Shown here: in pieces, positions 1 to 64,000 of the stretch | How positions within the stretch are numbered: position 1 is the stretch's first letter | How the letters are laid out: every line of letters starts with the position of its first letter | Origin: Candidatus Venteria ishoeyi | GTDB taxonomy: Bacteria; Pseudomonadota; Gammaproteobacteria; Beggiatoales; Beggiatoaceae | Direction: 5' to 3' | Length of the DNA stretch: 64,000 nucleotides | Assembly: GCF_030378065.1 (NCBI RefSeq) | Contig: NZ_JAUCGJ010000020.1 | Coordinates: 1 to 64,000, forward strand | Position numbers and translations under genes: made by a program | Notes under the pieces: model-generated | Database searches by the model: none | What the model saw: the letters and a program-made list of their open reading frames with translations, nothing else | Told to the model about the DNA's origin: nothing

Positions 1-65
1 GTGAAACCGCTTAGCGCCGATGATAGTGTGGGGGCTCCCATGTGAAAGTAGGTCATTGCCAGGGA
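1..65 (+). rRNA. rrf: 5S ribosomal RNA, 3' part
   Basis: The first 65 bases match the 3' half of a bacterial 5S rRNA: the run GTGAAACCGCTTAGCGCCGA, then GTGTGGGGGCTCCCATGTGA, then the closing GCCAGG that pairs with the 5' end of the molecule. The 5' half lies outside the window, so an rRNA operon ends here reading rightwards. Recognition is by comparison with the E. coli 5S sequence from memory; the exact last base is uncertain by one or two. Confidence 0.93.
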
Positions 66-80
66 TTAATTCAGAGGAAA

Positions 81-118
81 AAGCCTCTTCAAGGTAGAAC
101 TTGAAGGGGCTTTTTTTT
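81..118 (+). terminator. rRNA operon intrinsic terminator
   Basis: AAGCCTCTTCAAG pairs with CTTGAAGGGGCTT across a six-base loop, with one G-T wobble, and is followed by eight T residues. It lies about 15 bases after the 5S rRNA and is the expected Rho-independent stop of the rRNA operon. Confidence 0.93.
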
Positions 119-125
119 GCCTTTT

Positions 126-608
126 TTAAAGGACTCTAAATCCTGGCTTGGAATGCATGGCTTCTTTTTTGGTCTGGTGCGTGAATGTATAATGCTGGCG
201 CACCTGCTCGCGGATTTCGTGCAGCAGGGGGATGATGGGATTGTCTTCATTCTGGTATTGCCAGGGGTTAAACCAGACGGTTTTGGTGTTTTTGAGTTGT
301 TGTTTTAATACTTCATCTTGAACGATCCATTTTCCTTTCTCATCCAGGACTTTTAAATCATCCGGCAACTGCCCGTCACCCCGATCTTCCGGGTTTTCAA
401 ACAGCCCTGATAAACTGGCAACGGGAATGCCGTCCATTGCCGTCATCAAAGCGCGCAGCATGGAGGTTTTGTCGGAACCCCAACGACCGTTAATGGACAT
501 GGCAAACGGGGTGTCTGCGCCCAGTAATAACTGACGGATGGCCTTGGCAAAATCGGTTCTACCCAGTAAATCAATTTCATCCGTCCAGTGGTCGTTGAGA
601 TATTGCAT
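126..608 (-). pseudogene. Truncated KAP-family P-loop NTPase
   Basis: This 160-residue frame is the N-terminal part of a KAP-type P-loop NTPase. The KAP signature WFNPWQYQNEDNP is clear near residue 112. The Walker A region reads GRWGSDKTS near residue 42, with Asp where the family has the glycine before the catalytic lysine. KAP proteins normally run to several hundred residues with a Walker B and membrane segments; all of that is missing, because the frame stops eight bases from the rRNA terminator. The start is 12 bases after the stop of the giant membrane protein, so the two were probably co-transcribed. The altered Walker A and the missing C-terminus suggest a dead remnant, although a short functional form cannot be excluded. 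Confidence 0.7.
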
Positions 609-620
609 GCCTTATTCCCA

Positions 621-3600
621 TTATTCCCATTGTCTTAAATTCGCCTGCATCCGGCTTATTTTTTCCAACACCCATTCCCGTTGCAGGCTGAAGCCTATCA
701 TACTGCCGATGATTAAACCGCCTGCTGCCATTAAGATAATCGCCTTGCCCAGGGTTTCTTCGGGATAATGCTGCAATAACTGCCCACAGACATTGAGCAG
801 CAAAAATGCCACGCCGCTGTAGAGAAAAGCGCGTTGTTGCCAGAGTATGCCGATGAGAATGCCACCGAAGCTTAAACCCAGTGTCAGCATAAAAATACCC
901 AACCCCGGTTGCAGGAAGACATCCAGCGTTGCCGCAGCGTATAAGGCGCTGAGCGCGGCAAGGCGCATGTTGTGGGTGGTGCTGGGTTTCAGCTCCAGCC
1001 AGTGTAGTTGCAGCATCAGCAGCACGGTAATTGCAGCCGGTACGATATACAGTTGCAGCAATTGGGTTTTATCCACCCAGGCTGGTATCCATAAATATAA
1101 ACCTAGATTCAGTGCCAGCAGCCCCAGATACAAGGGCAGGGAATGGCGTTTACCACTGCTACGTGACAGCAGCAAATAGAGCGTGGCGGCACTGATCCAG
1201 GCGATACTGGCGTGTTCCGAGGCCAGTTGCAGCGGTGCGCTGAGTATCGCCAGCGCGGGCAGCAGCAGGGCAAAATGTGATACAGCAGCGGGATGTGCTG
1301 GTTTTTTTGCCCATAATATCAAGATGGCAGCAAGTATCAGGCAGGCACTGGTGTCGATAACGCCTAAAGGTGCTAAACCCAGCCATTGCAGGCGCAGATA
1401 CAAGGCTGCAAGCAGTGCCAGCCCCAGCAGACGATAGACACCTTGTTCGGTGCTTAATGGGTATTTGTCCAGCCAATAAAGTACTAATAAGCCTAAAGCG
1501 GATAATGCTGCCACCGTGTCGAAAATACCAAACAATACAGACGCTGGATAGCTGCCTGCAAGTGCCTGATAATACCACCAGAAATGCAGCAGCCACTCCA
1601 ATACCAGTAAGCCCAGCACCCAGCTTGTGAAAAATCCCGGCAAGTTTTGTTGCAAGGGTTTCAGCCAGCGCAACAGCCATAATAACAAGACCATTTCCAG
1701 CGCGAACCAGGGCAGCAGTGCAGTTTCACTGACGCTGAATGGCAGGAATAAAAACCAGATCCAATGCAGGGCGAATAATAATAAACCGACGCTGGTGACA
1801 GACCAGCCCCAGCGCAGTACGCTGGCGCTACGGGGTAAAGTCCAGTGTATGACGCTGCTTAAGGCAATCAGTGCCAGCAGGCTGAGCAGGGTTTCCCACA
1901 GCGGGCGTTCCACAACCACCCAGCCAGCCAGGGCCAGGATAAATCCCATATAGAGATTAAATAATGCGGTTTTGTTGAGCCATTGCCAGGATTCATGGGA
2001 GAAAAGGCTGGCACTTTTGATCGCCCCCCTCCTAGCCTCCCCCTGTGGGGGGGAGGGATTGTTAGTAGCGTTATCAGATAGTTGCATTCCAATTGCAAAA
2101 TGATAAAACAGCAGCCACAACAACCCCGCCCAGCCTATCAGCAGCAGCGATAAGCCCAATAAGGGAGCCAGCGCCAGCAGTAACAGCGTCAATACCGTTA
2201 AATGGATTAATTGCGCATTCAGCCAGTTGGGACGCTGCCATAACCAGTGCAGGAATGAAAATAACAGTAATAGAGTAAAGCCAGTCACCAGAAATGAAGG
2301 TGTTGGCAACAAAGGGGTATAAGGCTCGACCGACCACATGCCTTCATAGGTCAGATCCGCCAGTTTAATCAGCAGCGGGATAAACACCATCAGCCAGCAA
2401 GCGCTGAGCAGAGTTGCAGCCAGTCGGCGCAGCAGTTTTTGCTGGCTGCGCAGCCATGCGGGGATGTGGTCTGTCTGCCGGTAGCCCAGATATAACAAGG
2501 TATTGAGCCAGAGTATCGCGCCTATGATAAGGGCTTTGGGCAGGCTGCCCTGTATCGGGAAAATATGTAATAAAACACTCAAGCCCAGCAGTGTTATCAA
2601 TACCGCAGTCCAGTTATTGAGGCCGGGAAAACGTGTGCGCGGGCTTGTTAACATGAACAGGGAATAAAGCGTTAGCCCGGCAAACAGCAGCAGTTGCGTA
2701 TCCTGCAATATGGCTAACAGCGCCAGCAAGGGCGTTAAGCTGGCCTCCAGCATGGGCGGCGTATTGTCCGGCAGCGGCAGGACTGGCAGTACAGTTTCCC
2801 ACCACTGCCCGATAAACGCACCCAGTACAAACAGAAAACCCAGTTGTACGCTGAGCAGTGGATTAATCGCTAGACTGGGATAAGCACTGTTCCAGTGGGG
2901 TAGTACAAAATGTTGGTTGGCCCAGAGTATAAACCCCCAAACCATAAAGACTTCCAGATGAAACAAAGGATAAGAGTTCAGCGCCAGCAGCAGGGCAAGA
3001 CTCAAAAATAGCGGCATCCACAAGCCACGCAGATGACTGGCAAGTTTATTTTTTTGCGGTGCCAGCAGGGGTAGCAAGGTGATTGCAGCCAGCGCCAGGG
3101 TGGCGCTCATCCAGGGCAAGACCACGGCTTTGAATTGAAAACCTGAGAATACCGGTTGCCATAGCAGCAGACCAAAACTCAGAATATAGAGCAGCCAAGC
3201 CATATCATGCAGTGGTGCAATGTAGGCATTATCCTGCTGCCAGCGGCGCAGCAACAGCGATATGACAATGAGTGAAAAACTCAGTAGCATCCAGAAAAAT
3301 GCGGCTTCCGCGAATAACCAGTGATGACTGCTGAGCAGGCCGGGCATAAACAGGTTAAAGCATAAAACGCTGATACCTGTGACCACCAGATAAGCATGAG
3401 TGGATAATTGATAACGCTGCCCCGTTACGGCGAAAAACAGGATATTCAACACTAACAGGATATTGCTGATACCTAATTCAGGGAAGGCAAAACTGCTGAG
3501 CAGGGCAAATAATAATAACAGCGCAACACTCCAGTGCAGATATAGCTCGGTGGCAAACGCACCGCCACTGACTTTGCTATCCAGCCGGTCATAACCGCCG

Positions 3601-6600
3601 CGCCAGCCCAAAGTATTCCACAGCCAGGTGCCTTGATGCGCAAGTACAGTACCAACCAGCCACAGGGCAATACTGATAACAGCCAGACGCAGCAGGGAAA
3701 TATCCAATAAGGGGGCGCTGAGGCTGCATAATAAAACCACAGCAAACAGCGTTGCCAGCGGAATAAGTGGGGATAAATAACGACTGCGCCCGGCTTGTAT
3801 CAGCGTCACCAGCATGGCTAAGGCCAAAACAGGGAACCACTGCGCGGGCAGTGAGAGTATGAGCCATAACTCAGCCGGGGTGGTAAAAGCATTGCCCGCA
3901 AAAAATAAGCTGCCGATTAATTTAGCCGTGCCGAACAGCCATAACAGCACAAAAGACCATTGCAGGACGGGCAGTACCATTTCAGTTTTGCTGCTGTAAT
4001 CACTGGCGCGCAGTGGCAGCAGCCACAACAGGGATAAGCGCCAGTTTTCCGTATCTTTATTGTCCAGATCCACTGCCATAATCTGGCTTTCCTGGCGGCG
4101 TTCCAGCCACCACAGCAGCATAAACAGTAATATTGCCAGGATAAAACCGGATTGCCCGGTGGTGACGATGTTATAAAACTGAATAAACAACACTGCGCTG
4201 ACAGCCCATGCCAATAATGCGCTCACCAGCAGAAAACGACTGCGGAAACTCAAACTTAACAACAGCAACAGTGCGCCACCGGACATCAACAAATTGGCAG
4301 TAAAGCCTCCGTCCAGATGATAAAAAGCTAATAAAGTGGCAGCGGAGAGACTCAGCAGGCTGGTATTTACCAGCACTTCGCTGTGGCAGATGGTTTGCGC
4401 CAGATCGCGTATTTTGATGGCCCACAGTACCCACAGCGTGGACAATAACAGCAAAGCCGCGCTGAATTGCTGACTCCATAAGGCTGTCCACACCGGGGTA
4501 TAAGCCAGGGTTAGCACCATAAAGACCAGCGGTAGATAACATTTCCAGCGCCATGCCGCACTTGTTTTTTGCAGGGTACTCAGCGAAGTCAGCGGAATGC
4601 GCAGCACCAGCATTAAAGCCAGCACCGCGCTGAGCGGTGTCAACATGGAACTCCAGCCGGGGCTGGCCTGCCACAAACTCCATAACACCAACATCGGAAT
4701 CAAACCCAGTAAAAAATGCTGAATCTGGCGCGCCACGCTTTCAGCCTGACGCTTCAGTGCCACCCGGTATAAGCCCAATATGGTGGCAAGCCCCGGCAGG
4801 CTGAGTAAAAAATGGGTGTCGGCGGGGGTAAAACGCAATACCCAGATGGCGTATAAAGCACTGAAACTGGTCAGCAACAACGCCAGTGGCGGCAGGCTGA
4901 GACTGTGCCAGAGCAAGGTCGCGTAAAACAGACACGCCAGCAATAACACCAGGCTTAACGGCAGCAAAGCGCTGGCTATCTGCGCATCGGGTAACAACGC
5001 CAGCAACAAAGCCACCACCGGCAGGGCGTACAACACAAAATTCAGGCTGTTGAGCCAGATTTTTTTATCAATATGGGCTTTGATTTGTAAATCGGCATAC
5101 AGCAACAGGGCGCATAAGGCCATTAAAAACGGCCCAAAATAACCATTGGGCAGGTTTTGCGTGGCACTCCAGGTCAAATGCACGAAGCTGATAACACTGC
5201 TGTACACCAGCGTGCCGACCACATACCAGGCCAGTTGTTTTTTCTCTTCATACAAGGCGTATAGCCAGCCCGTGCTGAAAGACCACAAGGCATAGGCCAG
5301 CACTGCCAGCAACACCACATGCGCCGCCATCAGGCTGCTCCAATGCGGCAGCAGTAATAACACAGGCAAGCCAAACTGTAAGGTGGAGAGCAGAATAAAC
5401 AGCGGCGCATGGGTTCGATTCAAACTGCGCTGCATTAAACCAGAAGCCAGACGCGCGGCAAAACCCAAACTGAACAGCGTCAGCGCCGATAAAACCAGTG
5501 CCAGCGTACCTTGCATAAAACCATCAGCCAGCAATATCAGGCGGGTGGCGGTGGCGAAGTTCAGCGGAATCAGCAATATGCCTAAAATTAACAGCGTCTG
5601 GCTGGTCTGATATTTTTTGGGGTAATGGCGCTGAATCTGATAGCCGCCCCAGAACATCAGCGCCGTGTAAAACAGCAAAACGCCCAGCACCGCCAGGGCT
5701 TTGTTATAACCGCTGGTGTAAGTTACCAGGAAAATGGAGCCGGAAACCAGGCAAAAACCACCAATAAACCAGCCAATGTTTTGCCATAAGAAGGGGAGCA
5801 GAATGTTGAGCAGCCAGCGTTGGCTTTGGTTTTGTAGCTGCTGCCAGCGGCTGGGCTGCTTAACTTCATTCCCATACGCTGGTGTGGGAATATTATGTGC
5901 CTGTGTAGGAACGTCATGCGCAGGCGTATGCGCTTTGTGTACTTGATGAATCTGGGTGGAAACCTCAGGTTTTTTCTGCTTAACTGTGTGTTGATGCGCG
6001 GGTACGGAAGGAATCGGGGTGTCACTGGCATAAGGTGAATAAGCCGGTTTTTCTGCTTTGTGTTTGCTTGATACGACTGCGCTGGGTGTGGCTATTTCCG
6101 GTAATTCAAAAGCAGCGTCGTCAATTTCCAGACTGTGTGTTTTATCTGCTGTTTTTTCAGGAATACTGGTCGGTTTCTCATTCCCACGCGCTGGCGTGGG
6201 AATGCTGGGTTTATGCGCTTGTTGTTTGGCCTCTTGTTTTAAGTGTGCTTCTAATAATAGCCAGGCTGCGGCAATCTCTCTTTCACGTTGCGCCGAAGTT
6301 CCCGGCATCGCACTGACAGCCTCATCCAGTAAAGGATTTAAGGCATTACTTAAAGTTTGGTATTCCTTGTCATCAATATCACCTTGTTGATATTGTTTGC
6401 TTAAGGTCTGGCGTAATAACAACAAGGGGCGCAGGTGCGAAGACAGGTTTGAGGGTAATGAAGTTTTGTTCAGGCGTTTTACCAGCGTAACAATCAGGGT
6501 TAATGGCACCAGAAATAAACCCATAACAGCACAAAATTCTATGAAATCATTGCTATCAGTGAATATGGCCAACGCGCCACAGATAACCCACAGAATATTA

Positions 6601-6695
6601 AGCCAGCGTAGTGTTTTCGGTGTCTGAATCAAGGTCAGGATATAAGCAATAAACAGAAAAATTCCGCTGATAATGGTGGCGATGATGATGTCCAT
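621..6695 (-). CDS. Giant polytopic membrane protein (2024 aa), unknown function
   Basis: I do not recognise a named family. Two hydrophobic segments occupy residues 1-70. They are followed by a short charged helical region with a QQGDIDDKEYQTL stretch near 110, then a Pro/His/Lys-rich hydrophilic linker to about residue 290. The rest, over 1700 residues, is an almost unbroken series of Leu/Ala/Trp-rich hydrophobic helices, many dozens by eye. A role in transport or envelope assembly is only a guess. The linker contains the peptide IPTPA(R/Y)GNE twice, and a third insert (PSPPQGEARRGAIK) sits near residue 1550; all three are translations of palindromic DNA repeats. An AGAGG ribosome site nine bases before the ATG supports the start. 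The KAP remnant follows closely and may have been its partner. Confidence 0.85.
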   Translation of the reverse strand: MDIIIATIISGIFLFIAYILTLIQTPKTLRWLNILWVICGALAIFTDSNDFIEFCAVMGLFLVPLTLIVTLVKRLNKTSLPSNLSSHLRPLLLLRQTLSKQYQQGDIDDKEYQTLSNALNPLLDEAVSAMPGTSAQREREIAAAWLLLEAHLKQEAKQQAHKPSIPTPARGNEKPTSIPEKTADKTHSLEIDDAAFELPEIATPSAVVSSKHKAEKPAYSPYASDTPIPSVPAHQHTVKQKKPEVSTQIHQVHKAHTPAHDVPTQAHNIPTPAYGNEVKQPSRWQQLQNQSQRWLLNILLPFLWQNIGWFIGGFCLVSGSIFLVTYTSGYNKALAVLGVLLFYTALMFWGGYQIQRHYPKKYQTSQTLLILGILLIPLNFATATRLILLADGFMQGTLALVLSALTLFSLGFAARLASGLMQRSLNRTHAPLFILLSTLQFGLPVLLLLPHWSSLMAAHVVLLAVLAYALWSFSTGWLYALYEEKKQLAWYVVGTLVYSSVISFVHLTWSATQNLPNGYFGPFLMALCALLLYADLQIKAHIDKKIWLNSLNFVLYALPVVALLLALLPDAQIASALLPLSLVLLLACLFYATLLWHSLSLPPLALLLTSFSALYAIWVLRFTPADTHFLLSLPGLATILGLYRVALKRQAESVARQIQHFLLGLIPMLVLWSLWQASPGWSSMLTPLSAVLALMLVLRIPLTSLSTLQKTSAAWRWKCYLPLVFMVLTLAYTPVWTALWSQQFSAALLLLSTLWVLWAIKIRDLAQTICHSEVLVNTSLLSLSAATLLAFYHLDGGFTANLLMSGGALLLLLSLSFRSRFLLVSALLAWAVSAVLFIQFYNIVTTGQSGFILAILLFMLLWWLERRQESQIMAVDLDNKDTENWRLSLLWLLPLRASDYSSKTEMVLPVLQWSFVLLWLFGTAKLIGSLFFAGNAFTTPAELWLILSLPAQWFPVLALAMLVTLIQAGRSRYLSPLIPLATLFAVVLLCSLSAPLLDISLLRLAVISIALWLVGTVLAHQGTWLWNTLGWRGGYDRLDSKVSGGAFATELYLHWSVALLLLFALLSSFAFPELGISNILLVLNILFFAVTGQRYQLSTHAYLVVTGISVLCFNLFMPGLLSSHHWLFAEAAFFWMLLSFSLIVISLLLRRWQQDNAYIAPLHDMAWLLYILSFGLLLWQPVFSGFQFKAVVLPWMSATLALAAITLLPLLAPQKNKLASHLRGLWMPLFLSLALLLALNSYPLFHLEVFMVWGFILWANQHFVLPHWNSAYPSLAINPLLSVQLGFLFVLGAFIGQWWETVLPVLPLPDNTPPMLEASLTPLLALLAILQDTQLLLFAGLTLYSLFMLTSPRTRFPGLNNWTAVLITLLGLSVLLHIFPIQGSLPKALIIGAILWLNTLLYLGYRQTDHIPAWLRSQQKLLRRLAATLLSACWLMVFIPLLIKLADLTYEGMWSVEPYTPLLPTPSFLVTGFTLLLLFSFLHWLWQRPNWLNAQLIHLTVLTLLLLALAPLLGLSLLLIGWAGLLWLLFYHFAIGMQLSDNATNNPSPPQGEARRGAIKSASLFSHESWQWLNKTALFNLYMGFILALAGWVVVERPLWETLLSLLALIALSSVIHWTLPRSASVLRWGWSVTSVGLLLFALHWIWFLFLPFSVSETALLPWFALEMVLLLWLLRWLKPLQQNLPGFFTSWVLGLLVLEWLLHFWWYYQALAGSYPASVLFGIFDTVAALSALGLLVLYWLDKYPLSTEQGVYRLLGLALLAALYLRLQWLGLAPLGVIDTSACLILAAILILWAKKPAHPAAVSHFALLLPALAILSAPLQLASEHASIAWISAATLYLLLSRSSGKRHSLPLYLGLLALNLGLYLWIPAWVDKTQLLQLYIVPAAITVLLMLQLHWLELKPSTTHNMRLAALSALYAAATLDVFLQPGLGIFMLTLGLSFGGILIGILWQQRAFLYSGVAFLLLNVCGQLLQHYPEETLGKAIILMAAGGLIIGSMIGFSLQREWVLEKISRMQANLRQWE
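2024..2057. repeat. Palindromic repeat within the giant membrane protein gene
   Basis: CCTCCCCCTG followed by GGGGGGAGGG and the preceding CCCCTCCTAG form a C/G-rich palindrome like those dispersed in many gammaproteobacterial genomes. It lies in frame inside the 2024-codon gene and is translated as a hydrophilic NNPSPPQGEARRG stretch between hydrophobic helices. Confidence 0.65.
5867..5892. repeat. REP-like palindrome, in-frame copy 1
   Basis: CATTCCCATACGCT is followed by GGTGTGGGAATA, giving a hairpin. On the coding strand it encodes IPTPAYGNE in the hydrophilic linker of the giant membrane protein. Degenerate copies continue rightwards to about 5935. Confidence 0.75.
6179..6204. repeat. 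REP-like palindrome, in-frame copy 2
   Basis: CATTCCCACGC-GCTG-GCGTGGGAATG is a perfect hairpin element of the same family as the copy at 5867. It is read as IPTPARGNE in the linker of the giant membrane protein. Confidence 0.8.
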
Positions 6696-6712
6696 ATTAA
6701 AAAACCTCTGAT

Positions 6713-6747
6713 AAGACCTTCCAGGTTCGTTAAACCTGGAAGGTCTT
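6713..6747. repeat. Extragenic palindrome, AAGACCTTCCAGGT type
   Basis: AAGACCTTCCAGGT pairs perfectly with ACCTGGAAGGTCTT around a seven-base loop. It lies just upstream of the giant membrane protein start and may shape its leader or simply be a dispersed repeat. A fragment of the same sequence occurs at 11282. Confidence 0.8.
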
Positions 6748-6758
6748 GGGTTTATTTA

Positions 6759-6789
6759 AGGGATAACACCACTTCAAGGGGGTATCCCT
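6759..6789. repeat. GGATAACA palindrome, copy 1
   Basis: AAGGGATAACACCACTTCAA is followed by GGGGGTATCCCT, a short palindrome that recurs at 11296 with better symmetry. In both places it follows a piece of the AAGACCTT palindrome, so the two travel as a composite. Confidence 0.65.
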
Positions 6790-6847
6790 ACGTGAGATTG
6801 GGGGGCTGTCGGGGAATTCAGTTTTTCAGAAGATTAAATTCTCCCCT

Positions 6848-6955
6848 CATTCCCAAGTTTTACTTGGGAATGCTTACCTTGCAGGCTCTGCTTGGCAAAT
6901 ACTGGAAGCGGCGCTTCCAGGGCATGTATTCCCAACGCAGATGTTGGGAACAAGG
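6848..6955. repeat. REP-like palindrome cluster
   Basis: Three hairpins lie in a row: CATTCCCAAGT/ACTTGGGAATG at 6848-6872, CTGGAAGCG/CGCTTCCAG at 6902-6920, and ATTCCCAACG/TGTTGGGAA at 6927-6950. The outer two belong to the same family as the in-frame repeats in the neighbouring giant gene. No gene is visible in 6696-7357. Confidence 0.75.
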
Positions 6956-6960
6956 TATAA

Positions 6961-7036
6961 AAATCCAGTACGTACAAGCTAAAACCTGGCATGAGATGGA
7001 GGCAGTTTTCAGCGCCATAAGCGCTGAATGACGCTA
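6961..7036. repeat. Repeat family B, copy 1
   Basis: The copy begins AAATCCAGTACGTACA and contains GGCATGAGATGGAGGCAG and the hairpin CAGCGCCATAAGCGCTG. The same ordered blocks recur at 7268, 22148 and 37041. Confidence 0.7.
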
Positions 7037-7043
7037 AACCAAA

Positions 7044-7221
7044 CTTAGGAGTGAGAATTTTATAACTTCAGCAACTTGGCTGGTCTTTTTCTCCATTTTC
7101 TACGTTATGCCTGTTTGGACTTAGGCAGTTACATAGCTTGCTATGCGCCTGTTTTCACGCCTTGAAAATGAATAAAAATCCTGCACCCAGTTTCTGCATT
7201 TATTTCATCCTCACTCCTTAG
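7044..7221. repeat. Repeat family A (large palindrome), copy 1
   Basis: The ends are CTTAGGAGTGAGAAT and its near inverse ATCCTCACTCCTTAG. Inward, each arm carries a matching series (TATAACTTCAG / CTGCATTTAT and GGTCTTTTTCTCCATTTTC / GAAAATGAATAAAAATCC). The centre is the hairpin CATAGC-TTGC-TATG with a mismatch-tolerant loop. No open reading frame of note lies in it. Confidence 0.88.
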
Positions 7222-7231
7222 CTCATTCAAT

Positions 7232-7356
7232 CTGAGTTCGATCTAAGTTTTTTCTCCAAAATACCTAAAATCCAGCACACACTATCAAGAATTCAGCATG
7301 AGATTTAGGCGACTTTTATCGCTATAAGCGATGAATGAAGCCTAAATCGAACTCAG
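7232..7356. repeat. Repeat family B, copy 2, with terminal inverted repeats
   Basis: The ends CTGAGTTCGATCTAAG and CCTAAATCGAACTCAG are inverted repeats, which makes this 125-base copy look complete. Inside are AAATCCAGCACACACTATCA, CAGCATGAGATTTAGG and the hairpin ATCGCTATAAGCGAT. It ends one base before the pspA stop codon. Confidence 0.8.
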
Positions 7357-7357
7357 T

Positions 7358-8026
7358 TTACTTGTCCAAATCCTTTTTCATCGCTGCCAGTTCTGCTTCG
7401 ATATCCTGGTCGATTTCCATTTCCAGAAATTCCTTTTCCAGGGGGGTGTTGTCATCTTCCAGTTCATCAATGGCTTCACTGCGTGCTTCCATTTCTGACA
7501 CCTTATCTTCCATGCGATCAAACTTATGCTGAGCATCCAGACCATTTTGAAATGTGTCCATGGTCTGGCTCATCTGTGTCCGTGCCTGAGCTGCGCGTTG
7601 TCGTGCCTGTAAGGTGGTGCGTTTGCGTTTGGCTTCATCCAGACGCTGTTCCAAAGCCTTTAACTGTTTTTTCAGGCGTTGACTGGTTTGTGCCGCAGAT
7701 TCCCAGGAAGGTTCCAGATTTTCAATAATGCGATCAATTTCTTTTTTCTGTGCCAGCGCCGAACGTGCTAATTCTTCCTTATCATTCGCCAGTGCCTGAC
7801 GCGCCTTATCATGCCAACTGTCCGCCTGTTTACGATGGCGTTCCAGTTCTTTTTCCAATTGCTTTTCACTGGCAATGGCATCGATCACGCCTTCTTTGGC
7901 CTGGGCGATGTTGTCCTCCATTTCACGGATAATTTGTTTGATCATGCGTTCAGGATCTTCCACGCGATCCAGCAGATCATTGATGCTGGCATTAATAATG
8001 TCGTTCATACGTTGAAAAATGCTCAT
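7358..8026 (-). CDS. pspA: PspA/IM30-family membrane-stress protein
   Basis: The 222-residue product begins MSIFQRMNDIINASINDLLD, the amphipathic N-terminal helix typical of PspA, and is otherwise continuous charged coiled coil, as expected of this ESCRT-III-like family. PspA binds stressed inner membrane and, in enterobacteria, restrains the activator PspF. The ATG at 8026 is chosen over an upstream in-frame ATG because GAGGAGA lies just before it. No pspB, pspC or pspF is adjacent, so the enterobacterial operon is absent and regulation is unknown. Repeat family B touches its 3' end. The family call is secure; PspA versus a Vipp1-like paralogue cannot be settled here. Confidence 0.9.
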   Translation of the reverse strand: MSIFQRMNDIINASINDLLDRVEDPERMIKQIIREMEDNIAQAKEGVIDAIASEKQLEKELERHRKQADSWHDKARQALANDKEELARSALAQKKEIDRIIENLEPSWESAAQTSQRLKKQLKALEQRLDEAKRKRTTLQARQRAAQARTQMSQTMDTFQNGLDAQHKFDRMEDKVSEMEARSEAIDELEDDNTPLEKEFLEMEIDQDIEAELAAMKKDLDK

Positions 8027-8371
8027 GACGGTGTCTCCTCTTTTTATATGACAGTCAAGTTTAATGTAGTCTGTTTTGCAATTAAAAGCCAATCTAAATA
8101 AACACTGTTCATTTACAGTTTTACAGGTGATTGCCTTTTAGTCAAGAAAATAAATGTTATTATTATGAATTCAGTTACTTGCCAGATGTTTTTTTAACAT
8201 CTTTTTACATTTTGTTACAAACTGTAACCGCATACTTATCAAATTGTGCGTATGTTTATCAAGTTTCACAAGCCCAGCTTGCCTGAAATTTTATGGCCTG
8301 TAAGCCGGATATTTAATAAAATATTCTTCATAAAACAAGCCTTTAGAGAACCCTTATATAGGAGTGGAAGC
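8027..8371. promoter_or_regulatory. Divergent intergenic region pspA / cytochrome
   Basis: This 345-base gap must carry both promoters. It holds the palindrome GTTACA-AAC-TGTAAC at 8214-8228, which could be an operator, and the looser inverted pair CATAC...GTATG at 8230-8253. I see no convincing -35/-10 pair and no gene. Confidence 0.4.
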
Positions 8372-8974
8372 GTGCTACCTCAATGCAAAAACTTTATGAA
8401 ATTTATTACCATCACAATGGCGTTGTTTTTTGGCAGTTTTATTTTTATGGCAAATAGCCATGCCGAACCCAGCATGGATAACCTGAAAGCCATACTGCAA
8501 AAACAAATGGATATGATGAAACCTGAATTGAAAAAGAAAGTGCAGGGCTTATCCACGGATACCAAAATGGCGATCATGGCAATCCTGGCAATGCATAACC
8601 GCTACAGTGATAAAGCCACTTTACGTCAGGTGATGCTGGAAGTCTTACAGGATTATCAGGGTATTGTGATGGGCATCATGACCAACAGCTCGGAAATGGT
8701 TGCCGACAGTGCCAGACGCCTTGCCAATCACCGTATTCCCGTCGGTGGCCTGCTGCCCTATATGGGAATGGAAAATATTACAGATGAACGCCTGGCGTTA
8801 CTTGAAGGCTTTAACGATACCGTAGAAGGTAATGCCATTAAACTGGCAAAAGCGGCAGATGGCGATGATATGGCGCAGGCTGCCGCGCTGTTGGCTCCTA
8901 TTACTTCAGGCTGTGTGGCATGTCATGATGTTTTTCGCGGCAAGCAGTTAGGCGCTTCTGATCTATTAAAATAA
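8372..8974 (+). CDS. Secreted class II-like c-type cytochrome
   Basis: The product has a signal peptide (hydrophobic stretch ending ANSHA) and a single heme-binding CVACH motif about 20 residues from its C-terminus. A C-terminal heme site on a helical 160-170 residue mature protein is the hallmark of the cytochrome c' / class II group. Such proteins are periplasmic and bind gases such as NO or carry electrons. The GTG at 8372 is chosen because TAGGAG lies seven bases upstream; an ATG at 8396 is in frame but has no ribosome site. A large hairpin and an outer-membrane barrel gene follow in the same direction, so the pair may form an operon. The specific role is not determinable. Confidence 0.75.
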   Translation: MLPQCKNFMKFITITMALFFGSFIFMANSHAEPSMDNLKAILQKQMDMMKPELKKKVQGLSTDTKMAIMAILAMHNRYSDKATLRQVMLEVLQDYQGIVMGIMTNSSEMVADSARRLANHRIPVGGLLPYMGMENITDERLALLEGFNDTVEGNAIKLAKAADGDDMAQAAALLAPITSGCVACHDVFRGKQLGASDLLK

Positions 8975-8985
8975 AAAAATACGAA

Positions 8986-9038
8986 TTGATCAAGTTGTTC
9001 ATTTATTGCGATTTCAATAAATAAACAACCCAGATCAA
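8986..9038 (+). terminator. Stem-loop between cytochrome and barrel genes
   Basis: TTGATCAAGTTGTTCATTTA pairs imperfectly with TAAATAAACAAC and GATCAA around a short loop. It could attenuate or terminate between the two genes; no T-run follows it, so an mRNA-stabilising hairpin is equally possible. Confidence 0.5.
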
Positions 9039-9062
9039 CTATCACACCCCAGGGAGAATGTT

Positions 9063-10199
9063 ATGAAATTGGGTATAACCCTATTAACAACAACACTACT
9101 ATCCAGTGCAATGCCGACGTTTGCTGTTGCGCAGGATGATGATACTTATGAGCAGCGACGTGAATTATCCAATCGGATAAAAAAAATGCGCAAAGTGAGG
9201 AAACAAGTCCCTATTCCCGTGCCTTCAGGGCTATTTGGCATTTATGCTTTTCCGGAAAAAGGCCAGGGTGTTGCCGGTATTAACTATCAGCATTATGAAT
9301 TCAAGGGCTTATTACAAGGGCGTGATGCTGTTTCAGCAGCAACTGTGGTGACCAGCGCCCCTAATCGTTTTTTTGGCAATCCAGGGCAACCCCCGACTTT
9401 GCGCGTTGTTCCTAAAAAAGCAAAAGCCGATGTCATATTCCCTTATGCAAATTTCTCTATCAATGACAAGATAGCACTGGTTGCGCTGGCACCATTGGTC
9501 AGTAAAAAAACCACCATGGAAACCTTTGCCGGTGGCATGGGCAGCAACAGTTTAGGCACCAAAACGGTGAGTTCAAAAGGGCTGGGGGACATTAAGTTTG
9601 GTTCAATATTTCGAGCCTATAATAGCAAAGGCAATAAACACAATGTCATCATTGATACGGTATTAAGCGCACCCACCGGCAGTATTAAAGAAGAGGATGT
9701 ACAATTAACACCTGCAAATACCCGGAAAAAAGCCCGTTTGGCTTATGGTATGCAGCTTGGCTCCGGCACTTGGGACGCGCTGCTTGGCGTGGCTTATTGG
9801 GGTAAACAAAAGCAATGGGGCTGGGGTGCGCAATATCTCGCGACACTACCACTGGAAAGTAAAAACAGTCAGGGCTGGCGTTATGGCAATAAACATGAAG
9901 TAACGGCATGGCTGACTTATGAATGGCAACCCAGGCTTGCTGGTTCCGTGCGCCTGCGCGGAGAAACCCAGGATACGATTCAGGGTATAGATCCCAAGAT
10001 ATACGGCCCCGGCTTAGGTGCAAACCCGGAAAATTATGGTGGTGAGAAAGTTGAGCTGTCTATTGGTATCAACTGGATGGTGGCAACCGCCAACAATATC
10101 AGTTTAGAATTTTCCAAACCTATTTATCAAGATCGTAATGGCGTGCAGGCAGATCATGATTACAGCTTGTTCTTTAGCTGGCGTTCAGGGTTCTTTTAA
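9063..10199 (+). CDS. Outer-membrane beta-barrel protein, possible transporter
   Basis: A signal peptide ends in TFAVAQ, followed by a short charged helix (EQRRELSNRIKKMRKVRKQ) and then alternating amphipathic strands to a C-terminal aromatic residue (WRSGFF), the usual outer-membrane assembly signal. The layout resembles barrels of the phenol-degradation MetA-like transporter group, but I cannot assign a family firmly. AGGGAGA lies before the ATG. The gene sits 88 bases behind the cytochrome gene, which hints at a shared respiratory or export role. Substrate unknown. Confidence 0.65.
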   Translation: MKLGITLLTTTLLSSAMPTFAVAQDDDTYEQRRELSNRIKKMRKVRKQVPIPVPSGLFGIYAFPEKGQGVAGINYQHYEFKGLLQGRDAVSAATVVTSAPNRFFGNPGQPPTLRVVPKKAKADVIFPYANFSINDKIALVALAPLVSKKTTMETFAGGMGSNSLGTKTVSSKGLGDIKFGSIFRAYNSKGNKHNVIIDTVLSAPTGSIKEEDVQLTPANTRKKARLAYGMQLGSGTWDALLGVAYWGKQKQWGWGAQYLATLPLESKNSQGWRYGNKHEVTAWLTYEWQPRLAGSVRLRGETQDTIQGIDPKIYGPGLGANPENYGGEKVELSIGINWMVATANNISLEFSKPIYQDRNGVQADHDYSLFFSWRSGFF

Positions 10200-10220
10200 G
10201 CCTCTAAATATCGTTTCAAT

Positions 10221-10254
10221 GTTCCGGGGAAGCCTTGTCAGGCATCCCCGGAAC
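10221..10254 (+). terminator. Stem-loop after barrel gene
   Basis: GTTCCGGGGA pairs perfectly with TCCCCGGAAC around a loop of 14 bases that itself contains CCTTGTCAGG. No T-run follows, so termination efficiency is uncertain, but the location 21 bases after the stop fits a 3' end. Confidence 0.55.
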
Positions 10255-10432
10255 AGGCATAGCCGACGGCATTATTCGGGCATGTGCCATCACCATAAAA
10301 TGATCGGATAAGTTTGAGTGTATGATTTTTGAGTTGCTTATGTGTATCGCACCTTTTTCCTGTGGTTTTTATGGCTTTTTTGTTCATGCTTGTACTGCGT
10401 TCAGTTTGGCAGGCCAAATGGCGGATGGTGTT

Positions 10433-10933
10433 TTACTTATCCGCCTTACCCACCCATTCCGTTGATGGTGGCGGCTTCCTGGCCGGTGGTTCCTGGTCTT
10501 TATGAAACCAACCCCCCATTGACATTTGCAGTTCCTGGTAACTCTTGAAGTCACTGGCTTTTTCTCTCAATTCTGCTGGAGGTTTGGGCTGCTGCGTACT
10601 CTCCCGCCACGTTTTTTTCTCAAGCGTTGCGAAAATCAGGTAATCGTTGCCGATAATCTCCGGTTTGCCCTCACGGAAAGTTTCCGCCAGCAGGCGTTCA
10701 ATATCAAACCTGTGACCAATCAGCAGATTGCAGCGTTTGCAGTAGCGATTGGTGTAATTAATCGCAATCAGGGTGTCAGGGTCGATATGGATCAGCAGTG
10801 GCAGCTTGCGCTGCCCGGTTTTTGCGCCACAGTTTGGGCAAGTGCTGCAACGCGTGTCGGGAAAAGGGTTTAATACGAAATGATATTGCGGCGGCAAAGC
10901 ACCGAAACGGTTTTTGGATTGTTGTTTTGGCAT
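10433..10933 (-). CDS. Conserved-looking protein with zinc-ribbon-like cysteines
   Basis: I do not recognise this 166-residue protein. It has CSTCPNCGAK near residue 30 and CKRC near residue 65, two CxxC-type pairs that could bind one zinc ion. After a short compact domain the C-terminal 60 residues are rich in Pro, Lys and Glu. AAAGGAAG precedes the ATG. It lies 45 bases downstream of a truncated frame and may have shared its transcript. A nucleic-acid-related role is possible from the zinc ribbon but is not shown. Confidence 0.65.
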   Translation of the reverse strand: MPKQQSKNRFGALPPQYHFVLNPFPDTRCSTCPNCGAKTGQRKLPLLIHIDPDTLIAINYTNRYCKRCNLLIGHRFDIERLLAETFREGKPEIIGNDYLIFATLEKKTWRESTQQPKPPAELREKASDFKSYQELQMSMGGWFHKDQEPPARKPPPSTEWVGKADK

Positions 10934-10978
10934 ATTATGCTTCCTTTAATGAAAATGCTTGAATTCAATAATAGGCTG

Positions 10979-11281
10979 TCATGCCTGTTGCTCCTGATTG
11001 CGCCAGCTCAAGCGCAAGGGTAATTCTTCTGCCAGTGCTTCGTATTCGTGCTGCACGGCTTCTTCGCTGAGTTCAAGTTCTTTGGCTGCTTGCTGCACCC
11101 ATTCCTGGGTGATTTCAGCACGACTGTCCAGCCAGGGAGCAACTTTATCTAAATCTCTGGACAACAAAACTTGCCAGGTTTCATTCTGATGGTGTTTTGC
11201 CCACGGCCCCATTGCTGCTTGGCGTACAGATTTTACCTCATCATCTGGAAATTGCAGAATCGGATAAAAAAGCTGAAATCT
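10979..11281 (-). pseudogene. C-terminal remnant of an unknown gene
   Basis: The frame is open from 11281 to its stop at 10979, but the first ATG is at 11212. The codons before that ATG read as protein (PILQFPDDEVKSVRQAAMGP), with no start codon before an upstream stop. The upstream boundary coincides with a piece of the palindromic composite at 11282-11324. The simplest reading is that the 5' part was lost to a repeat-associated rearrangement. The 3' part is charged and helical (QAAKELELSEEAVQHEYEAL). Translation from 11212 would give 77 residues. Family unknown. Confidence 0.45.
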
Positions 11282-11295
11282 AAGGTCTTTTCAAG

Positions 11296-11324
11296 GGATA
11301 ACAGCCCTTGAAGGGGTGTTATCC
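11296..11324. repeat. GGATAACA palindrome, copy 2
   Basis: GGATAACA and TGTTATCC are exact inverted repeats enclosing GCCCTTGAAGGGG. It is a better-preserved copy of the element at 6759 and is again preceded by AAGGTCTT. Confidence 0.7.
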
Positions 11325-11358
11325 AAGCGATAGCATATTTCCTGAAATAGAGAGAAAC

Positions 11359-11715
11359 TCAGGAAGAATGGATTTTTTCCAGGAGTCTATGTACAGAGCG
11401 CAACATGGCTTGTGCATCATTTTTCTCAAGACTCTCGGTCAACTTATAATCAGCTATTGTTCGTTTTACTTTCAGATTATCTAGCATATAGCCAATAGCC
11501 TTGTTACCATCATGCATATATTCATCAATCAATTTTTGGTGAATACCGCCACGTCCGCCTACCCACGCATTGGTATCTGTTATTCCACGATCATTCAGGC
11601 ATGAGTGATATGCACAATAGTAGCTTCTGCTTATACTTGCTCGCAACTCAGCTTCATCGCTGCTCTGACTTAACTTTTCAGCGACTTTTAGTATCTCAAC
11701 AGGTGTGCAGGGCAT
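11359..11715 (-). CDS. HEPN-domain protein, candidate RNase
   Basis: This 118-residue all-helical protein carries RSYYCAYH (Arg30, six residues, His37), which fits the Rx4-6H active motif of HEPN ribonucleases, and an ADYKL segment near residue 89 seen in the same group. HEPN proteins act as toxins, CRISPR effectors or rRNA-processing factors. It follows a 245-residue helical protein gene by 11 bases in an AT-rich patch, an arrangement like a toxin-partner pair. No nucleotidyltransferase (MNT) partner is present, so this is not the classical HEPN-MNT type. The domain call is good; toxicity is inference. Confidence 0.75.
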   Translation of the reverse strand: MPCTPVEILKVAEKLSQSSDEAELRASISRSYYCAYHSCLNDRGITDTNAWVGGRGGIHQKLIDEYMHDGNKAIGYMLDNLKVKRTIADYKLTESLEKNDAQAMLRSVHRLLEKIHSS

Positions 11716-11726
11716 AATAAAATAAT

Positions 11727-12464
11727 TTAACTTTGTGATTTAAGAATAGGCACAATTTTTTTCAAGATAGCTGGAGATGTATTTGATTCAGCTAATTTGT
11801 CAACGATAGACCACTCAATATTTGATATGTTTTCAGCACTGGTATTCACATAAAATATAATTATTAATGCGTCATCTGCTTCCATGAACTCCATTTTATT
11901 GGGCATTACTCCTGCTTTATGCATAGAGGATAATGCGAATAAATATATTTCATGCAAGTGACTATAATCAATATTTAATTGTGAGCAAAGCGCAACAAGA
12001 TAGTTAAGCTGCGCTTCAAGAGGAATTTTAATATTGAGTTTTTTTAACTTACGCTGATAACTCAGGGCATCGTCAATAAGTCCATACCTGGCAAATATCG
12101 TTATAGCAGAACTTATCAAGTCATGATTATCATCAGATATATACTTCTTGAGTAAGTCACAAATATCCTCAAACTTTCCAAGATACTCCAAAGAGCCGAT
12201 ATAATTTTTTAAGACTAAATTAAATTGATTGGTTGACAGTGCTAATGCATTTTCAAAAGCATAAATAGACTCTTCACTATAATCAGATAAAGAATGAATC
12301 ATGCCTAAGAGCATCCACCCTTCAGCAGGACTCACTTTTTTAAGCTTATCAGCATCACGAAGAAGTGACTTTAGCTCAAACTCACTAGGCAAATTATCCA
12401 GATTGTAGCTAGAGATCTTTTCTATGAGGTTATTCGTAATTGTTTGTGGAGATGATTTATTCAT
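11727..12464 (-). CDS. Helical-repeat (TPR-like) protein paired with HEPN gene
   Basis: I do not recognise the exact family. The 245 residues are mostly paired amphipathic helices, for example AEGWMLLGMIHSLSDYSEES followed by a second helix and KFEDICDLLKKYI, consistent with divergent tetratricopeptide repeats. It has no signal peptide or membrane segment. It immediately precedes the HEPN gene and is noticeably AT-rich, with many AAA, AAT and ATT codons unlike arfB and moxR next door, which suggests the pair was acquired together. It may be a protein partner or antitoxin of the HEPN protein; that is inference from position only. Confidence 0.65.
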   Translation of the reverse strand: MNKSSPQTITNNLIEKISSYNLDNLPSEFELKSLLRDADKLKKVSPAEGWMLLGMIHSLSDYSEESIYAFENALALSTNQFNLVLKNYIGSLEYLGKFEDICDLLKKYISDDNHDLISSAITIFARYGLIDDALSYQRKLKKLNIKIPLEAQLNYLVALCSQLNIDYSHLHEIYLFALSSMHKAGVMPNKMEFMEADDALIIIFYVNTSAENISNIEWSIVDKLAESNTSPAILKKIVPILKSQS

Positions 12465-12614
12465 GGCAAGCGCGGCCTTAACCCGTTCTGCAAGGCAAAT
12501 GATTGTATCATAGTCTAATAGGGTTTATCTGCCACTCCGTTTCTGCCACAGTCTATTTCAACAGTCTGGATGTTATTCCTATGGGAGAGTGAATACTTGC
12601 CTTAAATCCTTGTT

Positions 12615-13028
12615 CTAATCCAAAACCTTACCGCGTAACGCTTTCACTTTACCCCGCCGGGTTTTGCCTTCCAGACGGCGCTTCTGTGCGCCTTTACTGG
12701 GTTTGCTGGGGCGTCTGGCTTTGGGTATGGTGATGGCGTCTTTGATTAAGGTTGCCAAGCGTGCCAGTGCGTCTTCTCTGTTTTTTTCCTGGGTGCGGTA
12801 TTGCTGCGCTTTAATCACAATCACACCGGCTTTGCTGATACGGTGATCGTTCAGATTTAATAAACGCTGTTGATAAAATTCCGGTAGTGAGGATGCCTTG
12901 ATATCAAAACGTAAATGTATTGCCGAAGAGACTTTATTGACGTTTTGCCCGCCAGCGCCCTGAGCGCGTATTGCGGAAAGTTCAATTTCATCGTCCGGGA
13001 TGGAAACTTGTCGGGAGATTTTCAGCAT
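12615..13028 (-). CDS. arfB: Ribosome-rescue peptidyl-tRNA hydrolase ArfB
   Basis: The 137-residue protein has the catalytic GGQ loop ([13 protein letters not shown], residues 23-35) of class I release factors. Its C-terminus is a long basic tail ([20 protein letters not shown]) that in ArfB (YaeJ) threads into the empty mRNA channel of a stalled ribosome. It lacks the codon-recognition domains of RF1 and RF2. The length matches E. coli ArfB closely. It lies 14 bases after the MoxR gene and is probably co-transcribed with it. High confidence. Confidence 0.94.
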
Positions 13029-13042
13029 GAGATTTTTTCTCG

Positions 13043-13987
13043 TTAAACCGGCACCGCAACTTGCTGTAATATTTCTTGCACAATATCTTCTGCATTCCGC
13101 CCGGAAAAACGTGCCTGTGAGTCTATTTTCAGGCGATGGGCAATCACTGGTGTGGCGATTTCCTGAATCTGATCCGGGGTCACGTATTCCAGACCATCAA
13201 ATAAGGCTAAGGCTTGCGCAAGTTTCATAATCGCCAGTGCAGCGCGGGGGCTGGCACCCAATTCCACACCTGTGGCAATACGGGTGGCGCGAATCAATTC
13301 GACAATATAGTGTTTAAGTTCGGTGCTGATACGGATTTGCAATACCTGCTGGCGTAATTGTTGAATTTCCGTGCGGGAAATACAGGCTTGCAGGTTAAAT
13401 TGATCGGTGACTTGCCCCTGTTGTCGGGACAGAATGTTGACTTCTTCTTCATGGCTGACATAACCGAGACTGAAAGACATGGCAAAACGATCCATTTGCG
13501 CTTCGGGCAAGGGATAGGTGCCGTGAAACTCTACCGGGTTTTGCGTGGCAATGACAAAAAAGGTATCGTGCAGCGCGTAGCTTTGCCCGTCAATACTGAC
13601 CTGGCGCTCAGCCATCGCTTCCAGCAATGCCGATTGTGTGCGTGGAGAGGCACGATTGATTTCATCGGCAAGCAAGATTTCAGTAAAAACCGGCCCCTGA
13701 TGAAACTTAAAATTTTGTTCGCGTTGGTCAAAAATGGATACCCCAAGAATATCGGAAGGTAATAGATCCGGGGTAAATTGAATCCGGTGAAAACTGGCAT
13801 CCAGCGATTGTGACAAGGCTTTTGCCAGGGTCGTTTTACCCGTGCCGGGCAGGTCTTCCAGTAAAATATGTCCACCCGTGGCAAAAGCTGCCAGCAGTTT
13901 TCGAATTGCATTTTCCTGGCCCTGCATGACTGTGGAAATATGGCTGAGCAGATTTTGATAAAGCTGGGTGACTTCTGTTTGTTTCAT
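13043..13987 (-). CDS. MoxR-family AAA+ ATPase
   Basis: The 314-residue protein has a Walker A (LPGTGKTT near 48), a Walker B followed by a MoxR sensor region ([21 protein letters not shown]) and the IATQNPVE sensor 1 motif, all typical of MoxR ATPases. These act as chaperones that mature or activate partner complexes, usually encoded next door with DUF58 and VWA-domain proteins. No such partner is adjacent here: arfB lies downstream and a diguanylate cyclase upstream. The client is therefore unknown and may be encoded elsewhere. Confidence 0.92.
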
Positions 13988-14010
13988 ATTGTTTATTTTT
14001 TTAAGATGTA

Positions 14011-16272
14011 CTAACTTTCTTTTTGATAAAGATAATAACCATTGCGTCCATGCTCTTTAATTTTATACATGGCAATATCAGCATTTTTTAACAGGGTTGT
14101 CAGATCTTCACCATCTTTTGGGCAAATCACTATGCCAATCGAACCGGAAATATTCACCTCTCCCTGGTTTAAGGTAAAACTTTGATTCAGACCTTCAAGG
14201 ATTTTTTTGGCAATTTGTATGGCAATATCAGGCTTTTCAACAATGGGTAGAATCACTGTAAATTCATCACCACCCATACGGGCAACCGTATCATTTTTCC
14301 GCACGGCATCAACAATACGGCGTGTGGCTGCCTTTAGCAATTCATCTCCGGCATCATGACCTAAGGTATCATTAACTTCTTTGAAATGATCCAGGTCAAT
14401 AAACATCAACGCCGCCTGATGCTTGTCCTGACGCACCCGGCTGATGGCCTGCTCCAGTCGGCGATGGAACAGATTGCGGTTGGGCAATTGCGTCAGCGCG
14501 TCATAATTTGCCTGCCGCCAGATTTGCTTTTCATATTGTTTACGTTTGGTAATATCACTGAGCAAAGCGACATATTGCGTCACTTCTTCATCACTGTTAA
14601 GCACCACGTTAATTGATAACCAACCCGGATAAATCGAACCGTTCGCACGCTGGTTCCAGACTTCTCCTTGCCAGCATTGCTGATTCAGCAGTTTTTCCCA
14701 TAAACGCGGATAAATACTGGCATCATGTTTTTTAGATGCCATCATACTCAGCGGCTGGCCCAGAGTCTGTTCTTTATTAAATCCGGTCATGCTTTCAAAT
14801 GCAGGATTGATGGAGGTAAGACAGGCTTCCAGGTCAATGACCATGATTGCTTCCGAGGTATTTTCAAACACTGCCGCCGTAATCAATAAATCATTATACG
14901 CATCCATGAGATCGGCTTTGCGCTCATCAGCCACTTTTTTCAGTTGTATATGATAATCCCGGATACGCTTTTTGGTTTCTCCCACGCCTGTGACATCAGT
15001 AACCAATACAAAAAAACCAGTGAGCTGATCTTGCTCATCATATTTATAACTCCATTCCATACGCACGGCACAACCAGATTTTCTTCGGCATTTCAAAGTG
15101 GTATAAATGGGATCAGGATGCTCTGGTTGTTCAATGCTTAAGACTTTCAGGTATTGTTGCACCCGCCTTTGTTCTTCAGCTTCTTTGATCGCTTCAAAAA
15201 TAGTAATTTGCTTATAATAACTGCTGTTGGCAAACAGAATCTGACCATTTAAGTCAATATCCTGTAAACCATAGGGGATATTTTCCAATAAGTTACGAAA
15301 ACGCGATTCATTACGCTGTAATACATCGCGCTCTAAGCGCAGCATCCGCATCCCCTGTTTGGAATTTCGCCATAGTAATAACGTGCCAAGCAGAATAAAA
15401 AAACCGGCAATCATCAAACCCCAGCGTACCCTGTCGGTTAGTAGTGGTTGCTTAATGGCGCTGAGTGGCGTGGCTGATAAGGGTGAAACCGGTGCTGCTT
15501 GAGGTGTTTGCAACCAGGTTTGCCGGGCTGTTTCATAATGGGAATCCGCTTGAGTTTTCCACGCGGCTAATTGTATATCCAGGTTTTGCAGTAAGGCTTC
15601 TGAACGACCTTTCAGTCCCATTAAATATTTGTTGCGAGGCGCAAAAACAATACCCGTGCTATGTAATATCTGTTGATTTTGATAAGTCTGGGCTTCCAGT
15701 GTATCCAGCACAATGGCGGCAACAATACCTTGCTCCAAGGCTTTGAGCAATGCCTCATTTGAGGGATACTGTTTGATATTACAGCGTATCTGGAAGCTGT
15801 TACATAAATTTTTTAAGTTTGTTGAAGCGTTTGTTTGTTGTACCAGACCAATGCTCCGCTTGTCCAGATCAGGCAGTGAATAAATTTTTCCTGAGCGTGA
15901 AATATGGGTGAACACTTCCGCCCAATGTGTGACCAGGCTTTCTTTAGAAAAAACCCATTGTGTCTGGGGATATTGTTCGGGATTAAAGCCAATTAATAAA
16001 TCAAACTGTCCTGTTTCCAGTTTCTCTAACATGGATGTGGAACGTGTCACGGCAAAATCAATACTGTGATTATGCAGCTTGGCATATTCCCGTAATAGGT
16101 CGATATAAAAACCTTGCAGAAAATCTTCTGGCGTACGTTGCACCAGAGGTGGCGACTCCAGTACGCCAAAAGTTAAATGCTTTTGCTCGGCAGAAGAAGC
16201 AGATACTTGTGCACCTAAAGAGGCTGAGAAAAAAAGGCTGAATAAAAAAATAAAATACAGGGCTTTAGCCAT
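14011..16272 (-). CDS. Periplasmic-sensing PAS-GGDEF diguanylate cyclase
   Basis: The domain order is: signal peptide; a type 3 solute-binding-like periplasmic domain (about residues 30-265, beginning LTFGVLESPPLVQRT); one membrane helix near 280-300; two PAS domains (about 325-435 and 460-580); and a C-terminal GGDEF domain. The active site reads RMGGDEF and the upstream RKND gives an intact RxxD inhibitory site spaced five residues before it, so it should make c-di-GMP with product inhibition. There is no EAL domain. The binding-protein module suggests it senses a small molecule, perhaps an amino acid, in the periplasm. c-di-GMP commonly controls exopolysaccharide, and a polysaccharide locus lies 22 kb away; that link is inference. 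Confidence 0.92.
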   Translation of the reverse strand: MAKALYFIFLFSLFFSASLGAQVSASSAEQKHLTFGVLESPPLVQRTPEDFLQGFYIDLLREYAKLHNHSIDFAVTRSTSMLEKLETGQFDLLIGFNPEQYPQTQWVFSKESLVTHWAEVFTHISRSGKIYSLPDLDKRSIGLVQQTNASTNLKNLCNSFQIRCNIKQYPSNEALLKALEQGIVAAIVLDTLEAQTYQNQQILHSTGIVFAPRNKYLMGLKGRSEALLQNLDIQLAAWKTQADSHYETARQTWLQTPQAAPVSPLSATPLSAIKQPLLTDRVRWGLMIAGFFILLGTLLLWRNSKQGMRMLRLERDVLQRNESRFRNLLENIPYGLQDIDLNGQILFANSSYYKQITIFEAIKEAEEQRRVQQYLKVLSIEQPEHPDPIYTTLKCRRKSGCAVRMEWSYKYDEQDQLTGFFVLVTDVTGVGETKKRIRDYHIQLKKVADERKADLMDAYNDLLITAAVFENTSEAIMVIDLEACLTSINPAFESMTGFNKEQTLGQPLSMMASKKHDASIYPRLWEKLLNQQCWQGEVWNQRANGSIYPGWLSINVVLNSDEEVTQYVALLSDITKRKQYEKQIWRQANYDALTQLPNRNLFHRRLEQAISRVRQDKHQAALMFIDLDHFKEVNDTLGHDAGDELLKAATRRIVDAVRKNDTVARMGGDEFTVILPIVEKPDIAIQIAKKILEGLNQSFTLNQGEVNISGSIGIVICPKDGEDLTTLLKNADIAMYKIKEHGRNGYYLYQKES

Positions 16273-16372
16273 AAATGATTACCTGTTTTTTGGTTTGCCA
16301 AAAATACCCTTAAAGACTAAAAATCTAAAACCATGCAATTCTTGTGACGAGAAGCATCATTTTTATGTTGAA

Positions 16373-16538
16373 CTTAGGAGCGAGAATTTTATAACTTCAG
16401 CAACCTGGCTGGTCTTTTTCTCCATTTTCTGCGTTCCGAAAACAGTTACATAGCTTGCTATGCGCCTGTTTTCACACTTTGAAAATGAATAAAAATCCTG
16501 CGCCCAGTTTCTGTATTTATTTTATCCTCACTCCTTAG
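16373..16538. repeat. Repeat family A (large palindrome), copy 2
   Basis: The copy has the same ends as at 7044 (CTTAGGAGCGAGAAT and ATCCTCACTCCTTAG) and the same CATAGCTTGCTATG centre, with a short deletion to the left of the centre. It ends one base before the stop codon of the HIT-superfamily gene. Confidence 0.87.
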
Positions 16539-16539
16539 G

Positions 16540-17565
16540 TTAATTGTACACGTAAATTGAATTCAGGTTTAATTTGTGAAACTCACTGATAATGTCTGCT
16601 TCTGTCAAATCCTCAAACTGCTGCTGTGCAAACACTGTCATGCCGCCACACATCTCATACCAGGCAAAGCCACCAGTCCAGGGCGCATGCTGGTAACTGC
16701 CCTGGAAGCGGCGGGGCAGGCAATAGAGACGACCGGGGCGATATAGCAAGTTGTAACAGCAGTTTGCCTCATGCAAAGTGTTGATGTAGCGATAGGCTGA
16801 TTCAAGCTTGTCAAACACCTGGCATTCACTGGGATAAGGTTTGTTGCCACCGTTATGCAACCACTGCTGTGATTCCACCGGCAAGGCCTGCTCACGCAGA
16901 AAAGACTGGAAATGTAAATGATTCACTGAGGAATAAGCGCCCAGGGCATTGTAGCCAAAACCCAGACCCGGCAATGGCAACTCAGTACACAACTGCCAGA
17001 TATAGCGATGCATTTCTGCATTTAAATATTGTGGCCATTGTTTTTTCCGTTCAGGTATCAGTAAACCATGTAAATCAACAAAAGGGAACTTATTATATAA
17101 AACATCCAGCTGATGCCCGTTTAATATTCCGTCCCAAATGCTTTCCTTGCGTAAAAACGGTTTATTAAAATGAAACGCATGGTTATCAAATGGCTGAAAT
17201 AATTGTTTCACCACGGCATGGGCATTTCGTGGCGGGCGCATGGCGCGCAGAGGATTGTATTGTATTTCCCACGGCCCCGGATGGCGAAACTTAACCGTTT
17301 CCACTTGCGCCAAGCCCAGTGTTTGTAATTGCTCGAACACGGCAACATCATCAGCGGGCAAATGTGTGTGTGAGGTGGTTGCCAAGGCTTGGCACTGGGT
17401 CTCAAAACCACGTTCCAGTGCCGGATACAAGGCTAGAAAATTTTCACGCCTGAAGCTGGCGTTAGCTAATACCAGGATATATGCACCTAAACCGTGTTCC
17501 AGCAGCCTGTGCAGGCCGTTGCTGAAAGTGGTATGGAAATTATCCAAGGATAAAAAGGGAGACAT
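16540..17565 (-). CDS. HIT-superfamily nucleotidyl/phosphorylase-like enzyme
   Basis: The central motif NHLHFQSFL gives the H-x-H-x-Q signature of GalT/HIT-type nucleotidyltransferases, including GDP-hexose phosphorylases of the VTC2 group and some ATP adenylyltransferases. Preceding blocks such as GLGFGYNALGAYSSV fit the same fold. The 341-residue length suits a two-half GalT-like enzyme. The substrate cannot be named from sequence. The gene begins 10 bases after the giant DUF4062-WD40 gene and is almost certainly co-transcribed with it, an unusual pairing. A family A palindrome abuts its 3' end and may serve as the transcript terminus. Confidence 0.7.
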   Translation of the reverse strand: MSPFLSLDNFHTTFSNGLHRLLEHGLGAYILVLANASFRRENFLALYPALERGFETQCQALATTSHTHLPADDVAVFEQLQTLGLAQVETVKFRHPGPWEIQYNPLRAMRPPRNAHAVVKQLFQPFDNHAFHFNKPFLRKESIWDGILNGHQLDVLYNKFPFVDLHGLLIPERKKQWPQYLNAEMHRYIWQLCTELPLPGLGFGYNALGAYSSVNHLHFQSFLREQALPVESQQWLHNGGNKPYPSECQVFDKLESAYRYINTLHEANCCYNLLYRPGRLYCLPRRFQGSYQHAPWTGGFAWYEMCGGMTVFAQQQFEDLTEADIISEFHKLNLNSIYVYN

Positions 17566-17575
17566 TGAGCATTCC

Positions 17576-20500
17576 TTACTCGATAAAAAATCGCTTGCGT
17601 TGCGCGGGTGTCAGTGGCTCGGGCAGAATATTGCGCGCATGAAATATAACTTGCTTCAGTTCTGGCAGCACTTTCCATAAATAGACATGCTGGTGATAAT
17701 CAGTCATTAAATATTCACAGTTATCACTGAAGCGGGCAAGTCCGCTGTGGTGCATATTCCGGTTTACCCAGCCGAGTTCCTCGCCACTTTTGCGACTCCA
17801 TAAACGCACGCTGCCATCCCGGGATAAGCTGAGCAGACGTTTATCCTGAGCGCAAAAACGAATATCGGTGACCCAGCCGCGATGTCCATCAAACTGTTGT
17901 TGTAGTGATCCGCTTGCACTCTCCCATAAACGAATCGAACCATCCCAGGAAGCCGTGGCAATGGTGTTGCCATCGGTGCTAAATGCCGCTTTATAAACCT
18001 CACCTTCATGGCCTTCCAATGTTTGTAGTAAATGACCATCCGTCACTGACCACAGGCTTGCTATGCCCTGTCCTTTGACATTTTTACCCACGCTGAGCAA
18101 GGTTTCTCCAGAAGGGGAAAACAATAGTTGTTTAATAAAACCAGCAATCGCCAGTTTGCGTAAGAACAAACCCTGACTGCTCCAGATATCGATCCCCTGA
18201 TTTCTTGCAGTGCTGGCAAATAACTGACTGTCAGGGCTGAAACTTGCTGCCTGTATGGGCGCATTGCTATGTCCACCAAGAATCATTTTCAGACGGCCAT
18301 AGCGGTTCCATAAACGTATTTCATTGTCCAGTGAAGCCGTTAACAGGGTTTTTCCATCGGGACTGAAGGCGGTGAAATGTACTTCGTCATGATGCCCTCT
18401 TAAGACTTCAAATTGTCCGGTTTTGACATGCCACAAACGTGCATGATGATCCTGATGACCACTGAGCAAACGCTCGGCATTCGGTGAGAAGCTGGCGGTC
18501 AGCGTGGTTGTGGGGGTTTGGATACGTTTGATCAAATGCCCCATGTGCGTATTCCATACTTTCAGGGTATTTGCAAAAATACCCAGTGCATATTGACTGT
18601 CAGGGCTGAAGTGCAGTTGTTGTAAATCCGTATTGGCACTGAGCTGCGCGGTGATGGTAGTGGGCCGGGTTTGCCATAAACGCAGGGTTTGATCTTTGGA
18701 AGCACTTGCCAATAGTTGCCCATCGGGGCTGAACTCAACCTTATGAATAGCTGATTCATGTCCCACCAATGTTGCCTGTAAGCGACCTGAACGCGTTTTC
18801 CATAAGCGCAGTTTACCATCGCGGGAAGCGGTTGCTAATTGCATACTATCAGGACTGAAAGCCAGACTGGTGACTGCACCTTGATGTGCGCGTAAGCGAT
18901 GCTTGGCTTCGCCTTTATCATTCCACAAGATTGCGGTTTTATCCTGGCTGGCGGTGGCAACCCAGCGTCCATCAGGACTGAAGCGGGCAGCATTAATCGC
19001 CGCCTGGTGTTTATCCATGCGTTGCAGGCGCTCGCCCGTGTTGACATCCCACAGCAAAGCCACACCATCATCAGAAATGCTCAGTAAATGTTCGCCTTGT
19101 GGTGAAAACAAGACTTGGTTGACCTGCTCTTCATGTTCGCTCAGAATTAAGCGCGTTTTTCCTGTTGTCAAATCCCATATCCGTACTGTACCGTCTCTGG
19201 AGGCGCTGGCCAGCAGATCAATACCGGCAACCGGGCTGAATACAGCATTAAATACCGCGCCCTGATGACCGCGTAAAACCTTATCTAACATGCCGCTTTG
19301 GCCGTCCCAGATATGGATGGTGCCATCCTGCGCAGCACTGGCAATGCGGTTACCATCGGGACTGAAATTGGCATGATATAATTCGCCGCTGTGTCCAGCT
19401 AAATTCACCAATAAAGCACCGCTATGCACGTTCCATAAACGCGCAGTGCTGTCTAACGAAGCGGTGAGCAGGCGCTCCTGATCCGGGCTGAATACTACAT
19501 CCCAGACCTGATTTTGATGACCGTTGAACACGGTTTTCAGTTGCCCATTGCCGGTATTCCACAAGCGCACCTGGTTATCATCGCCTGCACTGGCTAACCA
19601 TTTGCCATCCGCGCTGAAATCCAGATTCCAGATACCGGCATTATGTCCGCGTAAAATATGGCGTTCGCGTAAATCGCTGACGGATTTACGCAAACTGATT
19701 TCAGCCGCCACGGCATAAGGCCGTTGTTTATCTGAATCACCAATTAAGCGTGGCAAAGCTTCCAAACTCAGGGACAAGGCTGTTGCAATTTGTCCGTCCT
19801 TGGCTTCCTGTTGCGCCAGCGCGCTTAAAAACATGGATTGGGTACGCAGGGCGTGGTTTTTATCCTGCTCCGCCAGCACCGCCTGTTGCTGAGCCAGCAA
19901 AGCATGTTGTTCGGCTTTATGGCTTTGTTGATAAGCATATAAACCGCTGAGTACAGCGAGAATTGCCAGCATGGCAAAGGCTTCAGCCAGACGGCGACTT
20001 AGCCTCAGCTTCGCCACTGTCTGCTGCTCTAATGCCCGGTGATGCTCAGTGACTGCGCGCAAAGAGCATTCAATATACTCATGAATAAAGGGATCAATGC
20101 TTTCCGGCCATTGTCTGAGCAGTTCTTCCCCCTGGCTTAAAGGCTTACCTTCTGGCAGCAATAATTCAGGGTTATGCTTTTCTTCTATCCATAAACGTGC
20201 TGCGGTTTTGATGCGCACTCGCATTTGTAACAGATGATAATTTTCCGTGACCCAGTTTTGCAGGCGTGGCCAGTGCTGGAGTAGCGAATCGTGAGTAATC
20301 CTGGCAATAGAAATTCCGTCTTCGGCGCGATCAGTGACCACCAGACGGGCTTTGATAAAGGCTTCCAGCAATTCCTGCATGGCTGAATAGCGTGGTTGCT
20401 CGGCATCCGATTCCTGATATAAAAAACGTCGCCCGGTAATCGGCATATTATTATCATTGTCCAGACTGATCAAGGTACGCATCAAGGTTGGCATTGCCAT

Positions 20501-22114
20501 TTGTGCTTCAACGCTGACATTGTGGTAAACCATTTCCGCACGTTGTGCCAGCGCACCTTCCAGCCCCCCCAGTAATTCATAAGCGGCAAAAGTCAGATAA
20601 CCCGTTGCACTGCGCTGTTCATATAAAGCATCCAGCGTGAATTCCAGCAAAGCCAGGTTTTCGGGGTTTTTCACCATGCTTTGCAGCAATTCCTCATCCA
20701 GCCGCGTCCCTGTTTCTTCGTTGGATTCAAATTGCAAGCCAGCAGCATAAGCCGGTAAGCGAATCATCTGGCTGAGTTCGCCTACGGTGGGCACGGTCAG
20801 TAAATATTGTCCATTACCCGCCACCAGCTTTGCCAGGATGGGGTATTCGGCAATACGTGGATAAAAATCCGAACGCAAGGTTGCCAGCACCCAGACCAAT
20901 CCGGTTTGGCTTAACCAGGCCAGGGCCTGAAAAAAACTGTGTAAGGCTTCGGGTTTGAGTTGTGGCAGGGAAAATAAGGCATCTAATTGATCCAAACTGA
21001 TGATGACGCGCACCTGGCCTGCCTGCGCACCCATGCTGTACGCAATTTGATTCAGGCGCTCACACATACACTGTTCCAGTTCTTGTGCCAGATGTGTGTC
21101 CAGTTGTTCTGCCCGGAGTATATTGTTGAGTAATACCAGTAAAGGTGGTGTTGTGCGCTTGGCATAGGGTTGGGAATGGGCGCGGGCGCAGGACAGCTCC
21201 AGGTTTTGTTCAATCGCGGCGGCTAAAGCCAGCAACGGTTCATGCTGAATTTCTGCAAGATTGAGTAAAATCTGTTTCCAGGCGGCAACCCCTTCAATCA
21301 CCCCGGGCTGGGTCAGCATTGGCAAAACCCCGGAGCGCAGCAGAGAGGATTTACCGCTGCCACTCATGCCTGAAATCAGCAAAAATGCCTGTTTATGCAA
21401 GGCATTATTGCGCAGCATTTCGAGGATTTCACTGACCATGCGGGTACGACCAAAAAATACCGATGTATGTTGTTCGGTAAAATAGTCCAGGCCACGAAAA
21501 GGTGAGCCTTGACGCCAGGTGATGGCGTGCAGATGGGTATCGGTGTCGGTGGAAGGATAACGTCGCTCAATTAATTTGCGTAGATGATCTTCCAGGCGCT
21601 CTTCAAATTCCGCCAGGTTATTAAAAGGATTAAAGGCGGCGACAAATGAGCCTTCTTCATCCTGAAACCATTTGCGGTTAAATACGTCCAGTGCTTGTTT
21701 TTGTGCCAGTCGTGCCTGGTAATCCGGCATATCAGGATTAATATGCGCTGCTGCCATTTTACGGTAAATCAGGATTTCCGGTTTTCCATACTGCTCAAAC
21801 CCCGCCCAGGCATCTTCAAATTCATATTCAGTGCCGGACTCGTAGCGACTGCCATCGGGACGGGTGATGTTAGCGGGTAAACGTGTACCAATTCGTGCCC
21901 ACAAAATGCCCAGAAAAATATCGGTTTCAGAAGGGGGCTTGATTTGGGTTTGAAATGTTTCGGTCATGAGCATAGGCTCATGTTCCCAGAACAGGGGTTC
22001 AAGTTTTACCCTGTCAGCGAAGTATTCGGATAAGCGTTTGATAACCCTTGCAGTAATCACGCGCTCTTCATTGACATCACCAGGGGAAGAAACAAAAATT
22101 GTAAGTACAGACAT
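17576..22114 (-). CDS. DUF4062-nSTAND NTPase with 16 WD40 repeats
   Basis: Residues 1-190 start MSVLTIFVSSPGDVNEER, a DUF4062-type (TIR-like fold) effector or signalling domain. Residues 203-700 are an nSTAND ATPase that opens with GSPFRGLDYF and has Walker A GMSGSGKSS near 249. A predicted membrane helix (AMLAILAVLSGLYAY) lies near 720, followed by coiled coil, then 16 WD40-type blades to about 1480, several degenerate, which fits two eight-bladed propellers. The tail LTPAQRKRFFIE is common in such proteins. Proteins of this architecture act in signalling and, for some nSTANDs, in antiviral defence by sensing a ligand with their repeats. The role here is not shown. A HIT-family enzyme follows in the same operon. 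Confidence 0.9.
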   Translation of the reverse strand: MSVLTIFVSSPGDVNEERVITARVIKRLSEYFADRVKLEPLFWEHEPMLMTETFQTQIKPPSETDIFLGILWARIGTRLPANITRPDGSRYESGTEYEFEDAWAGFEQYGKPEILIYRKMAAAHINPDMPDYQARLAQKQALDVFNRKWFQDEEGSFVAAFNPFNNLAEFEERLEDHLRKLIERRYPSTDTDTHLHAITWRQGSPFRGLDYFTEQHTSVFFGRTRMVSEILEMLRNNALHKQAFLLISGMSGSGKSSLLRSGVLPMLTQPGVIEGVAAWKQILLNLAEIQHEPLLALAAAIEQNLELSCARAHSQPYAKRTTPPLLVLLNNILRAEQLDTHLAQELEQCMCERLNQIAYSMGAQAGQVRVIISLDQLDALFSLPQLKPEALHSFFQALAWLSQTGLVWVLATLRSDFYPRIAEYPILAKLVAGNGQYLLTVPTVGELSQMIRLPAYAAGLQFESNEETGTRLDEELLQSMVKNPENLALLEFTLDALYEQRSATGYLTFAAYELLGGLEGALAQRAEMVYHNVSVEAQMAMPTLMRTLISLDNDNNMPITGRRFLYQESDAEQPRYSAMQELLEAFIKARLVVTDRAEDGISIARITHDSLLQHWPRLQNWVTENYHLLQMRVRIKTAARLWIEEKHNPELLLPEGKPLSQGEELLRQWPESIDPFIHEYIECSLRAVTEHHRALEQQTVAKLRLSRRLAEAFAMLAILAVLSGLYAYQQSHKAEQHALLAQQQAVLAEQDKNHALRTQSMFLSALAQQEAKDGQIATALSLSLEALPRLIGDSDKQRPYAVAAEISLRKSVSDLRERHILRGHNAGIWNLDFSADGKWLASAGDDNQVRLWNTGNGQLKTVFNGHQNQVWDVVFSPDQERLLTASLDSTARLWNVHSGALLVNLAGHSGELYHANFSPDGNRIASAAQDGTIHIWDGQSGMLDKVLRGHQGAVFNAVFSPVAGIDLLASASRDGTVRIWDLTTGKTRLILSEHEEQVNQVLFSPQGEHLLSISDDGVALLWDVNTGERLQRMDKHQAAINAARFSPDGRWVATASQDKTAILWNDKGEAKHRLRAHQGAVTSLAFSPDSMQLATASRDGKLRLWKTRSGRLQATLVGHESAIHKVEFSPDGQLLASASKDQTLRLWQTRPTTITAQLSANTDLQQLHFSPDSQYALGIFANTLKVWNTHMGHLIKRIQTPTTTLTASFSPNAERLLSGHQDHHARLWHVKTGQFEVLRGHHDEVHFTAFSPDGKTLLTASLDNEIRLWNRYGRLKMILGGHSNAPIQAASFSPDSQLFASTARNQGIDIWSSQGLFLRKLAIAGFIKQLLFSPSGETLLSVGKNVKGQGIASLWSVTDGHLLQTLEGHEGEVYKAAFSTDGNTIATASWDGSIRLWESASGSLQQQFDGHRGWVTDIRFCAQDKRLLSLSRDGSVRLWSRKSGEELGWVNRNMHHSGLARFSDNCEYLMTDYHQHVYLWKVLPELKQVIFHARNILPEPLTPAQRKRFFIE

Positions 22115-22147
22115 GGCAGAATAAGGCTTGTGGCAATATAATTAACC

Positions 22148-22215
22148 TGAGTTCGGCGTAAGCTTCATTCAGTGCTAAGTTATTAATGGTGTGTACTGAA
22201 TTTGACTGATTTTCT
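22148..22215. repeat. Repeat family B, shortened copy
   Basis: CTGAGTTCGGCGTAAGCTTC and the following ATTCAGTGC match the inverted form of the family B end and hairpin. A block like GGTGTGTACTGAATTT follows, with the middle deleted. It lies between the nSTAND gene and the binding-protein gene; the rest of 22115-22304 shows nothing else. Confidence 0.55.
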
Positions 22216-22304
22216 AAAAAATCCTTCGTCGGCTTCAGATTAACTAACAAAATACCACGAATAAGCAACAAAACCATGCTAAATTTTGCGCTATGTCATG
22301 CCCA

Positions 22305-23306
22305 TTAATCAATTACCCGATCCAGTTTATCTAAATGTTCAAGCAAAATTGGAATCTCTTTTTGCTGCGTTAAATTCAGATTTAAGCATTTATGGGTTGA
22401 TAAGGGTTCGGCAATAAGCTTATTTTTGATTTGCCAGCCAGCGGCTTTAATGTCCATCAGCATGTCAGCGCCTTGCAGACCCAGATCGTAATGATCGGGG
22501 CTGACCGAATAGGTGCCAAAGCCAATCTCGGAGCGGCTGAGCTTGTCAAACCCCACAATAACCGGTTTATTAAAGCGTTTTAAGGCGGGCAGCCAGGCAT
22601 TTTGCAGAAAACGCTGGCTCAGCAGCGTATTGTCATTGACCACCCACAGGGCATCAATATCATTTTTGAGTAAACGCCGCAGGTGATAATTAAGTTGTTG
22701 AAAAGTGACTTGATTAGGTAGTTGTACACCAATGAGTTGAAATCCTTCTTCGGTTGCAAGTTTATGGTTATTTTGGTATAAGGCAGCCATCCATTCACGG
22801 TACAAAACACCGATTCTCTGCGTTGGTTGTCCGGTTAAACTGCGTAATTGCACCAGACTGGTGACTGCGGGAATTTCATAACGTATTCCGGTGATGTTCA
22901 TCACCTTGGAGAGAAACCTGTCAATGTATAAAGCGGACAGTACCAGGGTTGGTGGAAAATGTTGTTCGGGTCTGGCCTGTTGGTAAGTTTTATAGAGTCC
23001 CAGCGCCCGATTACCTAACAGTACGATTGCCTCAGGACGATTTGTGCTGATGTGGGCGGCAATAGTTTCCGCCGTTGTTTGCCTGGATACCACCGTATCG
23101 ATAAAATTAAGCTCTTCACCCAAATCATCTCGCAAACCCTGTAATGTGCGCTCAAAATTTTCTCCTTCTGCCCGCAGAATCAGTACCGTTTCCTGAGCGA
23201 CAGCCAGCGAGCCGTTCAGCCATAAGAGCAGGCTACAGAACATCAACACTAGCAGTCCTGTGATTTTAATGTGATTGCCAGTACGTAAGGTCAGTGAAGG
23301 AGCCAT
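22305..23306 (-). CDS. ABC-type substrate-binding protein (ABC_sub_bind type)
   Basis: A hydrophobic N-terminal segment acts as signal anchor or peptide (LLVLMFCSLLLWLNGSLAVAQ). The mature 290 residues follow the two-lobe periplasmic binding pattern of the ABC_sub_bind (DUF534) family, with ALWVVNDNTLLSQRFLQ and KPVIVGFDKLSRSEIGFG as matching blocks. No permease or ATPase gene is nearby, so it may feed a sensor rather than a transporter. Its start overlaps the stop of the preceding gene by 16 bases, indicating translational coupling. Ligand unknown. Confidence 0.75.
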   Translation of the reverse strand: MAPSLTLRTGNHIKITGLLVLMFCSLLLWLNGSLAVAQETVLILRAEGENFERTLQGLRDDLGEELNFIDTVVSRQTTAETIAAHISTNRPEAIVLLGNRALGLYKTYQQARPEQHFPPTLVLSALYIDRFLSKVMNITGIRYEIPAVTSLVQLRSLTGQPTQRIGVLYREWMAALYQNNHKLATEEGFQLIGVQLPNQVTFQQLNYHLRRLLKNDIDALWVVNDNTLLSQRFLQNAWLPALKRFNKPVIVGFDKLSRSEIGFGTYSVSPDHYDLGLQGADMLMDIKAAGWQIKNKLIAEPLSTHKCLNLNLTQQKEIPILLEHLDKLDRVID

Positions 23307-23992
23307 TTATCAACTCCCAGTAATGCATTGCTGCCTGAATCTAGTTTTCTGAAGCACTCACTAACTTCCTTATGCAGCTTTTTATCACGCAAGGCCACAC
23401 CAGGAAGCCTCAGGCGCACGCGGGTAGGGATGGAAACCAGCGGCTGCTGGGAGCGACGCTTAAGAAACTGATAATCCTTTTGTGAGATAAAAACGGCCTT
23501 CACATAACGAAAAGTCAGTAATGGCAGAATATCTTCCACCTTGGTAACACGTTTAATCCTGACCTTGACCCCAAGCAAACGATTAATCAGCATCTGCATG
23601 GGGCGACGCCCAAGCAGATCCACGACCCCCACTTCCAAACTGGGCAGCGCACCTTTATCGACAGGGGGAGGGCGTGAGACCAGTAGATAAGCTTCATCGG
23701 TCGCACCTTTGTGACTCCCTTGAATAGTGAGTGAATAACCGCTGATTTGTTTAATCAGCGCTGGTAACGTCAAAATGCTGTCAGGTGGTTTTTTTTTGAG
23801 CGAACGCTTAAAGTCCCGAACCTTGGAAAATGCCGTTATTTGCATATTTTGGCAATGCCGGGAGAGATGTATTTCCAGATTTTTAGGACGAATATCGGAA
23901 GGGTAAAATACATATAAGGAAAACGCTGGGCTGTTGCTCCAACCCAGCATCATGCAAAAACCCAGCAGAAAATAAACTAATCGATGGTTCAA
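23291..23992 (-). CDS. Periplasmic binding-like protein
   Basis: The product has a signal peptide (FLLGFCMMLGWSNSPAFS) and about 210 mature residues, with DSILTLPALIKQISGYSLTI and EVGVVDLLGRRPMQMLINRL resembling lobes of phosphonate/phosphate-type binding proteins. The assignment is tentative. It lies six bases after pldA and overlaps the next binding-protein gene, so all four genes from 26247 to 22305 look like one operon. It may be a ligand-sensing partner of that neighbour. Confidence 0.6.
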   Translation of the reverse strand: MNHRLVYFLLGFCMMLGWSNSPAFSLYVFYPSDIRPKNLEIHLSRHCQNMQITAFSKVRDFKRSLKKKPPDSILTLPALIKQISGYSLTIQGSHKGATDEAYLLVSRPPPVDKGALPSLEVGVVDLLGRRPMQMLINRLLGVKVRIKRVTKVEDILPLLTFRYVKAVFISQKDYQFLKRRSQQPLVSIPTRVRLRLPGVALRDKKLHKEVSECFRKLDSGSNALLGVDKWLLH

Positions 23993-23997
23993 ATGCG

Positions 23998-25068
23998 TTA
24001 TAACCAGTCCGTCAGTTTAATACCCAGACCAATGCTATTTACCCGGCGATTATAGTCAATCAGGCTTTCCCCATAACCGTTAAACCATTGTACATAACCG
24101 CGCAAACGTCCATATACCGGAAAACTCCAGTCCAGTTGTGTTGCACCATGATTATTTTTGGAACGTAGGTTATTCCGCAACATTAAACTGAACTGATGTT
24201 GCTGCCATTTGTACACACTGGTCAATTCAAAATGCCCCATGTATTGATGAATATCGGGATTGTCGTCTTTTTCTTCTGTTTCCGGCAAACGATACCAGGG
24301 TTGTATGGCAAAACCCAGATTGCCTTTTGCAAATACCGAGCGCAGATAAATACGGTTCCAACTGCGGGATAGGTTGCCACCCCGACCATTAGACTGATGA
24401 TTAATGCCTATATCATTAAAGGCATTGTTCAACCCAAATATTTTCCAGCCGGTATAAAAGCGTAACCAGGCTTCCGGCTCATGATTGGTTTCCCGAAACG
24501 GGGACGATAAGGTTTTGTTATAGACTTGCCAGAAAGAGCGATTGGTATAAGCAGCATACAGATCACCATTATTGCCAAACAGGTTTTTAACAACAGGAAA
24601 TTTAAAGCTGAGCTGAAATTTTGCTTCAATTTTATCCAGTTCAATACTATCGTCGTTATACATTTCTCGAAAAGGCGCGTGATGAACTTCTGCAAAATTA
24701 TAAGCACCCAGCAATAAATAATTGGGTTTATACGGGGTGATGATAAAAGAGGCATCTTCAGAATTTTTTTCCGCAATAATGCGCTTTACAACGGGTGATG
24801 TGCTGGTATCTGTTTGTTTGCTGCTGGCCTGTGCTTGTTTGCTTATTGCTGTGCTTGATAAATTGGATGCAGCCCCCAGTTTTGCCAGATGTTTCTGACA
24901 TTGTTTTTTTAGAAAACCGATGGTTGTATTATCACTGGCCGTGGTCATGGCATCTAAAATACAAGTGTTTAGCACCTGTTGCGACTCCTCCGCTTGTGTA
25001 GGGGGAGCATAAACCAGATATAAACAACATAAAGCAGTGATCAAGCTTGTTGCGGGTCTTTTATACAT
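23998..25068 (-). CDS. pldA: Outer-membrane phospholipase A
   Basis: A signal peptide (ends PPTQAEES) and a roughly 65-residue variable N-terminal extension precede a barrel of about 270 residues. The active-site stretch NHQSNGRGGNLSRSWNR contains the His-x-Ser pair and following Asn of the OMPLA triad, and Tyr/Trp-rich strands run to a terminal TDWL. OMPLA hydrolyses phospholipids misplaced in the outer leaflet and needs calcium and dimerisation. The Asn-Arg-Ile-Tyr after the active site also fits the family. It is embedded between an LRR protein gene and two binding-protein genes, which is not the enterobacterial setting. Confidence 0.92.
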   Translation of the reverse strand: MYKRPATSLITALCCLYLVYAPPTQAEESQQVLNTCILDAMTTASDNTTIGFLKKQCQKHLAKLGAASNLSSTAISKQAQASSKQTDTSTSPVVKRIIAEKNSEDASFIITPYKPNYLLLGAYNFAEVHHAPFREMYNDDSIELDKIEAKFQLSFKFPVVKNLFGNNGDLYAAYTNRSFWQVYNKTLSSPFRETNHEPEAWLRFYTGWKIFGLNNAFNDIGINHQSNGRGGNLSRSWNRIYLRSVFAKGNLGFAIQPWYRLPETEEKDDNPDIHQYMGHFELTSVYKWQQHQFSLMLRNNLRSKNNHGATQLDWSFPVYGRLRGYVQWFNGYGESLIDYNRRVNSIGLGIKLTDWL

Positions 25069-25080
25069 TATAAAGCATCC

Positions 25081-26247
25081 TTATTTTCTTATTAATATGC
25101 GTTGCTTACCCAATTGCAGAAACTTAACGGGAACATCGTGCAAATTCAAGCGGATTAAGTCGGGTAACTTGAACAAGTGTTCAGGCAATGTATTGAGCGG
25201 ATTACCACTAAGCTCCAGGCGTTGTAATTGCAAACAGCCTTCATGTTGCTCCGGCCATTGTTTAATCTGATTCCCGCTGAGATCCAGGCGTTGCAAGCGG
25301 GGTAGATGAAAAATAAATTCCGGTACAGTTTTCAGTTGATTATAACTGAGATCTAAAACTTCAAGATCACTTAGTGCGGCGCACTCATCAAGTATGCTTT
25401 CAAGTTGATTATGGCTAAGATTCAGGGTTTGTAATTGTTGGAATTGGGTAAAATCTGTTGGAATTCGGGACAGTTGATTATGACTTAAATCCAGCCAACG
25501 CAAGTTACGCAACTGATATAAGCTTTCCGGGCATTGTTTGAGATGGTTGCTGATCAAACTCAGGCGTTTGAGTTTAGGCAGTGCGCTGAGTTGCAGTTTT
25601 TTCAGTTGCGCACCACTGAGATTTAAACGCTCAAGGTGTGGCATGTGAGATAAGACAACGCTGTCCAGCGGATTGCGACTGAGATTTAAGCGTTCAAGCA
25701 CAGGCAAACCATGCAAGTCACATTTTTTAAGCTGGTTAGTGCTGAGATTGAGTTGTAATAAGGCGCTTAGCTCATTCACGTCATTGGGCAACTCTAAAAA
25801 CATATTGCTGGATAAGTCCAGCAATTGCAGGGAAACCAGTCGTCCAAGGTTGCGTGGTAATTGACGCAGGCGATTAGCCTCAAGATGCAGGCGTTGCAAT
25901 GAGGTTAGGGTAACCAGTTCTGCGGGCAATGTGCGCAACTGATTAAAGCCCAAATCCAAACGCTGTAAAGACTCCAGCCTTGACAAATCACCGGTTAACA
26001 TCACCAGTTGATTATGACTGACACTCAATCCTGCCAGTTTATGCAACCAAAATACTTTAGGCGGCAAACCGGTGAGTTTGTTATAGCTCAGTTCCAACCA
26101 TTTCAGGTTACGCAACTGCCCCAGTTCAGCAGGCAGACTGTGCAATTGTTTATTACTGAGATCGAGGACATTGCTGCCCGTTTTCGCCGCTTCCGTCACC
26201 AGTTGATATAAACGACGATTTTCCAGGTTTTTTGCCAGATCGCTCAC
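25081..26247 (-). CDS. Cytoplasmic leucine-rich-repeat protein
   Basis: Sixteen leucine-rich repeats of 21-23 residues with the pattern LxxLxLSxNxLxxLP fill residues 27-380. Repeats 7-9 are shorter and lack the LP box. The first 26 residues form a small cap, and there is no signal peptide, membrane segment or fused catalytic domain, so this is a binding scaffold. The pattern is the bacterial/SDS22-like or ROCO-like type. The gene heads a compact operon with pldA 12 bases downstream. The partner is unknown. Confidence 0.9.
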   Translation of the reverse strand: MSDLAKNLENRRLYQLVTEAAKTGSNVLDLSNKQLHSLPAELGQLRNLKWLELSYNKLTGLPPKVFWLHKLAGLSVSHNQLVMLTGDLSRLESLQRLDLGFNQLRTLPAELVTLTSLQRLHLEANRLRQLPRNLGRLVSLQLLDLSSNMFLELPNDVNELSALLQLNLSTNQLKKCDLHGLPVLERLNLSRNPLDSVVLSHMPHLERLNLSGAQLKKLQLSALPKLKRLSLISNHLKQCPESLYQLRNLRWLDLSHNQLSRIPTDFTQFQQLQTLNLSHNQLESILDECAALSDLEVLDLSYNQLKTVPEFIFHLPRLQRLDLSGNQIKQWPEQHEGCLQLQRLELSGNPLNTLPEHLFKLPDLIRLNLHDVPVKFLQLGKQRILIRK

Positions 26248-26330
26248 GCAGTTTCCTTCATTAGTTACTGATGTTACGTACCCCGATTGTTTATAGTTTA
26301 AACCTTATATTTTCTTGGGCAGCCTCCTGC

Positions 26331-29300
26331 TTACTCAACCGGAATACTAAAAGTGACCAGGAAACGTTTGCTGTTTTCCATTAATACCCGGTGACTGATA
26401 GAAGCTAGATGGAACGTGGAACCATCACGATGTTGTTCATCGGTCGTGATAAAACGCGGCTGATCACTGCTGATTAATAAACTGAAGTATTCCCTGATAA
26501 CTTCATCATGGCGCGTTTCCGGTAGCACCATGGTAAAAGGTTTACCCACTAAATCCTCAACATGATACCCATATAAGTCTGCATACGCATAGTTTAATTG
26601 CACAAAACGTCCACGATCATCGGTGACAGACATGGCGATGCGGGTCACGTTAAAAATATCCCGGGTCATTTGCATTTCATTATGTAACATGCTTTCGTTC
26701 TGCGATAAATCACCCGTCTCCACAACCTGCCCTAATTGCCAATGCGTCCAGCCCGGAATCGGATAATGCAGCCCTATATTGCGCCACTGAATACGGCGTT
26801 GCGTGCCGTCTTTACAGTGTAATTTTGCCTGCCATTGGTGTTCCCGCGAGCCACTGGTCAGGCTTTCAAACTTCGCAGGCTCAGGATACAGCCGTTGAAT
26901 AATGGCAGGGTTGCTTAAAATCTCCCGTGCCGTATAACCACTGATTTGTTCTGAGGCCGCATTCCAGGCAATAATCTGTCCCTTATCATTAACTGCGTTG
27001 AGTAACAGGGGCAAATGTTCAATCAGTTTGCGCACCGGTGTATTGGCCAGATGGTAGCTGTCAGCAAAACTATGTGGTGCACAATCAGTAATATCCATTG
27101 CAAACACCACCAGACCGGTAATTTTGCCACTGATATTGCGATAAGGAATACGCCCCACCTGCAAGCGCCGTTTTCCACCCATGGCATCAACACGTAAATC
27201 CAGGGTTTCGTATTTGCTTTCACCACTAAGTAAAACCCCTTGATTATCAGAATAAAACGCTTTGTAATCATCCTCCTTGCCAAACACATCCACTGCCGGT
27301 TTATTAGCCAGCAATAAATGATTTTCAGGATTACGATGCCAGATCATCATTGGTACGGTATCGAGTATCTGTTGATACTCCTCCCACTGCGCACGCATAT
27401 TTTCCCATATTTTTTTACGCTCACTGATGTCGTGCATCAAGCTGAACTGATAAAGAATGTGGCCTTTTTTATCGCGCACGGCATCGGTGCGCTGCCAGAT
27501 ATGGAAACGTTTTTTATGGACATCAAGGGCGTTTAATTCTCCACTCCAACCCTGACCTTGTTGCAACTGGGGTCTGATTTCCCGGTTAATGATTTCTTTG
27601 GACTCTGGCGGGAAACAATGTTCATTTTGCAAGGGTTGCTCCAAAGTGCAACCAAATAATTCAGTATAAGCCGGATTAATGTACACCAGATCGCCGTTCT
27701 CTCTGGCAATAGCAACGGATTCTTCGGAGGCATCAATGATCGACTTGAATAGCGTCAGATCGGCTTGGTTTTTTTCACGTTCAGTGATATCTATGCCCAC
27801 GCCAAATAAATAATCCAGGCTGCCGTCAGCCTTGACCACAGCGCGACTGTGCCATTCCACCAGACGTATCTCATTGTCTTTAGTGTAAATCTGGCTTTCC
27901 ACCAATGCCGGGCGCATGGAAGTGCTTAATAAATCCAGTTCCAGGTTCATATGCTGGCGTTCATCTTCCGGCACCAGCGCCTCTAAAAAATTCTGTCCTA
28001 ATAAACTGTCGGTTTCATAACCCAACACCTTTTGCAATGCACGATTTAACATGCGGATGTTGCCATCAGGCTCAATTGCCAGGAAAAAGGTGGGTGAACC
28101 CTCTACCAGGGTTTTCACAAAATCGCGCTCACTGCGCAGGGCTTCTTCCTGGGCGCGGCGCTCGGTAATATCGCGTAAGGTGGCGCACACCAAAGATCGC
28201 CCCTGGAACAAATAGCTGCTGCCCACGGAAATTTCCACTGGAAATACCGTGCCATCGCGTTTTTTATGCCAGCGCAGACTGATAACCTGATGCCGGGTAC
28301 CGGTATATAGCGCTGTGCGTGATTTAGAGGGTTCCGCAGATAAGTCATTGGTTGACAGATGCAGCCATTCCTCTTTGGTGTAACCATACATGGTCACCGC
28401 GATATTATTGACATCAAACACCTGTTGGGTGTTCGCATCAAAGACAATGGTGGCACTGGAAGAGGCTTCAAATAATTGACGGTATTTGGACTGGCTTTCC
28501 CATAAAGAGGTTTCTAACTGTTGGCGCTCCGTGGTTTCACGCACGACCAGCAACAGCATATTTTTGCCCTGCAATACAAAAGGACTGGTGGTCACTTCAA
28601 CCGGAAACACCGTTTCATCCTGACGCTTATGGTGGCGACGGCGGGTATGGCGGCCCGGGCGTTTACGTGTGGTTTTTTCCACCTGTGCCGACAAGTCATG
28701 ACGATGCAGATGCAAAAATTCCTGGAGATTATAACCATACATCTGCATGGCAGCGCGATTGGCATCAATAATCTTATCGGTTTCATCATCAGCCAAAAAT
28801 ACCGCATCAACCGTCGTCTCCATTAACTGCTGATAACGGGTTTCACTGAGTTGATATTGATCTTCGGCTTGCTGCACGCTGGTAATATCCACATGCATAC
28901 CGATAATATGCACCGGCTTACCGGCAGTATCACGCAATGCCCGACCCCGGCAGCGTGTCCAGCGGTAACTGCCATCCTTATGTTGTAGACGATGGGTGTT
29001 TTCAAACTGATCCGTCATGCCTTCCAGATGGTTTTCAATATCAGCCACCACCCGCTTGTAATCCACTGGATGAATCCGTTGATACCAGGTATCAATCACA
29101 TTCATTAAAGCTTCTTCATCATAACCCAGCATCCGCTTCCACTGCGGTGGCAGACTCAGTGAATTAGCTTCCAGATCCCAATCCCAAAACTCAATCTGGC
29201 TGAGATCTTCTGTAACCGTTTGCGGGTTAGTGCTGCTGGCATCATTGCGCAAAGCCATTTCGGTTTGCTTATAAGTGGTGATGTCCGAAAAGGAAATAAC

Positions 29301-30002
29301 CACCGCATAAGGTGTCATTTCATCGCGCCACAGAGGGTGTGCGTTCACGTTCAACCATAATAAATGCCCATCGGGTTTTTCCACCCCTAACACCGTGCCG
29401 GTAGAGGGCTGTCCAGTGCGCAGCGTACAAATGGCAGGATGGGTTTCACTGGGGAAAGGTTTACCATCCTCACGAATAATATTCCAGTCGGGATCCACCA
29501 GTGTCCAGCCGATCATCTGCTCAGAAGACAGGCCCAAAATACGTTCAGCGCTGGGATTACAGGCACCAATCGTACCGTTGGCATATTGCAGCACCACGCC
29601 CTCATCCAGTACATTAATCATTTCCTCAGCAATGCTGGGGCGCTCACGTCCACTGATATCCATTGCCACCACATAAAAAGCATCTTCCTGAGAGGCGGCG
29701 GAAGTAATCTCCCATAATAAATGGCGATACTCACCATTCTGGTGACGAAAGCGATTGGAAAAACTGGTGGAAACAGAACCTTCGCGCAACTGCTCCAGAT
29801 AGTATTGCGTTGATGGGCGATCATCGGGATGTACAAAATCAATCAGCGATTTTGCCAGCAACATGCCGGTAGATAAGCCTAGACTTTTTTCCCACGCTGA
29901 ATTAACTTCCTTAAAACGGATATGAAAATCCAGAATGGCAAACATGGCAGAGGTTCGCCAAAAAAAACGAGAATGATGCGGGGTATTGGACATAGAAACC
30001 AC
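26331..30002 (-). CDS. PAS-only protein, about ten tandem PAS domains
   Basis: The 1223 residues are built of roughly ten PAS/PAC units of about 120 residues. Each ends in a PAC-type signature such as VVAMDISGRERPS, GMHVDITSVQQ, VRETTERQQL, TLRDITERRAQ, VGIDITEREKN, MHDISERKKI or FAMDITDCAPH. There is no histidine kinase, GGDEF, EAL, HAMP or membrane segment. The chain ends inside the last PAS (LVTFSIPVE), so output must come from another protein or the gene has lost its effector domain. PAS domains bind heme, flavin or small ligands and mediate dimerisation. Function unknown. Confidence 0.88.
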   Translation of the reverse strand: MVSMSNTPHHSRFFWRTSAMFAILDFHIRFKEVNSAWEKSLGLSTGMLLAKSLIDFVHPDDRPSTQYYLEQLREGSVSTSFSNRFRHQNGEYRHLLWEITSAASQEDAFYVVAMDISGRERPSIAEEMINVLDEGVVLQYANGTIGACNPSAERILGLSSEQMIGWTLVDPDWNIIREDGKPFPSETHPAICTLRTGQPSTGTVLGVEKPDGHLLWLNVNAHPLWRDEMTPYAVVISFSDITTYKQTEMALRNDASSTNPQTVTEDLSQIEFWDWDLEANSLSLPPQWKRMLGYDEEALMNVIDTWYQRIHPVDYKRVVADIENHLEGMTDQFENTHRLQHKDGSYRWTRCRGRALRDTAGKPVHIIGMHVDITSVQQAEDQYQLSETRYQQLMETTVDAVFLADDETDKIIDANRAAMQMYGYNLQEFLHLHRHDLSAQVEKTTRKRPGRHTRRRHHKRQDETVFPVEVTTSPFVLQGKNMLLLVVRETTERQQLETSLWESQSKYRQLFEASSSATIVFDANTQQVFDVNNIAVTMYGYTKEEWLHLSTNDLSAEPSKSRTALYTGTRHQVISLRWHKKRDGTVFPVEISVGSSYLFQGRSLVCATLRDITERRAQEEALRSERDFVKTLVEGSPTFFLAIEPDGNIRMLNRALQKVLGYETDSLLGQNFLEALVPEDERQHMNLELDLLSTSMRPALVESQIYTKDNEIRLVEWHSRAVVKADGSLDYLFGVGIDITEREKNQADLTLFKSIIDASEESVAIARENGDLVYINPAYTELFGCTLEQPLQNEHCFPPESKEIINREIRPQLQQGQGWSGELNALDVHKKRFHIWQRTDAVRDKKGHILYQFSLMHDISERKKIWENMRAQWEEYQQILDTVPMMIWHRNPENHLLLANKPAVDVFGKEDDYKAFYSDNQGVLLSGESKYETLDLRVDAMGGKRRLQVGRIPYRNISGKITGLVVFAMDITDCAPHSFADSYHLANTPVRKLIEHLPLLLNAVNDKGQIIAWNAASEQISGYTAREILSNPAIIQRLYPEPAKFESLTSGSREHQWQAKLHCKDGTQRRIQWRNIGLHYPIPGWTHWQLGQVVETGDLSQNESMLHNEMQMTRDIFNVTRIAMSVTDDRGRFVQLNYAYADLYGYHVEDLVGKPFTMVLPETRHDEVIREYFSLLISSDQPRFITTDEQHRDGSTFHLASISHRVLMENSKRFLVTFSIPVE

Positions 30003-30112
30003 AACGCGTTCTTGAACAAGCTAATAAAATAATATCCTACCACTAACCTGAGTATGATACAGGATGTTTTAGCGTCTCATATCACAACTGCATATTATAG
30101 TTAATCTCAATG

Positions 30113-30129
30113 CAGCGTTAAGAACGCTG
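30113..30129. repeat. Short hairpin in 30003-30737 gap
   Basis: CAGCGTT and AACGCTG are exact inverted repeats around a three-base loop. The 735-base gap has no gene; besides this hairpin it holds the family A copies and the 56-base palindrome listed separately. Confidence 0.4.
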
Positions 30130-30239
30130 TTTAATTAGACAGCAATCTCGATGCCATAATTTTCATTAAGGCAAATAAGCTGATAATTTTATATGAAATT
30201 TTTTTTCAGACTAAGGTGGTAAAACACAAGAAAAATTAA

Positions 30240-30416
30240 CTAAGGAGTGAGGATGAAATAAGTGCAGGAACTGGGCGCAGGATTTTTATTCATTTTCAAG
30301 GTGTGAAAACCGGCGCATAGCAAGCTATGTAACTGCCTAAGTCCAAACAGGCACAACGCAGAAAATGGAGAAAAAGACCAGCCAAGTTTCTGAAGTTATA
30401 AAATTCTCACTCCTAA
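30240..30416. repeat. Repeat family A (large palindrome), copy 3, inverted
   Basis: The copy reads CTAAGGAGTGAGGATGAAAT at its left, passes through CATAGCAAGCTATG, and ends AATTCTCACTCCTAA. It is the reverse complement of the copies at 7044 and 16373, full length, and shares with copy 1 the internal GCCTAAGTCCAAACAGGC hairpin. Confidence 0.88.
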
Positions 30417-30430
30417 ATAAGGGTTTGAGT

Positions 30431-30475
30431 GAAGACCAGCCCAGTTTCTGAAGTTATAAAATTCTCGCTCCTAAG
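30431..30475. repeat. Repeat family A, partial copy
   Basis: GAAGACCAGCCCAGTTTCTG, then TATAAAATTCTCGCTCCTAA repeat one arm of family A directly after the full copy, suggesting a tandem duplication or a second element that lost most of its length. Confidence 0.75.
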
Positions 30476-30588
30476 GATAAGCATACGGATTGCCCCGCTG
30501 ATTACATTGAAGGTTAATTTGCTGGGAGTAGTATTTTTCAGAGAATAGTTATAGTGGAATGAAGGGGAATTAGGGAAATTATGGATAA

Positions 30589-30644
30589 AAATTTACAGAC
30601 ATCCATGCTTTTGATTGGTTCAAAACATGGGGGTCTCCAAATTT
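30589..30644. repeat. 56-base palindrome, copy 1
   Basis: The ends are AAATTTACAGAC and GTCTCCAAATTT (inverted with two central mismatches). Inside, CATGCTTTTGA and TCAAAACATG form a second stem around TTGG. The same 56 bases recur at 31839 and 33020. Confidence 0.85.
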
Positions 30645-30737
30645 CGTTCAAGCAGGTGCATTGTAATAAAACAGTCTTAAATTGAGAATTGCTGCATCTA
30701 TGTCTACAAACGCTTAAAGCACGATATAATGTGCTCC

Positions 30738-31802
30738 ATGACACTACTTATCGTCTATGTCCTCATCGCCCTGCTTTTCTCTTTTATCTGCTCTATCGCT
30801 GAAGCGGTAATCCTCAGCGTGAGCGGCCCTTACATCGCCATCCTGGAACAAGAGGACAATCCGGCAGGTATTTTATTACATAAACTCAAAGCAGATATTA
30901 ATAAGCCCCTAGCCGCCATTTTAACCCTCAACACGATTGCCCACACCATCGGTGCCGCTGGCGCTGGCGCACAAGCGGCTAAGATTTTTGGTAATACCTA
31001 TGTCGGAATCATCTCAGCCATTCTCACCTTGCTTATCCTCATTTTTTCAGAAATTATTCCCAAGAGCCTGGGGGCGCATTATTGGCGTCAATTGGCTCCA
31101 ATAACAGCACGTTTCCTCGTGGCTCTGATTTTTATGCTCTACCCCTTTGTGATGCTATCGAAAAAGATCACCCGCTTACTTTCCAGGGATGAGGCACTCA
31201 ATGGTTTCAGCCGCAGTGAATTTGCCGCTATGGTAGAAATTGGCAAACAGGAGGGGAAACTGGAGGAGCATGAGTCGCGCATTATCCGTAATTTATTTTT
31301 ACTGCATGAAACCCGGGTCAGCGATGTCATGACGCCAAGACCTGTAGTATTTTCTGTAGCTTCTACCTTGACCGTCGCTGATTATTTTGACAATTACAGT
31401 GATATGCGTTTTTCACGTATCCCGATTTACGATGAACACCCCGACCAGGTGATTGGTTTTGTTCTCAAAGACGATTTGCTCCTGGCGCGCGCCCGGGGTA
31501 ATGGCGATACGCCCTTACCAACTTATCGGCGTGATATTGCAGTGCTTGATTATCAATATCCACTTTCCAAAGCATTTGATGAATTTCTCGATAAACGCGC
31601 TCAGATTATGTTGGCAATGGATCGTTTTGGTGGACTTTCAGGCATTATTACCTTAGAAGATTTACTGGAAACATTGTTGGGCGTAGAGATTGTTGACGAA
31701 GCCGATCAGGTGCCTGATATGCGCAAACTTGCCCGCCGTTTATGGCATAAACGGGCGCTTGCAATGGGGATCAAAATGCATGGGCAAGATACTAAGGAGT
31801 GA
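30738..31802 (+). CDS. CNNM/CorC-type transmembrane protein with CBS pair
   Basis: Residues 1-150 form a CNNM membrane domain with about four helices, including SIAEAVILSVS and IIPKSLGAHYW, the signature blocks of this fold. Residues 195-320 form a CBS pair (VSDVMTPRPVVFSVA; GIITLEDLLETLLG). The family includes HlyC/CorC-like proteins linked to magnesium and cobalt homeostasis; a usual C-terminal CorC_HlyC domain is missing. Homologues begin MTLL, so the ATG at 30738 is preferred over one three codons upstream; no ribosome site is visible for either. The last codons (ACTAAGGAG then TGA) lie inside a family A repeat fragment, so the repeat provides the stop codon. Confidence 0.88.
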   Translation: MTLLIVYVLIALLFSFICSIAEAVILSVSGPYIAILEQEDNPAGILLHKLKADINKPLAAILTLNTIAHTIGAAGAGAQAAKIFGNTYVGIISAILTLLILIFSEIIPKSLGAHYWRQLAPITARFLVALIFMLYPFVMLSKKITRLLSRDEALNGFSRSEFAAMVEIGKQEGKLEEHESRIIRNLFLLHETRVSDVMTPRPVVFSVASTLTVADYFDNYSDMRFSRIPIYDEHPDQVIGFVLKDDLLLARARGNGDTPLPTYRRDIAVLDYQYPLSKAFDEFLDKRAQIMLAMDRFGGLSGIITLEDLLETLLGVEIVDEADQVPDMRKLARRLWHKRALAMGIKMHGQDTKE

Positions 31803-31812
31803 GGATGAAATA
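31792..31812. repeat. Repeat family A, end fragment overlapping stop codon
   Basis: CTAAGGAGTGAGGATGAAAT is the outer end of family A. It overlaps the last codons of the CNNM gene and supplies its TGA. No other part of the element is present. Confidence 0.75.
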
Positions 31813-31838
31813 GAATAAAATGAAATTTACAGAAAAAT

Positions 31839-31894
31839 AAATTTACAGACATCCATGTTTTTGATTGGTTCAAAATATGGGGGTCTCCAAATTT
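31839..31894. repeat. 56-base palindrome, copy 2
   Basis: This is the same element as at 30589 with a few substitutions. Its ends are partly repeated on both sides (AAATTTACAG at 31823 and GTCTCCAAATTT at 31898), as if a second copy had decayed around it. Confidence 0.85.
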
Positions 31895-31936
31895 TTTGTC
31901 TCCAAATTTTTCGTGTGAATTTTGATTGTTATATTT

Positions 31937-32674
31937 TTATTCAACTTTATTCAATGTAATAGACAATTGATACTCAAAAAGTTCTACATTATTCAGCCCA
32001 TCACAAGCAAGTGAAAGATCTTCAGATATTTCACGAGCGATGATAATACCCCGAACATCTTGCCCTTCTTCCGCTTGGTGTTTTTTAATCCAAGAAACAT
32101 ACCTCAATAATTGACCAATTACACGATCATATCCACGAGATACTTTTAATTCTATTACTACATAATTGTTATTTTTGTCTAATGCTAAGATATCAATATA
32201 TCTACCACCTACGGGATATTCAATTCCTGTGATACCTTATTCTTCAAACAATCTTAACCCTGGCTCAATGAGGGCTAGATTCTTTGAGAGGAAGTTTTGT
32301 AGATCTTTTTCATAAGCAAACTCAGCGTTATCCTCTTTGACATCAGATTCATTTTTACTATTATCTTCTGATATAACCTCAACTTTTACTAAAGGATAAG
32401 GGTCATTTTGTGCGTCATATAATCTATAAGTACTTCCATCTATTTGATAGAACAAATCATCTTCTATAGGTTTGGCACTGTAGTGAAAGCGGCTCTTTGC
32501 ATTTGTTGACATTCTGACTAAATGAGCTGTTATTGTACCTTGCTTTATTTTTGGGTATTTATCATTGAACCATGCAATTGCTTGATTCTTTGTAATTCTG
32601 TCTCCTTTTTTCATGGCAAAATCATCCACCATATCTTTCATGAGCAGACGAGTTGATTTTTCATAAATTGCCAT
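31937..32674 (-). pseudogene. PDDEXK nuclease (DUF91/NucS-like) interrupted by a stop
   Basis: A single frame of 246 codons is broken only by TAA at 32237-32239 (codon 146). Residues 1-95 form a DNA-binding-like module (GDRITKNQAIAWFNDKYPKI) seen at the N-terminus of restriction-type proteins. After a linker, residues 120-245 form a nuclease domain with YIDILALDKNNNYVVIELK, the Asp and Glu-x-Lys of a PDDEXK core, and RVIGQLLRYVSWIKKHQ typical of DUF91/NucS. The stop falls just before the catalytic residues, at a position where a CAA codon would restore the frame. The remaining 100 codons are undamaged, so the lesion is recent, or it is a sequence error. AT-rich and probably acquired. Confidence 0.8.
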
Positions 32675-32706
32675 GATATTCCTCTAAAATATAATATTGC
32701 CATCAC

Positions 32707-32769
32707 CCGGAAAGAAAGTGGTGTGCCTTTTGCAGATTTTTGCAAAAGGCGTGATGCTTTCTTGCTCGG
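32707..32769. terminator. Long stem-loop downstream of gene remnant
   Basis: GCCTTTTGCA pairs with TGCAAAAGGC at 32725-32750, and an outer stem AAGAAAG/CTTTCTT extends it. It lies between the truncated gene at 32790 and the nuclease pseudogene, and would stop or stabilise minus-strand transcripts. Confidence 0.5.
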
Positions 32770-32789
32770 CGTGTATGGATATGTTAGAA

Positions 32790-33018
32790 CTATTTAGCAT
32801 TTAATATGAAACGACTTGGTTTATTTGAGAACAATTCATAACTTTCTACATGTACCAGCCCTAAATATCTAAAGTCAGTATGATGCCTGATACGATGAAA
32901 TACATGAATTTGATCGGTTGATTTATTAGCATTTATCATTCGTTCTTCTGCAAAGTGGTCGGTCGGCCCTTCCCATTTCAAAATCTTTCCATCTAGCTGA
33001 TCTTGATATTGTTCTGGG
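32790..33018 (-). pseudogene. C-terminal remnant of a restriction-like protein
   Basis: The open frame reads without an ATG from about 33018, starting FPEQYQDQLDGKILKWEGPT and continuing through DQIHVFHRIRHHTDFRYLGL to the stop at 32790. The block resembles the C-terminal tails of some restriction or DUF3427-like proteins, but that is from memory and tentative. Its 5' boundary is exactly the edge of the third 56-base palindrome, and beyond that element nothing continues the frame. It is therefore a fragment left after repeat insertion or deletion. Confidence 0.5.
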
Positions 33019-33019
33019 A

Positions 33020-33075
33020 AAATTTACAGACATCCATGTTTTTGATTGGTTCAAAACATGGAGGGTTCCAAATTT
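33020..33075. repeat. 56-base palindrome, copy 3
   Basis: AAATTTACAGACATCC to GGTTCCAAATTT has exactly the same length as the copies at 30589 and 31839, with the CATGTTTTTGA/TCAAAACATG inner stem intact. It cuts off the 5' part of the gene remnant on its left. Confidence 0.85.
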
Positions 33076-33118
33076 GTCCAAATTTGGGCTTGCATATACC
33101 CCAACCAGCAAAGTTAGA

Positions 33119-33907
33119 TTAGAACCGATTGCGATCTTGTGATATTGCGCGATCAGTTCTATTCCGTATTGCCCGACTGGTTTCTGCGTCATGGCGACGT
33201 GCAAAAGCCTTATTTGTATATACCAGCTTATACGATGACATGACCTGGTAGTTTTTTTTATAATTTAACGATACCTGGCTATTGGCACTTATTGCCCAAA
33301 CCAAGTTAGATCCTATCAAGGTTTCTGTAATGTTCCTGGTTAATAAATCAGAAATTGATCCCAAAACACTTCCATTATTATTTTGGCTCTTTCTGACATT
33401 TGTTGCTTTTCCGTATTTATCCGTTAATTGGGAATATAACGACTCATAAAAATACTTTCGTTCTTCCGGCTTTAGCTTCATGACGTTGAGTGTTGCCTCA
33501 ATCTTATAGAGCTGCTTCGACAATTTAGTAAAAAAAAGTGCGACGGTGGTGAACTTGCCAAACAATTTGGTTTTATAACTGTATCTGCGTTCTTTGGGTT
33601 TTGTATTTAAGATTTTTTCGTTATAACTGGAAAGGTATGATGACGTACCCGGAGACATCGGCAACTGCCTATTTCGCGCCAAGCGTTTAACAGCGTTTAT
33701 CGTGTCACCGAATACCCAGCCATCAAAAATTGCAAAATCGCGTGTCAATGCTGCGGCATTGCTTTTTTCTCGAATATCAGTTTGACATGGGGTTAATTGA
33801 TACACGGTTAAGCCGTTCATAACGCATTCGTATATTTTTGCGGTTACGTTAGATGACCATAACACTATGCTAAACATTAATAGAAAACGGGATAGGTAAT
33901 TGTTCAT
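33119..33907 (-). CDS. Secreted DUF4124-like protein of unknown function
   Basis: The ATG at 33907 starts a signal peptide (MNNYLSRFLLMFSIVLWSSN). It is followed by AKIYECVMNGLTVYQLTPC, the short Cys-containing start of DUF4124-type periplasmic proteins. The rest, about 220 residues, is basic and not recognised. A longer upstream ATG in frame lacks a signal-like beginning. The gene is AT-rich and lies between a degraded patch and the tRNA cluster. Function unknown. Confidence 0.6.
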   Translation of the reverse strand: MNNYLSRFLLMFSIVLWSSNVTAKIYECVMNGLTVYQLTPCQTDIREKSNAAALTRDFAIFDGWVFGDTINAVKRLARNRQLPMSPGTSSYLSSYNEKILNTKPKERRYSYKTKLFGKFTTVALFFTKLSKQLYKIEATLNVMKLKPEERKYFYESLYSQLTDKYGKATNVRKSQNNNGSVLGSISDLLTRNITETLIGSNLVWAISANSQVSLNYKKNYQVMSSYKLVYTNKAFARRHDAETSRAIRNRTDRAISQDRNRF

Positions 33908-34117
33908 AACTTCAATTCTTAACTGGCCTGTATATTTGATGGATAGTAACCTAATTAAAGGGAACGTTACCATTTTCCTGATAAAGAATAAAGATTTAGA
34001 TGTTCCACGCCAAAAAGGTCTGATGGGGCGGAAAAGGGAAGTGAGATGGAACAGATATTTGCTACAATTTTGCTACAATCAACAAAAATACATCAACTCT
34101 AAATTGCTCAAAGTTGT

Positions 34118-34204
34118 TGGTGCCCGGGGCCGGACTTGAACCGGCACGGTGTTACCACCGAGGGATTTTAAGTCCCTTGCGTCTACCAATTTCGCCACCC
34201 GGGC
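34118..34204 (-). tRNA. tRNA-Leu (anticodon UAA)
   Basis: On the minus strand the gene reads GCCCGGGTGGCGAAATTGGT at the 5' end, has CTTAAAA as anticodon loop, a long class II variable arm (TGGTAACACC), the T arm GGTTCAAGTCC, and an encoded CCA. It is the last gene of the Gly-Cys-Leu cluster. Confidence 0.97.
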
Positions 34205-34245
34205 AGGGTGTTGTATAGCTGAATCAAAAAGCAATTAAAAGGGTA

Positions 34246-34316
34246 AGGCTGAGGTCGGAATCGAACCGGCGTCCACGGCTTTGCAGGCCGCTGCATAACC
34301 ACTCTGCCACTCAGCC
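34246..34316 (-). tRNA. tRNA-Cys (anticodon GCA)
   Basis: The minus strand gives GGCTGAGTGGCAGAGTGGTT, anticodon loop CTGCAAA, T arm GGTTCGATTCC and a closing CTCAGCC with U as discriminator, which is specific to cysteine tRNA. CCA is not encoded. Confidence 0.97.
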
Positions 34317-34355
34317 CTGATGATTTTGCTTTTAAGAAAAATGACAATGAAAAAT

Positions 34356-34431
34356 TGGAGCGGGAAACGAGATTCGAACTCGCGACCCCAACCTTGGCAA
34401 GGTTGTGCTCTACCAGCTGAGCTATTCCCGC
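34356..34431 (-). tRNA. tRNA-Gly (anticodon GCC)
   Basis: The minus strand reads GCGGGAATAGCTCAGCTGGT, anticodon loop TTGCCAA, T arm AGTTCGAATCT, and an encoded CCA. It is the promoter-proximal gene of the cluster. The Gly-Cys-Leu order equals glyW-cysT-leuZ of E. coli. Confidence 0.97.
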
Positions 34432-34469
34432 GTTGTCTTTAAGAACGTGTTGTCTTTAAGAGAGTGCGT

Positions 34470-34497
34470 ATTATAAGAGGTTTTAAAAAACTGTCAA
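34470..34497 (-). promoter_or_regulatory. Sigma-70 promoter of the Gly-Cys-Leu tRNA operon
   Basis: Reading leftwards, TTGACA at 34497-34492 and TATAAT at 34475-34470 are both perfect consensus hexamers with a 16-base spacer, about 40 bases before tRNA-Gly. Confidence 0.9.
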
Positions 34498-34517
34498 CAA
34501 TTTTTTTAATTTTTTTA

Positions 34518-36980
34518 TTATTCCGTTTTTTTCGGCTTATCAACCAGCCGTAGCGCATTTGCCACCACCAGCAAAGAACTGGCAGACATGCCGATGGCTG
34601 CCATCCACGGCAGAATATATCCCATTGCCGCTGCGGGCAGTGCCAGCAGGTTATAAGCCACTGCCCAGCTCAGGTTTTGGCGGATAATACGCAGGGTTTT
34701 TTGCGCGGTTTTAACACCACGTATCAGTTGCGGTAATTGTTCACTGAGTAAAATCATATCGGCTGTGGCGCGCGCAACCTGAGTGCCGCTGCCCATGGCG
34801 ATGGAGATTTGTGCCTGTGCCAGCACTGGCGCATCATTGACGCCATCACCCACCATTGCCACCACTGCGCCCTGTGCCTGCAAGGCTTTGACTTCTTCCA
34901 GTTTACCTGCGGGAGACAGATCATAAACCACCTTGTTAATACCCACAGCCTGCGCAACGCGCTGCGCACTGTGTTGATGATCGCCAGTTAATAATAGTAC
35001 TTCGATACCTTGTTGTTGCAAGTCCTGAATTAAATCCGGGCTGCCGGGACGAATACTGTCGCCTAAAGCAAAAACGGCTTGTATCGCTTGTTGGTTTGCC
35101 AGCCAGACCAGTGCGTAACCATCTATTTCGAGCTGTTCCCGCTGTTGCTCGCTGATTTGAATCGTGGTTTGCGCCTGAATAAAACGTGATGTGCCGATAA
35201 ACCAGGTTTCTCCATTAATCGTGCCGGATAAACCTGCGCCGGGTTGGTTGACCACCGCTTGCGCCTGTAAATTAACGCGCTGTTCAAAATCGGTGGCGGC
35301 TGCAATTAAGGCTTTACCCAGCGGATGCTCGGAATGCTGTTCCAGTGCTGCAGCAATCTGTAAGCATTCAGCTTCATTGCGTTTGCCTGGCGTATGTACT
35401 TTTTGTAAGTGCAGCGCGCCATCCGTTAAGGTACCGGTCTTATCAAATACAAAATGCGTGGCCCGCGCCAGGGTTTCCAGGGCGTGTCCGCGCGTGGTTA
35501 GCAAGCCGTAGCCGCTGAGTGTACCAGTAGCGGCAGTAATTGCCGTTGGCGTTGCCAGCGACAGCGCGCAGGGGCAGGTAACGACCAATACTGACAGGGT
35601 GATTGCCAGCCATAGTTCAGGTGAAATCTGCCACCAGTACAAAGCCACCACCGCAGCCAATACCAGCACCGCGAGTACAAAATACGCTGCGGCTCGATCT
35701 GCCAGTTGGGTGATATAAGGTTTTTCGCTCTGGGCGCGCTCCAGCAGGCGTAAAATCTGGGATAACAAGGTATCCTGCCCAACTTCCGTAACCTGCATCA
35801 GCAGTGGGCTTTCTATGTTGATGGTGCCGGCGCTTAATTTATCCCCCACGCCACGCGGACGCGGCAGGCTTTCACCGGTGAGCAGCGCTTCATCCACGCT
35901 GGATTGCCCCGTAATCACTTCGCCATCGGTGGGGATGTTGTCGCCCGGTACAATCCGCACTCTATCACCGGGCTGTAATTCCGCCACTGGTACGGCTTCT
36001 TCCTTGCCATTATCCAGCACCCGCGTGGCAATGGCGGGTACCATTTGTACCAGTGATTCTGCGGCCTGACTGCTGCGTTGCCGTGCCATGAGTTCAAAAT
36101 AACGCGCCAGCAGCAGGAAAAACACAAACATCACTACCGAGTCGTAATAGACATGTCCACCGCTACCGGAAACCGTGGTCCAAAGACTGCCAAGGAAAGC
36201 CAGACTGATGCCCAGTGATACCGGCACATCCATACCAGCCTGACGATGAGACAAGTCGCGCCATGCGGAGCGAAAAAAAGGTACGGCGGAATAGCCCATC
36301 ACCGGTAGTGTCAATAACAGGTTTAGCCAGTGAAATAACTGCCGGAAACTGCTTTCCATGCCATAAAAATCACCCGCATATAAAGCCACGGAGACCATCA
36401 TCACCTGCATCCCGAATAGACCGGCAAATCCCAGGCGGCGCAATTGTTGCTTGCGTTCTTTTTCCAATATTGCCTGCGCCTGTGTGGGATCGTAAGGATG
36501 CGCCAGATAACCGATGGCGCTGATGGCCTGTAATATCTGGCTGAGTTGAATTTCTCTTTCATCCCATACCACGCGGGCGCGGTGGGTGGAGTAGTTCACC
36601 CGCACTTCCACCACTCCCGGCAAGCTGCGCAAATGCCGCTCATTGAGCCAGACGCAGGCCGCGCAGGTGATACCTTCAAGAATTAAAGCGGCTTCCCGGC
36701 GATGCTCGTCTTCCAGTTGCCGCACAAAACGCCGCTGAATATCGGGGTTGTCATAATGCTGGGTTTGACGCAAAAACTCAGGCACCACTTCCTGTCCGGT
36801 GGGTGCGTTATCGGTGCGAAAGCGATAAAAATCATCCAGACCGCTGTTGACAATGGCTTCGGCAACCGCCTGACAGCCTACGCAACACATGGCGCGATCT
36901 TCGCCATCAATATGCACGGCAAGATGAATATGTTCGGGCACTGGCAGTCCGCAGTGATAACAAGACGTTTGTTCAGACAT
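34518..36980 (-). CDS. ccoI: Copper-exporting P-type ATPase, CcoI/FixI type
   Basis: The 820-residue P1B-type ATPase starts with a cysteine cluster (CYHCGLPVP; MCCVGCQAV) and a heavy-metal-associated domain with GITCAACVW, the layout of CcoI/FixI and not of CopA. The ion path motif CPCALSLATP, the phosphorylation site DKTGTLT and the hinge GDGVNDAP are intact. CcoI supplies copper for assembly of cbb3 cytochrome oxidase. The usual neighbours ccoS, ccoG and ccoN are not next to it, so it is displaced from the cbb3 cluster. It lies directly upstream of the tRNA operon on the same strand. Confidence 0.9.
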   Translation of the reverse strand: MSEQTSCYHCGLPVPEHIHLAVHIDGEDRAMCCVGCQAVAEAIVNSGLDDFYRFRTDNAPTGQEVVPEFLRQTQHYDNPDIQRRFVRQLEDEHRREAALILEGITCAACVWLNERHLRSLPGVVEVRVNYSTHRARVVWDEREIQLSQILQAISAIGYLAHPYDPTQAQAILEKERKQQLRRLGFAGLFGMQVMMVSVALYAGDFYGMESSFRQLFHWLNLLLTLPVMGYSAVPFFRSAWRDLSHRQAGMDVPVSLGISLAFLGSLWTTVSGSGGHVYYDSVVMFVFFLLLARYFELMARQRSSQAAESLVQMVPAIATRVLDNGKEEAVPVAELQPGDRVRIVPGDNIPTDGEVITGQSSVDEALLTGESLPRPRGVGDKLSAGTINIESPLLMQVTEVGQDTLLSQILRLLERAQSEKPYITQLADRAAAYFVLAVLVLAAVVALYWWQISPELWLAITLSVLVVTCPCALSLATPTAITAATGTLSGYGLLTTRGHALETLARATHFVFDKTGTLTDGALHLQKVHTPGKRNEAECLQIAAALEQHSEHPLGKALIAAATDFEQRVNLQAQAVVNQPGAGLSGTINGETWFIGTSRFIQAQTTIQISEQQREQLEIDGYALVWLANQQAIQAVFALGDSIRPGSPDLIQDLQQQGIEVLLLTGDHQHSAQRVAQAVGINKVVYDLSPAGKLEEVKALQAQGAVVAMVGDGVNDAPVLAQAQISIAMGSGTQVARATADMILLSEQLPQLIRGVKTAQKTLRIIRQNLSWAVAYNLLALPAAAMGYILPWMAAIGMSASSLLVVANALRLVDKPKKTE

Positions 36981-37040
36981 GGGGATTTAATTTAGTGGAT
37001 AAACTGAGTGATGTTTAATGTGGGTTTTTAAAAAATATGC

Positions 37041-37100
37041 AAATCCAGCACATGTTATCAATAACCCGCCATGAGGTGAAAGTAATTTTCAGTATCTTGT
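37041..37100. repeat. Repeat family B, partial copy
   Basis: AAATCCAGCACATGTTATCA, GCCATGAGGTGAAAG and TAATTTTCAG follow in the order seen in the copies at 6961 and 7268; the hairpin block is lost. This stretch and the next two entries occupy the 500-base gap upstream of ccoI, and the AT-rich 37200-37480 shows nothing else. Confidence 0.65.
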
Positions 37101-37143
37101 GTACCCAGATTATCTATAGGCATTCAGTCTCTCCCTGGGAGCG

Positions 37144-37181
37144 CCGACTTGCAGTCGGTACGGGCGGCTGAAAGCCACCCG
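37144..37181. repeat. Twin hairpin repeat
   Basis: CCGACTTGCAGTCGG is followed two bases later by CGGGCGGCTGAAAGCCACCCG, two adjacent GC-rich hairpins standing out in an AT-rich gap. The form resembles dispersed extragenic repeats. Confidence 0.65.
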
Positions 37182-37487
37182 CCCCAGGGGAAGTGAACGG
37201 GTACAAGTAAGTAAGCAAATATGCAATAAAATATAATTTTTTGTAATAAAAAAATAAAAAATTGACAAGATCATATTATGGGTACTACCTTATTTATTAC
37301 AGGGATTTAGTTGTGTGTGAATTATTTACAATAATATCTACAATAAATTGGACTAATAAAAATGAGTTATTCTTACTCTTTATATTTTTTATTTACTTTA
37401 AATGAATAGATAATGCTGCTTCAAGCAGTACCTCCATTAAAACAAGCTGTGGATTATACTTGTTTGCTTAGTATTTATGGTGTAATT

Positions 37488-37751
37488 ATGAATAAATTTC
37501 TTACAAATACAAAAAGTTATAATAATATAAAAAAATTTATTTCCTATCTTTTTTTGATTATGGCAATTGTTTATTTTTTGGGGCTGTTACTTATTGCCGT
37601 TGCTATAACAGGTTGCTTAATTTTTAGTTTACAATTTTTATCCAAAATATGCTGTAGTACTGGCTATAGGTGGCATGTGTTAGGAGGCTGTCTGAAAATA
37701 GCAAAACCAGTGATATTACCAAAATCAACTCATTACTTATCAATGAGTTAA
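37488..37751 (+). CDS. Possible small membrane protein
   Basis: An 87-codon frame from ATG (MNKFLTNTKSYNNIKKF) contains one or two strong hydrophobic helices (YLFLIMAIVYFLGLLLIAVA). The region is very AT-rich, no ribosome site is clear, and the last 23 codons lie inside a palindromic element that supplies the stop. It may be real but short of evidence. Confidence 0.25.
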   Translation: MNKFLTNTKSYNNIKKFISYLFLIMAIVYFLGLLLIAVAITGCLIFSLQFLSKICCSTGYRWHVLGGCLKIAKPVILPKSTHYLSMS

Positions 37752-37791
37752 AAAACCAGTTTCTTGAAAAACTGAGTTTTCGGACAGTCTC
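37681..37791. repeat. MITE-like element with GGCTGTC ends, copy 1
   Basis: TAGGAGGCTGTCTGAAAA at the left and TTTTCGGACAGTCTCATG at the right are inverted repeats bounding 111 bases with an internal CTCATT/AATGAG hairpin. No transposase gene is present. It lies at the 3' end of the polysaccharide operon and may serve as its terminator. Confidence 0.7.
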
Positions 37792-37827
37792 ATGGGTAAT
37801 ATATGAACACATATCTCTCAGATTTTA

Positions 37828-39234
37828 TTATTGATCAATAAGAAAGTGAATAACGGGCGTTCTTACCCATAATAAGAACATGCCGATCAATACAAATAAG
37901 CTACCGACAATGGCACCGAGCAGGGCAAATTTTTTCTTGGGCGCGCTGGGGCGATCCGGTAGATTAGGCGGGTCAAGGATTTGTATCAGGGGATAGCTGG
38001 CGTGGGTGTCGGATTTTCCGGCATCAATTCTCGCTAAAGCCGAGCTGAATGCGGCGCTGTCAATTTGGTGGGCGCGTTTGAGGCGCGTGAGTTCGGCGGT
38101 CTGCCTGGCGGTATCGCTGAGTTGCTGGCGGAAATCTTTAATTTGCTGAGTTAAATACTGATTTTGCGCTGCCAGGGCTTTGCTGTCAACATCGGTTTCT
38201 ATCATTTGTTGATAAAGCTGGGCGCGCACGCTGTTTTCCTGTAATGCCAGAGCAGTGAGTTGTTTTTTATTCACCTTGCCAATCAGTTGCCGTGCTTGTT
38301 GTAATAAACCCTGCCAACTTGCCTGGGCAACTTTTTGAGCACTTTTTAATTGCGGGTGCTGCGCCCCCCATTTTGCCTGTGCCTGACGGTATTCAACCTG
38401 AGCCTTGGCGTATTGCTGTTGGTAACGGGTATACAAGGGATCATTACGCAGTAATAAAGCATCGGCAACCTGGCTGGGGTTAAGATGCAGTTGTTTCATC
38501 AGGGTGTGTAGTCGCGCTTCTGCGGCAGCCTGACGAATTTGAATATCTGCTTGTTGTTTTTGCAGGTCGAGTAATGTACGCGCTAAGTCGCTACTTTGTT
38601 GTTCTGAAATCAGGTAATGACGGCTTTGGAAATCGGCTAAAGCCTGACGGCTGAGATTGAGGCGTTGATTAAATTGTGCCAACATTTGTTTTACAGCATG
38701 GTCGCGCAGGTGCAGTTCTTCCTTGCGCAGTTGTTCGAGTTGTTGTTGAAATGCGCTGTGAAAGGCTTGAGCTTTTTGTTGTGCAAATTCAGGTGTGGAC
38801 GCGCTGATCTTAAACAGCAGCAGGCTGGTTTGGGGAATGAGTTTGATTTTAGGCTTGCCTAATTCAGCCATTGTCAGTTTGAGTGATTCAGCAGTGCTTC
38901 CCAGGACACGGGGGCTGAGCGCGATATGCTGATAGTTCACCTTAGGGCTGAGATCATGACTGCCATAAGCTGAACTGCTGCTGCTGGCGATTTGCCCCAC
39001 GCCACTCAGGTTGACGTTGGCCCCCGCTCCCGTACCGGGCAGAATTAAAGTCCAGGCACTGGTGTAGCTGCGCGGGGTTAACAGGATATAACTCAGACTG
39101 GCAGCCCAAATCAGACCCAGGCAGAGTAATAACAGCAGGAGATAGCGCAGCCAGCGTTGTGGGCGGTTAACCCGCCATAATAATAAACGCTGCCATAAGG
39201 GACGATGCTGTCTGGCATATTCAAGGGTTTCCAT
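37828..39234 (-). CDS. Wzz/GumC-type polysaccharide co-polymerase
   Basis: The 468-residue protein has two membrane helices (about 29-51 and near 440-458) flanking a long periplasmic region that is largely coiled coil, with a PNLPDRPSAPKKK proline-rich segment before the second helix, all standard for Wzz/PCP proteins. They set polysaccharide chain length and link synthesis to the outer-membrane exporter. No tyrosine-kinase domain is fused. It is the last gene of the operon, 28 bases after the Wza-type gene. Confidence 0.87.
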   Translation of the reverse strand: METLEYARQHRPLWQRLLLWRVNRPQRWLRYLLLLLLCLGLIWAASLSYILLTPRSYTSAWTLILPGTGAGANVNLSGVGQIASSSSSAYGSHDLSPKVNYQHIALSPRVLGSTAESLKLTMAELGKPKIKLIPQTSLLLFKISASTPEFAQQKAQAFHSAFQQQLEQLRKEELHLRDHAVKQMLAQFNQRLNLSRQALADFQSRHYLISEQQSSDLARTLLDLQKQQADIQIRQAAAEARLHTLMKQLHLNPSQVADALLLRNDPLYTRYQQQYAKAQVEYRQAQAKWGAQHPQLKSAQKVAQASWQGLLQQARQLIGKVNKKQLTALALQENSVRAQLYQQMIETDVDSKALAAQNQYLTQQIKDFRQQLSDTARQTAELTRLKRAHQIDSAAFSSALARIDAGKSDTHASYPLIQILDPPNLPDRPSAPKKKFALLGAIVGSLFVLIGMFLLWVRTPVIHFLIDQ

Positions 39235-39262
39235 TGTACTTGAAGTTCAAAAGAGCTATGAA

Positions 39263-40435
39263 TCAGTTGCCAGAGCCGGTTTGCAACAGACGCAATAAGG
39301 TCAGCGGGGTGAGTATATCGCTGAAGCTGCGGGCAATATCACGAATATTTGTCACTCCAGAGTCATAACAGGCAATCCCGTCATTAGGCATTAAGTACGG
39401 ATTGTGTTGTAAGTTATCAGCTTGTTGCAATAATTGGCCCAAAGCGTATTCCTGCACCTGCGGCTGCCGGGTTTTTAAGTGATGGGTTAAATGCAGTATC
39501 TGGCGGCGGGCATTGGTACTTTGCGTGCCACCCACGCAGTTACCGGCTAATACCCCCTGTAATAAGCGGCTGCCATAGGGCAGGCTGCTGCTGTCGCTGC
39601 CTATCGCGGCTTTGGCATTGGCGTCAGCGGGTATACTGAGATTGGAAATAAATACCCGAAAGCCGGGCGGGGTGATTGCTGAAGTCTTTAATAACTCATT
39701 TTGCAGGCATTGCTGGCTGGGTACTTCCAAATGATCTCCAGCAATCAGCGGAATGTCAGTGCTGGTTTGATGGGTATATAAATATTGCAGATTAATGCAC
39801 CAGGATTGATTGCCACGGGTCAGGCGAATACGTTGTATATCCGCATCGGGACGTACACCACCGGCATTAGCCAGGGCCTGGGTTAGAAAACGCCCGGTGG
39901 CGTGTTGCCCCGTTTTTTGTAGTGGTCGCTGGGCTTGAAATTCCGGGTCTTTGGCATTAATGGTAACCGGCCCAGGATGAAACACCGCGCCACTGACCTG
40001 TACCTGCACCCCGGCCCAGTTTAATGGCGTGATGCTGATTTGAATCAAATCCGGGCGCAGTAGTTGCGCGTCAAGCAGGGCCTGGCTCAGCTTTTGTTGT
40101 AACTGGCTCAGCGTCAACCCCTGGGTAGCCAGGGGCTGAAGATGGGGAATATGTAATTGCCCATCCATATCAATTTCAAAAATACCACTGAAATCAGTGC
40201 CTTCATGCACATCTACCCGTATCCGGTCGCCGCTGGACAGGGTGAAACGGGGCAGTTGCTGCGGTGCAGGCGGTGCGGTCTGCGCCAGTGGCGGACAATA
40301 ATCCAGTGATTTTGTCTGGCTGTCGGTTGCTGGCAGAATAGTTGGGGAATGTGTGCAGCCTGTCAGACATAAAAGAAAAACCAGGACAGCTATCGGTTTT
40401 TTGCTTTTTTTCTGTTTATAACAGATGTTGTTCAT
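39263..40435 (-). CDS. Wza-type polysaccharide export lipoprotein
   Basis: The lipobox LCLTGC marks an outer-membrane lipoprotein. Residues 64-150 form a Poly_export domain (LSSGDRIRVDVHEGTDFSG) followed by SLBB-like segments (VQVSGAVFHPGPVTI). The C-terminal third is variable. Such proteins form the outer-membrane channel for capsule or exopolysaccharide. It begins five bases after the STAS gene, so export and regulator genes are translationally close. Confidence 0.87.
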   Translation of the reverse strand: MNNICYKQKKSKKPIAVLVFLLCLTGCTHSPTILPATDSQTKSLDYCPPLAQTAPPAPQQLPRFTLSSGDRIRVDVHEGTDFSGIFEIDMDGQLHIPHLQPLATQGLTLSQLQQKLSQALLDAQLLRPDLIQISITPLNWAGVQVQVSGAVFHPGPVTINAKDPEFQAQRPLQKTGQHATGRFLTQALANAGGVRPDADIQRIRLTRGNQSWCINLQYLYTHQTSTDIPLIAGDHLEVPSQQCLQNELLKTSAITPPGFRVFISNLSIPADANAKAAIGSDSSSLPYGSRLLQGVLAGNCVGGTQSTNARRQILHLTHHLKTRQPQVQEYALGQLLQQADNLQHNPYLMPNDGIACYDSGVTNIRDIARSFSDILTPLTLLRLLQTGSGN

Positions 40436-40440
40436 CCTGA

Positions 40441-40788
40441 TTAAGGTAGATTTTGAAAATAAGCAAGCGCCGCCGGATCATCAGCAAACAGCTTGAATAC
40501 CTGATGTAACTGAGTTAATTCAATTAAAGCCTGTACCGAGCCGGTAATTTGAGTTAAAACCACTTCACCTTGTTTTTCCCGTATCGCTTTGAGGGCGGAA
40601 ATCAATACCGATAAGCCACTGGAATCCATAAAATTAACGTCTGCCAGATTTAAGATTAATTTGCCTTGACCCGCTTCAATGATGGGTTTTAAGGCTTCGC
40701 GTATTTCGCTGGCATTCGCCATGACCAGTTGCCCTGATAAGGCGACCAGATCAATATTGCCATGTTGTTCATAGTGAAATTTCATCAT
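40441..40788 (-). CDS. STAS-domain anti-sigma-factor antagonist
   Basis: The 115-residue single STAS domain carries the phosphorylation motif MDSSGLSVLISAL, where Ser is the target of an RsbW-type kinase. In a partner switch the dephosphorylated form binds the kinase or a downstream target. ATGATG at the start overlaps the stop of the kinase gene. A role in controlling polysaccharide production is inferred from the operon. Confidence 0.92.
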   Translation of the reverse strand: MMKFHYEQHGNIDLVALSGQLVMANASEIREALKPIIEAGQGKLILNLADVNFMDSSGLSVLISALKAIREKQGEVVLTQITGSVQALIELTQLHQVFKLFADDPAALAYFQNLP

Positions 40789-41225
40789 TCAGTTCCTGTG
40801 TTGTCCTCTGGATAATATTTATAAAAACATAAATGGTTGTATTTTCCTTTCCGCTGATAAGCAATCTCATCAATACATTGTTGAATGATAGTGATACCCC
40901 GCCCGCCTTCATCTAAGTTTTCAAGCGTGATATTCATGGCTGGAGCTTGCCATATCTCATCAGCTACACAGCAGCCTTGATCATAAAAATGAATTTCAAG
41001 CCGATGTTGTTGTAACACAACCTGCACCTGGATTGTGTGCTCTGTTTGTTCATTATCCACATAAGCGTGGACAATAATATTATTGAGGCTTTCCACCGTG
41101 GCTAAATGTACTGCCTGTACAGCTTGCGGCGGTAATGGTGTTAGTGTCGCCAAGCCAGCGACACAAGTGGCCAGGGGAATAATATTTTCCGCTGTAGCAT
41201 GAATACTTAAATCAATTTTCTGCAT
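40785..41225 (-). CDS. RsbW-like serine kinase / anti-sigma factor
   Basis: The 146-residue protein is a stand-alone HATPase_c domain with the N box ESLNNIIVHAY and the later GGRGITIIQQCID block, typical of RsbW/SpoIIAB-like kinases. It should phosphorylate the STAS protein encoded next, with which it shares a four-base ATGA overlap. The ATG at 41225 is preferred to an upstream TTG. No sigma factor gene lies nearby, so the target of the switch may be an enzyme of the polysaccharide machinery. Confidence 0.9.
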   Translation of the reverse strand: MQKIDLSIHATAENIIPLATCVAGLATLTPLPPQAVQAVHLATVESLNNIIVHAYVDNEQTEHTIQVQVVLQQHRLEIHFYDQGCCVADEIWQAPAMNITLENLDEGGRGITIIQQCIDEIAYQRKGKYNHLCFYKYYPEDNTGTE

Positions 41226-41309
41226 AAGCTGAGCCAACCTGGTTGGGCTGTTGGGTAATAAAGATGGGTATACTGCGCCTTACTCTCATGATGGTTTACC
41301 AACAACTTC

Positions 41310-42509
41310 TTAGGTTTTAATTAAAGCGCTGTTTTCCAGCACTAATAAGGTTACATCATCATCAAAATTATTGCTGCCCCGCCAACTGCGTAACTGCGCT
41401 CCCAAACCATCTAATAAACGGGATAAATCCAGCTTACGGCTGCTTTTTAAGTAATCGCTTAAATGCAGCGTGCCAAATTCTTCCCCCGCCTCATTTAAGC
41501 ATTCCGTGACACCATCTGAATAAATAATCAGGCGCTCTCCGGGTAACAGGGATAAATGCTGTGTATTGTAATGAAATTCTGGCAGCATACCCACGGGAAA
41601 GCCGTGTTGACCGCAGCTTTGAACCTCGCCTTGTCTAGTCACATGCAGCGGCTTGGGATGACCCGCCTGGGTAAAGGCAATCGCATTTTGCTGGGTATCA
41701 ATCACCCCGTACAGCAGGGTAAAGTATAAATCTTCATTATTATCTTTGGATTGAAATAACTGATTTAAATCATCGACCACATCGGCAGGTGGACGCGGCT
41801 GCCATTGCTCTTCCCGATATTCCAGCAACAGCCCGGGGCTTTCCTGATGATTGATGATGCGATGATATAAGGCAAAAGACAATAAGGCAGAGCGCACGCC
41901 ATGACCGGAAACATCCAGTTGATAAAAAGCGATATGACGCGGCGTTAAGGAAAAAAAATTCAGCATATCCCCGGCGACAAATTCCGAGGGATAAAAACGC
42001 CAGTCAAATTGATAGTCTTGAATTTGCTTGGGGGCGGGTAATAATCTGCGCTGGGTTTGTGCGGCAGCTTTTAAGCTGCGATGAATCTGAGACTGGGCAT
42101 CAAGTAAATTTTGGTTACGCTCCGCCAGGCGGCGTTCTAAATCGATCACGCGTTGTCCCGCTTGCAAACGCACTCGCAATTCGTTTTTATCCACGGGTTT
42201 TAATAAAAAATCATCAGCACCGGCTTCCATGCCTTCAATTAATGCCGATTTTTGATCTTTCTGGGTTAAAACAACAATATAAATATAGTGGGGTGTATTT
42301 TCTGCCCGAATTTTTTTACATAGTGCCAAACCATCCATATTGGGCATCAGCCAATCGGTTAAGACTAATGCCAGGTCAGGGTGTTGTTGTAATAATTGCC
42401 ACGCCTGTAGCCCGTCACGGGCGCTGATAACCTCATAGCCATATTGTTTTAATAAGACTTTAAGAAATAAGCGAGTACTGTCCGAGTCTTCTGCTATTAA
42501 AATTTTCAT
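41310..42509 (-). CDS. Response regulator with PP2C (SpoIIE/RsbU-like) phosphatase
   Basis: An N-terminal receiver (ILIAEDSDSTR; phospho-acceptor Asp in LVLTDWLMPNMDG) is linked by a coiled coil to a PP2C-type phosphatase with YPSEFVAGDMLNFF, LDVSGHGVRSALLS and IIYSDGVTECLN. It should dephosphorylate the STAS antagonist when phosphorylated, closing a kinase-to-partner-switch chain. The ATG at 42509 overlaps the upstream stop as ATGA. The likely phosphate donor is the hybrid kinase of the same operon. Confidence 0.93.
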   Translation of the reverse strand: MKILIAEDSDSTRLFLKVLLKQYGYEVISARDGLQAWQLLQQHPDLALVLTDWLMPNMDGLALCKKIRAENTPHYIYIVVLTQKDQKSALIEGMEAGADDFLLKPVDKNELRVRLQAGQRVIDLERRLAERNQNLLDAQSQIHRSLKAAAQTQRRLLPAPKQIQDYQFDWRFYPSEFVAGDMLNFFSLTPRHIAFYQLDVSGHGVRSALLSFALYHRIINHQESPGLLLEYREEQWQPRPPADVVDDLNQLFQSKDNNEDLYFTLLYGVIDTQQNAIAFTQAGHPKPLHVTRQGEVQSCGQHGFPVGMLPEFHYNTQHLSLLPGERLIIYSDGVTECLNEAGEEFGTLHLSDYLKSSRKLDLSRLLDGLGAQLRSWRGSNNFDDDVTLLVLENSALIKT

Positions 42510-43933
42510 CGCCAACTGCTGCTATGGAATAAGCATTTGAATCCCTGCCATAAGTATGCCAAATCTTTGCGGGTACTGCGCCGTTTGGTATAAAATGCAT
42601 CACTTAATAATTTTTCTTCCCAGGGTGCATTTTGAGGTAAGTCCAGTTGGGTGGGGCCAAGCAATCCTACCGGCGCTTGATCGCGCACCTTTTCCCAGGC
42701 TTCGTTTTGTTGCCCGACTTGTTCCGGGCTTAGCGGCGATACTCCAACCAGGCGTAAATCACCGCGCACAACTGCCCATAATTTAGGCAAATGGCGCAAA
42801 ACCGGCGCATTCAGATTCCATTCCCAGGTTAAAAAGTGTTGGCGTTGTTGTATGCCCAACTCATTAACCGCCAGCCGATTACCCTGATAACAGCGTGGCT
42901 GGCGCGGGTCTTGTTTTAATGCAGCAAGCAGAGATGCTGCCAGCCATAAGGGCAATGACAAGACTAGTAATAATGCACCCAAAATACGATGCAGCCAATC
43001 TGCCAAACGGGTGTTAAGCACCGCATTATCCAGATCAGCCAGTAAAAAACTGTCCGTGATATGGGTGACAGTGCCGCTATCAACGCGAATTAATTGATTC
43101 CCCTGCACTATCGCCTGATTGACTTCAACCAGTTCGCCAATATAGGTATTGGGTAAAATCACGCTGTGGCGCAAAATTGCCTGACGCTCCACAATCACAT
43201 GATCACTCACCACCACATCTTCCAGCAGTTCTACGCTGGGGTGAAGCTTGCACTCTGCGCCAATAAATGCCTGACCTTGTTTCAGGCTTTTTACGGCAAG
43301 CTGAGTACGGCGGCCTGCCGTCAAACCCAGAGCCAGTTTCCGCCCTGCTAAATCAATCCCGATAAAACGCCCGCTGGCTGCATCAAGATTGGCTTGATGG
43401 TAGTGGCGAAAATTACTGATAGTATTGTAACTGGCATCATTAAGCGTATAACAGGCGGCATCATGTGGTGTAGTTTTACCCAAACAGGCCAGCGCATCTG
43501 CGCTGATGCTTTGTTGTGGACAAAAACAAAAAGCCACCTGCCCGTCAATACTGCCATATAAAAGCGTTTCTGAAACCTGCTGTAAAAATTGTTTTAATAC
43601 GGGGCTTTGCAAAACATCACCACGTAATACCACATAAGCTTCCGTATCCAGCAGAGCCAAACGCGGTATTAAAGTATCCAGCTTTTCTTCACCCTGGCTT
43701 AAGGCATAAGTCAGATTCAAGCCCCAGCGCTGACCATCACCCAACTGCTGTTTAAAGGCTTCCGGCTCGCTGCCGATAACCACCAGCACGTCTTTTAAGC
43801 CCGCTCTGGCTATCACTTCCAGCGCATGAATAATCAAAGGCTTAGACACAACGGGCAATAAGGCCAAAGGCTGCTGCTCAGTCAGTGGCTTTAAGCTTTC
43901 TCCCAAACCATCGGCAATCAGAATAGCTTGCAT
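42506..43933 (-). CDS. Nucleotidyltransferase / left-handed helix / degenerate sugar-transferase fusion
   Basis: Residues 1-230 resemble sugar-1-phosphate nucleotidyltransferases (MQAILIADGLGESLKPLTEQ; LPVVSKPLIIHALEVI), but the usual GGxGTR signature is changed to ADGLGES. Hexapeptide-like turns occupy 225-280, then a membrane helix (ILGALLLVLSLPLWLAASLL) and a sugar-transferase-like tail with RGDLRLVGVSPL. In that tail the catalytic Asp-Glu before LPxLW is Arg-His, so it should be inactive. The start abuts the previous stop. A scaffold or regulatory role is as likely as catalysis. Confidence 0.75.
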   Translation of the reverse strand: MQAILIADGLGESLKPLTEQQPLALLPVVSKPLIIHALEVIARAGLKDVLVVIGSEPEAFKQQLGDGQRWGLNLTYALSQGEEKLDTLIPRLALLDTEAYVVLRGDVLQSPVLKQFLQQVSETLLYGSIDGQVAFCFCPQQSISADALACLGKTTPHDAACYTLNDASYNTISNFRHYHQANLDAASGRFIGIDLAGRKLALGLTAGRRTQLAVKSLKQGQAFIGAECKLHPSVELLEDVVVSDHVIVERQAILRHSVILPNTYIGELVEVNQAIVQGNQLIRVDSGTVTHITDSFLLADLDNAVLNTRLADWLHRILGALLLVLSLPLWLAASLLAALKQDPRQPRCYQGNRLAVNELGIQQRQHFLTWEWNLNAPVLRHLPKLWAVVRGDLRLVGVSPLSPEQVGQQNEAWEKVRDQAPVGLLGPTQLDLPQNAPWEEKLLSDAFYTKRRSTRKDLAYLWQGFKCLFHSSSWR

Positions 43934-44670
43934 TAATACGCACCTCGCCCCAGTAATACCGCAGGAATGGTTTTTAACAGGATTTTAATGTCCTGAGTGA
44001 ATGATTGAGATTCAATATAAGCAACATCCAGCTCGACTTGTTGTTCAAACGGAATATCAGAACGTCCCGATACCTGCCAGATACAGGTAATACCGGGTAT
44101 CACCTCCAGACGGCGGCGATCTGCCAGGGAATATTGATCCACTTCGCCGGGTAATGGCGGTCGCGGCCCCACCAGTGACATATCACCGCACAAGACATTC
44201 CATAATTGGGGTAATTCATCAATGGAGGCTTTGCGGATAAAACGTCCCGTGCGGGTAATACGCGGATCGGATTTCATTTTAAATAAAACCCCGCCCTGCA
44301 TTTCATTATCTGCCATTAGTTTGGCTTTACGCGCTTCTGCGTCTATATACATGGAGCGAAATTTCCACATGGTGAATAATTTTCCCCAGCGCCCCACCCG
44401 GGTCTGGCGAAAAAATACCGGGCCGGGTGATTCCAGCCGAATCGCTGTCATGGTTGCCAATAACACAGGTGATAATAATAATAATGCGACTGCCGCCGCT
44501 GCTATATCGAATAAACGTTTAAAGACGAACAAGCCCTGCACCACGGCAAACCATAATAAACGCCGCAAATGAAAATGCAGGCGCTGACGTATGCCGAGTT
44601 GATAAACCTGGCTGTAACGCTGAATGAGTTGTTCTCGAATTTTATGACTGTGAGTCTGTTGGAGGCTCAT
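43933..44670 (-). CDS. Undecaprenyl-phosphate sugar phosphotransferase (monotopic PGT)
   Basis: A single membrane segment (residues about 42-70, FDIAAAAVALLLLSPVLL) precedes the PGT core with KFRSM, the catalytic Asp-Glu in SIDELPQLWNVL, and GDMSLVGPRPPLPGEV; GITCIWQVSGRSD follows. This enzyme transfers the first sugar phosphate to the lipid carrier. The ATG at 44670 lies inside the preceding gene (29-base overlap), and an upstream ATG at 44700 is possible. It is the only one of three neighbouring PGT-like domains with an intact active site. Confidence 0.92.
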   Translation of the reverse strand: MSLQQTHSHKIREQLIQRYSQVYQLGIRQRLHFHLRRLLWFAVVQGLFVFKRLFDIAAAAVALLLLSPVLLATMTAIRLESPGPVFFRQTRVGRWGKLFTMWKFRSMYIDAEARKAKLMADNEMQGGVLFKMKSDPRITRTGRFIRKASIDELPQLWNVLCGDMSLVGPRPPLPGEVDQYSLADRRRLEVIPGITCIWQVSGRSDIPFEQQVELDVAYIESQSFTQDIKILLKTIPAVLLGRGAY

Positions 44671-45985
44671 GTTGTTGTTCCCATTTTTGATGCCAGACAC
44701 GATATAAAAATAAGGGGTTACCGATTAAATAACGTCGCCACATGCGCCCCGGCTCCTGTAACAAGCGCCAACTCCATTCCATGCCAATTTCCCGCAGCCA
44801 TTGTGGTGCGCGAGGAATGCAACCGGCATAAAAATCAAATAGACCGCCAACCCCCATCAAGACTTTCGCTTGTAGTTGATGACGATGCTGGTGTAACCAT
44901 TTTTCCTGTTTGGGCACACCAAATGCCACTAATAAAATATCTGCGCCCGAATCATTAATCTGTTGAATAATTTGCCCGCTTGCTTCTGCCTTAAAATAAC
45001 CATCTTGATAACCGGCAATCCTTAAATCTGGCAATTGCTTTCGCATATTTTGCGCCACTTTTTCGGCAACGCCCGGTTTTCCACCCAATAAAAATAATGA
45101 CTGCTGACGTGGGATACTGGCCTGACATAAGCGCGGGAATAAATCCGTGCCATTGACATTAGCACGTAATGACACGCCCAGCATTCGGCAACCAATGTGA
45201 ATACCGATACCGTCAGGCAAAACCCGATCCGCCTGCTGTAAAATCTGGCGGTATGCTTCATCCTGGTGGCTGATATTCAGGCAATCAGGATTAACAAAAG
45301 CCAGTAAACGTTGCTGTTCGGGGTCTTTTCCAAACCAGGCAATGGCTTCTTCCATATCGGTATTGATTATATGGATACCAAAAAAGTTTAATATGGGCGG
45401 CATGGGCAATGGCGTGTGACTGCGCAGAAAAAAACTTAAACCATGACGCAGCATTAAACCCAGATTGCCTTGCAGGGTTTCGCTATAAATTTGTTCCTTA
45501 TCCAGGGTGGATTCCTGCTCATAAGCGATACCTGTTTTAGTGCGCAAGCCATATACTGAAAACAAGCCGGGGCGCACGCTGAAACGAAATTGTTCCTCAA
45601 AAGTTAAGCTGGCGGCTTCTTCAATGCTGAGTGGACGCGGCCCCACTAATGCCATATCACCCCGTAGAATATTAAATAAACGTGCCAGATTTTTGCCCGG
45701 TAAATGACCGGCAAAATATAAACGCTTAAAGGGGTGTTGAAAACGCCCCATGCAAAGCTGAAATTCAAATAGTTTGCCAGTGCGCCAATAAGCGCTGATA
45801 AACAGGAACAGCAATAAGGGTGACAGCACAATTAACAGCATAAGGCTAAGCAGTAAATCCAGCCAGCGGTTGCTGAATAAGGGACGCAAATAAAACCACA
45901 AGCGCCATAACGGCAAACGCAGGCGCTGCCGCCATGTTCTTGAAGTGCCCAAAGGGCCAGGTAATGGCTGCATAATATTTCTCAC
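44642..45985 (-). CDS. Pseudo-PGT domain fused to WecG/TagA glycosyltransferase
   Basis: The N-terminal 190 residues look like a sugar transferase (membrane helix [34 protein letters not shown]), but the catalytic Asp-Glu positions are Lys-Asn, so that half is probably inactive. Residues 205-435 form a WecG/TagA/CpsF glycosyltransferase ([43 protein letters not shown]), which adds the second sugar to the lipid-linked precursor. A GTG start overlaps the kinase stop as GTGA; an ATG at 45973 is the alternative. The fusion may tie the second step to the membrane site of the first. Confidence 0.88.
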
Positions 45986-48264
45986 AAATCATCCAGTATT
46001 TGACGCATGGCTTGAACAGTCGGTTCAATTTCAGCCAACACCAGGGATAAACAGGTTTCAACCTTTTCATCCTGTTGACAGGCATATTCCAGTGCTGCTG
46101 ATTTCTCATGCAAATAAAGCGCCCCAAATAATTTACTGCCACTTTTCATGGCATGGGCTTCGATTCTCATCGGCTCAAGTTCATTTTTCTGAAAAAATGC
46201 AGATAATGCCTGCGCATGATCTTCACATTCCTGGATAAAAACCATAACCATCTGGGCCACCATGTCCTTTCCTATATCATCCCCGATTTTTTCCAGGGCA
46301 TCCAAATCAATAGGGGCAAAAGGGGTAGACGTTGTTTTTTTATTGGTTTGAACGGGTGTTGGAGATGATTTTATTAACACCGGTTCCGCCTGCTGAGGCA
46401 GCCAGCGTTGTAACATCAGCAGTAAATCATTCCGGCTGACCGGTTTGCTTAAATAATCACTCATGCCCTTATCCAGACAAACTTGCCGTTCACTTTGCAG
46501 TGCATTGGCCGTGAGGGCAATAATTGGAATTGATGCCTTGTCAGCAGGCAAGGTTTTAATTTTTTGCGTGGCCTCAAAACCATCCATTTCCGGCATGGCA
46601 ACATCCATAATAATCAAATCATAAGCATTACTTTGAACTTTTTTAAACCCCTCCAGACCATTAATCGCTTCGTCCACCTGATAGCCATGTTTTCTTAAAA
46701 TAGCACCGATTACAGTACGGTTGGCGGTGCTGTCTTCGACTAATAATAATTGTGCATTACCTTGATGCAGATAGTGTGGCGTTGTTATACGGGTATTATT
46801 GACCTGGGGTTTTGGTTCCTCTAACGGTGCTGCTGGCTGGTAGGCTAAGGTAAAGGAAAAAGTACTGCCTTCTCCCGGTGTGCTTTGCAGCTTAATATCA
46901 CCGCCCATTTTTTTAACCAGGCTGCGCACAATTGCCAGACCCAGACCGGTACCACCATATTTACGGGTATTGGAAGGATCAGCCTGGGTAAATTTTTCAA
47001 AAATATGTACCTGTGCTTCAGGCTCTATACCAATGCCGGTATCTTGTACCTGGATACTTAATGCTGGTGTTTGTGGTGGCAGATGGCTGCTGCCGATATG
47101 TAATGTCACCGCGCCCTGATGGGTGAACTTTACCGCATTCCCCATCAGGTTTAACAGGATTTGCCGCAAGCGTTTAGGATCACTATTGATGCGTAGTGGC
47201 ACATCCGTATCAATAGAACCGATTAAATTAATTTTTTTGCTGCGGGCATCCGCTGTCAGGACATTTAATACGGCATTAATTAATACCGGTAAGTCGAAAT
47301 CAATCTGTTCTAGTACAAACTTGCTAGATTCCAGTTTGGAAAAATCAAGAATATCATTAAGTATACTTAATAAATTTCGGCTGGAATCCTCCGCAATCTG
47401 TAAAAAATGCTGTTGCTCATTATCCAAAGTTGTCTGTGTCAATAATTCCAGCGTACCCAGTAAAGCACTAATCGGCGTGCGGATTTCATGACTCATGGTT
47501 GCCAGAAAACGCGATTTGGCCCGATTTGCAGTTTCGGCCTGCTCCTTGGCGAGACGCAGTTCCTGTTGACGCTGCGCCTGTATACGTAAAACCTGGGCAA
47601 ATTGATTGACTGAATCTGCCAGAGCCACCAATTCAGTTGCACTGCGTTTGGGCAGATATAATGGATGGGTATAGTCATTATTGGCAATTTTTAAGACACG
47701 GCGATTGATTTTATTGATTGGACTCACCACCAGCCAGCGCATCAGCAAAATAATCATGGTACTTAATGCCACTGCCAACAGTACAGAAAACAACTGTACC
47801 CGTCCCACCATAAAACGTACTTTTTGTTCAATGGGACGCATATCCCAGGCCATGTATAAATAACCAAAATGTTCTTTTTCAACAATGATTGGGCGGGTAA
47901 ACTCCCGTTTGGAAATATCTTCGGCATCATGCGGGGGTTGCCATTGCGCGATAAGCAAGCCTTGCTGATTACGGTATTTAATGCGCAGAATAGCGGGGTC
48001 ACTTTGGCTGGATTGTTCCATGGCTGTTTCCAGCAGGGGGATATCCTGGGTAATGATGGCGTTTAATGACGCGGCAGTTAATAAGAAGGATATTTTTTCA
48101 GTTTGTTTTTCAATGTCTTCAATCAAATAATCAGTAACAAAATAACGTACCAGAAAACTGGCAATAAATATCACAATTAAGGTGACAACTACAAATAATA
48201 AACTCACCTGACGCCATAAGGGCCAGGATGAAAAAATCCGGGCTTTATTACTGAAAAAATTCAT
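45982..48264 (-). CDS. Hybrid sensor histidine kinase (HAMP-HisKA-HATPase-REC-Hpt)
   Basis: Two membrane helices (about 19-40 and 157-180) enclose a periplasmic sensor loop, followed by HAMP, HisKA (phospho-His in [15 protein letters not shown]), HATPase with [13 protein letters not shown], a receiver ([15 protein letters not shown]) and a C-terminal Hpt ([11 protein letters not shown]). The order is that of BarA/TorS-type tripartite kinases. It overlaps the PhnD-like gene by 17 bases, so the binding protein may present its ligand to this kinase. The phosphate probably goes to the REC-PP2C protein of the same operon. Confidence 0.94.
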
Positions 48265-49096
48265 GATTTTGCTCTATCGCCTGGCGAATAGGCGCATAAT
48301 CCGCATCACTGGCAACTAAAAAGCCATCTTTTTTTAAAGCTTTCAGCGCCTGCACATCCTTCATTTCCAACAATACTTCAGTAAGTGCCGCTACCATTGT
48401 CAGCGAAAGTTGTTTGCTTGCCAACCAGGGTTTGGTGACATTCTCAAACTCACCAATAATACGCAATGCCTTACCTTTTTTTAATAAGGTCTTATAAGTC
48501 CCCGCCTTTAACGCACCACCATCAAACTGCCCGGCGGCAACCGCTGCACCTACCTTGTCATGTCGCCCCAGATAAGCATAATCAGTGAAATCTGCTGCGT
48601 GAACACCAGCGGCAAGCAGGTGATTCTGCGCAAGATAACGGCCTATGGTTGAGTTTTTATTACCAAAAGCGAAACGCTTGCCTTTTAATTGCGCCAGTGT
48701 TTGAATATCGCTGTGTCTGGCAACGCAAATCACCCCCTTAAAAACCTTTTTCCCTTTTTTGCTTTCCATTGCCAGCAGCTTAATACCAGGTTCAAGCTGT
48801 TTGGCTTTAATATAGGAAGCGGGGCCAAAACGGGAAAAATCAACTTTACCGGAAACCAGGTCATTGATGCCGGTATCATAATCTTTGGCAACCACCATTT
48901 TGATTTTGACCATTTGGGAAAGTTTCTGACTTAAGCCGGTTTCCAGCGCACTTAATAAGGGGCGAAACTTTTTAACCATCGTCAGGGGTTGATCGGATGT
49001 ATATACGCCAAATTTGAGTTGAATATCTGCTTGCGCTGAAAATGTAGACAATAACAACAGCGGGCTGCAAAAAATAATGAGTTTTTTATAAAACAT
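48248..49096 (-). CDS. PhnD-like periplasmic binding protein
   Basis: A signal peptide ([11 protein letters not shown]) precedes a 260-residue binding fold of the phosphonate/phosphite type, with [32 protein letters not shown] and [20 protein letters not shown] as typical blocks. There is no ABC permease or ATPase in the locus. Its stop overlaps the start of the hybrid kinase, which points to a sensing rather than a transport role. Ligand unknown; phosphonate or phosphate is a guess from the family. Confidence 0.85.
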
Positions 49097-49165
49097 GATT
49101 CAACGCCTTTTTATAATAAATCAATAGAAACAGAAAACTGTTATGAGGGATGGTAGCATACTTGC

Positions 49166-49194
49166 TTGACCGTATCGTTTCTGTTCATTAGATT
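49166..49194 (+). promoter_or_regulatory. Possible sigma-70 promoter for the flippase gene
   Basis: TTGACC and TAGATT are 17 bases apart, in the divergent gap between the PhnD-like and flippase genes. The predicted transcript start would leave a leader of only about ten bases, so this is tentative. Confidence 0.35.
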
Positions 49195-49210
49195 TTATAC
49201 TGAGGGCAGT

Positions 49211-50446
49211 ATGGCTATATTCCATCATTTTTTTGCCAATCGTTTTATTCGCAACAGCAGTTGGATCGGCGTGTCCGAATTAATGGCGCGTGTGTCACGA
49301 CTGCTGACCGCAATTATTCTGGCGCGTTTTCTGTCGCTGGAAGAATTCGGGATTGCAGCATTGGCTATCACGGTGAATGAACTGGTTAAGGTATTTAACC
49401 AAAATGGCATTGGGGCTAAAATCATCCAGGCTCCCGAAGCAGAACTGGAAGCGGTGTGTAATACGGCTTATCGTTTGAACTGGATGGTTTGCGGCAGTTT
49501 GTTTGTATTGCAATGCCTGCTGGCTTTTCCCCTGTCCTGGTTTTATCAGCAAGCTGATTTAATCCCCATGGTGATGTTGCTGGCAGTGGTTTATTTATTT
49601 ATGCCCTCGGCGCTGGTGCAGGCATTTTTAATCCAGCGTCAGAACCGTCTGAAAGTCACGGCTCTGGTTGCCGGGGTGCAGGTGACGGTGGATAATTTAT
49701 TAACCGCCTTACTGGCGGTGCTAGGCCTGGGAGCTTGGGCAGTGGTGCTGCCGAAACTGCTGGTTGCGCCGATCTGGGTTATCGGCACCCGCATGAATCA
49801 ATACTGGCGTTTTGATCCCCACAGCGGTTTTGCCCATTGGCGTGAGATTTTACATTTTGGTAAACATGTATTAGGCGTGGAACTGCTGAAAACCCTGCGC
49901 CTGAATCTGGATAATTTAATTATCGGGCGTTTTCTCGGCATTGAAGCGCTGGGTATTTATTCTTTTGCCCGTAATGCTGGTTTAGGTATCAGTTTATCTT
50001 TAAGCAGTGCGTTTAATACCGCGCTGTTTCCCCATTTGTGTGAAGGCGCTGAAGATCGTGGTTTATTACGGAAAAAATTTCTTCATGCCTTAAAAATAAT
50101 TGCCTGGGTGATGGTGCCTCTAATTCTGCTACAGAGCTTATTAGCGCCCTGGTATGTGCCAATTGTGTTTGGGGAAAAATGGCAGGTCGCCGTGCCGGTA
50201 TTATTATTGCTGTGTTTATCGGCAATTCCCAGACCCTTTGGTGAAGGTGCGGCAGAAGTCATGCGGGTGCTGAATAAACCGCATATTGATTTTTATTGGA
50301 GCAGCTTTTTTTCTTTGCTGTTTCTGGCAATTGTTTTTATCAGCCTGCCCTGGGGTATTAATGGCGTGGCACTGGGTATTTTATTAATTCACCTGATTGC
50401 ATTACCCGCTTATACAGTCTGGGTGGTGCGTCATTATTTGCATTAG
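49211..50446 (+). CDS. Wzx-type oligosaccharide flippase
   Basis: The 411-residue product has about 12 hydrophobic helices and the MOP/polysaccharide-transporter pattern near its start (LARFLSLEEFGIAALAITV) and middle (LDNLIIGRFLGIEALGIYSF). Flippases of this type move lipid-linked repeat units across the inner membrane. The ATG at 49211, after GAGGGC, is chosen over an upstream ATG. It diverges from the minus-strand polysaccharide operon and is followed by a variant large palindrome and two glycosyltransferase genes. Confidence 0.9.
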   Translation: MAIFHHFFANRFIRNSSWIGVSELMARVSRLLTAIILARFLSLEEFGIAALAITVNELVKVFNQNGIGAKIIQAPEAELEAVCNTAYRLNWMVCGSLFVLQCLLAFPLSWFYQQADLIPMVMLLAVVYLFMPSALVQAFLIQRQNRLKVTALVAGVQVTVDNLLTALLAVLGLGAWAVVLPKLLVAPIWVIGTRMNQYWRFDPHSGFAHWREILHFGKHVLGVELLKTLRLNLDNLIIGRFLGIEALGIYSFARNAGLGISLSLSSAFNTALFPHLCEGAEDRGLLRKKFLHALKIIAWVMVPLILLQSLLAPWYVPIVFGEKWQVAVPVLLLLCLSAIPRPFGEGAAEVMRVLNKPHIDFYWSSFFSLLFLAIVFISLPWGINGVALGILLIHLIALPAYTVWVVRHYLH

Positions 50447-50447
50447 A

Positions 50448-50599
50448 TAACTCGCAGCGAATAATACCCCCATTTCGCTGGTCTTTTTACCCGTTTTCTG
50501 CGTTGTAAAAACCGTTACATAGCCCACTATGCGCCGGTTTTCACGCCTTGAAAACGGATAAAAATCCTGTGCGCTACGGGGGGTATTTCTTGCGAGTTA
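50448..50599. repeat. Repeat family A, variant with different arm ends
   Basis: The ends TAACTCGCAGCGAATAA and TTCTTGCGAGTTA are inverted repeats unlike those of the other copies. Inside, TACCCCC/GGGGGTA, GGTCTTTTTACCCGTTTTC/GAAAACGGATAAAAATCC and the central CATAGCCCACTATG follow the family A plan. Length 152 bases. It fills most of the gap between two polysaccharide genes. Confidence 0.85.
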
Positions 50600-50618
50600 C
50601 CTTAACAGGAATCATGTT

Positions 50619-52505
50619 ATGTTTTCTATTATCATGCCCTTATACAATAAAGCCGCCGAGGTTCGGGACAGCGTGTGCAGCGTGCTGGAACAAACAGAGC
50701 CTGATTTTGAATTACTGGTGATTGATGACGGCTCTACCGATAACAGCATTGAACAACTGGTGACGATTCAAGACCCGCGCCTGCGCCTGATTCAACAGCC
50801 AAACGCAGGTGTATCTGCTGCTAGAAATCGGGGTATTCAAGCTGCTGCTTATGCTTATGTCGCATTTATTGATGCTGATGATAGATGGGAAAAAGATTTT
50901 TTAGCGCGTATCAAAAACCTGATTCAAGCCTACCCGCAGGCAGGTGCCTGGGCAACGGCTTATGTTTTTCAACAGGGCGCGCAACTCACCCCGGCACGGA
51001 TTTATGGACTGGGTGATAAACCCACCCTTATTCATGATTATTTTGCTGTAGCCGGGCGTGGAGACTTACCCTTAATGGCCTCTGGCGTCTGTATTCCACG
51101 CCAGATATTAAAGCAATCTGGAGGCTTTCCGGAACAGCAGCAGCAAGGCGAGGATCAAGCCCTGTGGGCGTGGATAGGTCTGCGTTATCCCATTGCTATT
51201 GATCCCACGCCTTGCGTGCATTACCAATTAAGTGCCAGCAACCGCGTCAGCCTTAAGCAGATTCCGCAACAGGAACTGCCTTACAGCCGGGATTTACAAC
51301 AACAATTAAATGCCGGAGTGGTTCCCAGAGCACTTAGAAACTCGGTAGCGCGTTATATTGCAGGGCATCTGGTGCATTTGGCGCAATTAAATGTACGCGC
51401 CGGACGACCAGGGATTGCACGCTCTTTGCTGGCAGATCGCCGTACTCGCAAAACGCCGTTAAGACGCCTGAAGTGGTGGTTGCGTTCCTATCTACCCGTA
51501 TCCAGACCCGTCACCAAAGCCCGGGTGCTGCATTTACTGAATGACACTGATATGGGCGGGATTAAATCAGTGGTGGACAGTCTGGTGCAATCAAGCCTGG
51601 CTGAAGATTTTAAATTTGAATTTGTTTGTATCAATCCCCAATCCTGGTGGCGGCAGCATTATCAAGCCCAACTGATTATGCTGCACTATGCTTGCAACTG
51701 GCGTAATTTACCCGGCCTGGTGGTCTTACGCCTGCGCAACCCCCGCGCCAGGATTATTATCCAGGAACATCATTATACCCAGGCATTTGAACGCACTGTG
51801 CCTTGTGTATGGCGTTTTCGTACCATGTTACGTGCACATTATTATCTGGTACATCGGGTGATTGCAATTTCTCAGGGACAAGCCAGGTGGCTGATACAGC
51901 AAGTTTTATTTAGTCCTAATAAACTACATACCATTCCCCAATCCCGGCATTTGCATGAGTTTTTGCAAGTCCCGCTAAAAAACCCGCAAGAACCGTTGAT
52001 ATTGGCAGCTTATGGGCGTTTTCACTGGCAAAAAGGCTTTGATTTGCTGCTGGAAGTCATGCCCCGCCTGCCGCCCTCGCAATTTCATTTATTATTAGCC
52101 GGGGCAGGAGAACAGGAAACCCAGCTAAAAGCCAAAGCCGACAAGCTGGAACAGGTCACTTATTGCGGGATTATCAGCGATGTACCAAAATTCCTGGCAT
52201 GTTGTGACGTGGTGCTAATACCCTCCCGCTTTGAACCCTTCGGCCTGGTTTGCCTGGAAGCCAAAGCCGCCGCTAAACCGGTGCTGGTTAGTAATGTGGA
52301 TGGCCTGCCCGAACAGGCGCAGGGTTGCGGTCTGGTAGTAAATGCTGATGATGCGGAAGCACTTTACCAAGCCCTGCTCAAGCTGCCACAACAGCCTTTA
52401 AGCAGTTGGGGGAGCGAAGGCCGGATACAGGCACAAACGGCCTGGGATAATTATGTCAAACGTTGGCGACACTATCTGCAACAGGAGATCAATACTCATG
52501 CCTAA
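50619..52505 (+). CDS. Two-domain glycosyltransferase (GT2 + GT4)
   Basis: Residues 1-225 form a GT2 domain (FSIIMPLYNKAAEVRDSVCSV; DDGSTDNS; YVAFIDADDRWEKDF as the metal-binding Asp block). After a basic linker, residues 305-620 form a GT-B domain of the GT4 type (LHLLNDTDMGGIKSVVDSL; AYGRFHWQKGFDLLLEV; PSRFEPFGLVCLEAKAAAKP). One polypeptide could thus add two successive sugars. CAGGAA precedes the ATG. The stop overlaps the next glycosyltransferase by eight bases. Confidence 0.92.
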   Translation: MFSIIMPLYNKAAEVRDSVCSVLEQTEPDFELLVIDDGSTDNSIEQLVTIQDPRLRLIQQPNAGVSAARNRGIQAAAYAYVAFIDADDRWEKDFLARIKNLIQAYPQAGAWATAYVFQQGAQLTPARIYGLGDKPTLIHDYFAVAGRGDLPLMASGVCIPRQILKQSGGFPEQQQQGEDQALWAWIGLRYPIAIDPTPCVHYQLSASNRVSLKQIPQQELPYSRDLQQQLNAGVVPRALRNSVARYIAGHLVHLAQLNVRAGRPGIARSLLADRRTRKTPLRRLKWWLRSYLPVSRPVTKARVLHLLNDTDMGGIKSVVDSLVQSSLAEDFKFEFVCINPQSWWRQHYQAQLIMLHYACNWRNLPGLVVLRLRNPRARIIIQEHHYTQAFERTVPCVWRFRTMLRAHYYLVHRVIAISQGQARWLIQQVLFSPNKLHTIPQSRHLHEFLQVPLKNPQEPLILAAYGRFHWQKGFDLLLEVMPRLPPSQFHLLLAGAGEQETQLKAKADKLEQVTYCGIISDVPKFLACCDVVLIPSRFEPFGLVCLEAKAAAKPVLVSNVDGLPEQAQGCGLVVNADDAEALYQALLKLPQQPLSSWGSEGRIQAQTAWDNYVKRWRHYLQQEINTHA

Positions 52506-53487
52506 AGTTTCTGTGGTCATGCCCATTTATAATGTCGAATCCTATGTGGCCTCGGCGATTCAATCCGTGTTACAACAAACGTTCACTGATTTTGAATTAT
52601 TGTTGGTGATTGACGGCGCAACGGATAACAGTTTGGCGATTTGCAAACAGTTTGATGATCCGCGCATCCGTATTATAGAACAACAAAATCGGGGACTGGC
52701 GGGGGCGCGTAATACCGGAATTCGTCAGGCTCAAGGCGAATATATCGCCCTGCTGGATGCGGATGATCTCTGGCTGCCGGAAAAGCTGGCAAAGCAGGTG
52801 GCACATCTGGACAACAATCCCGAAGTCGGTATCAGTTATGCCATTTCAGCATTTATTGACGAACAGGATCGCAGTCTGGGGTTGTATATGTCTCCCAAAT
52901 TACAGGATATTACGCCGCAGGAAGTCTTTTGCCGTAACCCTGTCGGCAATGGTTCGGTGCCAATGATACGCCAAGCCGTATTTGCTGCTATTGCGTTTCA
53001 ATACCAGCCCGGTAATGATGAAATGGCTTATTTTGATGAAAGTTTTCGCCAATCGGAAGATATTGAATGCTGGATGCGCATGGCCTTATTAACAAAATGG
53101 CAATTTGCCGGTATTAATCAGGTTTTAATTCGTTATCGCGTGAATGCAGGCGGTCTGTCCGCCAACCTGGACAAACAATATCAGCAATGGCAGCGCATGG
53201 TAGATAAAATGCGTGATTACGCCCCAACATTTTTACAAGACTGGGAAGCCCCCGCACGCGCTTATCAATTGCGTTATCTGGCGCGGCGCGCAGTGCGGAT
53301 GCGCAATGCCAAAACCGCCACACGCCTAATGTCGCAGAGTCTGGCCTGTTACAAAGCATTGCTGTGGCAGGAACCGGGGCGCACCCTGAGCACACTGGCT
53401 GCCGCCTGGCTGCTGCGCCTGCTCCCCCTGAAGTTTTATCAAACACTGGAACAATGGGGGGTAAATTTGTCCAGGAAACTGAAATAA
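52498..53487 (+). CDS. GT2-family glycosyltransferase
   Basis: The 329-residue product starts MPKVSVVMPIYNVESYVASA and contains LLVIDGATDNS and YIALLDADDLW, the nucleotide-sugar and metal-binding blocks of GT2 enzymes. The ATG at 52498 follows AGGAGA and overlaps the preceding stop as ATGCCTAA. It resembles the N-terminal domain of its upstream neighbour, which suggests an old duplication. Sugar specificity unknown. Confidence 0.92.
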   Translation: MPKVSVVMPIYNVESYVASAIQSVLQQTFTDFELLLVIDGATDNSLAICKQFDDPRIRIIEQQNRGLAGARNTGIRQAQGEYIALLDADDLWLPEKLAKQVAHLDNNPEVGISYAISAFIDEQDRSLGLYMSPKLQDITPQEVFCRNPVGNGSVPMIRQAVFAAIAFQYQPGNDEMAYFDESFRQSEDIECWMRMALLTKWQFAGINQVLIRYRVNAGGLSANLDKQYQQWQRMVDKMRDYAPTFLQDWEAPARAYQLRYLARRAVRMRNAKTATRLMSQSLACYKALLWQEPGRTLSTLAAAWLLRLLPLKFYQTLEQWGVNLSRKLK

Positions 53488-53495
53488 AGTATCAC

Positions 53496-53545
53496 CCCTG
53501 CAAGCATCAGCTTGCAGGGTATAAGCGCCAGTAATAATGGCGCTA
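53496..53545. terminator. Two hairpins between convergent genes
   Basis: CCCTGCAAG/CTTGCAGGG (53496-53519) and AGCGCCA/TGGCGCT (53524-53544) fill the 60-base convergent gap. The second is followed by ATCTTAAAA; together they probably end transcription from both sides. Confidence 0.7.
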
Positions 53546-53547
53546 TC

Positions 53548-53868
53548 TTAAAAAGGCATCTTAAACCCGTCAGGCAGGTTTAAGCCACCAGTCAGACCCG
53601 ACATTTTATCTTTGCTGTTTTGTTCAACCTTACGCACCGCGTCATTCATTGCTGCGGCGATCAAGTCTTCCAGCATTTCTTTGTCAGTTAACGTGGTTGG
53701 ATCGAGTTCTACATGACGCACATCGTGGCGTCCGGTCATGGTGACCTTAACCATGCCGCCGCCTGACTCACCGATCACTTCAAGATTTTGTAATTCTTCC
53801 TGGGCTTGTTGCAGGTTTGACTGAATTTCTTGAGCCTGCTTCATTAAACCGGATAAACCACCTTTCAT
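53548..53868 (-). CDS. ybaB: YbaB/EbfC nucleoid-associated protein
   Basis: The 106-residue product begins [20 protein letters not shown] and ends with a flexible [13 protein letters not shown] tail, with [15 protein letters not shown] as the strand core, all characteristic of the dimeric tweezer-shaped YbaB family that binds DNA. It normally sits between dnaX and recR; here it follows ppiD by 19 bases and neither dnaX nor recR is present, so the gene has moved. Confidence 0.94.
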
Positions 53869-53887
53869 ATGTTTTTCTCCAATGCGT

Positions 53888-55783
53888 TTATTTCAGGTTT
53901 TGCTGATAGATTTTAATATCTGCGTTTTGGCGTAAACCCGATAATAACATCTGATATTCAGTGCTACCCAAGCCACGTTGCTGTTGTTCTAAATCCTGTT
54001 TTAATTTTGGCGTTGTTTCCTCATCAGCCTCTGATTTCAGCTCCAACAAGGCGATAACGGCATATTCTGTATCCGATAAGGCAATTCCCTGATATAAAGC
54101 ATTTGGTGCTGCTGGCGTACCCATCTTGAATGCTGCCTTAAGTACCGCAGAAGGCAGGGCTAAATCATCAGCATTGACCCATTGTGGGGCTGACCAGTTA
54201 AGTTGATGTTGTGCCAACAGGGCTTGTTGCGCGCCACTGGATAAAGCGGTTAATACTTCCTTGCCAACAGTCTCGGTCGCTTGCTTGATTTTTTCTTGTT
54301 TGAGCTGCTTTGTGATTTGCGCTTTCACTTGCTCCAAAGCTTGTATCTGAGAAATTTCATGATCTTTGATACGCAATACCAGTTGATCACCATTTTCCAG
54401 GACTAATACCTCACTGTTGCGACCTTCTTGTAAGACCTGCCCACTAAAAGCAGCCTTGCGGATGCTTTCCGTACTTAAAATACCTTCACCCTGTTCATTT
54501 TTAGCAAACAGCTCTGTGCTATGTTGCGCAATGCCTTGCAACTCGGCAATAGATGCTAAAGAATCGGGTTGTTCAAAAGCCAGATTAGCCATATCTTCAC
54601 TGACGCCGTAAAACAAGCTATCCGCTTCTTCTTTTTTATGGGATTTAAGCAGTTCTTCTTTGACTTCGGCAAAAGGTTTGGTCGTTTCCGGTTTGGCATC
54701 AAGCAGCTTAATAATGTGATAGCCAAACTGACTTTTAACCGGACTGCTGATTTCACCTGATTTTAAGGTTTTTACCGTATCTTCAAATGATTTAACCATT
54801 TGGCCCGGTTCAAACCACCCCAGGTCGCCGCCTTTTTTTGCAGAACCGGTATCGGCTGAAAATTCTTCCGCCAGTGCCGCGAAGTCTTCTTCCTTGTTCA
54901 AACGCTCAATAAGGGATTCCGCTTTTTTCAAAGCTGCTGCCTCATCACCATCTTCAATGTTAATCAGAATATGACGGGCCTGCCACTCGGGTTTGGTGGT
55001 ATAAGTATCTATCTGACTTTCATAACGAACTTGCAAATCGTCGTCTTTAACTTCTTTAATGGTTTCTGCCAGTTTTTCCCGACTTAGCAAAACATAATCA
55101 ATACTGACCTTTTCTGGTGTCGCATAATCTGCTGAATTTGCATCATAATAGGCTTTAATTTCTTCATCACTGACGGCTGTTGCTGTGGCAACAGACTCGG
55201 GGACACGCAGATAACTGACCAGACGTTGTTGGTTCTTCAGTGTCTGTAATGTTTGCTGTTCCGTTTCAGTTAAGGCGGTTGCGCTTAAAATACCTTCGCG
55301 TAACTGGTTTAACATCATTTGCTGACGCATACGGCTTTCATATTCAGGCGTACTCATTTGTTGCGAGCGCACTTTGGCATGATACATATCCGTTGAAAAA
55401 CGCCCATTATCCTGAAATTGTGGATTAGTTTGAATCTGTGCCTGTAATAAGGCATTGCCAATGCGAAATCCCTGTGCTTCCACCGTTTGCGTTAACACAG
55501 CCTCATTAATCATTTGCTCCAGTGTTTCCTGGCGCAGATTAGGTAATAAGCTGGTAATATCAAACTTGCCTTGCATCATGGATTGAAAACGGTATACCTG
55601 CTGCTGCACTGCATTTTCATAAGTATTTTTGTCGAGTTCGACACCATTAACTTCGGCAACGGTAACACTGCCACCGCCACCTAGATAGCTTTGTATACCC
55701 CACAGTGCAAAAGGAATCGAAATGAAAATCACAATAACCCAAGCCAGCCAGCCTTGAGACTTGTCACGAATATTTTGTAGCAT
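53888..55783 (-). CDS. ppiD: PpiD-type periplasmic folding chaperone
   Basis: One N-terminal anchor ([20 protein letters not shown]) leads into a SurA-like N-domain (residues 60-200) and a parvulin domain around 265-365 ([42 protein letters not shown]). A second, degenerate domain follows. PpiD is an inner-membrane-anchored chaperone for exported proteins near the Sec translocon. The ATG at 55783 follows AAGGA; an upstream TTG is not needed. Order lon-hupB-ppiD equals that of E. coli. Confidence 0.94.
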
Positions 55784-55861
55784 ACCCAATCCTTACAATT
55801 ATTCTTTATTTAAAACCGGTTTTTAAATCGGATACAGTATACCGTATCCAGAAGTTTGCGC

Positions 55862-55896
55862 AAAAAAAAGGGAATGCATAAAAACTATGCATTCCC
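55862..55896 (-). terminator. Terminator of the Val-Asp tRNA operon
   Basis: Reading leftwards, GGGAATGCATA pairs perfectly with TATGCATTCCC around five bases and is followed by eight T residues. It ends the tRNA transcript before ppiD. Confidence 0.92.
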
Positions 55897-55903
55897 TATA
55901 TAC

Positions 55904-55980
55904 TGGCGGAGCGGACGGGACTCGAACCCGCGACCCCCGGCGTGACAGGCCGGTATTCTAACCAACTGAACTACCGCTCC
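55904..55980 (-). tRNA. tRNA-Asp (anticodon GUC)
   Basis: The minus strand reads GGAGCGGTAGTTCAGTTGGT, anticodon loop CTGTCAC, T arm GGGTTCGAGTCCC and closing CCGCTCC-G-CCA, with CCA encoded. The G discriminator fits aspartate tRNA. Confidence 0.97.
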
Positions 55981-55994
55981 AGAAATCTAATTAT

Positions 55995-56070
55995 TGGTGG
56001 GTGTTGAGGGACTTGAACCCCCGACATTCGCCTTGTAAGGGCGACGCTCTACCAACTGAGCTAAACACCC
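55995..56070 (-). tRNA. tRNA-Val (anticodon UAC)
   Basis: The minus strand reads GGGTGTTTAGCTCAGTTGGT, anticodon loop CTTACAA, T arm GGGTTCAAGTCCC and AACACCC-A-CCA with CCA encoded. It precedes tRNA-Asp by 14 bases in the same transcript. Confidence 0.97.
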
Positions 56071-56089
56071 CCCGTGGTAAAGAGTCGCC

Positions 56090-56117
56090 ATTATACTGGC
56101 TGTTTTATAAAATGCAA
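56090..56117 (-). promoter_or_regulatory. Promoter of the Val-Asp tRNA operon
   Basis: Reading leftwards, TTGCAT (56117-56112) and TATAAT (56095-56090) are separated by 16 bases. The -35 box touches the hupB terminator hairpin. Confidence 0.75.
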
Positions 56118-56161
56118 CTAATTTTTTTCAGCGTTTTCACGCTGAAAAAAATTAATTAGTT
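56116..56161. terminator. hupB terminator, symmetric
   Basis: AACTAATTTTTTTCAGCG pairs with CGCTGAAAAAAATTAATTAG around a short loop, giving T-runs on either strand. It overlaps the hupB stop codon. Confidence 0.88.
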
Positions 56162-56428
56162 TACAGCGTCTTTTAATGCCTTACCTGGCTTGAATGCCGG
56201 TACTTTGGTTGCTTTAATTTCAATTGGTTTACCGGTACGTGGATTACGTCCGGTACGCGCTGCGCGATCACGCACAGAAAACGTACCAAAGCCAATCAGT
56301 GTCACCGGATCATCTTTCACCAATGCGTTAGTCACTGCTTCCAGTACGGCATCTACTGCTTTTCCGGCATCAACCTTGGAAATTTCTGCAGATGCTGCAA
56401 CCGCCTGTACTAATTCTGATTTATTCAT
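56156..56428 (-). CDS. hupB: DNA-binding protein HU-beta
   Basis: The 90-residue product starts [18 protein letters not shown] and has [18 protein letters not shown] and the arm [17 protein letters not shown], the HU signature with the DNA-inserting Asn-Pro. It is a dimeric nucleoid protein. GGGGGTAAG precedes the ATG. It lies between lon and the Val-Asp tRNA genes, the gammaproteobacterial arrangement. Confidence 0.97.
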
Positions 56429-56638
56429 CTTACCCCCAGTTAAATTAATATGCTTTTAGGAATGGAAATGAAATAAAACAGAAACTGAACAAGTCGCGTT
56501 TCTGGCCTTATAACATTTCCGTTCCTTATCAAAACAGCTGAAAAAATCAACTAAAAGTCTGCCAAAGCCACGTATGGCAACCCTTTGAGCACTTATTTCC
56601 CAGCGCTTTGCGTATCATTACAGATTCAAGACAATATC

Positions 56639-59125
56639 TCAATGGGTTTGTACGTTTTGAGTACTTTTTCTGTCAGTTTTTTTATCTGAGTCTGTCAGTG
56701 TTTCCGGGGGTTCTGCGATAATATCCTTGGGAACCGGCATCTTTTGCAAGGCATGTTCCAATACCTGCTCAATCCATTTTACTGGTTTAATGGTCAGGTT
56801 TTTCTTAATGTTATCAGGTATTTCCGATAAGTCCTTAGTATTTTCATCAGGGATTAAAACGGTGCGTATGCCGCCTCTTAAGGCCGCCAGCAGTTTTTCT
56901 TTCAGGCCGCCAATAGGCAATACCTCGCCACGTAAAGTAATTTCACCGGTCATTGCCACATCTGCGCGTACAGGGATATTCGTCAACACCGAAGTCAGTG
57001 CCGTACACATGCTGACACCCGCGCTAGGGCCATCTTTGGGTGTTGCACCTTCCGGCACATGAATATGTATATCCTGTTTCTGATAAAAATCGGGATCAAT
57101 GCCCAGCGCTTCTGCGCGCGCGCGCACTACGGTCATTGCCGCCTGAATCGATTCCTGCATCACATCACCGAGTTGACCGGTGTAAGTCAGTTTACCTTTA
57201 CCTGACATATTGCTGGCTTCAATAGTGAGTAAATCACCGCCAACCTGTGTCCAGGCCAGCCCTGTCACCTGCCCGACTCTGTCTTTCTCTTCTGCAATAC
57301 CATAATGAAAACGCTTAACGCCTAAAAACTTCTCAATATTACGTGAAGAAATCAGTAGTTTTTTATGTTTTTCCGCTTTATCGGCTTTAGTTGCTTTGGC
57401 TTTTTTAGCCGCCGCGTCTTTAAATAAAATCTCTTTGACCACTTTGCGGCAGATTTTGGAGATTTCCCGCTCCAGGCTACGAACCCCTGCTTCACGCGTG
57501 TAATAGCGAACGATATCACGTACTGCGCTTTCGCCTATGGTTAACTCGGCAGTCTTTAAACCATTGGCTTTTAATTGTTTGGGAATCAGATAACGGCTGG
57601 CAATATTCAGCTTTTCATCTTCGGTATAACCTGATAGACGAATAATTTCCATACGATCCATTAATGGTTCAGGAATATTCAAGCTGTTGGCAGTGGCGAT
57701 AAACATAATGTCAGATAAATCATAATCCACTTCCAGATAATGATCATTAAAGGTATGGTTTTGCTCAGGATCTAATACTTCCAGCAAGGCGGAAGAAGGA
57801 TCACCGCGAAAATCCATCGCCATCTTGTCCACTTCATCTAATAAAAACAGCGGGTTTTTAGTGCCCACCTTAGTCAGATTGTGAACAATTTTTCCTGGCA
57901 TGGAGCCGATATAGGTACGCCGGTGTCCACGAATTTCCGCTTCATCACGCACCCCACCCAAAGACATACGTACAAATTTACGGTTGGTGGCACGGGCAAT
58001 AGACTTGCCTAATGAGGTTTTACCCACCCCAGGCGGGCCAACCAGACATAAAACCGGGCCTTTTAATTTGCGCACCCGTTGCTGTACCGCAAGGTATTCC
58101 AAAATGCGCTCTTTAACTTTTTCCAGACCATAATGATCCGCTTCCAGCACCGCTTCGGCTTTACTCAAATCACGACTGATTTTACTGCGTTTTTTCCAGG
58201 GTATGCTAACCATGGTATCAATGTAATTACGCACCACGGTCGCTTCTGCCGACATGGGTGACATCATTTTAAGTTTATTCAATTCAGCAATGGACTTGTC
58301 CTTGGCTTCTTTGGACATGCCCGCTTCAGCAATTTTTTTGGTCAGTTCTTCAATTTCATTGGGGGCATCTTCCATTTCGCCCAACTCTTTCTGAATCGCT
58401 TTAATCTGCTCATTCAGATAATACTCGCGCTGGCTTTTTTCCATCTGGCCTTTGACCCGCTTGCGAATATTTTTTTCAACCTGTAACAGATCGATTTCAG
58501 CTTCGATCAAATTTACCAGATGTTCCAGGCGCTGCTGCACATCAAAGGTTTCCAGAATTTTCTGTTTTTCTTCAATTTTGATGACCATATGCGCGGCAAT
58601 GGTATCTGCCAGACGCCCGGGATCATTGATACTGTTGAGGGAAGTCAGGATTTCCGGCGGCACTTTTTTGTTTAATTTAATATATTGATCAAACTGGGAA
58701 ACAATTGAGCGAGATAAAACATTGACTTCCTTACTGCTGGGTACTTCATTTTCCCAGGGCACAATTTCCGCATTAAAATAGTCTTCTTCAATGCTCAGTT
58801 GCGTGATTTGTGCGCGTACACCGCCTTCAACTAACACCTTGATCGTGCCATCTGGTAATTTCAACAATTGTAAAATTGAAGAAATCGTCCCCACCTGATG
58901 CACATCTTCCATCCCGGGATCGTCATTGGCTGCGCTTTTCTGAGCCACCAGCAAAATACGCTTATCCCCGCTCATGGCTTTTTCCAGCGCATGGATAGAA
59001 CGCTCGCGCCCCACGAATAACGGAATGACCATATGTGGATAAACCACTACATCACGCAGTGGCAGAACCGGTAAAATATCGGGGTACAGGGGGGTTTCGT
59101 CAGTAATTAAGTCATCAGATGACAT
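56639..59125 (-). CDS. lon: ATP-dependent protease La
   Basis: The 828 residues hold the N-terminal substrate domain (LPVLPLRDVVVYPHMVIPLF), the AAA+ module with Walker A GPPGVGKTS and Walker B LFLLDEVDKM, and the protease domain with the Ser-Lys dyad in PKDGPSAGVSM and GGLKEKLLAA. It degrades misfolded and regulatory proteins. It is some 45 residues longer than E. coli Lon, through a Lys-rich insert (AAKKAKATKADKAEKHKK) before the protease domain and a polar tail. AGAGGA precedes the ATG. The upstream gap has a long hairpin that may act in regulation. Confidence 0.97.
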   Translation of the reverse strand: MSSDDLITDETPLYPDILPVLPLRDVVVYPHMVIPLFVGRERSIHALEKAMSGDKRILLVAQKSAANDDPGMEDVHQVGTISSILQLLKLPDGTIKVLVEGGVRAQITQLSIEEDYFNAEIVPWENEVPSSKEVNVLSRSIVSQFDQYIKLNKKVPPEILTSLNSINDPGRLADTIAAHMVIKIEEKQKILETFDVQQRLEHLVNLIEAEIDLLQVEKNIRKRVKGQMEKSQREYYLNEQIKAIQKELGEMEDAPNEIEELTKKIAEAGMSKEAKDKSIAELNKLKMMSPMSAEATVVRNYIDTMVSIPWKKRSKISRDLSKAEAVLEADHYGLEKVKERILEYLAVQQRVRKLKGPVLCLVGPPGVGKTSLGKSIARATNRKFVRMSLGGVRDEAEIRGHRRTYIGSMPGKIVHNLTKVGTKNPLFLLDEVDKMAMDFRGDPSSALLEVLDPEQNHTFNDHYLEVDYDLSDIMFIATANSLNIPEPLMDRMEIIRLSGYTEDEKLNIASRYLIPKQLKANGLKTAELTIGESAVRDIVRYYTREAGVRSLEREISKICRKVVKEILFKDAAAKKAKATKADKAEKHKKLLISSRNIEKFLGVKRFHYGIAEEKDRVGQVTGLAWTQVGGDLLTIEASNMSGKGKLTYTGQLGDVMQESIQAAMTVVRARAEALGIDPDFYQKQDIHIHVPEGATPKDGPSAGVSMCTALTSVLTNIPVRADVAMTGEITLRGEVLPIGGLKEKLLAALRGGIRTVLIPDENTKDLSEIPDNIKKNLTIKPVKWIEQVLEHALQKMPVPKDIIAEPPETLTDSDKKTDRKSTQNVQTH

Positions 59126-59154
59126 GGAACAATCCTCTGTTTGGAAAATGTGCC

Positions 59155-59231
59155 AGCTTATGTATAAGCTGCATTTGAGATGAATTCAGCTTATACTCAA
59201 TCATTAAAATTGGTAATGAGTCTGAGTATAA
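59155..59231. promoter_or_regulatory. Inverted repeats upstream of lon
   Basis: AGCTTATGTATAAGCT (59155-59170) is a palindrome. TTATACTCA...CATTA and TAATG...TGAGTATAA (59191-59231) form an interrupted hairpin. They could be operators or leader structure for lon. I see no clear heat-shock promoter, and nothing else in 59126-59389. Confidence 0.45.
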
Positions 59232-59389
59232 ATATTTTCTATTGATAGGTTTTTAGATTGAGGCTTAGGCCTGAAAATCAAGAAAAACCCTGTATTTGGT
59301 AGAAATTCCCGTGGATGATAAAGGAAATGGATAGTAAACGGTAGTTTAACCAGAGGCTGATGTGACCTTTTTTAAAAAGCCAACAGTGC

Positions 59390-59452
59390 CTAAGAGGCTG
59401 ACCAAATCCAGCTTTTCCGCAGTAGGTCTTGTGTTCTCGGACAGCCTCCTAA
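59390..59452. repeat. MITE-like element with GGCTGTC ends, copy 2
   Basis: TAAGAGGCTGACC at the left and TCTCGGACAGCCTCCTA at the right are imperfect inverted repeats of the family seen at 37681. The right end overlaps the stop codon of dusA. Confidence 0.6.
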
Positions 59453-60429
59453 AGTACTTTGACCTGTGCAAGCGCCTGCCTGAGCACTTCAGCGTCTGCC
59501 CCCGCTAGATGCGCGTGTTCGCTGATATAACGCCGAAAGCGGCGGGCGCCGGGAACGCCATGAAATAAACCCAGGATATGACGGCTGATATGCTTTAGGT
59601 ACACGTCCTCAGCCTGCATTTTTTCAACATAAGGAATTAAAGCCTCAATAATCTCATGTCGGCTGGGAATGGGATGGTCGTCACCATAAAATAGCTTATC
59701 CGCGTTTGCCAGCATATAAGGGTTTTGATAAGCCTCGCGCCCAATCATCACGCCATCGAGTGCTGGCAGGTGGGCTTGTGCTGCTTCCAGGCTGAGGATG
59801 CCGCCATTGAGTACAAACTGTAAATCCGGGAAATCCTGTTTCAGTTGATGCACCACCTCATAACGCAAAGGCGGGACTTCGCGGTTTTGCTTAGGGCTTA
59901 AACCTTTTAACCAGGCTTTGCGGGCATGGATAATAAAAATTTTACAACCCGCGCCAGCAACGCTTTGGATAAAATGATAAAGCTGTGCATAACTGTCCTG
60001 GTGGTCAATGCCTATCCGGGTTTTGACCGTCACCGGTACTTTAACCGCATCACTCATCGCTGCAACGCCTTCCGCGACCAGTTCCGGCTCAGCCATTAAA
60101 CATGCACCAAAGCGCCCGGATAAAACCCGATCACTGGGGCAGCCGACATTGAGATTGATTTCATCATATCCCCAGTCTTCCCCCATAATGGCGCATTGAC
60201 GTAAAGCATCGGGTTCACTGCCGCCTAATTGCAAGGCAACAGGATGTTCTTCGGCATTAAATTGTAAAAAACGTTTCTGTTCGCCATATAATAACGCACC
60301 AGTTGTGATCATTTCGGTGTATAACAGTATATGCTTGGAAATCAAGCGCAGGAAATAACGTTCATGGCGATCTGTCCAGTCCAACATGGGGGCTATCGAC
60401 AGGGTTCGTGGTAAATTGGTCAATATCAT
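59449..60429 (-). CDS. dusA: tRNA-dihydrouridine synthase A
   Basis: The 326-residue TIM-barrel flavoprotein begins with LSIAPMLDWTDRHERYFLRL, carries the catalytic Cys in NLNVGCPSDRVLSGRFGACLM, and the FMN-phosphate block LNGGILSLEAA; IIHARKAWLKGLSPKQNRE is diagnostic for DusA over DusB and DusC. It reduces U20/U20a in tRNA. The ATG at 60429 is preferred to an upstream TTG. It diverges from the rhodanese gene with starts 32 bases apart. Confidence 0.95.
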   Translation of the reverse strand: MILTNLPRTLSIAPMLDWTDRHERYFLRLISKHILLYTEMITTGALLYGEQKRFLQFNAEEHPVALQLGGSEPDALRQCAIMGEDWGYDEINLNVGCPSDRVLSGRFGACLMAEPELVAEGVAAMSDAVKVPVTVKTRIGIDHQDSYAQLYHFIQSVAGAGCKIFIIHARKAWLKGLSPKQNREVPPLRYEVVHQLKQDFPDLQFVLNGGILSLEAAQAHLPALDGVMIGREAYQNPYMLANADKLFYGDDHPIPSRHEIIEALIPYVEKMQAEDVYLKHISRHILGLFHGVPGARRFRRYISEHAHLAGADAEVLRQALAQVKVL

Positions 60430-60461
60430 CACTCTTAACAAAAATCATAAAGGGGGCGCGG

Positions 60462-61400
60462 GTGCGTGTTTATTTTACAGGCTTAAATTATTTTTTTCGC
60501 AGTATGATCTTTATTGTATTGGGATTTTACGTGCAAAACAGCTATGCTGCGCGTGATTTTCTAGTGGACTCAGAATGGCTGGGTGAACATATTGAAGATG
60601 AAAAACTCATTATTCTGGAAGCACGCTACCATCCACACCGCTATTTTACGATAGGACATATCGAAGGTGCGGTGCAGGTGCAGCGTTTTAAGGATTTGGG
60701 CGATAACCAGGCCAATCCGGTTATGCGTTTCCCCAGTCGGGAAGCTTTTCAAAATACCTTGCGCTCATGGGGCGTTAATGATGATTCAACGCTGCTTATT
60801 TATGATGACTCCAGCACTGCCTTAGCCGCCCGTATTTATTTCCTGCTGGAGTTATATGGTTTTAATACGGCACAAGTCAAAATTCTTAATGGCGGCACCA
60901 GAGAGTGGACAGCCTTTGAAGAATTAAGCAAACAAGCCCCCTCAATTCAGCCCGGTCAAGTCACGCTAAAATCTGCCAATAAAGATTTATTTATCGACTG
61001 GCAGGATGTTTATGATGATGTGGTTTCGCGACGTGATGACCAGGTTGTGTTATTAGATTCCAGGCCAAAGGATATGTACACAGGTAAAGTTATCCGGCAT
61101 TCGGTATTAGGTGGACATATCCCCGGCGCTATCAATATTGTCAGCCTGGAAGGTACTGATGCGCAAAACTGGATTGCTGAAAAAGACTTAGCGGCGCTGT
61201 ATCAAACCATTCCCAAAAATAAAACCATTTATGCTTATTGTCATGATGGTTTTCGTATGAGTCTGGCCTATATGCAGTTAAAAAGTTTGGGGTATCAAGA
61301 TGTGCGCTTATATAATGGTGGCTGGTCACATTGGGGAAATCGTTTGACTTTGCCAACGGTTGAAGGTGACAAACCCTATAATGGGGATTATGATTTATAA
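60462..61400 (+). CDS. Secreted tandem-rhodanese sulfurtransferase
   Basis: A GTG start after AAGGGGG opens a signal-like N-terminus (MIFIVLGFYVQNSYA). Two rhodanese domains follow: about residues 38-150, with no catalytic Cys, and 175-300 with active-site loop YCHDGFRMS. Tandem rhodaneses transfer sulfane sulfur from thiosulfate or mercaptopyruvate to cyanide or thiols. The loop differs from the CRxGxR/T of thiosulfate and mercaptopyruvate enzymes. Periplasmic location fits a sulfur-oxidising lifestyle, which is inference. Confidence 0.85.
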   Translation: MRVYFTGLNYFFRSMIFIVLGFYVQNSYAARDFLVDSEWLGEHIEDEKLIILEARYHPHRYFTIGHIEGAVQVQRFKDLGDNQANPVMRFPSREAFQNTLRSWGVNDDSTLLIYDDSSTALAARIYFLLELYGFNTAQVKILNGGTREWTAFEELSKQAPSIQPGQVTLKSANKDLFIDWQDVYDDVVSRRDDQVVLLDSRPKDMYTGKVIRHSVLGGHIPGAINIVSLEGTDAQNWIAEKDLAALYQTIPKNKTIYAYCHDGFRMSLAYMQLKSLGYQDVRLYNGGWSHWGNRLTLPTVEGDKPYNGDYDL

Positions 61401-61490
61401 GCCGAAAAGAAATATTCAGGCTAACCCTGGCTCCAAACTAAAAAAAACTGGGGAGTGTAACTTCAGTTATTGAAACCAAAGGAAAAAACC

Positions 61491-62282
61491 ATGAAAAGAT
61501 GGATTCAAGGCGGTATTTTGGCACTATTGTGCAGCACAGCCCCAGTGATGGCAGAAATTAAAGGCGAAGCCGTAGCATATCAAAGCGATGGCGTTACCCT
61601 GAAGGGCTATCTTGCTTATGATGACAGTATCACAGGAAAACGTCCCGGTGTATTGGTTGTGCATGAATGGTGGGGGCATAATGAATATGCCCGTAAACGT
61701 GCGCGGATGCTGGCTGAACTAGGCTATACCGCATTGGCTATAGACATGTACGGCGATGGCAAAACAGCGGATCACCCTGACAATGCCAAAGCGTTTATGA
61801 TGGAAGTGCTGAATAATATTGAAGCCGGGCGCGCCCGTTTTATGGCTGCAAAAACAGTGCTGGAGACGCACAGCAGCGTAAATAAAGATAAACTGGCAGC
61901 GGTTGGTTACTGCTTTGGCGGTGGCACGGCGTTGGCAATGATGCGTATGGGCGTGGAACTTGATGGCGTAGCCAGTTTTCATGGTTCCCTGGGAACGGAT
62001 ATATCCGTAGAAAAAGGCACCATAGCCACCCGCGTCGCAGTCTTTACTGGCGGCAAAGACCCGATGATTCCTGCCAAGCAAGTCAAAGCTTTTGAAGCTG
62101 AGATGAAAGCAGCGGAAGTGGATTATCAACTGGTGGTGTATCCTGAAGCCAAACACAGCTTTACCAACCCTGACGCAGACAAGTTTGGCAAGAAATTTAA
62201 AATGCCACTGGCTTATGATGAAAACGCGGATAAAGATTCCTGGCAGAAATTACAGGTTTTTTTGAAGGATATTTTTAACTAA
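61491..62282 (+). CDS. Dienelactone hydrolase family protein, secreted
   Basis: A signal peptide (GGILALLCSTAPVMA) precedes an alpha/beta hydrolase of the dienelactone hydrolase type: VVHEWWGHNEYARKRA, nucleophile Cys in GYCFGGGTAL, the acid in GGKDPMIP and His in AKHSF. The family hydrolyses cyclic esters; the natural substrate here is unknown and the secretion is a common variant. AAAGGA precedes the ATG at 61491, preferred to an ATG seven codons upstream. The glycosyltransferase gene starts three bases later. Confidence 0.9.
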   Translation: MKRWIQGGILALLCSTAPVMAEIKGEAVAYQSDGVTLKGYLAYDDSITGKRPGVLVVHEWWGHNEYARKRARMLAELGYTALAIDMYGDGKTADHPDNAKAFMMEVLNNIEAGRARFMAAKTVLETHSSVNKDKLAAVGYCFGGGTALAMMRMGVELDGVASFHGSLGTDISVEKGTIATRVAVFTGGKDPMIPAKQVKAFEAEMKAAEVDYQLVVYPEAKHSFTNPDADKFGKKFKMPLAYDENADKDSWQKLQVFLKDIFN

Positions 62283-62285
62283 CTG

Positions 62286-63407
62286 ATGGCCTTGAATCTT
62301 TTACTCTCCAGCACCTCCTATCCCAAAAATCCTAAGGATTGGCGGGGCATCTTTATTGCCCACATGGTTCAGGCACTGGCGGCAAAACCAGATATTCACC
62401 TGAAAGTCTGGGCACCACCTGGAGAATTGCCTGCGGATGTTGAATATTTGTGTACAGTAAAAGAGCGTAAATGGCTGGATAACCTAATGCAGCGTGGCGG
62501 TATTGCGCACTTACTGCGTCAAGACCGCTGGCGGGCAGGTATTACCGCTTTGCAATTACTGTATTTCTTGTATCGTTTGTATCAACGTGAATCTCAACAG
62601 GTTGATATGTTGCATGTGAACTGGCTGCAAAATGCGCTACCACTGGGTAAAGGTTCAGAACCCTTGCTCATTACAGTGTTGGGTAGTGATTTACAATTAC
62701 TGAAACTGCCTGGAATGGTTAGCTTGTTGCGACGCGTATTGCGTAATCGTCCCAGTTTAATCGCACCGAATGCACAATGGATGGTTGCACCACTGCAAGC
62801 ACAGTTTGGTGATGTGGCAGAAATTCGTCCGATTGTATTTGGTATTGCTGATGTTTGGTATAAACTGCAACGTAACTGGCAAGCACCCAAGAAAAAATGG
62901 CTGGTGGTATTACGTGTAACACAGAAAAAAATTGGCCCTTTGTTTGACTGGGGTGAGGTTTTATTTAAACATACAGAACATGAATTACATTTGTTTGGCC
63001 CTATGCAGGAACAATTAGACATTCCTGACTGGGTGTTTTATCACGGCGCGACACATCCAGAGGCGCTGCAAACAACCTGGTTTCCACAGGCAGCAGGTTT
63101 GATTTCCTTGAGCCAGCATGATGAGGGCAGACCACAAGTGATGCTGGAGGCGATGGCTGCGGGTTTACCTATTATCGCATCTGCCATTCCTGCACACGAA
63201 AACCTGTTACAGGATCAACAAACTGGTTGCTTATGCCACCAACAGGCTGATTTTGAGCAAACTATTCACCAGTTAAGTGAAGCAGACTATAATGAAAAAA
63301 TCGGGCAGCAGGCGCGCACCTGGGTTAAACAAAACGTAGGCACCTGGGATGATTGCGGACAGCGTTATTTGCAAGCTTACCAAGATTTACTGGAACGCAG
63401 GACATGA
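62286..63407 (+). CDS. GT4-family glycosyltransferase
   Basis: The 373-residue GT-B protein has an N-terminal domain with SSTSYPKNPKDWRGIFIAHM and a C-terminal domain with SLSQHDEGRPQVMLEAMAAGLPIIAS, where the Glu pair is the donor-binding E-x7-E-like region of GT4. The end overlaps the epimerase gene as ATGA. With that gene it may start another surface-polysaccharide or lipopolysaccharide cluster continuing beyond the window. Confidence 0.88.
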   Translation: MALNLLLSSTSYPKNPKDWRGIFIAHMVQALAAKPDIHLKVWAPPGELPADVEYLCTVKERKWLDNLMQRGGIAHLLRQDRWRAGITALQLLYFLYRLYQRESQQVDMLHVNWLQNALPLGKGSEPLLITVLGSDLQLLKLPGMVSLLRRVLRNRPSLIAPNAQWMVAPLQAQFGDVAEIRPIVFGIADVWYKLQRNWQAPKKKWLVVLRVTQKKIGPLFDWGEVLFKHTEHELHLFGPMQEQLDIPDWVFYHGATHPEALQTTWFPQAAGLISLSQHDEGRPQVMLEAMAAGLPIIASAIPAHENLLQDQQTGCLCHQQADFEQTIHQLSEADYNEKIGQQARTWVKQNVGTWDDCGQRYLQAYQDLLERRT

Positions 63408-64000
63408 GTGAGCCTAATGGTATTTTAGTTCTGGGTGGCAGTGGTTTTGTCGGGCAATGTCTATTACCTCATCTGCCTCCACCTGTATATGTTATTTCGC
63501 GCCAAAAATTATCTAATCTTCCAGTCGGAGCGCAGGCGTTTCAGGTTGGCCTGGATGATGTACCCACACTGAAAAAAATTCTGCCGAAATGTCGTTGGCT
63601 GATACATCTGGCGAGTGATTCCACACCGGGCGTTTCCGCTGGGAAACCCTTGTTTGAAGCAGAACATAATTTAGTACCTAATTTATGTTTATTTGAATTA
63701 CTGCAAGATTATCCGCACGTTAAATTATTATATCTTTCTTCTGGTGGCGCGGTATACGGTAATCCTGGTGATGCTGCCGTATCGGAATGCACGCCACTGC
63801 ATCCACTTTCCTATTACGCGGCAGGAAAAATTGCCCTGGAGGCGTTTATTACTGCGTTGGTACAGCAAAGCCCCCGCCCAGCAGTGATCTTGCGACCTTC
63901 TAATTTTTATGGCCCAGGGCAGGCTTATCGTCCGGGTTTCGGCGTGATTCCCACTGTTTTGCAATACCAGCAACAAGGAAAGCCTCTGCATATCTGGGGT
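63404..64000 (+). CDS. NAD-dependent sugar epimerase/dehydratase, 5' part
   Basis: The frame starts at the ATGA overlap with the preceding gene and runs off the right edge after 199 codons. The Rossmann motif ILVLGGSGFVGQCLL, the serine block LLYLSSGGAVYG, the catalytic YYAAGK and RPSNFYGPGQ identify an extended short-chain dehydrogenase acting on nucleotide sugars (GalE-like). The C-terminal substrate domain is outside the window, so the reaction cannot be named. Confidence 0.92.
   Translation, partial: MSEPNGILVLGGSGFVGQCLLPHLPPPVYVISRQKLSNLPVGAQAFQVGLDDVPTLKKILPKCRWLIHLASDSTPGVSAGKPLFEAEHNLVPNLCLFELLQDYPHVKLLYLSSGGAVYGNPGDAAVSECTPLHPLSYYAAGKIALEAFITALVQQSPRPAVILRPSNFYGPGQAYRPGFGVIPTVLQYQQQGKPLHIWG

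Follow-up and report, generated by a model that had tools for sequence, protein, structure and literature searches.

The sulfur bacterium Candidatus Venteria ishoeyi (Beggiatoaceae, Gammaproteobacteria) carries an operon that encodes a sensor, a partner switch and the machinery for the synthesis and export of a polysaccharide. On balance, we favor the reading that these proteins would control one polysaccharide post-translationally, through a chain that runs from ligand through sensor to switch and ends with a STAS protein that would bind the enzymes or the exporter, with no release of a sigma factor. ORF calls and Pfam searches place ten genes at 37828-49096, all on the minus strand of the window, by which we mean the whole 64,000-nt stretch analysed (NCBI RefSeq GCF_030378065.1, contig NZ_JAUCGJ010000020.1). 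They are given here from the first gene onward, followed by three plus-strand genes that probably belong to the same pathway.

48248..49096, minus: PhnD/PtxB-like periplasmic oxyanion-binding protein, 282 aa, first gene (Pfam PF12974 Phosphonate-bd, 1.5e-51)
45982..48264, minus: hybrid histidine kinase, HAMP-HisKA-HATPase-REC-Hpt, 760 aa (Pfam and located motifs)
44642..45985, minus: WecG/TagA (GT26) glycosyltransferase with an N-terminal PGT-like segment (Pfam PF03808, 1.2e-66; partial PF02397)
43933..44700, minus: initiating phosphoglycosyl transferase (PGT), 255 aa (Pfam PF02397, 1.3e-68, full length)
42506..43933, minus: nucleotidyltransferase, left-handed beta-helix and PGT-like segment, 475 aa (Pfam NTP_transferase, hexapeptide and partial PGT; homologue alignment)
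41310..42515, minus: response regulator REC-PP2C (SpoIIE-type) phosphatase, 401 aa (Pfam REC, 1.3e-26, and SpoIIE, 2.4e-39; family alignment; tree)
40785..41237, minus: RsbW/SpoIIAB-type serine kinase, 150 aa by the ORF caller, TTG start (Pfam PF13581 HATPase_c_2, 4e-16)
40441..40788, minus: single-domain STAS protein, 115 aa (Pfam PF01740, 2.7e-23)
39263..40435, minus: Wza-type outer-membrane export lipoprotein, 390 aa (Pfam PF02563 Poly_export, 1.2e-10; SLBB_2)
37828..39234, minus: Wzz-type chain-length co-polymerase, 468 aa (NCBIfam TIGR03007, 5.3e-20, below its cut-off)
49166..50446, plus: Wzx-type flippase, divergent (Pfam PF13440, 1.5e-55)
50619..52505, plus: GT2-GT4 double glycosyltransferase (Pfam)
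52453..53487, plus: GT2 glycosyltransferase (Pfam)

Every gene of the set named in a first-pass annotation was borne out by ORFs and Pfam, or by NCBIfam for the Wzz-type protein. The same annotation had described a single overlapping unit. The genes are indeed tightly packed on one strand, and with the starts of the ORF caller those from the sensor gene to REC-PP2C overlap by 17, 4, 59, 1 and 10 bases; ATG starts are more likely for the PGT (near 44670) and for REC-PP2C (at 42509), and with these the overlaps at their junctions become 29 and 4 bases. The chain of overlaps is broken, however, between REC-PP2C and RsbW, which are separated by 72 bases, before RsbW and STAS overlap by 4 bases and gaps of 5 and 28 bases follow. 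Independent promoters had been named as counter-evidence; the 72-base gap showed no site resembling a promoter or terminator, in a promoter scan that rose barely above its shuffled control. Of a Wzx/Wzy-dependent pathway, PGT, Wzx, Wza and Wzz are present (Pfam, NCBIfam), and no Wzy polymerase was recognised among the genes of the window; the related locus L239 has a Wzy_C-type protein.

All catalytic and phospho-acceptor residues that were checked are present. The hybrid kinase has His259 in SHEIRTP (258-264), Asp554 of its REC domain in the motif at 549-558 and His704 of its Hpt domain in AHAMKSGS, and REC-PP2C has Asp54 in its response regulator domain together with the phosphatase motifs DVSGHG, SDGVTE and DDD. 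RsbW retains E49 and N53, and the STAS protein has a phosphorylatable Ser56 in DSSG that is invariant in 9 aligned sequences. The PGT has its catalytic Asp-Glu dyad (D161-E162), which is absent from the PGT-like segments of WecG and of the nucleotidyltransferase protein; in the AlphaFold models of these two proteins, the PGT-like parts are predicted too poorly to be judged (mean pLDDT 59 and 45, respectively). In RsbW the G1 box reads DQGCC versus DxGxG. This box also differs among other polysaccharide-linked copies, and we draw no conclusion that the kinase is inactive. The solved relatives of RsbW are SpoIIAB and RsbW structures, the nearest solved relative of the STAS protein is SpoIIAA, and those of the PhnD-like protein are PtxB, ArrX and AioX. 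No ABC permease or ATPase gene lies next to the PhnD-like gene, and the Wzz-type protein has neither a Pfam match nor a tyrosine-kinase domain.

We infer each phosphotransfer step, the sign of the output, the ligand and the target of the STAS protein as follows. An oxyanion-like ligand would be bound by the periplasmic PhnD-like protein, which in turn would be presented to the hybrid kinase. The kinase would pass phosphate via its own REC and Hpt domains to REC-PP2C; no other stand-alone response regulator is encoded in the operon. This phosphorelay would determine how PP2C phosphatase and RsbW kinase are balanced at Ser56 of the STAS protein. That protein would then bind PGT, WecG or both, and/or the Wza-Wzz exporter, most probably while unphosphorylated, as with SypA (see below), its output lying in binding this machinery and not in freeing a sigma factor.

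The set recurs elsewhere. A search of other exopolysaccharide loci, which the annotation had proposed, found REC-PP2C, RsbW and STAS beside polysaccharide genes in Beggiatoaceae, Competibacteraceae, Vibrionaceae, plasmids of Pantoea and Salmonella, and further families; because it recurs in unrelated genomes, the combination is not due to chance. Among RsbW relatives within the family of the window, six of the top seven have polysaccharide genes next to them, and the locus of the seventh reaches the end of its contig. In a locus of Competibacteraceae (L038), REC-PP2C, RsbW, STAS, WecG, PGT and NTP-PGT are found within 11 kb. Among 40 loci of the class, selected by RsbW only, a nearby REC-PP2C co-occurs with polysaccharide genes (3/3 versus 0/37, p 1e-4). 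In L149, L274 and L275 the STAS gene immediately precedes Wza; in L026, L239 and L240 no other switch gene lies closer to Wza on its upstream side. Switch kinase and phosphatase are present in Halobeggiatoa (L022), with no STAS detected nearby. L182, in which a PhnD-HK pair accompanies RsbW and STAS, was dropped as a full match, its regulator being an NtrC-type sigma-54 activator and not REC-PP2C. Used alone as a query in the related-locus search of genome contigs, the RsbW protein returned no relative. PhnD-like proteins precede kinases elsewhere in the same genome, which makes the sensor appear modular.

In some relatives, the STAS domain is physically part of the enzymes. Five genomes of another gammaproteobacterial genus (g122) encode WecG-STAS-STAS fusions, in whose second STAS domain the Ser is invariant, and in two genomes of this genus STAS is fused to the initiating PGT. 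The gene order in L249 is PhnD, hybrid HK, WecG-STAS-STAS and REC-PP2C, in which the contig ends; L251 has the same order, with RsbW following REC-PP2C. In L252, which contains a STAS-PGT fusion, the PhnD protein shares 54% identity with that of the window, compared with 33% for the best-scoring match that the window's own family offers outside this locus. The fused domains resemble the STAS protein of the window only distantly (about 25-50 bits versus the STAS profile), and at the threshold used PLSDB gave no plasmid with a WecG-STAS protein of full length. XssP of Synechocystis is likewise a STAS-PGT fusion, and its deletion abolishes bloom formation and suppresses exopolysaccharide (PMC8205485); all4160 of Anabaena has been reported as a STAS-PGT protein. 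XssQ, the synechan regulator, was considered as a STAS protein and set aside. No REC-PP2C or RsbW gene is annotated in the stretch read around xssP. In the fusions, STAS is tied to the same enzyme classes as in the window, although as an enzyme domain rather than a separate protein. Such fusions in homologous loci speak, indirectly, for a STAS protein that acts on the machinery of synthesis itself, as the annotation had suggested for synthesis or export.

A canonical partner switch offers a different explanation, in which RsbW sequesters RpoS (or the ECF sigma factor), dephosphorylated STAS frees it, and the regulon includes the polysaccharide genes. The three activities and the phospho-serine site are indeed the same as in RsbU/RsbV/RsbW-SigB and SpoIIE/SpoIIAA/SpoIIAB-SigF, the window RsbW matches SpoIIAB and RsbW structures, and a sigma-S partner switch is reported from Shewanella oneidensis, as cited in PMC8256260 (Bouillet et al. 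2016). Yet neither the operon nor the neighbouring proteins scanned include a sigma factor, in agreement with the first-pass annotation, and none was noticed adjoining the polysaccharide-linked copies. The annotation had named a dedicated sigma factor elsewhere as a refutation; the whole genome encodes RpoD, RpoS, two RpoH and one ECF, and no sigma factor of the SigB/SigF/FliA type. A STAS domain fused to a glycosyltransferase is ill-suited to act as a freely diffusing anti-sigma antagonist, and the homologous RbaW of R. capsulatus bound none of the sigma factors tested, RbaV being the output (PMC3999984). We consider release of a sigma factor unlikely, with RpoS, the sigma factor switched in Shewanella, as a possible target.

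It is more doubtful still that STAS acts on another regulator elsewhere, such as a diguanylate cyclase or a DNA-binding protein (SiaC/SiaD- or HsbA-like), which in turn controls the polysaccharide. SiaC is described as activating the cyclase SiaD in P. aeruginosa (PMC8457831), and the STAS protein PA3347 binds FlgM (PMC8256260), but no GGDEF protein was found among the operon and neighbouring proteins scanned, and the fusion partners are GT26 and PGT enzymes, not cyclases. The locus has no DNA-binding regulator of its own, although transcription may be controlled through RpoS or another factor encoded elsewhere. The switch genes might also just share a transcript with the polysaccharide genes and serve some other process, which is improbable given their repeated linkage to differing glycan machines across several families and the fusions, even though broader REC-PP2C relatives lie away from detected glycan genes and similar triads adjoin apparent Mla-type ABC transporters. 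Around those relatives (L243, L244, L246, L247 and L248, probably RbaY-like proteins of Rhodobacteraceae), the profiles used detected no polysaccharide gene, and the switch is therefore not tied to glycans. Matches to REC-PP2C at E<=1e-60 occur in 28 of 398 genomes of the phylum, mostly in one family, presumably Rhodobacteraceae, on whose plasmids matches show 34-36% identity.

The closest known system is the syp locus of Vibrio fischeri, in which SypE and SypA with SypF/RscS likewise combine hybrid kinase input, an RsbW-type kinase, REC, PP2C and a single STAS protein with Ser56 in a polysaccharide locus (PMC10120452, PMC4517449), of the Wza/Wzz type as in the window. Whereas SypE unites kinase, REC and PP2C in one polypeptide, the window has separate genes (41310-42515 and 40785-41237); it also differs in the PhnD-like protein preceding the kinase and in having no SypG-type sigma-54 activator domain in the proteins scanned (33-63 kb of the window). 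L239 and L240 look intermediate, with a LuxO/SypG-like regulator and separate kinase and phosphatase. SypA is the output downstream of SypE, acting on an unknown partner (PMC10120452, PMC4517449). The gene set for the control chain that the annotation had singled out is complete, but with so direct a precedent it is less singular. RbaY, RbaV and RbaW of R. capsulatus are similarly REC-PP2C, STAS and RsbW proteins for which no cognate sigma factor was found; RbaV is the determinant output, and rba mutants change colony morphology (PMC3999984). Unlike in the window, rbaY is encoded away from rbaVW, the system is reported to control the production of gene transfer agent, and no sensor or polysaccharide operon is described. 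The pairing of a PhnD-like protein with a kinase, also present as annotated, has known counterparts in AioX-AioS and ArrX-ArrS, whose binding proteins share the PhnD/PtxB fold (PMC5908839) and likewise adjoin a kinase, and in TorT-TorS; their output is a DNA-binding response regulator, and that of the window a partner switch.

The idea is therefore not wholly new. What the comparison adds is the recurrence across families, the fusions of STAS to WecG and PGT, and a genome without a SigB/SigF/FliA-type sigma factor. Since relatives carry the switch protein as a fusion with a polysaccharide enzyme, their sequences suggest that such switches control polysaccharide enzymes directly, beyond gene activity. 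More tentatively, partner switching may be a general gate on glycan assembly, in which STAS, free or fused, docks on either the initiating PGT or the glycosyltransferase that follows it, and its reversible Ser phosphorylation by RsbW and REC-PP2C toggles the enzyme according to a periplasmic ligand; this mode would then be common to SypA, XssP and the STAS protein of the window. How such proteins as SypA, RbaV and HmpV exert their effect when no sigma factor is known for them has been an open question (PMC10120452, PMC8256260). The WecG and PGT fusions name concrete candidate targets and make that of SypA testable, and XssP offers a genetically tractable case in which an exopolysaccharide is already known to depend on the fused enzyme. 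In the window, the switch is accompanied by a co-polymerase without a tyrosine kinase. If the proposal is true, serine-phosphorylation switches would set exopolysaccharide output alongside transcription, c-di-GMP and Wzc tyrosine phosphorylation.

ORF calling together with Pfam and NCBIfam confirmed an operon of ten minus-strand genes and recovered the complete gene set that the first-pass annotation had assigned to a polysaccharide operon.

37828-49096, minus strand: PhnD-like binding protein, hybrid kinase with REC and Hpt domains, WecG glycosyltransferase, phosphoglycosyl transferase (PGT), nucleotidyltransferase-PGT (NTP-PGT), REC-PP2C phosphatase, RsbW kinase, STAS protein, Wza and Wzz-like protein
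42506-45985, minus strand, within the operon: PGT with catalytic Asp-Glu dyad, flanked by two PGT-like segments lacking it
40785-41237, minus strand, within the operon: RsbW-like kinase

The overlapping unit described earlier holds from the sensor gene through REC-PP2C, where all junctions overlap, and at RsbW/STAS (4-base overlap), but is broken by a 72-base gap between REC-PP2C and RsbW and by gaps of 5 and 28 bases 3' of STAS. Catalytic or phospho-acceptor residues were located in the kinase, both receivers, Hpt, PP2C, RsbW (E49, N53) and STAS (Ser56). The G1 box of RsbW reads DQGCC instead of DxGxG, and this box also varies in other polysaccharide-linked RsbW copies. From one short intergenic region shared with the operon, a flippase gene and two glycosyltransferase genes run in the opposite direction. 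Elsewhere, the window encodes a 1512-aa protein with an nSTAND1 NTPase and a WD40 propeller (17576-22114), a row comprising a phospholipase A1, a leucine-rich-repeat protein and a 1223-aa protein with repeated PAS domains (23998-30002), and one 2024-aa open frame with strong AT skew along part of it (621-6695).

The first-pass annotation saw no sigma factor nearby. Across the whole 4.4 Mb gammaproteobacterial genome, which groups with the large sulfur bacteria of Beggiatoaceae type, a Pfam region-2 search returned five sigma-70 proteins, named by NCBIfam as RpoD, RpoS, two RpoH and one ECF, with no SigB/SigF or FliA among them. Other STAS proteins exist in the genome, one of them in a chemotaxis operon.

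A search for the switch (REC-PP2C, RsbW and STAS) in other exopolysaccharide loci found it, whole or in part, in the window's family, where the best seven RsbW relatives among 58 related genomes were taken, and beyond.

Gene orders or contents at related loci, the first five within the family
Halobeggiatoa: WecG-PGT-NTP-PGT-REC-PP2C-RsbW
G032: REC-PP2C-RsbW-STAS-STAS-Wza-Wzz
G016, sister of G032: contig ends after the STAS genes
Two Marithrix loci: RsbW-STAS-PGT-NTP-PGT
G010 and G029: REC-PP2C-STAS-RsbW, then a cellulose-synthase-like GT2 protein
Competibacteraceae L038: entire switch and all three enzymes
G109: REC-PP2C-RsbW-STAS-Wza-Wzc
G177: WecG, NTP-PGT, REC-PP2C, RsbW
Genomes of family f194: REC-PP2C-RsbW, then STAS-Wza-Wzz, Wzx nearby; LuxO/SypG-like regulator divergent
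Genomes sharing the locus of Vibrio sp. THAF190c: REC-PP2C-STAS-NTP-RsbW-GT2
Pantoea stewartii pDSJ10: REC-PP2C and RsbW beside cellulose-synthase-like or GT2 genes
Salmonella plasmid: REC-PP2C-STAS-RsbW beside cellulose-synthase-like or GT2 genes

Both genomes of one genus carry a tandem STAS pair after RsbW (G032, L026 10232-10920; G016, L024 13147-13864), followed in G032 by Wza-Wzz. At the Halobeggiatoa locus (L022 5019-7643) no STAS gene follows RsbW, and short repeats occupy the stretch. Two further family genomes have a STAS-Wza-Wzc-like row with no RsbW detected there. One row in G194 (L182) reads PhnD, hybrid kinase, NtrC-type regulator, RsbW, nucleotidyltransferase, STAS.

As a control, 40 class loci were selected by RsbW only and scored for polysaccharide markers. 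These markers, profiles built in this analysis that distant glycan genes may escape, were present at 3/3 loci with a close REC-PP2C versus 0/37 others (Fisher p 1e-4). The 40 loci are the best matches of a profile made mainly from polysaccharide-linked RsbW, an origin that does not force a link between polysaccharide genes and REC-PP2C type. In the tree, the window's REC-PP2C clade (9 rows, support 86/95) comprises polysaccharide-linked loci only, plus a contig-end case. The association is thus strong within this clade but not universal, since for most of the wider relatives, probably RbaY of Rhodobacteraceae, no polysaccharide link was detected nearby. At five other loci (L277, L278, L280, L281, L282), judged by position and sequence starts, RsbW/STAS/SpoIIE-type switch genes adjoin apparent Mla-type ABC transporter genes, which may be a further example of a STAS switch with a membrane machine as its target.

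The two dyad-less segments lie on WecG and on the nucleotidyltransferase, an arrangement conserved in Beggiatoaceae and Competibacteraceae (homologues L022, L027, L028, L034, L037, L039). The dyad motif is kept in 6/6 stand-alone PGTs and missing in 5/5 (WecG, one row beginning at a contig end) and 7/7 fused segments. These segments, in which AlphaFold models are weak, may hold the enzymes for substrate supply, initiation and transfer of the second sugar together in a single complex at the membrane, which could plausibly serve the STAS protein as a platform.

When a switch output is physically fused to an enzyme, this is a classic indication that the two interact directly. STAS-enzyme fusions in relatives provide the main new support for the earlier suggestion that STAS may act directly on the synthesis or export machinery. 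Five genomes of g122, a genus of a different family, encode WecG-STAS-STAS proteins immediately 5' of REC-PP2C, and RsbW comes next if the contig reaches that far. The first STAS domain of these proteins is degenerate; the second has an invariant phosphorylatable Ser. Loci L249 and L251 share the order PhnD, hybrid kinase (HAMP-PAS-HisKA-HATPase-REC-Hpt), WecG-STAS-STAS, REC-PP2C, followed in L251 by RsbW. At L252, a STAS-PGT fusion and a WecG-STAS protein lie near a PhnD that is 54% identical to that of the window, compared with 33% for the best-scoring other PhnD of the window's family. G258 encodes a second STAS-PGT fusion, and XssP of Synechocystis, identified from its position in the xss cluster, has the identical architecture, with 50% identity over STAS and PGT. 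Deletion of xssP abolished bloom formation and suppressed exopolysaccharide, in a paper whose text does not contain the word STAS (PMC8205485); all4160 of Anabaena had been noted earlier as a STAS-glycosyltransferase (PMC8256260).

By analogy with SypE/SypA, likewise a partner switch encoded within a polysaccharide locus, phosphorylated STAS would be the off state and dephosphorylated STAS the on state (PMC10120452, PMC4517449). The Hpt domain most likely feeds REC-PP2C, because this is the operon's only stand-alone response regulator. The periplasmic PhnD-like input may work like AioX/ArrX-type sensing; among solved structures PtxB is its nearest relative, followed by ArrX and AioX (PMC5908839). 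We infer each of these three steps. The same genome reuses the sensor pair: at L195 and L196, further PhnD-like proteins lie directly 5' of sensor-type proteins.

The syp system already provides both the components and the concept of a partner switch in a polysaccharide locus. As far as the literature searched shows, it is new that the switch is split between genes and has a binding-protein sensor of its own, that it recurs alongside different glycan machines, and that WecG-STAS and STAS-PGT fusions occur within this same regulatory chain.
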